A stretch of 42,969 nucleotides of DNA from Rhodoferax sp. GTDB lineage: Bacteria > Pseudomonadota > Gammaproteobacteria > Burkholderiales > Burkholderiaceae_C. Made by a program: the position numbers and the translations under genes. The notes beneath the pieces were generated by a model, which had not been told where the DNA came from, did no database searches, and saw nothing but the letters and a program-made list of their open reading frames with translations. Location of the stretch: NCBI GenBank assembly GCA_020048895.1, contig JAIFLV010000096.1, forward strand, positions 1-42,969, given 5' to 3'. Below, in pieces: positions 1 to 42,969 of the stretch (position 1 is its first letter; every line of letters begins with the position of its first letter).

Positions 1-588
1 CGCGCCAGACGGGTGGCGGGGCATGCGTTCTCCGACTCACGCTCGCCGGCATGCACACCTGACCAGCCTGCCGCCTTGCGTCAACGCGGTGGCTTGCGCG
101 CAGCCTGTGTGGCAACGTCGAATGGAGCCTACGCACGCATGCCCCGCCACCCGCCTTTGTGGAGGTTGTTGGACGCGAGCAGAGGGGCGGGATTGGGCTG
201 ACTCCCGACCTTCGACTCTCCGATATGGGCGCTCCAAAGCGGACGCTAGCCGATGGAATCGAAAGTCGGCTGAAGGGCATCCCAATCGACGATCGGTTGA
301 CCCGGTGATGACCAGATCCCGACCGTTGGTGGTGGCCTTCCATTTCGAACTTTCGACAACCTTTGTTCTACATTGCGGTCACTAGGGACAACGAATTCAG
401 CAGGTGACCTTGGTCGGCTCCACTGCAGCGACGGCGGTCTTAGGGATTAGAGATCTGATCGCTCCAAAGCTGCCGTTGGTAAGCAGCTGTCGACGGTCAG
501 CTTTGTTGCAAACGTATGCTAAAGCAAGCACCTGCATTCAGCCAAACTCAATTCTGCGACTAGGTTAGCGTTCCTGAAGCCGAATGAG
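1..588. other. Intergenic stretch without a recognisable gene
   Basis: I see no convincing gene here. The open frames are short, overlap each other on both strands, and resemble no family I know. The stretch is repeat-like: an exact 19-base inverted repeat links 10-28 with 135-153, and the string GCTCCAAAG occurs twice (231-239 and 462-470). It lies beyond the 3' end of the fused secDF gene, and no clear intrinsic terminator for that gene is visible. Confidence 0.6.
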
Positions 589-3090
589 TTACGGGCTTGC
601 AGCCTCCTCCACGGCAAACATCACTTTGCCGCGTCGACCCCGCCAGTCACCCAGTAACAGCAAAATGGGTGCAGCCACAAAAACTGAAGACAAGGCTGCA
701 ATCACAATGCCAAAAGCCATCGGTACTGCAAAGCTCGCCACCGCCGAACCGCCCCATATGGCCAGCGGCAGCACCGCCAAGAACGCGGTCACCGAGGTGT
801 AGAGGCTTCGCGTCAGCGTCTGGTTGACGGACAGGTTGATCACCTCTAGCAGAGAGCTCTTGCGCATGACGCGCAGGTTTTCCCGCATGCGGTCGTAAAC
901 CACCACCTTGTCATTGACCGAATAGCCAACCAGCGTGAGCAGCGCGGCAATGGCGGTCAAGCTGAAGTCAAGGCCCGAAATGGCGAACACCCCCAGCGTC
1001 AACGCCACGTCCAGCACCAGCGTGACGATGGCACCCACGGCAAAGGGCCACTCAAAGCGCGCCCAGATGTAGATGAGCATGGCCATGGCTGCCAGGATGA
1101 CGGCCAGCACACCTGCGGTAGCGAGTTCACCGCTGACCTTGGGCCCCACGACCTCGGTGCGTTGAAAGTTAGCTTGCGGGTCGATGGCACGGATGGACGA
1201 CTTCAAGCTCTCCACCGCAACCGTCTGCTCCAGTTCGCCGCCCGATTGACGCTCCACGCGCACCAACAGTTGGCCCTCGTCCCCCATGGCTTGCAACGAA
1301 ACTTCGCCGAGTGCCAGCCCATCGAGCTGTGCGCGGTAGCGGGCGATGTCAGACTGTCCGCCGGGCATCACTTCCATCTGAATGCCACCGCGAAAATCGA
1401 TACCAAAGTTCAACCCCGGCTTAACTAGCAGGGCGGCCAACCCGAGCACCAGCGCAGCACACAGGCCCAGACCCAAGTAACGCGCCTTCATGAAGTTGAA
1501 ATTTGTGCCGTCCGGCACAGGACGAAAACCCAGCAACGGCCGAATAGAAATGGTCTTTAGACGACGGGTGCGCGCAATACTGAGCATCATCACCTTGACC
1601 ACCGACACCGCAGTGAACATGGAAATCACGATGCCCAGCGCCATGGTGATGGCGAAGCCGCGCACCGGGCCTGAGCCAAACCAAAACAGCAGAACCGTGC
1701 CCAAGAGCGCAGTCACGTTACTGTCCATGACCGTGGCATAGGCGCGCTGGAATCCGGCGTCAATGGCTGCCAGAGCGGGCTTGCCCTGGAGCGCCTCCTC
1801 GCGGATGCGTTCGTTGATCAGCACGTTGGCGTCAACCGCCAGCCCAATGCCCAGCACAATGCCAGCTATGCCCGGAAGCGTTAGCGTGGCACCCAGCAGA
1901 CTCAGTCCAGCGATGGTGAGCACCACGTTCAACGCCAGCGCAACGTTGGCCACCAAGCCCCAACCGCCGTAAAGCACAAACATGAACAGAAATACGAACG
2001 CAAATGCCGCTATGCCTGCGTAGATGCCCTTCTGAATCACGTCGCTGCCCAGGTCGGCTCCCACGCTGCGCTCCTCAATCACTGTCAGCTTGGCCGGCAG
2101 CGCCCCAGCGCGCAGTAGGGCGGACAAAGTGCCGGCTTCCGCGACTGTAAAACTACCTGAAATTTGTCCTGAGCCGCCAAGGATAGGTTCGCGGATGACG
2201 GGCGCGCTGAGCACCTTGCCGTCCAGCACCATAGCAAAAGGACGGCCAACATTGGCCTCGGTAATCTGCCCAAAAAGTCGAGCGCCCACTTTGTCAAAGC
2301 GGAAGTTAACTACGGGTTCTCTGGTGGTTGGGTCAAAGCCGGCGCTGGCATCCGACAACCGGCTGCCATCCAACTCAATTCTGTTGCGTACGGCAAAGCT
2401 GTTGCCTTCGCTGTCTTGCAGCATGCGGGTGTCCAGGTCTGACGGATTGCCGATCATGTGAAAGCTCATTTTGGCCGTCGAGCCGAGCAGCGCGCGAAGT
2501 TGCGCTGGGTCCTGCAGACCAGGCAGTTGCACCAGGATACGGTCTGCTCCGACCCGCTGGATGGTGGGCTCCGCCACGCCAACCTGGTCCACGCGTTGGC
2601 GAATCACCTCCAGGCTTTGCTCGACGGCGCGGGTGGTGGATTGCTGCAGCCCCTCGGCCGTGAGCGTCAGCTCAATGCCGTCGGTGCCGCTGGCGGTGAT
2701 GGCAAGGTCCTTGCGTGCCGCACCTACCGGGCTGGACAACCCTGTCAACAGTACGACCGCCCGCTCTTGCTGAGAGGCTTCGTGCAGAGTGATGGAGACA
2801 CTCTGCTCCCCGGCCCGCACCGAGCTCCATGGCGTATCCGCTTCTCGCAGGATACGCCGCGCATCTTCGGCAAGGTTACGCACGCGTTCCCGGCGCAATT
2901 CCGCGCCATCGACCTCCAGTACGAGATGCGAGCCACCGCGCAGGTCCAGACCCAAAGCCACCGGCTTGTTGGGCAGATAGGAGGGCCAGCGCTCCAACAC
3001 GGAGGCGGGCAGGACATTGGGCAGGGCAAACAAGATGCCCGCCAAAAAGATGACAAGTGATACAGCGACCAGATAAGGGGAGTTTTTCAT
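589..3090 (-). CDS. secDF: Fused protein translocase subunit SecDF
   Basis: Inner-membrane RND-type protein that uses the proton gradient to help SecYEG complete protein export. The 833-residue product joins both subunits. The SecD half has an N-terminal membrane anchor (about residues 5-25), the signature LGLDLRGG near 47-53 and a six-helix membrane block. The SecF half starts near residue 534 (MKARYLG), with GIDFRGG near 562 and a second membrane block. The ATG at 3090 begins the anchor; longer in-frame starts up to 3318 add sequence unlike SecD. No strong ribosome binding site is visible. Betaproteobacteria usually carry separate secD and secF beside yajC, none of which is in this window. 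The fused layout and the N-terminus (FALPNVLP) recall rhizobial SecDF, so this may be a second, acquired copy. Family assignment is firm; origin is inference. Confidence 0.93.
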   Translation of the reverse strand: MKNSPYLVAVSLVIFLAGILFALPNVLPASVLERWPSYLPNKPVALGLDLRGGSHLVLEVDGAELRRERVRNLAEDARRILREADTPWSSVRAGEQSVSITLHEASQQERAVVLLTGLSSPVGAARKDLAITASGTDGIELTLTAEGLQQSTTRAVEQSLEVIRQRVDQVGVAEPTIQRVGADRILVQLPGLQDPAQLRALLGSTAKMSFHMIGNPSDLDTRMLQDSEGNSFAVRNRIELDGSRLSDASAGFDPTTREPVVNFRFDKVGARLFGQITEANVGRPFAMVLDGKVLSAPVIREPILGGSGQISGSFTVAEAGTLSALLRAGALPAKLTVIEERSVGADLGSDVIQKGIYAGIAAFAFVFLFMFVLYGGWGLVANVALALNVVLTIAGLSLLGATLTLPGIAGIVLGIGLAVDANVLINERIREEALQGKPALAAIDAGFQRAYATVMDSNVTALLGTVLLFWFGSGPVRGFAITMALGIVISMFTAVSVVKVMMLSIARTRRLKTISIRPLLGFRPVPDGTNFNFMKARYLGLGLCAALVLGLAALLVKPGLNFGIDFRGGIQMEVMPGGQSDIARYRAQLDGLALGEVSLQAMGDEGQLLVRVERQSGGELEQTVAVESLKSSIRAIDPQANFQRTEVVGPKVSGELATAGVLAVILAAMAMLIYIWARFEWPFAVGAIVTLVLDVALTLGVFAISGLDFSLTAIAALLTLVGYSVNDKVVVYDRMRENLRVMRKSSLLEVINLSVNQTLTRSLYTSVTAFLAVLPLAIWGGSAVASFAVPMAFGIVIAALSSVFVAAPILLLLGDWRGRRGKVMFAVEEAASP

Positions 3091-3197
3091 CAAGCACTCG
3101 ATAAGGGCGGGGGCGCAATCAATGCGCACGTCGGTTTTGATATGAGAAAGTCGGGACACGCGCCGAAACGACGCGCGTGCCATGGGCAAGCCGAGAG

Positions 3198-3698
3198 CTA
3201 CGCGCAGCGGCTCAAGATTGGAGTGGTTTGAAGCGGGGGTGCCCGGGTCAAGGGCGTTTGCCAGCGCGGTGCTGCTCGGACTGACAGCCCAGCAAGCACG
3301 AACGTCTCTGCACGCCACTCAGCGGGCTCGAAGAAAATGTCTGGTAGCGGCAGAACCGCCGCGAAAGGGTCATGCGCCAACACCGGCGGGCTAGTGACTG
3401 AAGTCCATGTCGACATCTCGACGCCAGTCTCTGCCCGGGTCCAGCGCGCAGCCCGTGAAGTACCGTGTTGGCGCAACTGAACCAGCATGCGGGCTTCGAT
3501 GCGGTTGGCCATTGCATCAGGCGGCACGCCCATCGCGTTACCAATGCCGCTATATAACAGTGCTACCCAGACCACCAGCGTCAACACTAGAAACTGCGTC
3601 CAGTTTCGCGCAACAGGGCGTTCGCCCAGCCGCGCAGCCATCGCTAGCGCGATGGCTGGATGGGGCAAGATGGCAGACCGGAAGCACTCGTTAAACAT
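3198..3698 (-). CDS. Hypothetical small membrane-anchored protein
   Basis: I do not recognise this 166-residue product. It has one clear hydrophobic segment (about residues 34-50, FLVLTLVVWVALLYSG) after a positively charged N-terminus. A 110-residue proline- and arginine-containing region follows, which would lie in the periplasm if the positive-inside rule holds. It sits 107 bp upstream of the fused secDF on the same strand, so the two may be co-transcribed. An internal ATG at 3641 is an alternative start; neither start has a clear ribosome binding site. The gene could be a small accessory of the translocase or an unrelated exported protein. Its reality rests on length, the membrane segment and gene order. 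Confidence 0.45.
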   Translation of the reverse strand: MFNECFRSAILPHPAIALAMAARLGERPVARNWTQFLVLTLVVWVALLYSGIGNAMGVPPDAMANRIEARMLVQLRQHGTSRAARWTRAETGVEMSTWTSVTSPPVLAHDPFAAVLPLPDIFFEPAEWRAETFVLAGLSVRAAPRWQTPLTRAPPLQTTPILSRCA

Positions 3699-4493
3699 GC
3701 GGCCGAGTTTAAGCTAGCCTCAGTCAGACGCCTGAAGCCCGACTCGCCAAAGGCCTATTCGGCCAGTGCGCTCTGCAAAATTTCGGTTAGTACAGGCAAG
3801 GCTGCGTTCATGGCGACCGGTGATCGCAGCTCAATTTGACGGCTAGGTGCCGGTCATTCGAGTACATCGACAGATGGCCCACGGCCGGCTAAACGCTTTG
3901 GGGCGGGAACGTCAGCTGCTCAAGAGCCAGACACGATAAGGAAAACGTTTCGGCAATTCGAAGGACTTTGGCTTGCTGACCGTAGCCGTAACGTCTGGCC
4001 CTCAAAATCCTGGTCGTCTGGAATGGGCACGATGCCGAAATTGACGAGCGGCTCTTGTATGGTTGTTCAATGGGTTGCCGCATACCTGCCGTTCACCAAT
4101 ACCAGCAACCGCTGCAAACCCGCCACGCATGCCGGTGGATCGGGTGTCCCTTCGTCGGCCTGCAATTTGCGGTTGCCACAGACTCGGAACGCCAGCCAAG
4201 GTGTTGACGCAATAACTGACGCACGCCAGTAACGGTCCGCCCGCGAGCACAGGCCAGAGAAGGGATACCCGGTCCACCGGCTCTGCCACAAAGCCACGTA
4301 AGCGTGCGAACGCAGTTCGCTACATATTCAGGAGCGTGTCACGCTTATCCTGCGGGCGCTAGAGGCATATTCTGCTCATGAACTTTCTGCTCAAACCTGA
4401 CACTGACATAGGTGCTGGGTCGGCAGCAGGAGGCAGTCCCGGCGGACGCAGCGCCGGAAAGGCGCATCGGGCGTCTGATGCACAATGCTCGCC
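3699..4493. other. Intergenic stretch, possible gene remnants, no supported gene
   Basis: About 790 bp without a gene I can support. The minus strand has overlapping short open frames between 4320 and 3760 that switch frame repeatedly, as in a decayed gene, but none matches a family I can name. An 18-base string at 4166-4183 (ATTTGCGGTTGCCACAGA) recurs at 42909-42926. A half copy of the dispersed family repeat lies at 4334-4366. No strong promoter for the following AMP nucleosidase gene could be picked by eye. Confidence 0.5.
4334..4366 (-). repeat. Dispersed repeat, half copy
   Basis: Read on the minus strand this matches the GCGCCCG...GCGTGA(G) half of the dispersed repeat seen complete at 38133-38176. 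The GCTATN7ATAGC stem half is missing. It lies upstream of the AMP nucleosidase gene. Confidence 0.45.
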
Positions 4494-5987
4494 ATGTCAA
4501 ATCTTCCTCCCTTTATGGCGCCCTTGCGCTTTACCGATCCGGCATCGGCGTTGGCACAAGTCGCGCACATTTACGACGCCAGCATTGGCCATTTGCGCCA
4601 GTCGATGCAACGCTTTGTTGCTGGCGACAATTCCCTGGGTCATGTGCGTGCCTGTTATCCGCTGGTGCGCATTCTGACCGACACCGTGTCGAGAAACACC
4701 GGCGCAGACATCGTGCGGCTGAGTTTTGGTTTTGTCGCCGGGCCAGGCAAGTTTGAAACCACGTTGACCCGACCTGACCTGTACCGCGATTACTACCTGG
4801 AGCAGTTTCGGCTGTTGCTGCAAAACCATGGCGTGGAACTGGAGGTGGGAACCAGTTCGCAGCCCATTCCGGTGCATTTCTCGTTCGCCGAGAATGACCA
4901 TGTGGAGGGCAATCTAAGCCCGCAGCGCCGCACGCTGATGCGCGACGTGTTCGATCTGCCCGATCTGTCTGCCATGGATGACGGCATCGCCAATGGAACG
5001 TACCAGCCTCGTGCCGGGGAGCCCCAGCCGCTGTCACTGTTTACCGCGCCCAGGGTCGACTATTCTCTCCATCGCTTGCGGCACTACACCGGCACGAACC
5101 CGGAGCATTTTCAGAATTTTGTGCTCTTTACCAACTACCAGTTTTATGTTGATGAGTTCATCGCGCTGGGCCGCGCTGCGATGGCAGACCCGCAAAGTGA
5201 CTACATTGCTTTTGTCGAGCCTGGAAATGTTGTCACGCGACGTGTGGGCTTGCCATCCGAGGCGGACGATTTTCTTGGCAAGGAGCCTCCGAGGCTGCCA
5301 CAGATGCCGGGCTACCACCTCATGCGGGCCGACCGATGTGGCATCAGCATGGTGAACATCGGTGTTGGTCCAGCCAATGCCAAGAACATCACTGATCACA
5401 TCGCCGTGCTGCGACCCCATGCCTGGATCATGCTCGGGCACTGTGCCGGTTTGCGCAACAACCAGCAGCTTGGCGACTATGTGCTGGCCCACGGCTATGT
5501 GCGTGAGGACCATGTGCTCGATGAGGAACTGCCTTTGTGGGTACCCATCCCGGCGTTGGCCGAGATTCAGGTGGCGCTGGAGCAGGCGGTCGCGGATGTC
5601 ACGCAAATCAAGGGCGCCGCCCTCAAGAGCATCATGCGCACCGGCACCGTGGCTTCGACCGACAACCGCAACTGGGAATTGTTGCCCGACAACACGCCGC
5701 AGCGCCGCTTCAGCCAGAGCCGGGCTGTGGCCCTGGACATGGAGAGTGCCACGATCGCGGCCAACGGCTTCCGGTTTCGGGTGCCTTATGGCACCCTGCT
5801 GTGCGTCAGTGACAAGCCCCTGCACGGCGAAATCAAATTGCCCGGCATGGCAAACCATTTTTACCGTGAGCGGGTGGACCAGCACCTGCGCATCGGCATT
5901 CGAGCAGTCGAGTTGCTGCGGGCGCGCGGCGTTGACCAACTGCATAGCCGCAAGCTGCGCAGCTTTGCCGAGGTAGCCTTTCAGTAG
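4494..5987 (+). CDS. amn: AMP nucleosidase
   Basis: Cytoplasmic enzyme that hydrolyses AMP to adenine and ribose 5-phosphate, controlling the AMP pool and feeding purine salvage. The product (497 residues; E. coli Amn has 484) matches Amn end to end. The N-terminal AMP-nucleosidase domain contains LHRLRHYTGT and FVLFTNYQFYVDEF. The C-terminal nucleoside-phosphorylase-like domain contains VNIGVGPANAKNI, MLGHCAGLRNNQ, ALDMESATIAANG and the base-binding stretch CVSDKPLHGEIKLPG. The protein ends in LHSRKLRSF, as in E. coli. An ATG three codons upstream (4485) is possible; neither has a strong ribosome binding site. It converges on the nucleoside hydrolase gene, and the 23-bp gap holds a small hairpin (5991-6006) without a T run. 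Its neighbours point to a nucleotide-salvage locus. Confidence 0.96.
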   Translation: MSNLPPFMAPLRFTDPASALAQVAHIYDASIGHLRQSMQRFVAGDNSLGHVRACYPLVRILTDTVSRNTGADIVRLSFGFVAGPGKFETTLTRPDLYRDYYLEQFRLLLQNHGVELEVGTSSQPIPVHFSFAENDHVEGNLSPQRRTLMRDVFDLPDLSAMDDGIANGTYQPRAGEPQPLSLFTAPRVDYSLHRLRHYTGTNPEHFQNFVLFTNYQFYVDEFIALGRAAMADPQSDYIAFVEPGNVVTRRVGLPSEADDFLGKEPPRLPQMPGYHLMRADRCGISMVNIGVGPANAKNITDHIAVLRPHAWIMLGHCAGLRNNQQLGDYVLAHGYVREDHVLDEELPLWVPIPALAEIQVALEQAVADVTQIKGAALKSIMRTGTVASTDNRNWELLPDNTPQRRFSQSRAVALDMESATIAANGFRFRVPYGTLLCVSDKPLHGEIKLPGMANHFYRERVDQHLRIGIRAVELLRARGVDQLHSRKLRSFAEVAFQ

Positions 5988-6010
5988 CCGTTGGGCTGGT
6001 GCCCAAGGGT

Positions 6011-6997
6011 CTACCGCCCAAGCCAGGCGGTCAGCAAGGTTTCCTCAAAGAGCTGCAGGCAGGCGGGTGCGTTTACGTCCATGCAAACCTGCGTCTGCGG
6101 TTGATTCAGGCTCCACCCGCTTTGTGGGTAGTCGATGAAGGGGCGGCGGTCCAGAATCGTTTGCCCTTGTGCCAGTCCTTCGGTTGCTACTCTTACGCAG
6201 CCGGTTTCCGTACGAAATAGATCAGGCGCAACAAGGTACAGGAAGGCCAGCAAATCGTGGGCGTAACAGCCCGGAGTGGCGTCCAGATGCTTGTGCAATC
6301 CGGAATAAAAAGTCGTATAGAACTTCACGGCATGGTGCAACGTATCGGTCGCGGGATGGCGGTGGTGCAGCGCGATTTTTTCAAACAGGGACAATGCTGT
6401 CACCACGCGGTGGGTGACGTCCAGCCCCACCATGGTCAAGCGCCACCCTGCCTGGAAAACACGATCTGCCGCATGGGGATCACTCCAGATATTGGCTTCT
6501 GCAACCGGCGACACGTTGCCAGGTTCGACAATGGTGCCACCCATCAGGATCACTTCGCGCACCAGCGTGGGAAGCGCAGGTTCGAGCGCTAGTGCCATTG
6601 CCAGATTACCTACGGGGCCCACGGCGACCAGTGTGATTTCTCCGGGATGGGCACATGCCATGTCCACAATAAACTGCGCTGACGATCGCGGGTCCATCGC
6701 GCCCTTGGTCAGCGCGCGGGACGGCAAGTTGCCCAACCCGTCTGCTCCGTGAATGAAGTCCGGTGGGGCAACCCCAGGGTTAACCAGCGGTTTGCCAATG
6801 CCCTTGGTGACCGGAATGTGTCGGGCGGCCAGCGCTGTCAGGTACTGCGCGTTGATGGCTGCCTGATCCACGGTCACATTGCCAAACGTGGTCGTGATCC
6901 CCACCAGATCAATCTGGGGATGCGCGAGCGCGAAGTACAGGGCGATAGCGTCATCAACACCGGGGTCGGTATCGAAAATAACTTTGTGGATGTGCAC
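6011..6997 (-). CDS. Inosine-uridine preferring nucleoside hydrolase
   Basis: Cleaves the N-glycosidic bond of ribonucleosides to give base and ribose. The 328-residue product has the calcium-binding N-terminal motif DTDPGVDDA (residues 9-17), the central stretch VAVGPVGNLAMAL, the ligand motif GNVSPVAEANIWSDPHAA and the late catalytic histidine in YAHDLLAF. Substrate preference (IunH, RihA, RihB or RihC type) cannot be read from these motifs. The start is a GTG, 12 bp after the ribokinase stop, with no separate ribosome binding site, so translation is probably coupled to ribokinase. No downstream ATG would keep the metal-binding motif. Together with rbsK it forms a nucleoside-to-ribose-5-phosphate unit transcribed divergently from the nucleoside transporter. 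Confidence 0.93.
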   Translation of the reverse strand: MHIHKVIFDTDPGVDDAIALYFALAHPQIDLVGITTTFGNVTVDQAAINAQYLTALAARHIPVTKGIGKPLVNPGVAPPDFIHGADGLGNLPSRALTKGAMDPRSSAQFIVDMACAHPGEITLVAVGPVGNLAMALALEPALPTLVREVILMGGTIVEPGNVSPVAEANIWSDPHAADRVFQAGWRLTMVGLDVTHRVVTALSLFEKIALHHRHPATDTLHHAVKFYTTFYSGLHKHLDATPGCYAHDLLAFLYLVAPDLFRTETGCVRVATEGLAQGQTILDRRPFIDYPQSGWSLNQPQTQVCMDVNAPACLQLFEETLLTAWLGR

Positions 6998-7009
6998 GAG
7001 GCGTAGTGT

Positions 7010-7942
7010 TCAGTGAATGCCGCAGTAGCTGCGCAGCATTTGTATTGAATTTGCCGAGTGCTCAGCTGCATGGGCGAGAAATTTACCCACATCGGACGCT
7101 TGGGGAATGCTCGCCTGTGCGCCCTGTTTTTCACAAGCCATGGCGCCGGCAGCACTGGCCGAACGCAGGGCTCGACGCAGAGTGTCACCTCGGCCAAGTG
7201 CAGCCACAAGCACGCCGCAAAACGTATCGCCTGCCGCGGTAGTGTCCATGACCTGCACAGGAAAGGCGGGTTGAACGAACACTTCATCAGGAGTCCGCAC
7301 GCACGCGCCGCGCGCACCAAGTGTCACGACAACCGTGGGAACCGTGACGTGCCGCAGGCAGTCGGCTACGGTACCCGGATGTCCCGCGACAACCGCCAGT
7401 TCTCCTTCATTGACCACGAGGATGTCTACGTTGTCGATCAGTTCCGGGGGCAGTGCCTGGGCGGGTGCCGCGTTCAATACCACGGTCACACCCTGCTGGC
7501 GTGCGGCCCGTGCATATGCGGTAACCGTCGCCATCGGTATTTCGAGCTGCAGCAGCAGGTAGCTAAAACCTGCCAATGCGGGCAGGTGGTCTGGCAATAG
7601 CTGCGAGTTTGCGCCCGGAGCGACCGTGATGGCGTTTTCGCCACTGTGGGAGACACAGATAAATGCGCAGCCGGTGGGTTCAGAGTCGCTCCTGACCACA
7701 TGCACTACCACTCCCGCGTCGCGCAAAGAGGCTTCTATGGTCGGCGCGAAGTTGTCGACTCCCATCGCAGTCAGGAAATGCGTAGTGGCACCGCCCGCCC
7801 GCGCAGACGCCACTGCCTGGTTGGCCCCCTTGCCTCCGGGGAATGTGCGAAACCCCTGGCCCAGTACGGTTTCTCCCGGGCAGGGAATCCGCTCTGCCCG
7901 GACGACAAAGTCCAGGTTAGAGCTGCCTGCTACGAGTATCAT
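7010..7942 (-). CDS. rbsK: Ribokinase
   Basis: PfkB-family sugar kinase that phosphorylates ribose at O5, using ATP, in the cytoplasm. The 310-residue product shows the substrate-binding motif GGKGANQAV (about 36-44) and the anion hole and catalytic base DTTAAGDTF near residue 245, the same variant as E. coli RbsK. The ATG at 7942 is chosen over a longer frame from 7972 because AAGGAAG lies 5-7 bases upstream and the protein then starts directly with the first beta strand (MILVAGSSN). It is first in a two-gene operon with the nucleoside hydrolase, whose ribose product it would trap. Other PfkB sugar kinases are possible, but context and motif favour ribokinase. Confidence 0.92.
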   Translation of the reverse strand: MILVAGSSNLDFVVRAERIPCPGETVLGQGFRTFPGGKGANQAVASARAGGATTHFLTAMGVDNFAPTIEASLRDAGVVVHVVRSDSEPTGCAFICVSHSGENAITVAPGANSQLLPDHLPALAGFSYLLLQLEIPMATVTAYARAARQQGVTVVLNAAPAQALPPELIDNVDILVVNEGELAVVAGHPGTVADCLRHVTVPTVVVTLGARGACVRTPDEVFVQPAFPVQVMDTTAAGDTFCGVLVAALGRGDTLRRALRSASAAGAMACEKQGAQASIPQASDVGKFLAHAAEHSANSIQMLRSYCGIH

Positions 7943-7973
7943 CACTTCTTCCTTTGGCGGGGTTTCGTCCAAC

Positions 7974-7986
7974 TTCCATTATGGAA
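7974..7986. promoter_or_regulatory. Palindrome in the rbsK / nucleoside-transporter divergent promoter region
   Basis: The 73-bp gap between the divergent rbsK and binding-protein genes contains TTCCATTATGGAA, a perfect palindrome with six-base arms around one central base. Its position suits an operator that switches both directions, but no regulator gene lies nearby and no convincing promoter boxes can be placed. This is inference from symmetry and position only. Confidence 0.3.
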
Positions 7987-8015
7987 TTGATTCAACACAG
8001 AACAGGAACACTGAC

Positions 8016-8996
8016 ATGAATTTTCGTAAGCGTGCAAGCGTGGTTCTTTTTGCGGTTTCGTGTATGGCAGCCTTTGGGGTTGCAGCCGAGCCGGCGATCG
8101 TTTATGACCTGGGCGGGAAATTTGACAAGTCATTTAATGAGGCTGCCTATCGCGGTATGGAGCAGTGGAAGAAGGAAACCGGCAAGCAATATCTGGAGTT
8201 CGAAGTCTCCAACGAGTCGCAGCGGGAGCAGGCCATTCGGCGCATGGCCGAGCGCGGTGCGAGCCCCATCATTGCCATGAGCTTTAGCCAGGCGTCTGCC
8301 ATTGAAAAGGTTGCCAAGGAGTTTCCCAAGCTGCAATTTGCCATTGTGGACGACGTGGTGAAGCAGCCCAATGTGCAATCGGTGATCTTCAAGGAACACG
8401 AAGGCAGCTTTCTGGTCGGCGTCATGGCGGCCATTGCCAGCAAGACCGGCAAGAGTGGCTTTGTGGGCGGCATGGACATTCCACTGATACGCAAGTTTCA
8501 ATGTGGCTACGAGCAGGGCGTCAAATACATCAACCCCAAGGCGGAAGTGGTTGCCAATATGACGGGCACCACCGGCGCCGCATGGAACGACCCCACGCGC
8601 GGCGGCGAGTTGGCCAAAGCGCAGTTCTCCAAAGGGGTTGATGTCATTTTCGCTGCTGCCGGTGGCACCGGTGCTGGCGTGTATCAGGCTGCCAAGGACG
8701 GCGGCAAGCTCGCGATCGGCGTCGATAGCAACCAGAACCACATGCAACCCGGCACCATGCTCACCTCCATGATCAAGCGGGTGGATGTCGCGGTGTACAA
8801 CATCAGCAAGGCGCACAAGCCCGGGTTGACGTTGCTCGGGCTGAAGGAAGGCGGCGTCGATTACGCCATGGATGAGCACAACGCCAAACTGGTCTCGGCC
8901 GATATGAAAAAGCGTGTGGACGCGGCCAAGGCCGATATCGTGAGCGGCAAGATCAAAGTCGTGGATTACACCGTCGACAGCTCCTGCAAGTACTGA
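8016..8996 (+). CDS. BMP-family nucleoside ABC transporter substrate-binding protein
   Basis: Periplasmic binding protein of the basic membrane protein (BmpA/Med, PnrA-like) family, which binds purine nucleosides and delivers them to the ABC permeases encoded downstream. The 326-residue product has a signal peptide of about 25 residues ending in VAA before EPAIVYD. There is no lipobox cysteine, so it should be soluble. Family features include YDLGGKFDKSFNEAAYRG near the start of the mature part, FKEHEGSFLVG, VGGMDIPLI, and the hinge stretch VIFAAAGGTGAGVYQAAKD. The ATG at 8016 is preceded by AGGAA about 8 bases upstream; longer in-frame starts would put the signal peptide in mid-protein. It is the first gene of the transporter operon. 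Confidence 0.93.
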   Translation: MNFRKRASVVLFAVSCMAAFGVAAEPAIVYDLGGKFDKSFNEAAYRGMEQWKKETGKQYLEFEVSNESQREQAIRRMAERGASPIIAMSFSQASAIEKVAKEFPKLQFAIVDDVVKQPNVQSVIFKEHEGSFLVGVMAAIASKTGKSGFVGGMDIPLIRKFQCGYEQGVKYINPKAEVVANMTGTTGAAWNDPTRGGELAKAQFSKGVDVIFAAAGGTGAGVYQAAKDGGKLAIGVDSNQNHMQPGTMLTSMIKRVDVAVYNISKAHKPGLTLLGLKEGGVDYAMDEHNAKLVSADMKKRVDAAKADIVSGKIKVVDYTVDSSCKY

Positions 8997-9034
8997 TTCT
9001 CGTTGGCGCAGGCTGTTTTGGCGCTCACCGTACG

Positions 9035-10594
9035 ATGAGCTCAGGCATGGGAGAAATGCGTTCGCAGCCCGCCATTCAACCGGCGGTGCGGATGATCGGC
9101 ATCCACAAGCACTTCGGGTCCGTCGCTGCAAACGCAGACGTGCACCTGAGCCTGAACACTGGCACGGTGCACGGCATCGTTGGCGAGAATGGTGCTGGCA
9201 AAAGCACCCTGATGTCGGTTCTCTACGGGTTTTATACGGCCGACAGTGGGTCTATCGAAGTTTTTGGCCAACCCGTGAACATTCGCAATGCCGACGATGC
9301 CATCGCTGCGGGAATCGGCATGGTGCACCAGCACTTCATGCTGGTGGACACGCTCACCGCGCTGGAAAACGTCATGCTCGGCGCAGAGCCGCACTGGCTA
9401 CTCGTGCGCGCCGCCAAAGAGGTGCGTGGCAAGCTGCAGGAATTGATGCAATCCACCGGCTTGGTGGTGGACCTCGACCGCTTGGTGGCAGACCTTCCGG
9501 TGGGTGACCGGCAACGGCTGGAAATTCTCAAGGCCTTGTACCGCGGCGCCAAAATTCTGATTCTTGACGAGCCCACGGCGGTACTTACTCCACAAGAGAC
9601 AGAGCAGCTCTTTGAGGTGCTTCAACGACTGAGTAGTCAGGGCACCACGATTGTCTTGATTACCCATAAGCTCAAAGAGGTCCTGCGCTTGTGCGATGTG
9701 GTCACCGTCATGCGCGCCGGTCGTGTGGTGAAGGAGGTCGCGATAGAAGATGCGTCGCTGGAGTCGTTGGCCGAGGCCATGGTCGGGAGGAAAGTCCACA
9801 CCGGTCGCGCTCAGCAAAGTGAAGTGCCGTTGGGGAAGGTGCTGCTCGTGGCGCGGGATGTCTCAGTAGGGAATGCCGCCGAAGTGCCCCAACTGTCAGG
9901 GCTGAATCTGGAACTTCGGGCCGGCGAAATCGTCGGCGTGGCCGGCGTTTCGGGCAATGGGCAGAGCGAGTTGCTCGATGTCCTTTCGGGCTTGATGCGC
10001 CCAACGTCCGGCACACTGTGCGTCGGAGGACAGGATTTCAGTGTCTCCAACTGGATCACGCCGCGTCAGGCACGCCAGTTGGGCTTGGCCCACGTGCCAG
10101 AAGACCGGCACGCCCGCGCCATGGTGATGGACTTTGCCGCGTGGGAATCGGCCGTGCTGGGGTACGAGGAGTCGCCACGTTATGCGGTGGGTGGCTGGAT
10201 GTTGCATTCGCAAATGCGCAGTGCGACCGCGGCCATGATGGAGCAATTCGATGTGCGCCCCCGTGACACGGAGCTTGCGAGCAGCAAATTTTCGGGTGGC
10301 AACCAACAAAAACTGGTGCTGGCAAGGGAGTTGGGGCAGTCACCCACGGTTCTTCTCGTAGGCCAGCCCACGCGTGGAGTGGACATCGGAGCCATTGAGT
10401 TCATCTATACCCAATTGCGCGCCATGCGTGACGCCGGATGTGCCGTGCTGCTCGTATCGAGCGAGTTGGACGAGATCCTGGCGCTGTCTGATCGCGTGAT
10501 CGTGATGCACCATGGCCACATTGCTGGTGAGTTGGCCATCGGGGACTGCACCGAGGCCCGACTGGGCATGCTGATGACCGGAGCCGTCCAATGA
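9035..10594 (+). CDS. Nucleoside ABC transporter ATP-binding protein (two ATPase domains)
   Basis: Energises nucleoside import at the inner membrane. The 519-residue product carries two ABC domains in tandem, as in NupA/YufO and RbsA-type proteins. Domain 1 has Walker A GENGAGKST (50-58), signature LPVGDRQR and Walker B ILILDEPTA. Domain 2 has a degenerate Walker A (GVSGNGQSELL), signature FSGGNQQK and Walker B VLLVGQPTRGVD. The degenerate second site is usual in this subfamily. The start is uncertain: ATGs at 9035, 9047 and 9056 are all in frame and none has a well-spaced ribosome binding site. It follows the binding protein by 38 bp, and its stop overlaps the start of the first permease by four bases, so those two are translationally coupled. 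Confidence 0.93.
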   Translation: MSSGMGEMRSQPAIQPAVRMIGIHKHFGSVAANADVHLSLNTGTVHGIVGENGAGKSTLMSVLYGFYTADSGSIEVFGQPVNIRNADDAIAAGIGMVHQHFMLVDTLTALENVMLGAEPHWLLVRAAKEVRGKLQELMQSTGLVVDLDRLVADLPVGDRQRLEILKALYRGAKILILDEPTAVLTPQETEQLFEVLQRLSSQGTTIVLITHKLKEVLRLCDVVTVMRAGRVVKEVAIEDASLESLAEAMVGRKVHTGRAQQSEVPLGKVLLVARDVSVGNAAEVPQLSGLNLELRAGEIVGVAGVSGNGQSELLDVLSGLMRPTSGTLCVGGQDFSVSNWITPRQARQLGLAHVPEDRHARAMVMDFAAWESAVLGYEESPRYAVGGWMLHSQMRSATAAMMEQFDVRPRDTELASSKFSGGNQQKLVLARELGQSPTVLLVGQPTRGVDIGAIEFIYTQLRAMRDAGCAVLLVSSELDEILALSDRVIVMHHGHIAGELAIGDCTEARLGMLMTGAVQ

Positions 10595-11697
10595 GTGCCG
10601 CACAACCGTTGCCGCGATGGGCCGATGTGGTGCTGCTGCCCGTGGTGTGCCTGGGTGTGGCGCTGTTGGCTGCTGCGGCCGTGGTTGCGCTGGTTGGGCA
10701 AAACCCGGGTGAGGTCATCCGGGTACTCATCCAGGGAGCGTTTGGTACGCAACGGGGGTTGAGCTACACCCTGTACTACGCCACCACCTTTATCTTCACT
10801 GGCCTGGCCGTATCCGTCGCTTTTCATGGCGGGTTGTTCAACATCGGGGGTGAGGGGCAGGCGATTTTGGGCGGGTTGGGGGCCGGCCTGGCAGCCTTGT
10901 GGTGGTCTGCAGTGCTGCCCGCCTGGCTGATGCTGCCGGTCATGCTGGTGTTCAGCATATTGTTTGGTTTGGTTTGGGCGGCCGTGCCGGGTTATCTGCA
11001 GGCTTATCGCGGCAGCCACGTGGTCATTACGACCATCATGTTCAATTTCATTGCCAGCAGTTTGCTGGTGTATCTGCTGGTGAACCACTTGCGCCCCACC
11101 GGCGCCATGTCGGTGGAAAGTGTGGCCTTTGCGGACTCCGCCCGGTTGCCCAGCATGCGCGATGCTTTGGCCTGGATCGGCGTCGAGTGGCCGAGTTCAC
11201 CCCTCAACATCAGTCTGTTGTTGGCCTTGCTGGCCAGTCTGGGCGTGTATCTTTTTCTGTGGCGAACCCGTGCCGGCTACCAATTGCGCGCGGTGGGGTC
11301 CAGTCCCGGTGCTGCGGCGTATGCAGGTATCAGTGAGCGCAAACAGATCATGGTTGCCATGTGCGTCTCCGGCGCACTTGCCGGTATGGTGGGCATGAAC
11401 GAAATCGCAGGCGTCAACGGCAAGCTGCTGCTGGAGTTCGTGAGTGGCGCTGGTTTTACCGGCATTGCGGTGGCACTGATGGGACGCAATCACCCGGTTG
11501 GCATCATTTTCGCCAGCATTTTGTTTGGCGCGCTGTTTCAGGGGGGCGCGGAAGTGGCGTTTGAAGTACGTGGTTTCAGCCGCGACATGGTTGTCATGGT
11601 GCAGGGCTTCATCGTTCTCTTCTCAGGCGCCATGGCGTACGTCATTGCGCCCTGGGTGGCGAGGGTGGTAGGTCTTGCACGGCTGGGGGGAAAGTGA
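10591..11697 (+). CDS. Nucleoside ABC transporter permease 1
   Basis: Inner-membrane permease of the BPD_transp_2 family (NupB/YufP type). The 368-residue product has an N-terminal membrane helix (LLPVVCLGVALLAAAAVVALVG cut short here), the conserved stretch FNIGGEGQ near residue 87 and many hydrophobic segments. The late conserved motif GAGFTGIAVALMG is typical of nucleoside permeases. Its start overlaps the ATPase stop (ATGA). The partner permease gene should follow directly, but it begins 2.5 kb further on (14210), beyond an exported hydrolase gene on the other strand and an IS200 element. A dispersed repeat with hairpins immediately downstream may now terminate the transcript. Confidence 0.93.
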   Translation: MSAAQPLPRWADVVLLPVVCLGVALLAAAAVVALVGQNPGEVIRVLIQGAFGTQRGLSYTLYYATTFIFTGLAVSVAFHGGLFNIGGEGQAILGGLGAGLAALWWSAVLPAWLMLPVMLVFSILFGLVWAAVPGYLQAYRGSHVVITTIMFNFIASSLLVYLLVNHLRPTGAMSVESVAFADSARLPSMRDALAWIGVEWPSSPLNISLLLALLASLGVYLFLWRTRAGYQLRAVGSSPGAAAYAGISERKQIMVAMCVSGALAGMVGMNEIAGVNGKLLLEFVSGAGFTGIAVALMGRNHPVGIIFASILFGALFQGGAEVAFEVRGFSRDMVVMVQGFIVLFSGAMAYVIAPWVARVVGLARLGGK

Positions 11698-11736
11698 CTG
11701 TGGCCCAACTACCTGCCAGTCAATGACGGACCAATT

Positions 11737-11786
11737 GCTCTTCTTTTAATAGCTGCTCACGCTTGCTGATCGGGCGCTACAGCCCG
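11737..11786 (-). repeat. Dispersed repeat copy with hairpins between convergent genes
   Basis: Read on the minus strand it gives GGGCGCT-type arms and TGAGCAGCTATT, matching the dispersed repeat. It also holds a stem CGGGC/GCCCG at 11771-11786 followed by ATTT, so it could act as a terminator for the permease gene and the convergent EEP hydrolase gene. It is inverted relative to the copy at 13167-13208 on the other side of the EEP gene. Confidence 0.6.
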
Positions 11787-11815
11787 ATTTGTTGCATAGC
11801 CACCAAGAGGTCAAA

Positions 11816-13096
11816 CTAAAACTTCAATCGCGCCAGTCGTGGGCAGTGGTCACTGGTCTCTATGCTCTGGTCGGGTTTGCTGACAACTGGCAATTTGCGG
11901 GATTCGATCGCGCCAGCGTTCGCTTGCTTCAACGCACCACTGATGACGATATGGTCCAGCCCGGTAAACCCGGTGCAAGCGGCATCGACCGTCGTGAGTG
12001 GCACCTGGTGCAACTCGGGAGTGCCGTCCGCAATTTCCTGCCACAGGTAGCGCGTCTTGACGCCCCCGGTTGCGTCCACCCCATTGGGACCCGCCGGATC
12101 GGACCCATCGCTACGCACCTGATCCTTGGGTGGCGACAGAGCGGCCTCATCGTCAATGCGTCGGTTGAAGTCGCCCATCAACACAAACCGCGGACTGCGT
12201 TGCGCAACATTTTCAATCCAGGTTTCAAGAAGGGGCACCTGGCGGTTCAACACACGGCAAGCCTCCACATCATCGGTGAGCAAACGCCCGGGGTAACGGG
12301 CATCGTTGTTGGTCACACTGGCACATGCAGCCTTGAGGTGCACATTCATGAAAGTGACGGCTTGACCGTTCACCTGCAGTTCCAATGCCAGACCTGGCCG
12401 CACGCTGCGAAACGCGTTGGGGTCGTTGCCAGGTTCCTTCAGCGCCAGGTCAGAACGTGTAGTGCAAATGCCCGGGCTGGAGGTCAGCGTTTTGTCCCAG
12501 GCGAAAACCAGTGACTGAAAGGCGTCGTAGCGTGCATCGCAGGTGTCAAAGCGGTCCGCGTAGCGTCCAAGAATCAGACGAACCACTGCCGCAGAGCGCA
12601 CCTCCTGAAATGCCATGACGCGCACCCCCTCGTTGGCGACCAGACCCTCCAGCGTGGCCTGCAAGCCTGCCAACTTCTCGGAATAGGCCGCCGCAGAGCG
12701 CACCAGTTGCGGGTCTGGACGGGGCTCGCCCGGTTTCACCGGGCGACCGTTGCGGTAGGCATTGCAAGGCGCGATCAGCATCGACGCCAGTTTTCCACCT
12801 GCTGCTGCAAAGGTGGCCTGCTGGCATTGCTCGGCGCGCTGTTGCTCTTGCGGGGTTGGCGCCGTGGCACCACGCACAATCCAGGCCCGGGTGTCACACC
12901 AGTTGACGTCTTTTGCGTTGCAAACCTTGAGGTGCTGCTCAAAGTCGTCCGGCGTCCCGGCCCAGGCCAGATTGAATGCCGCTACCGTGGCTACCACCGG
13001 CCCTTGCTGAGCACCCACGGCGCTTGCAAACGCAATAGCAAGCGAAGCTGCGAAAGAGCATCGGAACACGCTGAAAGGCCTGAAGTTTGAAAGCAT
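11816..13096 (-). CDS. Exported endonuclease/exonuclease/phosphatase (EEP) family protein
   Basis: Putative secreted metal-dependent phosphodiesterase or phosphatase. The product (about 426 residues) has a signal peptide ending in VGA before QQGP. The EEP core follows: FNLAW near 41, the metal-binding glutamate in MAFQEVR near 166, NVHLKAAC near 253, GDFNRR near 309, GLDHIV near 381 and the terminal SDHCP. At least eight cysteines in the mature part suggest disulfides and a periplasmic or extracellular site. The substrate cannot be read from sequence; nuclease, sphingomyelinase-like and phosphatase members all share these motifs. The ATG at 13096 is chosen over a TTG at 13126 because it starts directly at the signal peptide. 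It lies against the direction of the nucleoside-transporter operon that it interrupts, flanked by inverted repeat copies. Confidence 0.85.
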   Translation of the reverse strand: MLSNFRPFSVFRCSFAASLAIAFASAVGAQQGPVVATVAAFNLAWAGTPDDFEQHLKVCNAKDVNWCDTRAWIVRGATAPTPQEQQRAEQCQQATFAAAGGKLASMLIAPCNAYRNGRPVKPGEPRPDPQLVRSAAAYSEKLAGLQATLEGLVANEGVRVMAFQEVRSAAVVRLILGRYADRFDTCDARYDAFQSLVFAWDKTLTSSPGICTTRSDLALKEPGNDPNAFRSVRPGLALELQVNGQAVTFMNVHLKAACASVTNNDARYPGRLLTDDVEACRVLNRQVPLLETWIENVAQRSPRFVLMGDFNRRIDDEAALSPPKDQVRSDGSDPAGPNGVDATGGVKTRYLWQEIADGTPELHQVPLTTVDAACTGFTGLDHIVISGALKQANAGAIESRKLPVVSKPDQSIETSDHCPRLARLKF

Positions 13097-13166
13097 GAAG
13101 TACCCATGATTGAAAATGTGCGCCAATTATCAGGTACGGTTGGTCTTATGCATAAAAACACCTATC

Positions 13167-13208
13167 AGCGCCCGTCGGACGTACGTAAGCAGCTATCAAA
13201 AATAGAGC
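13167..13208 (+). repeat. Dispersed repeat copy
   Basis: Contains GCGCCCGTCGGAC, then CGTAAGCAGCTAT and an imperfect stem (GCTATCAAAAATAGAGC). It lies just upstream of the EEP gene start and next to the left end of the IS200 element. Confidence 0.6.
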
Positions 13209-13214
13209 ACTTAA

Positions 13215-13830
13215 CTCGTTATAAGGTAAGCCCCCGGCTATGCCGGGGGACTCACACAGGTTTGACCGTTTGCTGCGGTCGTAGATGCTTCGATTCCGAC
13301 CAAGGAACAGGAGCATCAGATGAAAGAGTATCAGAGCCTGGCGCATGCACGCTGGGATTGCAAGTATCACATAGTGTTTATTCCGAAAGGGCGAAAGAAG
13401 GCAATATTTGGAGCGGTGCGCAAGCACCTTGGGGGCATGCTGCATGAGTTGGCGCAGCAAAAGGAATGCAAGATAGTGGAGGGGCATTTGATGCCCGATC
13501 ACGTTCACATGTGCATCAGCATTCCACCCAAACATTCGGTGAGCTACGTTGTGGGATTCATCAAGGGCAAGAGTGCCATTGGCATTGCCCGGAAGTTCTC
13601 GGGCAAAACCAGGAACTTTACGGGCGAGAATTTCTGGGCACGCGGCTATTACGTTTCAACAGTTGGGTTGGACGAAGAGATGGTGCGGGCATATATCAGG
13701 CATCAGGAGAGCGAGGATGAACGATATGACCAACTCAAGCTTGGCATGTGATGTCGCCTTTAGGCGACGCCAGCTTCTTGCCCCTTCGAGGGGCTAACAA
13801 ATCAAGCTACCGGCTTTGCCGGTAGTACCT
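13215..13830 (+). mobile_element. IS200-type insertion sequence
   Basis: A single short transposase gene is bracketed by hairpins instead of terminal inverted repeats, as in IS200/IS605 elements. The left hairpin is CCCCCGGC-TAT-GCCGGGGG (13231-13249). On the right, GTCGCC-TTTA-GGCGAC (13753-13768) and GCCCC-TTCGA-GGGGC (13780-13794) are followed by CTACCGGC-TTT-GCCGGTAG (13807-13825). The left and right end hairpins share the inner CCGGC/GCCGG stem. Exact ends are not resolved by eye. It sits between the two nucleoside permease genes. Confidence 0.75.
13320..13751 (+). CDS. tnpA: IS200 family transposase TnpA
   Basis: HUH-type Y1 transposase that moves the element as single-stranded DNA. 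The 143-residue product has the usual IS200 length. It opens with WDCKYHIVFIPKGRKK, carries the metal-binding HUH motif HVH (61-63) inside MPDHVHMCIS, and has a plausible catalytic tyrosine at 125 in AYIRHQE. AGGAG lies 6-7 bases before the ATG, supporting the start. No accessory TnpB gene is present, as expected for IS200. The frame is intact, so the element may still be mobile. REP-associated transposases are related, but the length and flanking hairpins favour IS200. Confidence 0.92.
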   Translation: MKEYQSLAHARWDCKYHIVFIPKGRKKAIFGAVRKHLGGMLHELAQQKECKIVEGHLMPDHVHMCISIPPKHSVSYVVGFIKGKSAIGIARKFSGKTRNFTGENFWARGYYVSTVGLDEEMVRAYIRHQESEDERYDQLKLGM

Positions 13831-13878
13831 GACTTTGGCATCTACCCCAATACCATTCCTCCGGCAAAGGCGGTGCCT

Positions 13879-13951
13879 GGGGTCAGAGCCCGATTTCGTT
13901 GTAGACCGCGCACTCCGTCAATGTCCTCGTCCTGAATCGGGATCTGACCCC
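13879..13951. repeat. REP-like inverted repeat (GGGGTCAGA type)
   Basis: The 17-base arm GGGGTCAGAGCCCGATT (13879-13895) matches the reverse complement of 13935-13951 at 16 of 17 positions. Arms of this GGGGTCAGA...CCC form occur as REP-like palindromes in many proteobacterial genomes, often near REP-associated transposases. Here they lie about 50 bp past the IS200 element. Confidence 0.55.
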
Positions 13952-14057
13952 ATGCCCCTGACCCCATGCCGCTGAGTGCTCGCCAGCAGATAGACGCCAA
14001 CGCAACTCCGGTAAGGGCAAAGCCGAAGCGAAGTAACCAAATGGGCTGTTGAAGGCT

Positions 14058-14082
14058 CCCCTCGCCCGACGGGGGCGAGGGG
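14058..14082. repeat. GC-rich hairpin
   Basis: CCCCTCGCCC at 14058-14067 pairs perfectly with GGGCGAGGGG at 14073-14082 across a five-base loop. No T run follows. It resembles the C/G-rich REP-type palindromes of Burkholderiales spacers and lies 130 bp upstream of permease 2. Confidence 0.6.
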
Positions 14083-14209
14083 TTGGGGGAGTGGGGAGTT
14101 TAGAATCATCCGACACCCACCCCAATCGCCACCATCGTCCCAATGTATCCCCCCAGTACAGTGTCTTCACAGAGCATGCTCGAGCCTGCTGGCGCTCACA
14201 CCAAGACCC

Positions 14210-15178
14210 ATGGATGAATCCCTGATTGCAGCGTTACTGGCATCGACCGTGCGGGTCTCGACACCGCTGATTTTTTGCGCCCTGGCTGGCCTGCTGTCCG
14301 AGCGTTCCGGCGTGGTGGACATTGGGCTGGAAGGAAAGATGCTGTTTGCGGCCTTCGCTGCTGGTGCAGCCGGAGCCAGTTACGGGTCAACCTCTCTCGC
14401 ACTGGTGGCTGCCATGCTGACCGGGATGGCACTGTCCTGGATGCATGGTGTGGCATGTGTCAGCCATCGTGGCGACCAGGTGGTATCCGGGGTTGCCATC
14501 AACATCATTGCGGCGGGAATGACGGTAGTCCTGGGCATCGCCTGGTACGGGCAGGGTGGTCAAACGCCGGCAGTAGCTACCGATGTGCGCATCCAGGCCA
14601 TTTTCCCGGGCTTGGCACAGCAGCTAGATGGCCTGCCTTGGGTGGGCTCTATTTTGGGGGAGGGGCTGCTCGGCCACAACACGTTGGTGTACCTGGCCTT
14701 TTTGCTGGTTCCACTGGTCTGGTGGTTGCTGTTTCGTACCCGCTTCGGGCTGCGTCTGCGTGCCGTTGGCGAGAACCCGCAGATGGTGGACGCGGCGGGC
14801 GTTTCTGTTTCCGGGCTGCGCTATGCCGCGCTCACACTGAATGGTGCCTTGTGCGGGCTGGCTGGGAGCTATATGGTCCTTGCGCAGGGTGCCAATTTTT
14901 CGCCGAACATGTCTGCCGGGCGTGGCTTTATGGCATTGGCGGCCTTGATATTTGGACGCTGGCAGCCCCGTGGCGCACTGTTCGCCTGTCTGATGTTTGG
15001 CTTTCTGGATGCGGTGGCCATCCGCTTGCAAGGCGTTCCGCTTCCCATGGTGGGTGAAGTTCCCGTGCAGATTATTCAGGCGCTGCCATATGTGCTGACG
15101 GTGGTGTTGCTGGCCGGATTTATCGGTAAAGCCGTTGCCCCGCAGGCGTTGGGTCGCCCTTACGTAAAAGAAAGATAG
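14210..15178 (+). CDS. Nucleoside ABC transporter permease 2
   Basis: Second inner-membrane permease of the BPD_transp_2 family (NupC/YufQ type), expected to pair with the permease ending at 11697. The 322-residue product shows the family opening TPLIFCALAGLLSERSGVVD, the stretch IGLEGKML, several hydrophobic segments, the conserved FRTRFGLRLRAVGENP loop and MSAGRGFMALAALIFG. The start has no strong ribosome binding site. In related clusters the two permease genes are adjacent; here 2.5 kb of hydrolase gene, IS200 and repeats lies between them. The stop is 8 bp before the cpdB start, so those two are one transcript. Confidence 0.92.
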   Translation: MDESLIAALLASTVRVSTPLIFCALAGLLSERSGVVDIGLEGKMLFAAFAAGAAGASYGSTSLALVAAMLTGMALSWMHGVACVSHRGDQVVSGVAINIIAAGMTVVLGIAWYGQGGQTPAVATDVRIQAIFPGLAQQLDGLPWVGSILGEGLLGHNTLVYLAFLLVPLVWWLLFRTRFGLRLRAVGENPQMVDAAGVSVSGLRYAALTLNGALCGLAGSYMVLAQGANFSPNMSAGRGFMALAALIFGRWQPRGALFACLMFGFLDAVAIRLQGVPLPMVGEVPVQIIQALPYVLTVVLLAGFIGKAVAPQALGRPYVKER

Positions 15179-15186
15179 GTGCTTGA

Positions 15187-17186
15187 ATGAAAAACCGTGT
15201 TGTCCGACCAGTGCGGTCTTTGGTTGGCGTCACCTGGTTCCTTTTTGCGCTGGCTACATGCCCGACAGCAGGGGCGGCAGAAGTGCGCTTGCGCATACTG
15301 GAAACCACCGACTTGCACATGCATTACTGGAAACCACCGACTTGCACATGCATCTGATGGCCTACGACTACTACCAGGACAAGTCCACGGACCAATATGG
15401 TTTGTCCAGAACGCTGTCGCTCATCAAGGCGGCGCGCGCGGAGTCTGCCAACAGCCTGCTATTCGACAACGGCGATCTGTTGCAGGGCAATCCGCTGGGG
15501 GACTACGTTGCCAAAATTGACCCGCTCAAGGACGGTGACACCCATCCCGCTTTCAAAGTCATGAACCAGATGGGCTATGACGCAGCCAACATCGGGAACC
15601 ATGAATTTAACTATGGGTTGCCGTTTTTGAAGCGCTCATTGGCAGGAGCAAACTTTCCCTATGTCAATGCCAACATTTACGTAGACAACAAAGACAAAGA
15701 TTCGGATCGTGCACAGCACGCGTTTACACCCTACGTCTTGCTGGACCGCAAGCTGGTCGATGCCCAGGGGCAAAGCCATTCCATCAAGGTGGGTGTTATC
15801 GGTTTTGCGCCGCCACAGGTCATGTTGTGGGACAAAAGCAATCTGGAAGGCAAGGTGATCGCGCGCGACGTGGTGGAGACTGCCAAAAAGTACGTGCCCA
15901 TCATGCGCGCGCAGGGCGCGCAGTTGGTCATCGCCATTCCGCATGCCGGGTTTGAGAAAGGCCCGGTGGCCCAATTCTCTGAAAATGCGGTGGCTCCGCT
16001 GACCGAAGTGGCAGGGGTTGATGCAGTGCTGTTCGGCCACGCGCACGCGGAATTTCCCAGCCCCGCGTTTGCTGGCCATCCCAAGGTGGATTTGGAGCGC
16101 GGCACGATCAACGGAGTTCCCTCCGTGATGCCAGGGCGATGGGGAGACCACCTGGGCGTGATTGACCTCACGCTGGACGCTACCGATGGTGCCTGGAAAG
16201 TCGTCAGCAGCAAGGCGTCGATCCGACCGATTTTTGACCGTGTGGCCCGCAAATCACTGGCGGGTGCAGACCCGATGGTGGAGCGCCTCATCGGTGATGT
16301 TCATGCACGCACCTTGGAGTATGTGCGTAGCAAGGTCGCCTTTGGCAGTGCACCCATTTACAGTTACTTTGCCCAGGTCAGTGACGATCCTTCGGTGCAG
16401 ATCGTTGCCAATGCCCAGTTGGCCTACGTCAGACGTGCCATGCAGGGTACGGAATATGAAAAGTACCCTGTTTTGTCCGCAGCCGCACCCTTCAAGACCG
16501 GTGGACGGCAGGGTTGGGACTACTACACCGACATACCTGCCGGCCCGATCGCGATCAAGAACGTCGCAGACCTGTATGTGTATCCAAACACCCTCAAGGC
16601 CATGTTGCTGACGGGGGCTGAAGTTCAGGAGTGGCTGGAAATGTCGGCCGGCCAGTTCAACCAGATAGATCCCAAGGGGGCGCCGCAGCAGGCGTTGCTG
16701 AGCGAGAACTTTCGTTCCTACAATTTTGACACCCTGGATGGGGTGACCTACGAGTTTGATTTGTCACAACCAGCCAAGTACTCTGAGGTTGGCGCGCTCA
16801 AAGCGCCAGATTCCCAGCGCGTCAAGAATCTGCGTTACCAAGGCAAACCAATAGGCAAGGACGACCGATTTATCGTGGCGACCAACAACTACCGGGCCTT
16901 TGGGGGCGGCAACTTTCCGGGCCTTAACGCGTCCAAAGTGGTCATGGAGGCGCCCGATGAGAACCGCCAGGTGCTGGTGGAGTATTTGCGGATGATGGAC
17001 ACCTTGTCCGCCAACAAGCAAGTCAACCCCACTGCCGATGGCAATTGGCGAATCAGTCCGGTGCCGGGTGTGCGCATGACATTTCTATCTGCCAGCGCCG
17101 CCATCCGCTATCTTCCGGCCCACACGCAGATTCGCCTTGTAAAGGACAACGGTGATGGTTCCGCTCTGTACCAGATAGGGGAATAG
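15187..17186 (+). pseudogene. cpdB: cpdB (2',3'-cyclic-nucleotide 2'-phosphodiesterase / 3'-nucleotidase), frameshifted by a 29-bp duplication
   Basis: Periplasmic enzyme turning 2',3'-cyclic nucleotides and 3'-nucleotides into nucleosides. Metal-site motifs of the family are present (ETTDLHMH, DNGDLLQGNPLGDY, NIGNHEFNYGL, FGHAHAEFP), as is the 5'-nucleotidase C-terminal domain (SAAAPFKTGGR, LYVYPNTL, SAGQFNQIDPKG, VATNNYRAFGG). The ATG at 15187 encodes a signal peptide (MKNRVVRP to AGAAEVRL) and has AGG eight bases upstream. An exact 29-bp tandem repeat (15296-15324 and 15325-15353) then shifts the frame, and translation ends at the TGA at 15355. Removing one copy restores a 656-residue protein close to E. 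coli CpdB (647). Internal starts after the repeat would lack the signal peptide. It may be a true mutation, a reversible slippage site or an assembly error. Confidence 0.9.
15296..15353 (+). repeat. Exact 29-bp tandem duplication inside cpdB
   Basis: Two adjacent identical 29-base units, each beginning TACTGGAAACC and ending TGCACATGCAT. The unit encodes the first metal-binding motif (ETTDLHMH). Because 29 is not a multiple of three, the second copy puts the signal peptide and the mature enzyme in different frames. Confidence 0.98.
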
Positions 17187-17303
17187 CGTCAGCAGGTTCG
17201 GGAAAAATCCGATAACACGACGCAACGCAATTCTCCTGATCGACCCAGCACGACAAATATGGATCGGTGAGCGCTAGTGCGGTGCTCGCCGCTACCGCAA
17301 AAG

Positions 17304-17337
17304 AAAAAGCCCCTGGCCTTTCTGGCAGGGGCTTTTT
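17304..17337. terminator. Bidirectional intrinsic terminator between cpdB and the TonB receptor gene
   Basis: The stem GCCCCTG/CAGGGGC (17309-17315 with 17326-17332) is extended by A5 and T5 on its flanks, giving a U run on either strand. It sits between the convergent cpdB and TonB-dependent receptor genes. Confidence 0.88.
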
Positions 17338-17371
17338 GATCAAGTCCGTAAGACGACGAGTCCGCGGACCT

Positions 17372-20300
17372 TTAAAACTCGTATTTCAGCGTTACTTGAG
17401 CCGACCACTGTGACTCACCCTTCGTCTGACGGGTCACAAGGTTTTCCACGGCGACTGTGTTGTAAACATATTTGCCGTCTTTCATACCTGCATAGTTCAC
17501 GAAGCTTCGGTTCGAAGGAAAGCCAACTTCGTCAATGCGGCCCCATTCCTTGTTCAGCAGGTTGCCAAAATTCAGAATGTCGAAAGAAACCAGACCTTTG
17601 TGCTTCGGCATAAAGCCCGGGAGCTCTTGGCTGATGCGAACGTCAAAGGTGTTGATGAAGGGTGCAGTCGTATCGTTGCGCCCTACCACGCCACCGCGCG
17701 CACTGCTCAGTGTAGAGTTGCTGTTCACAATGGCCCAGAACTGATCTTCATTCGCCTTGCGTGCTTCTGCGGTTGCACCGTAAAACAAAACTTCACCAGA
17801 GCCCGGAGCGGAAGGAATGTACATCAGGTCATTTCCGCTGACGCCGTCTCCGTTCATGTCGTTGTTATAGGTCCAACTGTAGGGTTTTCCGCTGCGGCCT
17901 TCGTACATGACCCCGAATGTAGTCTTGTAGTTGCCTACAAATGCCCGACTCCAGCTCAAACTGCCATTGACACGATCCCGAGTCTGGTAGTTCGAGGTTT
18001 CTGCCACATCTTCGTTGGGATTGAAGGTGTTGCGGCCGTTCCAGTTGGAAATTGCGCGACTCGATGTCAACGGATTGACTTCCTTGGCATCTGTTCGCGT
18101 GTATGCAACACTCCAACCCAAACCGGCTTTGGCCGGGCTTTGCAGCGATAGAGTCACGGCATTTCCGCCTCCCTGCGATGTGTTGCTCGCCAGCACTACA
18201 TCTCCGAAAGCACGATTGCGATTGGCCCTGTTATTGCCACAGTTGGACTTAATGCCAAAAGCGCCAGTCCAGCAGCTATCACTGCGGCCACCTGCATCGT
18301 AGTACAGCTGCCGTCCGTCAGGTCCAGTGGCGGTAGGCGCACCGAGGTTTAGGTGGGTGTAATGCAACGCGTTGTTGTTGCGCGTATTGATCCACTCCAC
18401 GCCGGCAATCAGACCGAAAGGAAGCGAGGTCTCATAGGCAAGATTGGTTTTCCAGACCGAAGGCTGTTTCAGGTCGGGAGAAATAATGTCAACATTGGCG
18501 GCGGGAATCGTTCCAGTGAGGATAGGTTGGTTCGCAGGGTCTGGTACAAAAACCAACGAAGGTGGGCACAGATTGCTCGACTGGCCGTTGTTGCAACTGT
18601 AAGTTACTGTCGCAACGCCAGGATTGGAGTACGGGTTTGACAACCACACAGTCATGGCTGCGCCCTGAAATAGTCCCAGACCGCCTCGGATTTGAGACCT
18701 GCCATCCTTGCTCGTGTCCAACTGGTAATTGAAGCCAAGCCGTGGTTGCACCAGGTTTTGTCCATCAATCGTAACGGTGTTGTCGTAGCCAAACGCTGTC
18801 AGAGCCTTGGGATTGGACTTGGGGCGATCACCTGTCATGGCGCGGTCAATACGTACACCGGCCGTGACATTGAGTTTGTCATTGACCGCAATGGTGTCCT
18901 GCGCGAAGATTCCCAGGTTGTTGAGCGTCCAGTTCGCAATGCCGTCATTCAAAGTTGCACCAGGTTGCGCTACCTGAACCAGATAGGTAGTCGGCTTGCC
19001 GGCCAGGAACAGCGCGACCGGATCTGCGCCTTGGAAGGTGTACAGACCATTGGTGTCTGGCAAAAATGCGTTGTAAATATCGTTCTTGCTGTAGTCGAGG
19101 CCGAACTTGATCTCGTGATCGCCCTTGAAATACGTGCCAGCGAAATAGGTATCCAAAGTCTTGGCCTGCAGCACGTTGAAATGCCTGAATCGCTCGGTTC
19201 CGAAGTTCAGAGTGCGGTTTCCGCTGGGCGCGCCAGCAGGCGCAGGGCCGTTGAAAATCAGGCTGACCTGAGGAAGTGTCGAATTATTTTCAAATGTTTT
19301 GGGATTGTTGCGGCTTGAAATCTTGAACTCGGTTGAAAAGTCTGGTGTCCAGTCTGCGAACCATTGCCCCACCGCGCTTTCCAGGACCTTCTTCTCAGCA
19401 GTCCAATGGGAGTTGAAAGACAGCGCATTGGTGCCAAAGCCATAAAAAATGGGCTCTACCTGCTCGATTTTTGACACCCGGACATTGGCACGGTGCTGGT
19501 CATTGATGTTCCAGTCAAATTTGAACGTGTAGTCCTTGGCGGTCAGCTCAGTCCCTTCTGGAATCGCAAGGCTGCCGATATCTATGCCGTATTTTGACTT
19601 TGCGGCTGCGGCTGCGGCATCAATTTGAGCCTGCGTAATGCCAACGTTGGTTTGCGAACTGCCCAGAGGTCCAAAGGCCGGTGAGTTGCGGGAACTGCGA
19701 AACTCTTCAGCGCTTATGAAGTAGAACAGCTTGTCCTCAATGATAGGCCCACCCAGCGTAAAGCCTTTGGTGCTTTCTTTGAAATCGGGCGTCGCACTGT
19801 AAGTGTCGCTTGTGCGGCTATAGCGATCACCTGTCAGTCGTTGATCACGTGTTACGTAGTAGACGCTTCCCTTGACGGTATTTGTCCCTGACTTTGTGAC
19901 CGCATTGATATTTGCACCCGTATAGCCCTTTTGGGTCACGTCAAAATTGGCAATATTGACTTGAACCGACTGAATTGCGTCAATCGAGATCGGCTGTTTG
20001 GCTGTTGGCAGGTTGTTTGCCTCAAGACCAAAACTGTCAGTGATTGAAACGCCGTCAATGGTGACGGTGTTGAATCGTGAGTTTTGGCCCAAAGCTGAAA
20101 TCTCGCCGCGTTCTTTGTCGGTCTGAGCCAGGCGTGGATCAAGACGCGCGTAGTCTTGAAGATTGCGTTGAACCGAGGCAAACGCGTCCAGTTCTTGGCG
20201 ACCGAGTTGGGTACTTGCGCCCTTATTGCCGTTATCAAAAACCCGGGCCGATGCTGTGCCCGTCACTGTGACCGTAGCAAGCGACACGCCGCCCAATTTG

Positions 20301-20644
20301 AAGTCGAAGCTGGAAGTTTCCGCCAACTGCAGGTATATGCCTTCGCGAGAGTCCTTATCCGATCCCTTGGTCACCACGATTGTGTACGGGCCGCCAACAC
20401 GCAAACCGCGTGCTGCATAGCGACCATCAGCGTCAGTAACTAATTTGTTGCTGGAGCCCGATTCGGTGTGAACGATACTCACAACCGCTCCAGCGACAGG
20501 TTTGCCGTCCGCACCGGTAATCTGACCGCCCAAGGCTGCAGTGGTATTTTGAGCAAATGCGGGGGCTGCCATGACGATGGCGACGGCCGCACTAAGGGCG
20601 GTTCTCGAGAAATCCGAGAATAATGAATCGTGAATATTGCGCAT
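17372..20644 (-). CDS. TonB-dependent receptor, Oar-like, with carboxypeptidase-regulatory-like domain
   Basis: Outer-membrane gated channel that takes up a large substrate using TonB energy. The 1090-residue product has a signal peptide ending in AFAQN. A carboxypeptidase-regulatory-like beta-sandwich follows (about 35-115; GGQITGADGKPVAGAVVSI ... DADGRYAARGL), then a plug domain (FNTVTIDGVSITDSFG) and a long barrel ending in the aromatic outer-membrane signature LKYEF. The architecture matches the Oar family rather than classical siderophore receptors; the substrate is unknown. The ATG at 20644 is chosen over an upstream frame to 20761 because AGGAG lies about 8 bases before it and the signal peptide starts there. 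An intrinsic-terminator-like hairpin (20663-20694) lies in the leader. It converges with cpdB, so a link to nucleotide uptake is only speculation. Confidence 0.92.
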   Translation of the reverse strand: MRNIHDSLFSDFSRTALSAAVAIVMAAPAFAQNTTAALGGQITGADGKPVAGAVVSIVHTESGSSNKLVTDADGRYAARGLRVGGPYTIVVTKGSDKDSREGIYLQLAETSSFDFKLGGVSLATVTVTGTASARVFDNGNKGASTQLGRQELDAFASVQRNLQDYARLDPRLAQTDKERGEISALGQNSRFNTVTIDGVSITDSFGLEANNLPTAKQPISIDAIQSVQVNIANFDVTQKGYTGANINAVTKSGTNTVKGSVYYVTRDQRLTGDRYSRTSDTYSATPDFKESTKGFTLGGPIIEDKLFYFISAEEFRSSRNSPAFGPLGSSQTNVGITQAQIDAAAAAAKSKYGIDIGSLAIPEGTELTAKDYTFKFDWNINDQHRANVRVSKIEQVEPIFYGFGTNALSFNSHWTAEKKVLESAVGQWFADWTPDFSTEFKISSRNNPKTFENNSTLPQVSLIFNGPAPAGAPSGNRTLNFGTERFRHFNVLQAKTLDTYFAGTYFKGDHEIKFGLDYSKNDIYNAFLPDTNGLYTFQGADPVALFLAGKPTTYLVQVAQPGATLNDGIANWTLNNLGIFAQDTIAVNDKLNVTAGVRIDRAMTGDRPKSNPKALTAFGYDNTVTIDGQNLVQPRLGFNYQLDTSKDGRSQIRGGLGLFQGAAMTVWLSNPYSNPGVATVTYSCNNGQSSNLCPPSLVFVPDPANQPILTGTIPAANVDIISPDLKQPSVWKTNLAYETSLPFGLIAGVEWINTRNNNALHYTHLNLGAPTATGPDGRQLYYDAGGRSDSCWTGAFGIKSNCGNNRANRNRAFGDVVLASNTSQGGGNAVTLSLQSPAKAGLGWSVAYTRTDAKEVNPLTSSRAISNWNGRNTFNPNEDVAETSNYQTRDRVNGSLSWSRAFVGNYKTTFGVMYEGRSGKPYSWTYNNDMNGDGVSGNDLMYIPSAPGSGEVLFYGATAEARKANEDQFWAIVNSNSTLSSARGGVVGRNDTTAPFINTFDVRISQELPGFMPKHKGLVSFDILNFGNLLNKEWGRIDEVGFPSNRSFVNYAGMKDGKYVYNTVAVENLVTRQTKGESQWSAQVTLKYEF

Positions 20645-20662
20645 CCTGCTGCTCCTGAAAAC

Positions 20663-20694
20663 AAAAAAACCCCTCGGCAAAGTTACCGACGGGG
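20663..20694 (-). terminator. Terminator-like hairpin in the TonB-receptor leader (possible attenuator)
   Basis: On the minus strand CCCC-G-TCGG pairs with CCGA-GGGG across an eight-base loop and is followed directly by seven U residues, 18 bases before the receptor ATG and just ahead of its ribosome binding site. No upstream gene needs a terminator here: the tRNA-Met has its own at 20991-21024. A smaller competing stem (ACGG/CCGT) overlaps the 5' arm. Attenuation or riboregulation is inference. Confidence 0.6.
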
Positions 20695-20990
20695 ACCGTG
20701 AACACATGCAATATATCGCCAAACCCGTTACAGAACCATGACAACTGTTGTTGCGGTGCAACCGTCATGAAAATCTTGGTGCGACTCTCTAACATCTGTC
20801 CGTCGCGCCTAAACGCCGCGTTGCGTTGGGGACTGTGCCTGCCTGCCTATAAAGTGTCGGTAAGTGCGATTCCGACCCCTGAGCTGATGGTGTTTGTTTG
20901 GCTGGAATCAAACTATTTCAGCGGATACCATCAAAGATCGCATCAAAATAGTTTTGTGGAATGATGGGGTTCCATGCTGGTTGAGACAAG
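20695..20990. other. Spacer between the tRNA-Met terminator and the TonB-receptor leader
   Basis: No gene seen. This must hold the receptor promoter on the minus strand. A TATATT box lies near 20711-20716, but the nearest TTGTCA is about 23 bases away, too far for a standard sigma-70 pair, so I do not call a promoter. Confidence 0.5.
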
Positions 20991-21024
20991 AAAAAACCCA
21001 CTACGCAGGGAGCGTGCGGGTTTA
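20991..21024 (-). terminator. Intrinsic terminator after tRNA-Met
   Basis: On the minus strand AAACCC and GGGTTT arms close a hairpin with an inner ACGC/GCGT stem, followed by a U run. It begins about 25 bases past the encoded CCA end of the tRNA. Confidence 0.75.
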
Positions 21025-21048
21025 TAGGGAAGGTTTGATTCAGGATTC

Positions 21049-21125
21049 TGGTGGTCGTAGGTGGACTTGAACCACCGACATCAGCATTATGAATGCTGCG
21101 CTCTAACCAACTGAGCTATACGACC
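21049..21125 (-). tRNA. tRNA-Met (anticodon CAT)
   Basis: The 77-base minus-strand sequence folds as a full cloverleaf. The acceptor stem is GGTCGTA/TACGACC, discriminator A is followed by an encoded CCA, the D arm is AGCTCAGTTGGTTAGAGC, the anticodon arm is CAGCATTCATAATGCTG with anticodon CAT, and the T arm contains GGTTCAAGTCC. The perfect G1-C72 pair rules out initiator tRNA. Elongator methionine is most likely; a CAT anticodon could also belong to tRNA-Ile2 with modified C34, which sequence alone does not exclude. Confidence 0.95.
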
Positions 21126-21172
21126 GAAGGCAGCAATTATAGCCAAATAATGTGCGGCGCTCTGGGGTTGAG

Positions 21173-21952
21173 TTACTGATGTTTGAACTCTGGCTTGCGC
21201 TTGCTTACAAAAGCGTCCATGCCTTCTTTTTGATCGTCGGTCGCAAAAAGCGCATGGAACAGGCGGCGCTCAAAAATGATGCCATCGGCCAGGGTGCCTT
21301 CAAACGAGCGGTTGACGGATTCCTTGGCGGCCATGGTGGCTACTTGCGAATAGCTGCAAATCATCAAGGCTGCAGCAAGGGCTTCATCGAGTAACTTGTC
21401 TGAGGCCACCACCCGACTGACCAGGCCGGCGCGCTCGGCTTCTGCGGCGTCCATCATACGGCCGGTCAATGCCAGATCCATGGCTTTGGCTTTGCCAACG
21501 GCACGGGGCAATCTCTGGGTGCCACCGGCGCCAGGGATGATTCCGAGTTTGATTTCTGGCTGTCCAAACTTTGCAGTGTCTGACGCAATAATGAAATCAC
21601 ACATCATGGCCAATTCGCAGCCACCACCCAGCGCAAAGCCGTTGACCGCCGCGATCACTGGTTTACGGACGGTTCGAATGGTTTCCCAATTGCGCGTGAT
21701 GAAATCCCCCCGGTAGGCCTCGGCGAAACTGAGCTTGGCCATGGCAGTGATGTCGGCGCCTGCAGCAAAGGCTTTCTCGCTGCCGGTAATGATCATGCAA
21801 CCGATGTCACTATGGGCATCAAAGGCCTTGAGGGCGTGTCCCAACTCGTCCATCAACTGGTCGTTCAGTGCATTGAGCTGTTTGGGCCGATTCAGGCAGA
21901 TCAGGCCTACGCGTTCGCCTTCTACTCGTGTCGTAATGCATTCGTAGTTCAT
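21173..21952 (-). CDS. Enoyl-CoA hydratase
   Basis: Crotonase-family enzyme that hydrates trans-2-enoyl-CoA to 3-hydroxyacyl-CoA in fatty-acid beta-oxidation. The 259-residue product has the usual length. The CoA-binding and oxyanion stretch [11 protein letters not shown] is followed by [15 protein letters not shown]. One catalytic glutamate lies in this GGCEL motif and the other in [22 protein letters not shown] (shown here across its key residues PE and GAGG). AAAGGA precedes the ATG by about 6 bases. The start codon overlaps the stop of the upstream M61 peptidase gene (ATGA), so the two are translationally coupled although functionally unrelated. A short-chain hydratase is most likely; no other beta-oxidation gene is nearby. 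Confidence 0.94.
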
Positions 21953-23778
21953 GGAGTTTCCTTTAGGATCATTCGGTTGCCGAGGGTTGCTGAGGGTTGC
22001 ATGGGGCTTTTTCCTTCGAGCCAGATTTTGGCAACTTCCGGATCACGCATGCCAAGCCGGGTCGCTTTGGAAGGCTTTGGCAGGGTGAGCGCAAGTCGCA
22101 GCAGGCGCCGGTCGCGAGACACCAAGGCGGCCAAACGTCTGGCCTTTCCTGCGTACATCGGTAGTTCATCAAGTGCATGCAATCGCCAGGATTGCGCCAC
22201 GGATGTTCCCGATACCTCCACCCCAATCCACTCATCGCCGCTGGCAAACCCAGCGATTTCCGCCGCGCTACCGCGCATGACTTGCTGAATGTGCACGCCA
22301 GGCCCATCCTTGACCCGCAATCCCAGCTGTAACGCGATCGTGTCTGGCTCGGTTTGCGCTTCAATACCGTGCTTTGCGAGCAACTGAATCACAGGCAACT
22401 CGGCCGTACTGTGTACCCAACGCTTCAATTCCGCAGCGTACGAGCGGCCGGCCAGTTGCTGTACCACATCGGCAAGATCGCTCTGTGCCATCGGCCCACC
22501 ATTACAACGTTTCCAGAGTGCCGCCATGACTGCGTCAAGGGTCGTGTGGCCTTCCAGGCGCAAGGTGAGGTCCAGACACAAGGCGATCAAGGATCCCTTG
22601 GTGTAGTAGCTGATCGTGGCATTCGGCGTGTTCTCGTCTTGCCGGTAGTACTTGACCCAGGCATCGAAGCTGGCTTGCGCCACGGTCTGCACGAGGCGAC
22701 CAGGTGTCTGGTTGACCTGATTGATGGTTTTGGATAGCAGCCCAAGGTAGGTGTCGTGGTCAATGCGCTTGGATCGCACCAGGAATAGGTCATCGTAGTA
22801 GCTCGTGAACCCTTCAAAGAACCACAGTAGCTCGGTGTAATTCTCGCCACAGTAGTCATAGTGTGTAAGTTCCCTGGGGCGCAGGCGTTTGACGTTCCAG
22901 GTGTGGAAGTACTCATGGCTTATCAAACCCAACAGCCGCGTGTAGCCTTCGTTGGGTTTGGCGGTTGCCGATTTGTCAAAAACTCTGTCGTGCAGGCGCG
23001 GCAGGTCTTTACGATTGCAGATCAGGGCAGTGGAATTACTGTGCTCCAGGCCACCGTAGGCGTTGTTGACTGCGTTCAGCATGAAGACGTAATGGGTGTA
23101 CGGCGGCTTGCCTTTGCCATGCCAGAAGCGAATTTCTGCCTCACAAATCTTTTGTGTGTCGGCGAGCAGGCGATCGCCGTCAAAGGACGGCGGGGCACCG
23201 GCGACGACAACGCGATGTGGCACGCCACAAGCATTGAATGTGCCGCTCCAGAAGTCGCCCATCTCCACCGGGCAATCAACCAATTCGTCGTAATTGGCAT
23301 ACTGGTAGGTGCCAAAGCCCCGCGTGTCGACCTTCAATGGTCGCGCGCCCGTGGCGACCGACCAGTGCGCAGTCTTTTTTGAGGTGGCAATTTCCAGCGT
23401 GTGGGCCGACTGCTCCTGACCGTCGACCCGAAAACACAGGCTGGTGCCGTTGAAAAAACCGCGGTGGGCATCGAGCCAGGCGGTCCGCACCGAGTTGTCG
23501 TAGGCGTACACCTGGTAGGTCACAGTAAGGCTCTGGCCTGGCCTCGAAGTTACTTCCCACTGGTGTTTGTCCAACTGGCGCACCGGCACGGGCTTGCCGC
23601 CCTGTGTGGCCCGCAGATTCTGCAGATGTTTTGAGAACTCTCGCACCAGATAGCTGCCGGGAATCCAAACGGGAAGTGTGAGTCGCTGTGTCGCCGCGGG
23701 CTTGCCCACCGTGAGCGTGACTTTAAACAGGTGGGCGTGAAGGTCGGCAAGGTCGACGCGGTAATGAACGGTAGACAT
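21949..23778 (-). CDS. M61 family metallopeptidase with PDZ domain
   Basis: Zinc peptidase of the glycyl-aminopeptidase (M61) family. The 609-residue product has an N-terminal beta domain, the family motif GGLEH (242-246), the zinc site HEYFH (288-292) followed by TWNVKRLRP, and a downstream [13 protein letters not shown] stretch supplying the third ligand. A C-terminal PDZ-like domain (about 480-570) contains [20 protein letters not shown]. No signal peptide is visible, so a cytoplasmic location is likely. The natural substrate is not known from sequence. No clear ribosome binding site precedes the ATG. The gene lies downstream of dsbC on the same strand and overlaps the enoyl-CoA hydratase start. 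Confidence 0.93.
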
Positions 23779-23812
23779 GATTTACAAGAAAAGTGGCTGA
23801 AACGCTTATGGG

Positions 23813-23843
23813 GAAAGCGCAAGAAGCTATCGAAACAATAGCA
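23813..23843 (+). repeat. Dispersed repeat, decayed copy with GCTATN7ATAGC stem
   Basis: AAAGCGCAAGAAGCTAT followed by a loop and ATAGC (stem 23826-23842) matches the right half of the dispersed repeat. It lies between dsbC and the M61 peptidase gene, where it could weakly terminate dsbC. Confidence 0.5.
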
Positions 23844-23871
23844 AACGACAGGTTGACGAACGATGCTTGGG

Positions 23872-24597
23872 TTAGCTCTTGGTGGCCGACAGGTGCGCCT
23901 CGATCTGTTTGGTGTCGATGGCTCCCGGAACCCGCAGGCCATTGCTGAAAATGAGTGTGGGAGTTCCGTCAACTTTGTGCTTGCGGCCTAGATCCACGTT
24001 GCGCGTCAGCGCGCTCGCATCGCACGTGCTCGGCGCAGCCGCCACGGGCTGGTCCCGCACCATCCAGTCCAGCCAGGTCTTGGCCCGGTCTTGTGCGCAC
24101 CAGATGCCCTTGGACTTTTCTACCGAATCTGGCCCCAAAATGGGGTAGAGGAACATGTAGACGGTTACGTTCTCGACTTTCTGGAGATCGCGCTCGAAGC
24201 GCTTGCAGTAGCCACAATTCGGATCCTCGAATACAGCCAGTTTGCGACTGCCGTTGCCGCGCACCATGGTGAACGCGTCTTTGAACGGCAATGCATCGAA
24301 CTGGATGGCGGTAAGTTTTTCGACCCGCTCTTCGGTCAGGTTGCGGCGCGCTTTGGTGTCAATCAGCGACCCCTGAATGAGGTAGTTGGCCTGTGCGTCG
24401 GTATAAAAAATATCTGTGCCGTTGACACGAATCTCGAACAGCCCCGGTATTACGGACTTGTTGACCTCATCAATGGCCTTGAGCTGGGGCACGCGCTCAG
24501 CCAGATTTTTTCGGATGACAGCTTCCTGGGCATGACCGACAGATGCCCAAAGGGTCAGAACAACAGCAAATGAAGCAAATGGAGCGCGCAATTTCAT
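23872..24597 (-). CDS. dsbC: Thiol:disulfide interchange protein DsbC
   Basis: Periplasmic disulfide isomerase that repairs wrongly paired cysteines in exported proteins; it is kept reduced by DsbD. The 241-residue product has a signal peptide ending in VGHA (about residue 23), a DsbC-type N-terminal dimerisation domain (about 25-85) and a thioredoxin-fold domain with CGYC (128-131) and the cis-proline motif GTPTL. Its ATG overlaps the stop of the upstream UbiH-type gene by four bases, an arrangement implying co-expression. No dsbD is in the window. The cysteine-rich exported EEP protein at 11816 is one plausible client, by inference. Confidence 0.95.
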   Translation of the reverse strand: MKLRAPFASFAVVLTLWASVGHAQEAVIRKNLAERVPQLKAIDEVNKSVIPGLFEIRVNGTDIFYTDAQANYLIQGSLIDTKARRNLTEERVEKLTAIQFDALPFKDAFTMVRGNGSRKLAVFEDPNCGYCKRFERDLQKVENVTVYMFLYPILGPDSVEKSKGIWCAQDRAKTWLDWMVRDQPVAAAPSTCDASALTRNVDLGRKHKVDGTPTLIFSNGLRVPGAIDTKQIEAHLSATKS

Positions 24598-25736
24598 GGG
24601 GAAACTTTCCGGTGGAGAGGTTGTGTCGATGGCGCGCCCATGGCACGACGCGCCACCCAGTGTTTGATGGATCCGCTACGTTCAAATTGGTTCATTCCCC
24701 AGTTGCGCAAGGCACGAAGACCGGGATGGTCCTGGGTAAAAAGTTGCTGCAGCGCGTCGTTGGCCTGCCCCATCAAGGCAAATTCAGCTTTGCGCGCACG
24801 CTCGTACTGGCGCAGCAGGCGGTGATCATCCAGCGCTCGCCAACTGGCTTTGGTAGTCAGTACGCGGACCAATTCCCTGACATCAGCCAGGCCTACATTG
24901 AGGCCTTGACCAGCCAGTGGATGCATGTTGTGGGCGGCATCGCCTGCCAGAACCCAGCTGCAGCCAGCCGAAGTACCAATCCAGCGTTTGGCCTGAGCGT
25001 GCTGCAACGGCCAGACGTTGCGCGTGCCAGCCAGTGTGATGCTGCCCATGCGGCCATGGCTGGCGGTTTCTAGGTGTTGGCAAAACTCGGCATCGGGTGC
25101 TGACTGAAGTTGTTGGGCCCTGGCCGGACTCACCGACCAGACTATCGCGCATTGGCTCCCCTGTGGGCCATCCAATGGCAAGAAGGCAAGAATCTCACCG
25201 GCGTCGAACCACTGGAGCGCCACCTGTTCATGGGATTTGCTGCAATGGATGCGGGTGGCAAGCGCACTTTGGACATACGGTGTGACATCCCAGTCGACGC
25301 CAAACTCTTCACGCGTGCGGCTCGCGCGGCCCTCACAGACGATGGTCAGCGCGGCGTCCTGCGGTGCAGCAACAACCTCAATCAGTGGCTGAAATCGCAC
25401 GGCCTCGCGCAGGCGGGACTCCAGCACGGGGACATCGACTATCCAGTTCAAGGCAGATGTGTCCTGCTCAGTTGCGGAAAACGCAACGTAACCACCGTCG
25501 GCGGTTTGCACCTGCATAGATAGGACGGCTGTGGCATGGGCCGCGTCGGGCCAGCAGCGAACACTTTCCAGCAACTCGCGCGACACCTGGTTGAGTGCAT
25601 ACGCCCGCACGTCGTTTGCGGCCGGTGTTTCGTCGGCAACCAGCGTAATGCGCAACTGCTTGCCGGCAAGGTGTAGTGCCAGCGATAGCCCCACAATGCC
25701 AGCGCCACGGATACAGACATCGAATTTCTTGACCAT
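24594..25736 (-). CDS. UbiH/COQ6-family FAD-dependent hydroxylase
   Basis: FAD monooxygenase of the ubiquinone-biosynthesis hydroxylase family, adding a ring hydroxyl with molecular oxygen and NAD(P)H. The 380-residue product has the N-terminal dinucleotide-binding motif GAGIVGLSLA (11-20) and the diagnostic UbiH-family motif LAGDAAHNMHPLAGQGLNVG near residue 275, which binds FAD. Which ring position it acts on (UbiH, UbiF, UbiI or UbiM type) cannot be decided from the motifs. It forms a coupled pair with dsbC through a four-base overlap. Chorismate lyase, the first ubiquinone-pathway enzyme, lies 1.5 kb away on the same strand but is not adjacent. Confidence 0.88.
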   Translation of the reverse strand: MVKKFDVCIRGAGIVGLSLALHLAGKQLRITLVADETPAANDVRAYALNQVSRELLESVRCWPDAAHATAVLSMQVQTADGGYVAFSATEQDTSALNWIVDVPVLESRLREAVRFQPLIEVVAAPQDAALTIVCEGRASRTREEFGVDWDVTPYVQSALATRIHCSKSHEQVALQWFDAGEILAFLPLDGPQGSQCAIVWSVSPARAQQLQSAPDAEFCQHLETASHGRMGSITLAGTRNVWPLQHAQAKRWIGTSAGCSWVLAGDAAHNMHPLAGQGLNVGLADVRELVRVLTTKASWRALDDHRLLRQYERARKAEFALMGQANDALQQLFTQDHPGLRALRNWGMNQFERSGSIKHWVARRAMGAPSTQPLHRKVSP

Positions 25737-25906
25737 GACTGGATTGTAGAAGGCTCCCTTTGTGCCTGCGGCGCGGTGGCCAATGCGACTGCTTTACTGC
25801 GGCCCACTCAGTAGAATGCGCATTCTTTCCAGCAATGCCGCAGCTGTTGAAACGCCCAGATTTTGGTGGATACTATGCGCAAAGCGCCGTTGGAAATCCT
25901 TGCTCC

Positions 25907-26182
25907 ATGGTCGCAGCCCAAAGGATTCACGAAGTGATCGAAGACAGTCCCTACTACGAAACCATCGAATTCGGCTTTCCTAACATTGCCAGGAAGATTA
26001 AAGTCTTCTGGGGCAATCCTGAGTTCACCAAACTGCTGCAGGACTTGCAGACAGATTCCAGTGACAAGCCGCGCGCAGGATTTCCTGCGGAAGTGTTGCT
26101 TGCATTGTCTGAATTGCAAAGCATCCACGACGCGATGTATCCCCAGTTCGCGCCCAAAGGCAACAGTTTTTGGAATGTTTAG
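25907..26182 (+). CDS. Hypothetical protein, 91 residues
   Basis: I do not recognise the family. The product is small, soluble and acidic, with an aromatic-rich opening (DSPYYETIEFGFPNIARKI) and a helical C-terminal half (AEVLLALSELQSIHDAMYPQ). The frame is open upstream to 25760, but the codons before 25907 give a cysteine-rich stretch unlike the rest. GGAAAT about 12 bases upstream is the only candidate ribosome binding site. It is divergent from the UbiH-family gene and converges on the next small gene. Its protein-like composition makes it a likely real gene. Confidence 0.6.
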   Translation: MVAAQRIHEVIEDSPYYETIEFGFPNIARKIKVFWGNPEFTKLLQDLQTDSSDKPRAGFPAEVLLALSELQSIHDAMYPQFAPKGNSFWNV

Positions 26183-26269
26183 GCACCTTTGTGGTGCAGG
26201 GCCAGGATGCCTGTCGGCACATGATTCCATGGTGATGTTTGCCGCAGTGCCATAACCTGTGCAGCGACT

Positions 26270-26635
26270 TCAATCAAAGAAGTTGTCAAGATCTTCCTGG
26301 GACATTTTTCCGCCACTGTCGGTGGCGGCAGGTGGTGCCTCGCTGCTTGGGCTTGTGAGGTCAGGGCGATTCGTGCTGTCCGGTGCGGCTTGCGCAGTGA
26401 CGGGCTCTGGTGGCCCTTCAACCAATTCAAGGTGGCGTGGGTCTACACGAAACAGTCGAAGTTCTGGCTTGTCTGCGACTGCCGGAAAATAGACCGTTGG
26501 TTTGACGACAAGTCTGCAATCGGTCTGCGTTACACCAATACGCCCTGCAAGACCTTGCCTGTCCCGCGGCGTCAAGATGGCCAAGCGCTCCTTCGTAAAT
26601 CGTACTTTCGAGTTAGCCAACCATTCATTGCTCAT
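26270..26635 (-). CDS. Hypothetical protein, 121 residues
   Basis: No family recognised. The N-terminal 75 residues look folded (WLANSKVRFTKERLAILTP ... CRLVVKPTVYFPAVADKPEL). A proline- and alanine-rich linker follows, and the protein ends in the acidic peptide MSQEDLDNFFD. Short acidic tails with an SQ-x-D-LD pattern recall the CheY-binding peptides of FliM, but that is only a resemblance. The ATG at 26635 is preferred over 26683; no clear ribosome binding site precedes either. The gene is divergent from the bacteriohemerythrin gene, with about 100 bp between the starts. Confidence 0.6.
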   Translation of the reverse strand: MSNEWLANSKVRFTKERLAILTPRDRQGLAGRIGVTQTDCRLVVKPTVYFPAVADKPELRLFRVDPRHLELVEGPPEPVTAQAAPDSTNRPDLTSPSSEAPPAATDSGGKMSQEDLDNFFD

Positions 26636-26736
26636 AGGGTTTTCACAGGGTGAGTGAATAGGTTTTTCCAACACATAGGGCACTGTATCGCATCTTTGAG
26701 GCCCCTGCTAACATAGCCTCCCACAGAAAAAGCTCC

Positions 26737-27180
26737 ATGATCACACCTGAAGTTTTCAATGCGTACAGGACCGGTATTGCCGTCATGGACTTTGAGCATT
26801 GGCATCTGCTCAAACAGCTGGACCGCGCCTATCTTGCGAATTCCTTTGAAGAGGCGCAGACCAGGGTGGATGAGTTCATCAAGGCCTGGGCTCTTCACCA
26901 CGAGCACGAAGAAAAACTCATGCGGGAAATCAAGTTTCCGGGAGTCAATAAGCATATGGAAGGCCATGCGCGACTTCATGACATTTACGCTCGGTTGCGC
27001 AACGATGCATTAAATGGGAGCCACACACTGACTTCTGCAAAAGCCTACATTGCGATGGTTGAGCAACTGGTGCGCAACCATATCAAGCTGGGTGATTTTC
27101 AGTACGCAGAGTGGGCGAAACTGCACTTGAAACCACCGGAACTTGACCGCCTTGGTGTTGGTCAGCATCTCAATTTCTGA
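26737..27180 (+). CDS. Bacteriohemerythrin
   Basis: Non-haem di-iron oxygen-binding protein, a four-helix bundle in the cytoplasm, used in oxygen sensing, storage or transfer. The 147-residue product contains the full ligand set of the family: H21 (in MDFEHWHLL), H55-x3-E59 (HHEHEEKLM), H73 and H77 with H81 nearby (KHMEGHARLH), and H115-x4-D120 (HIKLGD). The length fits a single-domain protein with no sensor or output domain attached. The start has only a weak A-rich upstream stretch. Neighbouring genes do not define the role; the chemoreceptor at 38-40 kb is too far away to link. Confidence 0.93.
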   Translation: MITPEVFNAYRTGIAVMDFEHWHLLKQLDRAYLANSFEEAQTRVDEFIKAWALHHEHEEKLMREIKFPGVNKHMEGHARLHDIYARLRNDALNGSHTLTSAKAYIAMVEQLVRNHIKLGDFQYAEWAKLHLKPPELDRLGVGQHLNF

Positions 27181-27195
27181 CGGCCTGCAAAACGA

Positions 27196-27723
27196 TCAAT
27201 ACCGCTGGGCAATCCAGGGAGCAAAGGCTTCCATGACCCGCAAAGGCTGCTGGCCGTTCCAGAACACTGAACTGCGCGCCCATCGTGGCAAGTCACTGTC
27301 TTTGCAATCGAGATGCAGTCTTTTCCACGAGCTGCGCAAGTAGCATTCCAATGGCCCGTGACGTTGGATGTGGTGAGGTCTTAACGGGTCGCGCGCGATG
27401 TGGCGCCCCTGAAATAACAACTCGGCAAGTGGTCTGTTTCCAAGGTTGATCAGCGCTTTCCATGGCCCATTGACGGCGGCTTGCGAGGTAGCGCTTCGCG
27501 CCCAGACCGCGGGAACGCCATTGACCAGCAGCGCAACCTCTCGAACATGACCCACCGCACTTTGCAAGTCATCTTGCTCCTGGGTCCACAGAGCCTGGGT
27601 GCTTTGCCTCAGCACCACCACTTCAACCGTGCCCAGAGTCCGCAGTCGTGCGGTCAATGAGCCGGGCGCTTGCAGCCAGGCCCTCAGGTTTGCATTGGCT
27701 GGAAGTGGATAGGTCTGCGACAT
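27196..27723 (-). CDS. ubiC: Chorismate--pyruvate lyase
   Basis: Removes pyruvate from chorismate to give 4-hydroxybenzoate, the first committed step of ubiquinone synthesis, in the cytoplasm. The 175-residue product has the family features REVALLVNGVPAVWARS, LGNRPLAELLF, a following RDP, and the C-terminal RWARSSVFW with PLRVMEAFAPWI. The ATG at 27723 is chosen over a GTG at 27750. It follows the RND permease gene on the same strand by about 50 bp, probably read-through rather than a functional link. Its end is 16 bp from the convergent bacteriohemerythrin gene. Confidence 0.9.
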   Translation of the reverse strand: MSQTYPLPANANLRAWLQAPGSLTARLRTLGTVEVVVLRQSTQALWTQEQDDLQSAVGHVREVALLVNGVPAVWARSATSQAAVNGPWKALINLGNRPLAELLFQGRHIARDPLRPHHIQRHGPLECYLRSSWKRLHLDCKDSDLPRWARSSVFWNGQQPLRVMEAFAPWIAQRY

Positions 27724-27773
27724 AGGCGGCGATGATAGTTGCCATCGCACGGAAAGAGCAGCGGCTGCTACCG

Positions 27774-30700
27774 CTAAACGGCCTTGACTACCTGGATGTC
27801 GTCAAGCGCCGGCGTGGTGATCTCGCCTGGCGTGCTCTTGCGGGCAAACAGTGTGTAGATGGTGGGCACGACAAAAATCGTCAGCAAGGTGCCCACGCTC
27901 ATTCCACCCACAATCACCCAGCCAATCTGTTGTCGGCTCTCTGCACCGGCTCCCGTGGCCAGCGCCAGTGGCAAAGCGCCCAACACCATCGCGCCGGTGG
28001 TCATCAGGATCGGCCGCAGGCGCAGCGCACAGGCCTGTGTCACGGCGGTCATCACATCATGGCCCTGCTGGCGCAACTGATTGCTGAATTCAACGATCAA
28101 AATGCCGTGTTTGGTGATGAGCCCGACCAGCGTGATCAACCCGATCTGCGAGAACACGTTGAGCGTGCCACCCGTCAACTGCAAGGCCCCCAGCGCACCC
28201 ACCATCGACAGCGGCACGGCCAGCAAAATCACAAAGGGATCGATAAAACTCTCGAACTGTGCGGCCAGCACCAAGAAAATGAACAGCAGCGCCAGCACAA
28301 AAACCACACCCAGCGCACCCGACGAGGCCTTGAACTCACGGCTCACACCATTGAGCTCGGCGGCATAGCCTGCGGGTAATACTTCGGCGGCGGTAGCATC
28401 CATAAACTTCAATGCTTCACCCAGCGTGTAGCCCGGTGCAAGGTTGGCAGTGATCGACACCGCGCGGCGCTGGTTAAAGTGATTCAGTTCCCGGGGGCTC
28501 ACCGCTTCACGCACTGTTACCAGGCTGGACAGGGGCACCATGGTCTCATTGCGACCGCGTACAAAAATCTTGTCGATATCTTCGGGCGTGGACCGTCCGC
28601 TGGCCGCCGTCTGCACCAGTACGTCGTATTGCTCCGCATCGCGCTTGTAGCGTGTTACCGCACGCCCGCCCAGCATGGTCTCCACGGTGCGGGCCACCAC
28701 ATCAACCGATACGCCGAGGTCCGCAGCGCGGGCCCGGTCGACATCCATAAAGATCTCGGGCTTGTTGAGCTGCAAGTCACTGTCGGGTTGCACAATGGCA
28801 GGGTTTTTTTGCATCTCCGCAATGAATTTCTGGGCAACCCCGGACATATTGGGGTAGGTGTCACCACTGACGAGGACGTAATTGATCGCGCGTTCCCGAA
28901 AGCCCTGACCGAGACTGGCCGGTGTCACCGGAAAGGCATTGATACCCGGAAGGCCCGCCAATCTGGGGAGCAGGTCCTTTTGCAACTCCTGGGTGCTGCG
29001 GGTTCGCTCAGTCCAGTCCACCGTGCGCAGCACACCAAAGGCGTTGGAGACCTGGCCGCCACCGATGAACATGAACCGCCGGTCAAATTCCGGGTATTGA
29101 GACGTGATCGCGTCTATCGCATCCAGGTAACGTGCGGTGTATTCCATAGTCGCCCCATCGGGGGCGCGTATCGGCATGGCGATCGCACCCCGGTCTTCGT
29201 AGGGAGCCAACTCGCTCTTGGTAGTGTGAAAGAGCCAGCCACTGCTGCCGGCCGACACCAGCATCACGGCAACAACGAGCCAGCGCCTCTGAAGCGTCCA
29301 GGCAAGCACCGTGGCGTAGCGCGCAGCAAGCCCGTTCAGTGCGTCCTCCATGAAGCGGTCAAAACGTGTAGGTTGCGGTACATGGCGCAACAGCTTGCTG
29401 CACATCATCGGGGTTAGCGTGAGGGCGACGAAGCCGGAGACCAACACTGCGCCCGCCAGGGTGAGGGCAAACTCACCAAACAGTCTGCCGGTGCGCCCCG
29501 GAGTGAAGGCCAAAGGCGCAAACACGGCAGCCAGCGTCAGAGTCATCGCGACCACAGCAAAACTGATCTCGTGCACCCCCTTGATCGCTGCCTGAAACGG
29601 CACCATGCCATTTTCGATATGGCGGAAAGTATTCTCGAGCACCACGATGGCATCATCCACCACCAATCCGATCGCCAGCACCAGTGCCAACAAGGTGAGC
29701 GTATTGATCGTAAATCCGGCTAAATAAATCAGCGAAAAAGCGCCAATCAGACTCACCGGTATGGTGATGAGCGGAATGATGGAGGCGCGCGCAGTGCGCA
29801 GGAATACAAACACCACCAGCGCCACGAGCACCACTGCCTCAATGACCGTGGTGTAAACCGCCTTGATCGACCGATCAATAAACACCGAGTTGTCATTGGC
29901 CTGCAACACTGTCACAGATGGCGGCAGATCACGTTGAATCTGGGGAATGAGTGCACGCACACCTTCGGACACATCCAGCGGGTTGGCGGTGGCATTGCGA
30001 ACCACACCGGTACTGATGGACGGCACTCCGTTGAGGCGTACGCGGCTGCGCTCGCTGGCGGCAGCCTCCTCGATGCGCGCAACATCGCGCAGGCGCACGG
30101 TAAAGCCGTTGACTGTCTTGACCGCGATCTCGTTGAACTGCGCCACCGTATTGAGGTCGGTGCGTGCGGTCACGCTGAACTCACGCTTTTCGCTCTCGAT
30201 CCGTCCTGCCGGCACCTCCAGGTTCTGCCGGCGCAAGGCGTCCTCTACGTCCTGTACGGTCAGGCGATATCCGGCCAGACGGTCTGGGTCGAGCCAAACA
30301 CGCATGGCATACCGGCGGTCACCGCCCACCTGCACATCGGCCACGCCCGGCACCGTTTGCAGGCGCGGTTTCACGATACGGTTAATCAGGTCGGTGAGTT
30401 CCAGTGCGCCCATCGTCTCACTGGTATAGGCCAACCAGATGGTGGGCGTGGCATCGGCCTCTACTTTGCTGATGACCGGCTCGTCGGCCGCATCGGGCAG
30501 ACGGCCGCGCACCCGGGACACACGGTCTCGCACTTCGGCAGCGGCGGTATCCGGGTCTTTGCTCAGGCGAAACCGCACGGTGATCTGGCTGCTCTCGGTG
30601 CGGGAAACTGACGTGAGAATGTCGACTCCGTCGATGCCGGCAATCGAGTCTTCCAGCGGTTTGGTCACCTGCGACTCAATCACTTCGGACGAGGCACCTT

Positions 30701-30854
30701 GCAAGCGCGTGCTGACATTCACCAGCGGTTCGTCAATGCGCGGGTACTCGCGCACCGCGAGCTTCTGGAACGACACCAGCCCCACCAGAACCAGCAACAG
30801 GGACATCACGCACGCCAGTACCGGCCTGCGGATCGAAGTCTCGGACAATCGCAT
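27774..30854 (-). CDS. RND efflux transporter permease (HAE1/AcrB family)
   Basis: Proton-driven inner-membrane pump that exports drugs or other amphiphiles as a trimer. The 1026-residue product has the standard layout: a first helix after MRLSETSIRRP, a large periplasmic porter domain, TM helices 2-6 with the proton-relay pair in GLVVDDAIVVLEN, a second porter domain, and the final helix block (GLITKHGILIVEFSNQL, GAMVLGALPLALATGAGAES). These motifs place it with hydrophobe/amphiphile pumps rather than heavy-metal pumps. Its gene follows the adaptor by 3 bp, so they form one operon. No outer-membrane channel gene is present; a TolC-type protein encoded elsewhere must serve it. Confidence 0.95.
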   Translation of the reverse strand: MRLSETSIRRPVLACVMSLLLVLVGLVSFQKLAVREYPRIDEPLVNVSTRLQGASSEVIESQVTKPLEDSIAGIDGVDILTSVSRTESSQITVRFRLSKDPDTAAAEVRDRVSRVRGRLPDAADEPVISKVEADATPTIWLAYTSETMGALELTDLINRIVKPRLQTVPGVADVQVGGDRRYAMRVWLDPDRLAGYRLTVQDVEDALRRQNLEVPAGRIESEKREFSVTARTDLNTVAQFNEIAVKTVNGFTVRLRDVARIEEAAASERSRVRLNGVPSISTGVVRNATANPLDVSEGVRALIPQIQRDLPPSVTVLQANDNSVFIDRSIKAVYTTVIEAVVLVALVVFVFLRTARASIIPLITIPVSLIGAFSLIYLAGFTINTLTLLALVLAIGLVVDDAIVVLENTFRHIENGMVPFQAAIKGVHEISFAVVAMTLTLAAVFAPLAFTPGRTGRLFGEFALTLAGAVLVSGFVALTLTPMMCSKLLRHVPQPTRFDRFMEDALNGLAARYATVLAWTLQRRWLVVAVMLVSAGSSGWLFHTTKSELAPYEDRGAIAMPIRAPDGATMEYTARYLDAIDAITSQYPEFDRRFMFIGGGQVSNAFGVLRTVDWTERTRSTQELQKDLLPRLAGLPGINAFPVTPASLGQGFRERAINYVLVSGDTYPNMSGVAQKFIAEMQKNPAIVQPDSDLQLNKPEIFMDVDRARAADLGVSVDVVARTVETMLGGRAVTRYKRDAEQYDVLVQTAASGRSTPEDIDKIFVRGRNETMVPLSSLVTVREAVSPRELNHFNQRRAVSITANLAPGYTLGEALKFMDATAAEVLPAGYAAELNGVSREFKASSGALGVVFVLALLFIFLVLAAQFESFIDPFVILLAVPLSMVGALGALQLTGGTLNVFSQIGLITLVGLITKHGILIVEFSNQLRQQGHDVMTAVTQACALRLRPILMTTGAMVLGALPLALATGAGAESRQQIGWVIVGGMSVGTLLTIFVVPTIYTLFARKSTPGEITTPALDDIQVVKAV

Positions 30855-30857
30855 AAG

Positions 30858-32021
30858 CTACTTTCTCACCGGAGCGGTTGCGCGGGTCAGGTCCACAATG
30901 CGTACCGCAACGGCATCGCCGCGCAGCAAGCGCGTCTGCCCTGCCGTGACGATCTGATCACCCGCCTTCACGCCCTCCAGAATCTCGACTTTGCCGCCAA
31001 CGCGCACGCCCAGTTTGGCTTCCATGCGCTGGGAGACTTTGGCACCGTCAGGTCCATCCACCACTTTGAACAGTAACTGGCGGTTGCCCAAGGGTACGAG
31101 GGCTTCTTCAGGTACCACAACGGCACCTGTGCGAACTTCAAACACCACCCGGCCGCGGGCGAACATGCCTGGCTTGAGTTGGGTAACGACACCCTCTAGC
31201 CGCGCCTGCACCAACAGGGCGCGTCCGTCTGCGGCCACTTGCGAATCCAGCGCGTCGATGCGGGCCTTGTAAATCTGCCGCGGCATCGCGTCCAGCGTCA
31301 CTTCCACCGTCTGGCCGGTGTGGACACGGCCCAGGTACTGTTCCGGCAGCCGGAACTCCATGACCATGGACGACAAGTCTTCCAGGTTCACGATGTCGGC
31401 ACCGTCTTTCACATAGTCACCAACATTCACACGGCGGATGCCCACCGTTCCGGCAAACGGTGCGACCACGCGCAGTCGCTCCACCTGGGCCTGGGCCAGC
31501 ACCACTTGGGCATCGGCCACCTGCTGGGCTGCGATGTTCTGGTCGACCGCACTTTGGCTGACAAATCCCTGGGATTGCAACTCGCGGCTGCGCGCCAGGT
31601 TGGTCCGGGCAATGTTGGCCTGGGCTTGGGCCTGCTGCATTTGGGCGCGCGGTAACGTGTCATCCAGCTGCACCAGAAGCTGCCCACGCTTGACAAACTG
31701 ACCGTCACGAAAACCCAATGCGGCGATGCGCCCGCTCACTTCCGGCCGCAGCATCACACCCTGGCGGGATTTGAGGGAACCGACGGCCTGCACGTCGTCC
31801 ATCAACGTCTGGCTTTCTGCGCGACCCACTTCGACACTGGCGGGGCCTGTGGGCGCACCCGACCCACCCGGGCGGGCACTTGCTGCTGGCGTACCGGGCG
31901 CACCAGGCTGGGTTGCTGCGCCGATTACCGTTGCCGGTGTTGCTGCGCGTTGGAACCACCATGCGCCGCCACCTGCAAGCGCCAAGCCGATCACGGCCAC
32001 CACCGCGTGGATTTTTTTCAA
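30858..32021 (-). CDS. RND efflux periplasmic adaptor (membrane fusion protein)
   Basis: Links the RND permease to an outer-membrane channel across the periplasm. The 387-residue product has an N-terminal membrane anchor (KIHAVVAVIGLALAGGG) and a Gly/Pro/Ala-rich linker (about 35-65). It then has the split lipoyl domain (VSGRIAALGFRDGQFVKRG and APFAGTVGIRRVNVGDYV), an alpha-hairpin rich in Gln and Ala (QQAQAQANIARTNLARS), a beta-barrel and a membrane-proximal domain. No lipobox cysteine is seen. The start is a TTG: AAGGAG sits six bases before it, while no ATG or GTG in frame gives a complete anchor. It is the first gene of the pump operon; no regulator is adjacent. Confidence 0.94.
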   Translation of the reverse strand: MKKIHAVVAVIGLALAGGGAWWFQRAATPATVIGAATQPGAPGTPAASARPGGSGAPTGPASVEVGRAESQTLMDDVQAVGSLKSRQGVMLRPEVSGRIAALGFRDGQFVKRGQLLVQLDDTLPRAQMQQAQAQANIARTNLARSRELQSQGFVSQSAVDQNIAAQQVADAQVVLAQAQVERLRVVAPFAGTVGIRRVNVGDYVKDGADIVNLEDLSSMVMEFRLPEQYLGRVHTGQTVEVTLDAMPRQIYKARIDALDSQVAADGRALLVQARLEGVVTQLKPGMFARGRVVFEVRTGAVVVPEEALVPLGNRQLLFKVVDGPDGAKVSQRMEAKLGVRVGGKVEILEGVKAGDQIVTAGQTRLLRGDAVAVRIVDLTRATAPVRK

Positions 32022-32095
32022 ACGATTCTCCTTGGGAGCAGTGAAGCGGACGATTATGCCCAGAACACACTGTTTTTCCGTATTGGTAGGGGCGA

Positions 32096-32640
32096 TTACC
32101 CCACAGAGTCAAGCTTGAAATGAACGGGCTTGCCGGTGTGCGCAATGCCTGGTTTTCTCGCGCGAACAATCAGATCGTCCAAATCGTCGGCATCTTTGCG
32201 GGGCACAACCCGCACACTCTCGGCCACAAATCCGGCCGCAGTGATTTCCGAAACGATGGCGTCAGGGTCGCCGAAATACCGGGTTGGCTGACCCTGGTGA
32301 AGTGTGACCCTCCGGTCGTGGCCAAAAGACTTCAGCATTTTCTGGTTGGTCACTTCACCGCACATGGTTAGCACTACGAAGCCGCCACCGGTTTTCAATA
32401 CCCTGTAAACCGCCGCGAGGCAACTGGCGCGGTCCTCTGCGATGAGGCAATGCAGACAGTGGCCATCCACCACCAGATCAAACTTGGCGTCGCCGCAAGT
32501 CGAGAGGGTGAGAACGTTGTCAACGCGGAATTTCACATTTGTGCTGGCAGCGCGTGTGCGTTCTACGGCCCATTCGATCCAGATGTTGGAGCCATCACAA
32601 CCCCATATCCTTCAGAAAATCAACGCCAGCTTGACAGGTA
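32096..32640 (-). pseudogene. Class I SAM-dependent methyltransferase, truncated and probably frameshifted
   Basis: The intact frame from 32536 holds the middle and C-terminal part of a Rossmann-fold methyltransferase: FDLVVDGHCLHCL, then VYRVLKTGGGFVVLTM and a C-terminal extension. Upstream in the same frame the codons read GCDGSNIWIEWAVERTRAA, the usual acidic-residue strand and following helix, up to a TGA near 32610. Codons in another frame beyond that read QAGVDFLKDMG. The SAM-binding glycine-rich motif I is absent. This fits a gene that has lost its 5' end and gained a frameshift. A shorter functional protein starting near 32536 cannot be excluded but would lack cofactor-binding residues. 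Confidence 0.6.
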
Positions 32641-32761
32641 ACAAATCGTAAGTGGCGGTGATCACGAGTAGTAATTCACGCTATCGCGATTGCATCGCAG
32701 AGGCAGAGAGCCGACTATTGAGTCCGGGAGCGTTCAACCTGTTCTTGAGAGGTGGTTTGCC

Positions 32762-33055
32762 ATGCGACTGCGTAATAGTTTCTGGGCATTGCTGGGGCGA
32801 AGCCGCGAGGTAGCACCTCATGGTTTGATCGAAGATGTTCGCCACGCGATGCTGGCGGCGCTCGACCTTTTCTGCGGCTCCGCGTATCTTGACCTTGACG
32901 ATCGAATCAGCAATGCCCGCGACCTTGATGCGCTGTGGTACCTGCGGTCACCATTGATGATCGCCATCGCCGAAAACCACGGGGAGGCACTCGCCCGTGA
33001 TCAGATGCTCGAAATCACCAAGATGTTTGCTGGCTTCCAGCCCGGGGCCGACTGA
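32762..33055 (+). CDS. Hypothetical protein, 97 residues
   Basis: No family recognised. The product is mostly helical, with MRLRNSFWALLGRSRE at the start and a conserved-looking core (GLIEDVRHAMLAALDLFCG, DLDALWYLRSPLMIAIAE). GAGG about 10 bases before the ATG at 32762 supports this start over one at 32690, whose extra residues look like non-coding sequence. It lies between the methyltransferase remnant and ychF, about 310 bp upstream of ychF. Confidence 0.6.
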   Translation: MRLRNSFWALLGRSREVAPHGLIEDVRHAMLAALDLFCGSAYLDLDDRISNARDLDALWYLRSPLMIAIAENHGEALARDQMLEITKMFAGFQPGAD

Positions 33056-33368
33056 GGAACTGCAGCCCGAATTTCTGCACTTGAAAAGCTGCTTCTTGCC
33101 CGCCCTGCCGTCGACAGCAAGAAAAGGTCGCTGGTCCTGGAGCCAGTTAACTGCAGAGTGAAGAGTCTGCGCAGCATGGATTCACTGATCAGTACAATCA
33201 CGACTCATTTCCCAGGACAAAACGAGGACAAAACTTTGCAAAAGTGGGGCGTTTTCTGCCCGACTTCGCAGGATGTTGGCCCATTGCCTTCGCGCAGGTC
33301 TGGCACTTCCACGATGCCCACTTTGGGTGTGATGGTGCAGTGGGGGTGTTGATTCATAAGGATTTTTC
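33056..33368. other. ychF upstream region
   Basis: No gene seen on the plus strand. A TACAAT box near 33193 could be a -10 element, but no good -35 partner is visible. The second half contains a reverse-complement fragment of ychF (33291-33340). Confidence 0.5.
33291..33340 (-). repeat. Inverted fragment of ychF coding sequence in the ychF leader
   Basis: Read on the minus strand, these 50 bases match 33470-33519 inside ychF at 43 of 50 positions. They encode [16 protein letters not shown] against [16 protein letters not shown] in YchF. Several differences are third-position changes, so the fragment derives from a coding copy. As RNA, leader and coding region would be complementary. Confidence 0.85.
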
Positions 33369-34460
33369 ATGAGTTTGAAATGCGGCATCGTTGGTTTGCC
33401 CAACGTGGGTAAGAGCACTTTGTTCAACGCGCTGACCAAGGCGGGGATTGCGGCGGAGAATTACCCCTTCTGCACCATCGAACCCAACGTGGGCATCGTG
33501 GAGGTGCCGGACCCGCGCATGGCGCAGTTGGCCGAGATTGTGAAGCCCGAGCGCATCGTGCCCGCAGTGGTGGAATTTGTGGACATTGCCGGGCTCGTGG
33601 CGGGGGCCAGCACGGGCGAGGGACTGGGCAACAAGTTTCTGGCGCACATTCGCGAGACTGATGCCACCATCAACGTGGTGCGCTGCTTTGAAGACGATAA
33701 CGTCATTCACGTGGCTGGCAAGGTCGACCCGATTTCCGATATTGAAGTGATTCAGACTGAGCTGTGTCTGGCCGATCTGGCGGCGGTAGAGAAGGCCTTG
33801 CACCGAGTGACCAAGGCGGCCCGCTCGGGTGACAAGGAGTCCATCAAGCTGGTCGCGATTCTTGAGAAATGCCAGGCCGCTCTCAATGAGGCCAAGCCGG
33901 TGCGAGCGCTCGACTTTTCCAAGGAAGAGCAACCTTTGTTGCAGCAATTCTTTTTGATCACGGCCAAGCCCGCCATGTTCGTTGCCAACGTAGCGGAAGA
34001 CGGTTTTGAAAACAATCCGTTTCTGGACCGATTGACCGCCTTTGCCAACGCCCAGAAAGCACCGGTGGTGGCGATCAGCGCCAAGCTCGAAGCGGAAATG
34101 TCGGAGATGAGCGACGATGACCGCCTGATGTTTCTGGAGGAGTTGGGTCTGCACGAACCGGGTCTGAACCGTCTGATTCGCTCGGCCTACAAGCTGTTGG
34201 GCCTGCAAACCTATTTCACAGCCGGGGTGAAAGAAGTGCGTGCCTGGACCATTCACGTGGGCGACACTGGCCCGCAGGCTGCAGGTGTGATTCACACCGA
34301 CTTTGAAAAAGGCTACATCCGCGCCCAGACCATTGCCTTTGAGGATTTCATTGCCTACAAGGGTGAGCAGGGTGCCAAGGACGCCGGGAAGATGCGGGCC
34401 GAAGGCAAGGAGTACGTCGTCAAGGATGGCGATGTGATGAATTTCCTCTTCAGTTCCTGA
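33369..34460 (+). CDS. ychF: Redox-regulated ATPase YchF
   Basis: Obg-related P-loop NTPase that prefers ATP, binds ribosomes and takes part in the oxidative-stress response; cytoplasmic. The 363-residue product has the family length. The P-loop is GLPNVGKST (9-17), the G3 motif is [10 protein letters not shown], and the N-terminal [20 protein letters not shown] block (key residues only) is typical. A coiled-coil region follows, then a C-terminal TGS domain ([20 protein letters not shown] ... FEDFIAY) ending NFLFSS. AAGGA about 7 bases before the ATG supports the start. The leader carries an inverted piece of this gene's own sequence. It converges on the YqaA-type gene across a spacer with a dispersed repeat copy. 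Confidence 0.97.
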
Positions 34461-34533
34461 CAGATGCTGCACTTCTAGTGCTTGCCTCCGCGCCGGTCTT
34501 TCCAATATCGCCATCCGATAGTTTTTGCCCCAT

Positions 34534-34576
34534 TAGGCGCATGCAGATTGCGTAAGCAGCTATCAAGAATATAGCG
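34534..34576 (+). repeat. Dispersed repeat copy between convergent genes
   Basis: TAGGCGCATGCAGATTGCG is followed by TAAGCAGCTATCAAGAATATAGC. The terminal GCTAT/ATAGC stem could stop transcription from both ychF and the convergent membrane-protein gene. Confidence 0.7.
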
Positions 34577-34582
34577 CGTACT

Positions 34583-35056
34583 TCACCAAAAGCGGACCAG
34601 ACCCGTCAATGCCGCAGTCATGGTGAGATAGCGCAAGAACTTCCCCAGCGCCATATACAACAGGCATGGCCAGAACGGCAATTTCAGCCAACCCGCTACG
34701 GCGCACAGGGGGTCGCCCACCGCAGGCAACCACGCCAGCAGACACGCCTTGGGACCGAGCTTTTGCAACCAGTCCAGCACGCGGACATGGTGCCGGGAAT
34801 GGTTGTATTTGTCGGCCACGCGGTGTGCTGCATAGCCCATCCACCAATCCACCGCGCCGCCCAGTGTGTTTCCTGCGGTGGCAACCAGGATGGCGGGCCA
34901 AAAAAGTTCAGGATTAAGTTGCACCAGCCCAAACACCACGGGCTCAGAACCCAGTGGAAGGAGCGTGGCCGAGATAAACGACACCACGAACACGGTGCTC
35001 AGCCCAAATTGGGGCAAAGCGAGCAGGGTGAGGAGTTGATCAATCCAGGACGGCAT
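34583..35056 (-). CDS. YqaA family membrane protein (SNARE-associated/DedA-like)
   Basis: Small inner-membrane protein related to the DedA/VTT superfamily, thought to act in membrane homeostasis; the exact function is unknown. The 157-residue product has several hydrophobic segments and the family features FISATLLPLGSEPVVFG, an ATAGNTLGGAVDWWMG block, and a glycine/proline re-entrant stretch (LLAWLPAVGDPLCAVAGWLK) near the C-terminus. E. coli YqaA has a similar length (about 142). The start at 35056 has no strong ribosome binding site. Gene order gives no hint of the role. Confidence 0.88.
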   Translation of the reverse strand: MPSWIDQLLTLLALPQFGLSTVFVVSFISATLLPLGSEPVVFGLVQLNPELFWPAILVATAGNTLGGAVDWWMGYAAHRVADKYNHSRHHVRVLDWLQKLGPKACLLAWLPAVGDPLCAVAGWLKLPFWPCLLYMALGKFLRYLTMTAALTGLVRFW

Positions 35057-35176
35057 GCCGTGCAGTGTAGTTTTTTTCGCAAAATTTCAATTGCTGAAAA
35101 TATGGGTAGCTAGAATGCAGGCTGACTGGCGTTACCGCACACCACCGCTTCACCCAACCCCCCTCCCGAATTCCGC

Positions 35177-36232
35177 ATGCACATTGGTCACTTCGCTTTG
35201 GCGAATTCCCTGATGGTTGCCCCTATGGCGGGCGTGACCGATCGGCCGTTTCGGCAATTGTGCAAGCGCCTGGGTGCCGGGTACGCAGTAAGCGAGATGG
35301 TGACTTCCCGGCGCGACCTGTGGAACACGCTCAAGACTTCGCGTCGAGCCGACCACGCCGGGGAACCAGGGCCGATTGCGGTGCAGATTGCGGGTACCGA
35401 GCCGCAAATGATGGCCGATGCAGCGCTGTACAACATCGACCGCGGCGCACAGATCATCGATATCAACATGGGCTGCCCTGCCAAGAAGGTCTGCAACAAG
35501 TGGGCCGGCTCTGCGCTGATGCAAGACGAGAAGTTGGCGCTGGCTATCGTGGAGGCAGTCGTGGCTGCATGTGCCACGCGCAACGTTCCTGTCACCCTGA
35601 AGATGCGTACCGGCTGGTGCCAGCAGCACAAGAACGCTGTGGCGCTGGCACGCTTCTTTGAGAGCGCTGGCGTGCAGATGCTGGCCGTGCACGGTCGCAC
35701 GCGAGAGCAGGGCTACAAGGGCGCTGCCGAGTACGAAACCGTTGCTGCGGTGAAGGCTTGCGTCTCGATTCCAGTGGTCGCCAACGGCGACATTGACAGC
35801 CCCGAGAAGGCGCGCGATGTGCTGCGCCGCACAGGCGCCGATGCCATCATGGTGGGGCGTGCTGCGCAGGGGCGGCCCTGGATATTTCGCGAGATCGGCC
35901 ACTTTCTGGCAACGGGTACGCAACTGGCGCCGCCACTGGTCAGTGAAGTGAAACGCCTTTTGCTGGAGCATCTGCACGACCACTATGCCCTGTATGGCGA
36001 GTTTTTGGGCGTGCGCTCAGCGCGTAAACACATTGGCTGGTACGTTCGTGCACTGCCAGGCGGTGAGGAGTTTCGAGGGCAGATGAACGCGCTGGAAAAC
36101 AGCGCGGAACAGACTGCAGCAGTGGAGCAGTTTTTCGACAGATTGAATCTACGCATGGACCGTATTCCCGCGCACTGTGAGGAAACGGCCACAACAAAAA
36201 AGGGGACACGCATGGTTGAGGTGGCAGTATGA
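35177..36232 (+). CDS. dusB: tRNA-dihydrouridine synthase B
   Basis: FMN-dependent enzyme that reduces uridine to dihydrouridine in the D-loop of tRNAs. The 351-residue product has the TIM-barrel opening LMVAPMAGVTDRPFR, the catalytic cysteine C100 in INMGCPAKKV, the FMN-binding KMRTGW and VHGRTREQGY stretches, and NGDI followed by ADAIMVGRAAQGRPWIF. It is somewhat longer than E. coli DusB (321) through its C-terminus. The stop overlaps the fis start by four bases, the classic dusB-fis operon. No clear ribosome binding site precedes the ATG. A longer upstream start is not available. Confidence 0.95.
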   Translation: MHIGHFALANSLMVAPMAGVTDRPFRQLCKRLGAGYAVSEMVTSRRDLWNTLKTSRRADHAGEPGPIAVQIAGTEPQMMADAALYNIDRGAQIIDINMGCPAKKVCNKWAGSALMQDEKLALAIVEAVVAACATRNVPVTLKMRTGWCQQHKNAVALARFFESAGVQMLAVHGRTREQGYKGAAEYETVAAVKACVSIPVVANGDIDSPEKARDVLRRTGADAIMVGRAAQGRPWIFREIGHFLATGTQLAPPLVSEVKRLLLEHLHDHYALYGEFLGVRSARKHIGWYVRALPGGEEFRGQMNALENSAEQTAAVEQFFDRLNLRMDRIPAHCEETATTKKGTRMVEVAV

Positions 36233-36465
36233 GCAAGAAGCTCATCGAAGAATGTGTGCGCAATAGTCTGGAAGGCTATTTCCGGGATTTGCGCGGTACC
36301 GAACCCGGTGGTTTGCATGACATGATCGTGCGCGTGGTCGAAAAGCCCTTGCTGGAGATCGTCATGAAGCAGGCTGATGACAACCAGTCCAGGGCGGCAC
36401 AGTGGCTCGGTCTGAATCGCAATACCCTGCGCAAGAAACTGCTGGAACACAAGCTCATTCAATAG
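36229..36465 (+). CDS. fis: Fis family DNA-binding protein
   Basis: Nucleoid-associated DNA-bending protein and regulator of growth-related promoters. The 78-residue product matches beta-proteobacterial Fis: an N-terminal dimerisation part ([13 protein letters not shown]), a middle helix ([18 protein letters not shown]) and a C-terminal helix-turn-helix ([17 protein letters not shown]). It is shorter than E. coli Fis (98) at the N-terminus, as usual in this class. Translation is coupled to dusB by the ATGA overlap, and purH follows 68 bp downstream on the same strand. Confidence 0.94.
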
Positions 36466-36533
36466 CCCGCCCGCATTCGCGCGGTTGCCGTGCCGCGCTG
36501 CAATTACTTCCTTTCACAACATTTCACAGTCCT

Positions 36534-38117
36534 ATGAACGCACTTATTTCAGTCTCGGACAAGACCGGTCTTCTTGAACTCGCGCAGGCGCTGCAGGGGG
36601 CTGGTATCAAGCTACTCTCTACCGGAGGCACCGCCAAACTGTTGGCAGACAACCAGATTGCAGTAACCGAAGTGGCAGAGATGACTGGCTTTCCCGAAAT
36701 GCTCGATGGCCGCGTGAAAACCCTGCACCCGCGTGTGCATGGGGGCCTGCTGGCGCGCCGCGATGTGCCCGCACACATGGCAGCTCTTGCCGAACACCAC
36801 ATCGACACCATCGATGTGCTGGTGGTCAATCTCTACCCGTTTGAAGCCACGGTGGCCAAAGCCGGCTGCACGCTGGAGGATGCGATCGAGAACATCGACA
36901 TTGGTGGCCCGGCCATGGTGCGCAGCGCCGCCAAGAACTGGAAAGACGTTGCCGTGCTGACTGACCCCGCGCAATACGCTGGCGTTATTGCGGAACTGCA
37001 GGCCAATGGCTGCGTGTCGCAAAAGACCAAATTCGCTTTGTCAGTGGTCGCATTCAACCGCATCAGCCAGTACGACGGTTCCATCAGCGACTATCTGTCC
37101 GCTGTTCCCTTGGGCGATGCAGCGCCTGCGGGCGACATTACGCCTGCGCTGGAGCACTTCCCTGGCCAAACCAACGGGCGCTTTGTCAAAGTGCAGGATT
37201 TGCGCTACGGCGAAAACTCCCACCAGAGTGCCGCGCTTTACCGCGACCTCTACCCTGCAGCCGGTTCATTGGTGACGGCCAGGCAACTGCAAGGCAAGGA
37301 ACTCAGCTACAACAACATCGCCGACGCCGACGCGGCGTGGGAATGTGTCAAGGGGTTTAACACACCTGCCTGCGTTATCGTCAAGCACGCCAACCCCTGC
37401 GGTGTAGCTGTCGGCGCCGATGCGCTGGAGGCCTACAGCAAGGCGTTTCAGACCGATCCCACCTCCGCTTTTGGTGGCATTATTGCCCTCAATACGCCGT
37501 TGGACGAGCGAGGGGCGCTACAAATTTCGAAGCAGTTTGTGGAGGTGTTGATGGCACCCAGCTACACGCCCGAAGCGCTGGCCGTGTTCAAGACCAAAGT
37601 GAACGTGCGCATTTTGCAGATCGACCTGCCGCAGGCGGGCCAGGGCCGCAATACGATGGACATGAAGCGCATTGGCTCCGGCATGTTGCTGCAAACCGCC
37701 GACAACCATGAACTGGCGCTTGCCGACCTGAAAGTGGTCACCACCAAGCAACCCACCGCCGAAGAATTGAATGACATGTTGTTTGCCTGGAAGGTGGCCA
37801 AGTACGTCAAGAGTAACGCCATCGTTTTCTGCAAGGGCGGCATGACCATGGGCGTAGGTGCCGGCCAGATGAGCCGGTTGGACTCCGCGCGCATTGCCAG
37901 CATCAAGGCGGGCCACGCCAATCTGTCATTGGCGGGAACCGTGGTCGCTAGCGATGCTTTCTTTCCGTTCCGTGACGGTCTGGATGTGGTGGTCGATGCT
38001 GGCGCCACCTGCATCATCCAGCCGGGTGGCTCCATGCGCGACGACGAGGTGATAGCCGCTGCCAATGAGCGCGGCGTGGCGATGGTTTTTTCCGGGGTGC
38101 GGCACTTCCGGCATTGA
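36534..38117 (+). CDS. purH: Bifunctional AICAR transformylase / IMP cyclohydrolase
   Basis: Catalyses the last two steps of de novo purine synthesis: formylation of AICAR by 10-formyl-THF and ring closure to IMP. The 527-residue product (E. coli 529) has the N-terminal MGS-like cyclohydrolase domain ([36 protein letters not shown]). The C-terminal transformylase domain contains [18 protein letters not shown] and TSAFGGIIA, with the late block [15 protein letters not shown]. The ATG at 36534 is chosen because upstream in-frame codons lie inside fis. It sits in the dusB-fis transcription unit order. No purD or PurR-like site was recognised. Confidence 0.97.
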
Positions 38118-38132
38118 GGTTGTTCTGGCCTG

Positions 38133-38176
38133 TAGCGCCCGTCCTGATTGCGTGAGCAGCTATATTATTTATAGCA
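38133..38176 (+). repeat. Dispersed repeat, full-length copy
   Basis: TAGCGCCCGTCC followed by TGATTGCGTGAGCAGCTAT and the stem GCTATA...TATAGC. The first 29 bases are identical to those at 41983-42011. It lies between the convergent purH and chemoreceptor genes, where the AT-rich hairpin may act as a two-way terminator. Confidence 0.8.
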
Positions 38177-38212
38177 ATTTCGCAAGTGCGCGAGCACTTC
38201 TATCCGGAGTAA

Positions 38213-40231
38213 TCAGCCCAGACGGAACACGCCCGCGGTGCGCAACAAATCGCGTCCCTGTTGCTCCAGTGCGCGTGCAGACTGTGCGGCGCTCTCCGCC
38301 ATAGGCACGTTTTGCTGGGTTGCCTGGTCGATATTGACAATCAATTGCGCCACCCGGTCGATGGCAATACCCTGTTCCACCGACGCGTTCGAAATATCGG
38401 CCATCAGCGAAGCCACCCGGTGCACGGCTTCGATCGAGGAGTCAATGGTGGTGCGCGCATCACTGACCTGGGCCAGACCATTTTCCACCTGGTGCACCGA
38501 GTCATCAATCAGGCTCTTGATTTCCTTGGCGGCTGCGGCGCTGCGACCGGCCAGGCTGCGCACTTCGCTGGCCACCACGGCAAAGCCACGCCCTTGCTCA
38601 CCGGCACGCGCTGCCTCCACCGCGGCGTTGAGCGCCAGAATATTGGTCTGAAAAGCGATGCCGTCAATCACGCCAATGATGTCGGTGATCTTGCGCGAGC
38701 TGCTCGCGATGGTGTCCATGGTGCCGACCACTTTACCCATGGCAGCTCCGCCGGAAGTCACGATATTGCCAGCCTCTTGCACCAGTTGATTGGCGGCTTT
38801 GGCATTGTCAATGTTGTGCTTGACCGTGGTGGAGACTTCTTCCATGTTGGAGGCGGTTTCCTGCAGGCTTGATGCCTGCTCGTCCGTGCGGCCCGCAAGT
38901 GCCTCATTGCTTTGACTGATGCCATTGGCCTCGCCACTGACGGATTGAGCGCTGGCCAGCACCGTATGCGCTATGGAAGCCAGCGCGCGTTGCATGGCGA
39001 ACAGGGAGTTCATCAGCTGCCCCACTTCGTCGCTGCCAGAATTGTCAATTTTGTTGGCCAGATAGCCTGCTGCAATTTGCTTGGAAATGGCGACCGCCGC
39101 GTTGATCGGTTCTGTGATGTTGCGCTGCAAACGCCAGCCCAGTGCCCAGATGACAGCCAGCCCGATCAACAGGCCAATAACGCCCTCTGCGCGTGCCGCC
39201 GCGTAGGCAACGTCGGACTCGTCCATGGTCTGCTTGGCATAGATGTCTTGCTGCGCCAGCTGCGCGTCCAGACTGTTTTGCAGCTGCGCAAAAAGAGGTT
39301 CGGCCTTGTTGCGGTAGATACCAATGAGCTGGCCGAGGTCATTGGAGCGCATGGCTTGCAAAGCGGGCTTGAGGCCCTCAGCGATATAGCGTGTGCGCAG
39401 TTGCACAAATTCGTCCTGAACCGTTTTTTCTTCAGGAGTGTGCCCAATGGCCAGGTAGCTGTCCCAGGTCTTGTCGATGGTGTCGCTGTTTTTCTCAATT
39501 TCAATCACCAGGCGCTGTGTCTCTGCTGGGTTGGACAGGGCAATGGCGGCGGTCAACGCTGCGTGGTTGCGCAGTTGCAGGCGGGCTATCGTGTCCAGGC
39601 GCAGAACGGCACCCGCGCCTTCGCGGTACAAGGATTCAACCTGTCGATTGGTCGCACCCATGCCCGAAATCCCCAGCCACCCGATGGCAACCATCAGGAT
39701 GGAGGCCAGCAGCAACAGGTAAACCAGTCGACCGCGAATGCCGGGGTGGGTGACCTGGTCGAAACGGCCCAGCAGGCCGGTACGCACGACATGGCCGCGC
39801 TCGATGCGCAAGCCTCGTGCCTTGCCCTCACGAAAGCGCCGGTAAATGGCATCGGTCGGGGCAATCACTTCAGTCGGGGGCTTCATGCGTACCGAGGCAA
39901 AACCCACCATCACTCCACGCTCCCACATGGGCGAGACGTTGGACAGGACCCAGTAAAAGTCGCCATTCTTGCGCCGGTTCTTGACCATGCCGGTCCATGA
40001 GCGCCCCTCATGGAGGTATTTCCACATATCGGCAAACGCTTCGGTAGGCATGTCAGGATGGCGCACCATGTTGTGCGGCTGGCCCACCAGCTCCTCCTCG
40101 GACCAGCCACTGGCTTCGATGAAGTCGGCATTGGCAAAGGTGATGACACCTTGCAGATCGGTGCGCGAGATGGGCGACTGGTTGTCTCGCAAGACGTATT
40201 CTGTAGCGGTGACGGGTTGGTTGTTGCGCAT
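38213..40231 (-). CDS. Methyl-accepting chemotaxis protein with N-terminal PAS domain (Aer-like)
   Basis: Chemoreceptor feeding the CheA/CheW pathway. The 672-residue product starts with a PAS domain (about 8-125; [57 protein letters not shown]) of the Aer type, which binds FAD in E. coli. A first membrane helix (about 170-190) is followed by a periplasmic four-helix-like domain of about 150 residues, a second helix ([16 protein letters not shown]), HAMP, and the signalling hairpin with [20 protein letters not shown] and [12 protein letters not shown]. There is no C-terminal receptor pentapeptide. Unlike Aer it has a full periplasmic domain, so it may integrate redox and an external ligand. 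No che genes are nearby. Confidence 0.93.
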
Positions 40232-40490
40232 GTGGTCCGAGTCGTGAAAATGGGTAAATCTTGGCCGCTTGAATTGAATGTAAACAGGTACGCAGAAGCC
40301 ATGTTCACCATAGCAGTTTGCGGCAGCACACGCAAGCGGTCGTCCATGGGGCGTGGCACATAGAGTGGCGATGCCAGCGCCTAGAATCCGTCCGCTGTCA
40401 TCTGCAAACCATTGTCATGCGTTTTTACGACCGAGATATGGAGCAGGTGTTGCTGAGTCCATCTGTTTATTTTCTTGAAAGCCGTCGCCA

Positions 40491-40901
40491 ATGAATCTCG
40501 GTCATCACGTGGAGAGCTATCGGTTCGCCGACATCGTGACGCTTTGGGCCCGAGAGACGCTACAGCACGAGCAGGTCATCGCAAGGGCTTTGGCCAAGGG
40601 CGTGGTACGCGACGGACTTCGGGTGCAAAGTGTGGATTCGAAGTGGACAAACAGGGGGACCTTTGAATTACGAGGCTTGCCATTTGTTGGTTATGTTGCC
40701 AAAGATGGAAACTTGCCTATCTTCATCAGGTCGTCGGCGCTGAATCACCTTAGAGACATTGTGGAGAACGCTGCTACGCCGGATGTACCGCTCTTGTTTG
40801 AGGAATTTGTGACGAAGCAGGATTTTCTCGCATGGCTCACCCAAACGGGACTGAATCCGCCTACCTTCTGGTTTCAGGGGAACGAACTCCTTCAAAGTTG
40901 A
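40491..40901 (+). CDS. Hypothetical protein, 136 residues
   Basis: No family recognised. The soluble product has a mixed helix and strand composition (FADIVTLWARETLQHEQVIAR, GTFELRGLPFVGYVAKDG, EFVTKQDFLAWLTQTGL). The ATG at 40491 lies in a weak context without a clear ribosome binding site. It is on the opposite strand to the chemoreceptor, whose start is about 260 bp away. Protein-like composition over the whole frame supports it as real. Confidence 0.6.
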   Translation: MNLGHHVESYRFADIVTLWARETLQHEQVIARALAKGVVRDGLRVQSVDSKWTNRGTFELRGLPFVGYVAKDGNLPIFIRSSALNHLRDIVENAATPDVPLLFEEFVTKQDFLAWLTQTGLNPPTFWFQGNELLQS

Positions 40902-41019
40902 AGGGCGCGCATCTGTTCCGGCACGCTGCACAGAGTTGCCGATGCGCGACGCCCGTCTTCTGGGGGCCTAGAATTGACGAGTCGGACCCGTGTTCTCTTT
41001 GCTGGAAGGAAACCTGCTT

Positions 41020-41454
41020 ATGTTTTTTCACCCGTTTCGAACAGTGCCATTGCTGAGTCTGGTTGCGTTGGTGTCGGCTGCTCCGTCCCTCGGGTTGGCA
41101 CAAGAGCGACCTCAGTCACTGTACGAAAAGCGGCTCAGCATCATCAGAGGCACATCACCCGGCATCGTTATCTATGGTGGCGAAAAGCCTGCGGTACCGG
41201 CACCGGCGGCAGTACCGGCACCCGCACCGGTAGCGGCGGCGTCAGCACCCAAGGCGTTGAAGGCGGAGTCAAAGCCGACTACTGAGGCGTTACCCCAAGC
41301 GCCCGCCAAGTCTGAGTTCTTGAGCACGCTGCCACGTTTGAGCGGCAGGTCCATGAATACTGCTCGCAGTCTTGGCACGGGTGACGAAGGAATCAGGGTT
41401 CCAACCGCGCGATCGGCATCGCAACCTTCCGCGGATCCAGTGGCCAAACCTTAA
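41020..41454 (+). CDS. Exported Pro/Ala-rich protein
   Basis: Unrecognised 144-residue protein. The N-terminus is a good signal peptide (MFFHPFRTVPLLSLVALVSA ... LGLAQE). A short conserved-looking segment follows (SLYEKRLSIIRGTSPGIVIYG), then a low-complexity Pro/Ala/Val stretch (PAVPAPAAVPAPAPVAAA) and a Ser-rich tail. AAGGAAA about 9 bases before the ATG at 41020 supports this start over 40990. The middle stretch could span the periplasm or cell wall. The function is unknown. Confidence 0.55.
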   Translation: MFFHPFRTVPLLSLVALVSAAPSLGLAQERPQSLYEKRLSIIRGTSPGIVIYGGEKPAVPAPAAVPAPAPVAAASAPKALKAESKPTTEALPQAPAKSEFLSTLPRLSGRSMNTARSLGTGDEGIRVPTARSASQPSADPVAKP

Positions 41455-41686
41455 GCGCGTGCCCGTGCGGGTGCGTGAGCCGTTGGACTATTGGCTTGAA
41501 AATTTGTCGACGAGGAACTTTGTCCATACGTCGAAGCCCAGTCGCTGCTGCCCCTTGAGTGAGCCCGAATGCACACCGTACAAGCGGTTCGAAACCCAAC
41601 CCAGCCCGCTGCGGTCATTCATGCACAGGAATTATGACGAAGTCCAAATCCAAAAACTACCGCACCCAGGCAGAGCGTGGCGGTTC
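41455..41686. other. Spacer without a recognisable gene
   Basis: No gene or strong signal seen. The end of this stretch may contain decayed 5' sequence of the hydrolase pseudogene that follows. Confidence 0.45.
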
Positions 41687-41918
41687 ATGGCCCGGTCCTG
41701 GCTAAATTGGGTTGAAGCACTGGACGCGCCGGTTCCGGGCTGCGTAGCGGTTTTATACAGAGACGATCCCTGTAGTTGGGAAGGCCAGGTGGGCTTCTAT
41801 TTGCGCCACGACGCGAGCTTTTTTTACCTCTTGGGTGGCAATCACCTGGAACAAGCAGGAGCACCACTATCCAGTGGAGGCCGTGCTGGGCTACCGGTGG
41901 CCGAAGTCTTCATGCTGA
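41687..41918 (+). pseudogene. Remnant of a TIGR02594-type (NlpC/P60- or CHAP-like) protein
   Basis: Codons from 41687 read ARSWLNWVEALDAPVPGCV, then VGFYLRHDASFFYLLGGNHLEQ (key residues GFYL and LGGN). These match the C-terminal half of TIGR02594-family peptidoglycan-hydrolase-like proteins. After a one-base shift near 41857 the next frame gives EHHYPVEAVLGYRWPKSS and a stop, the normal family ending. The catalytic N-terminal half with its cysteine is missing, so this is a truncated and frameshifted remnant. The family is common in phages and secretion-linked loci; nothing else phage-like is near. Confidence 0.65.
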
Positions 41919-41982
41919 GCTGCGCCAGCCGCTTCCCCGGCGTTGCTGTCTGCGACGGAATTTTGCGTGTCAAACAGGCCGA

Positions 41983-42025
41983 TAGCGCCCGTCCTGATTG
42001 CGTGAGCAGCTTCTTTTTTATAGCA
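41983..42025 (+). repeat. Dispersed repeat, full-length copy
   Basis: The first 29 bases are identical to those of the copy at 38133, then TTCTTTTTTATAGCA. The stem half has partly decayed. It sits between the hydrolase remnant and the convergent toxin gene. Confidence 0.8.
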
Positions 42026-42089
42026 GTTTGAATGCCTCCGCTGCCGCCTGAGAGCTGGTGACACACGCTACACGACAGGCTATGTGCCG

Positions 42090-42497
42090 TCAGACATGCT
42101 CAAACGGGTTCAAAATTTCCACGCCCAGTGTTTTGAAATCTGCCACATTGCGCGTTACCACCACTAACTGGTGCTGGCGGGCTGTGGCAGCAATCATGGC
42201 GTCCTCGTAAAGCGTGTCAGACTTGCCGTGCATCAGTTGCGCCCACTGCCTGAAGGTGATGGCATCCATGGTGAGCACGTTGTAGGCCTGCGCCACCTGG
42301 TCAAGCCAGGATTCAATTTCCAGCGTCTTGGTGGGATCTTGGGTGCGCGTCAGTTCAATCCCGGCCTGAATTTCACCCAGCGTGACAGCCGAGAGGTAAA
42401 TCTGATCATCGCTCACCGTCTGCAACCAGGCCACGACGGCGCCATGCGGTCGCACTCTGCGAAGTTCAGAAACTACATTGGTATCAAGCAAGTACAC
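42090..42497 (-). CDS. PIN-domain toxin, VapC/FitB type
   Basis: Putative ribonuclease toxin of a type II toxin-antitoxin pair. The 135-residue product has the PIN-domain acidic residues in order: YLLDTNVVSEL, LGEIQAGI, the YEDAMIAATA stretch and a late VVTRNVADF. The GTG at 42497 is chosen because the protein then begins VYLLDTN, as in family members, and AGG lies nine bases upstream. A TTG at 42507, overlapping the antitoxin stop, is the alternative. It is downstream of the antitoxin gene with a five-base gap, so expression is coupled. Confidence 0.9.
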   Translation of the reverse strand: MYLLDTNVVSELRRVRPHGAVVAWLQTVSDDQIYLSAVTLGEIQAGIELTRTQDPTKTLEIESWLDQVAQAYNVLTMDAITFRQWAQLMHGKSDTLYEDAMIAATARQHQLVVVTRNVADFKTLGVEILNPFEHV

Positions 42498-42502
42498 GAT
42501 GC

Positions 42503-42760
42503 TCAACCTGCGGGTTCGATCTTGCGCCGTTGCGCCTTTCCACGATCGGGCAATGGCAGTTCGCTTCGGGCGGTGTCGGTCAACAGGAGTTGCTTGAGTG
42601 ATGGTCGCGCTCCGGCATGCAGCCTGCGCCATTCCTGAACTGGCACCAGCACGGCGGCCTCAGCCCCCCGCCGGGTCACCATCTGCGCCCCATCTGCCAG
42701 GCAGGCATCCAAAAATTCGCTGAACCGCGCCTTCGCGTCTTGAACGGGCCAAATTTGCAT
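42503..42760 (-). CDS. Phd/YefM-family antitoxin
   Basis: Antitoxin that would neutralise the PIN toxin and repress the operon. The 85-residue product has the Phd/YefM opening QIWPVQDAKARFSEFLDACL and the strand MVTRRGAEAAVLVPVQEWRRL. A C-terminal tail that should bind the toxin follows. AGGAG seven bases before the ATG at 42760 fixes the start. Upstream, AACTAG (42762-42767) and CTAGTT (42791-42796) form an inverted pair and TGACTGGTT/TGACTAGTT are near-repeats, possible operator half-sites. Confidence 0.9.
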   Translation of the reverse strand: MQIWPVQDAKARFSEFLDACLADGAQMVTRRGAEAAVLVPVQEWRRLHAGARPSLKQLLLTDTARSELPLPDRGKAQRRKIEPAG

Positions 42761-42869
42761 CAACTAGCTCCTGAGTGACTGGTTAGATGACTAGTTTAAA
42801 GACGGGATATGCGTGAGTCAAGGTGTTCAGAGGGCTCAAGGCCAGTTACCGCTGGAGAGCCGAGACCCT

Positions 42870-42926
42870 GTCCGAAGGTGGGCGGAGCGGCTTGCTGGCG
42901 CAGGCTCCATTTGCGGTTGCCACAGA
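42870..42926 (-). repeat. Second dispersed repeat family (TGTGGCAAC...AATGGAGCCT)
   Basis: Read on the minus strand this gives TGTGGCAACCGCAAATGGAG, then CCTGCGCCAGCAAGCCGCTC and CGCCCACC. A related sequence lies on the plus strand at 108-155 (TGTGGCAACGTCGAATGGAG, then CCTACGCACGCATGCC). The inner 18 bases recur at 4166-4183. Confidence 0.45.
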
Positions 42927-42937
42927 GTGGACCGTCA

Positions 42938-42969
42938 CGTCGCCCGTCCTGATTGCGTGAGCAGCTTCT
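42938..42969 (+). repeat. Dispersed repeat copy cut by the window end
   Basis: CGCCCGTCC followed by TGATTGCGTGAGCAGCTTCT, the same family and orientation as the copies at 38133 and 41983. The stem half lies beyond the window. Confidence 0.75.

Follow-up and report, generated by a model that had tools for sequence, protein, structure and literature searches.

Organisation of the cpdB locus

The window analysed here is a stretch of 42,969 bases of Rhodoferax sp. DNA, namely bases 1-42969 of contig C11 (66,094 bases), and belongs to a draft genome of 4,595,121 bases in 188 contigs (G000, 91.4% complete). It contains cpdB, whose signal-peptide codons are followed directly on the 3' side by two adjacent copies of a 29-bp unit. 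Coordinates of the features at this locus, together with those of comparable doublings elsewhere in the assembly, are collected in Table 1. The region from 4485 to 17186 may represent a purine or nucleoside salvage cluster ending in cpdB. Among the genus matches listed for positions 15000-17300, a permease lies next to cpdB in this genome and in its closest relative (G025) only; in the other genus matches listed, the permease match is located away from the cpdB match.

Table 1. Features of the cpdB locus and exact two-copy doublings in the surveyed part of the genome. Positions refer to the window unless a stretch (L) is named; extra homology is in bases.
Feature	Position	Strand	Extra homology	Remarks
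AMP nucleosidase	4485-5987			In possible salvage cluster
ABC transporter parts	7626-11697, 14210-15178			Related to putative B6/BMP type
ABC transporter permease (BPD_transp_2)	14210..15178	+		Directly upstream of cpdB; profile matches
5' part of cpdB	15187..15357	+		ATG, signal-peptide codons, mature start, stop from doubled unit
Copy 1 of 29-bp unit	15296..15324	+		One copy in closest relative G025: gap of exactly 29 at 15296
Copy 2 of 29-bp unit	15325..15353	+		Exact match to copy 1; G025 gap of 29
cpdB body (2',3'-cyclic-nucleotide 2'-phosphodiesterase/3'-nucleotidase)	15327..17186	+		Open, conserved
TonB-receptor-like barrel	17372-20761	-		Downstream of cpdB
hemG, HemG-type protoporphyrinogen oxidase	L120:726-1291			Contig C7 of G000
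26-bp doubling	L195:6567-6618		0	5' side of tRNA-Glu
29-bp doubling	Window, cpdB		0	Frameshift
33-bp doubling	L259		1	Met-zincin gene; in frame, junction makes stop
34-bp doubling	L180		2	
35-bp doubling	L241:11532-11602		1	3' part of tRNA-Leu
41-bp doubling	L120		0	hemG, frameshift
41-bp doubling	L132		1	
47-bp doubling	L180		0	Sugar transferase, frameshift
84-bp doubling	L237:7532-7699		0	GNAT-family gene, in frame, 28 residues twice

The two copies of the unit (TACTGGAAACCACCGACTTGCACATGCAT) are identical, with 0 mismatches, as the initial annotation had described for positions 15296-15353. Expected matches of a 29-bp doubling by chance amounted to 0.00 (100 dinucleotide shuffles), and the cpdB doubling is the sole exact two-copy tandem duplication with a period of 10-500 within the window; its doubled form occurs once in the genome. 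The unit contains the codons for D-L-H, the first metal-binding D-x-H of the metallophosphoesterase CpdB, and the repeat covers the first metal-binding motif as had been noted. No microhomology is present at the junction, where copy 1 is preceded by A and the unit ends in T, and copy 2 is followed by C and the unit begins with T.

Two sequence peculiarities of the unit were considered and set aside. Microhomology-mediated slippage, suggested by eye from GCAT at both ends of the single-copy form, predicts a 28-bp duplication; the real unit of 29 bp, with T at the junction, would require an extra event. At one Ile codon the unit reads ATA, against ATT in the closest relative. This is unremarkable, as across 13 genes of the window ATA accounts for 26 of the 395 Ile codons.

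Translation from the ATG at 15187 comprises 56 residues and terminates at the stop codon 15355-15357, in agreement with the early stop that had been annotated, so that the signal peptide is out of frame with the CpdB body as assembled. In relatives, the cpdB leader and body share one frame. With a single copy the arithmetic, (17186-15187+1-29)/3-1, gives the 656 residues previously proposed. The body scores 860.5 bits against NF006938 (cut-off 486; positions 28-644 of 648), a match of the mature protein over its full length above the curated cut-off, and 810.4 bits against TIGR01390, which is below the cut-off of 883 for a query without its N-terminus; domain matches comprise PF00149 and PF02872. 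Compared with the CpdB family as defined by NF006938 and TIGR01390, the body is matched full length except for the N-terminus, and the doubled 29 bases alone constitute the difference.

A second frame, extending from TTG 15183 to 17186, is open through both copies and would encode 667 aa. Initiation at this TTG, or at a start inside the frame, would yield a cytoplasmic CpdB that keeps the first metal-binding motif. The N-terminal part of this product, however, runs out of frame across the conserved signal-peptide stretch and by eye is unlike a signal peptide, in relatives it is the cpdB frame that begins with a leader, and the second 29-bp copy would have to be real. Use of this frame is vanishingly unlikely.

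cpdB in relatives and its substitution pattern

No exact tandem duplication with a period of 12-300 was found in cpdB of relatives (0/97 locus records). The relatives are mostly betaproteobacterial MAGs and isolates, including several Rhodoferax, and the closest record, at 93% identity, comes from an uncultured beta proteobacterium MAG. The 97 records correspond to about 85 distinct contigs or N-termini, with 11 contigs apparently present twice and one record (L017) without the N-terminus, and the sample, in which 80 of 167 confirmed loci were kept, is part of what exists.

These data bear on one of the three readings offered by the initial annotation, namely phase variation, a slippage-prone switch turning periplasmic nucleotide use on and off, in which the second copy is gained and lost rapidly. 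Since 29 is not divisible by 3, gain or loss of a copy would toggle the frame, and there is a precedent in pneumococcal capsule genes, for which Waite et al. are said to have described, in 2001 and 2003, phase variation by tandem duplications. The cpdB doubling resembles the duplications of cap3A, cap8E/wchA and tts in being a short out-of-frame tandem duplication within an ORF. The pneumococcal duplications are reported to revert and to give mixed populations. At cpdB, in contrast, only one state was observed, and doublings like it occur at unrelated genes and tRNAs (see below). The cpdB site furthermore comprises two copies only, with no seed homology, and the comparison with close relatives that had been proposed reveals no variation in the copy number of the repeat (0/97 cpdB records), which leaves the switch unsupported. 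Among the literature titles surveyed, none concerns a CpdB switch and none this very artefact. Taken together, a switch at cpdB is considered extremely unlikely.

The cpdB body displays a dN/dS of 0.062 relative to G025 (561 codons, simple counting). Using three outgroups, 23 synonymous and 17 nonsynonymous changes were assigned to the branch of the present genome and 21 synonymous and 12 nonsynonymous changes to that of G025, with 135 changes left without branch assignment. The substitution counts rule out gene decay and uphold the earlier statement that the rest of cpdB is free of it. An undecayed body is compatible with all three readings (artefact, very recent event, switch).

Exact doublings across the assembly

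A survey of 121 stretches of the genome, covering 1,740,119 of 4,595,121 bases (38%), revealed nine exact two-copy tandem duplications, that of cpdB included, with periods of 26-84 bp and 0-2 bases of extra homology (Table 1); by extrapolation there would be about 24 such doublings per genome. Mean extra homology over the nine is 0.56, against ~0.67 for random breakpoints (our own derivation). The nine exclude exact repeats of period 10-14 (12 rows, apart from L161), the L161 array (14, 23 and 27 bp), the three-copy 18-bp repeat of L224 and two 12-bp arrays in L249; the exact period-24 windows in L166 and L249, also excluded, belong to shorter-period arrays. At periods of 20-60 the surveyed part holds two pairs with an identity of 0.90-0.95 and none between 0.95 and just under 1, and in the last 40 stretches no exact doubling was found at periods of 85-500.

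The doublings strike without regard to function, as expected of an artefact, affecting protein genes and two tRNAs. The 34-bp unit and one 41-bp unit fall close to the C-termini of two proteins, one ligase-like and the other a histidine kinase, and processing of the tRNA-Leu and tRNA-Glu that carry doublings may still be possible. The 84-bp GNAT doubling is probably an artefact of the same kind as that of cpdB, and the tRNA-Leu (35 bp) and tRNA-Glu (26 bp) doublings probably belong to this kind as well. A clustering of the periods at assembler k values, to which 29 and 41 seemed at first to point, was not observed in the full set.

Lengths at the hemG, tRNA-Leu and Met-zincin sites were compared with those of G025. 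The hemG stretch measures 509 bases in G025 and 550 in the present genome, exactly 41 bases shorter in the relative, and the tRNA-Leu stretch 396 and 431, exactly 35 shorter. At the Met-zincin stretch the difference is 27 rather than 33, which indicates further indels there. The sugar transferase site is not covered by any G025 match. Exact length differences of this type would be compatible with artefacts and with real recent events alike.

Control DNA from relatives, about 853 kb, contained no exact repeat with a period of at least 20 and extra homology of at most 2. Exact tandem repeats with a period of at least 20 were present in L042 (three) and L053 (one), where the extra homology amounts to 4-22 bases, and a 16-bp exact tandem repeat was identified in G025 (L208); further repeats of shorter period in the relatives were likewise left out of the count; three control stretches (L206, L207 and L212) consist entirely of N. 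If rates were equal, the probability of finding all nine doublings in the present genome would be P = 0.028, a value that serves as supporting evidence only, for a modest excess, because the criterion for a doubling was set after the data had been seen.

The doubling in hemG

In hemG the 41-bp doubling follows some 26 proper residues, and the shifted frame runs into a stop after 57. This gene is the sole NF008316 match in the genome, where HemJ (PF03653) gave 0 matches (91.4% complete genome) and the HemY-type profile TIGR00562 gave seven, none above the cut-off (best 42.2 vs 97.85 bits); a real hemG break would therefore remove the recognised protoporphyrinogen oxidase. Loss of protoporphyrinogen oxidase would be expected to stop heme synthesis. 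A true break should thus leave the cell without a recognised enzyme for this step and hence without heme, and a population whose aerobic genome looks intact is unlikely to survive it. HemJ could fall in the missing 8.6% of the genome. HemJ was found in 94/103 genomes of the genus; of the eight HemJ-less genomes besides the present one, G025, G092, G008 and G013 match the hemG body, while G076, G053, G045 and G028 gave no hemG match, so that gene absences may reflect incompleteness. In a small group within the genus, HemG appears to substitute for HemJ. Four genomes (G023, G022, G012 and G060) carry both HemJ and hemG.

The survey and the hemG break also bear on the reading in which the cpdB doubling is a real, very recent duplication, a plain loss-of-function mutation that inactivated the gene either in the lineage or in the strain sampled and is reversible in principle by loss of a copy. 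Perfect identity of the copies, the single copy in relatives and the conserved cpdB body are all consistent with such an event, and gene-inactivating short tandem duplications are mentioned for pneumococcal wchA in one report (PMC4022640). The event would nevertheless be one of nine within the surveyed 38% of the genome (some 24 by extrapolation), one of which hits the sole recognised protoporphyrinogen oxidase gene, and the cpdB junction is without microhomology. A genuine recent duplication is accordingly regarded as improbable. A broader version, in which the doublings are real, the lineage produces short homology-independent tandem duplications of ~26-84 bp at an unusually high rate, perhaps ~24 fresh ones per genome, and genes such as cpdB and hemG alternate between active and inactive states within the population, is very improbable; if true, it would represent a remarkable example of gene switching by duplication in an environmental bacterium.

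Contig ends and the origin of the doubling

Traces of the assembly procedure are visible at the contig ends. Among 189 ends, 16 exact overlaps of at least 14 bases were identified, 14 of them measuring 91 bp, which points to k = 91 in a de Bruijn assembly. The ends of contigs C15 (L127) and C95 (L237) have exactly 29 bp in common and were left unjoined; this is a true end overlap shorter than k. A 77-bp overlap between the L120 and L239 contig ends, with sequence of the type GGGGTCAGAGCCC...GGGATCTGACCCC, resembles an interspersed repeat rather than a broken join. The stretches examined contain four N-runs, of 6, 49, 56 and 21 bases, one of which starts at C11:42970, straight after the window. 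N-runs of 6-56 bases indicate that the contigs are scaffolds with estimated gaps; no hidden overlaps were found across the four runs. All nine periods are below 91, which agrees with an artefact and is non-discriminating, because genuine tandem copies of at least 91 bp would likewise be merged in a graph built at k = 91.

These observations suggest the following origin. At a k of about 91, de Bruijn assembly of the short reads would have broken off within cpdB, leaving two contigs that truly overlap by 29 bases, too few for joining in the graph. The scaffolder, guided by read pairs, would then have set the contigs side by side with both ends in full, so that the 29 bases appear twice, copy 1 being the end of one contig and copy 2 the untrimmed start of the next. 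Untrimmed joins of sub-k overlaps would generate exact doublings shorter than k with breakpoints unrelated to the sequence. The features shared with an untrimmed overlap at a scaffold join are the exact two-copy doubling below k, random breakpoints and the occurrence of several cases per assembly, together with sub-k contig-end overlaps and N-filled gaps elsewhere. The difference is that here the joins at the doubled sites, and the program that made them, are inferred from the assembled sequence.

The cpdB doubling is therefore very probably an assembly artefact in an ordinary cpdB. Assembly error, which the initial annotation had listed beside a recent event and a switch, is the best supported of the three in view of the eight further doublings, the broken hemG, and k = 91 with an unjoined 29-bp overlap, while nothing was found in support of the switch. 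On the best reading, the doubling as a biological feature is not real and is of low interest.

If the doubling is an artefact, the general lesson is that exact two-copy doublings shorter than k and without junction homology are suspected scaffold joins, a suspicion that should precede the designation of a gene in a draft genome as a pseudogene or a switch. It can be addressed without reads by surveying the assembly for more doublings, for contig-end overlaps and for breakage of an indispensable gene. In the organism itself, cpdB would most likely carry the 29 bases once only, as an ordinary gene for a periplasmic nucleotide-scavenging enzyme.
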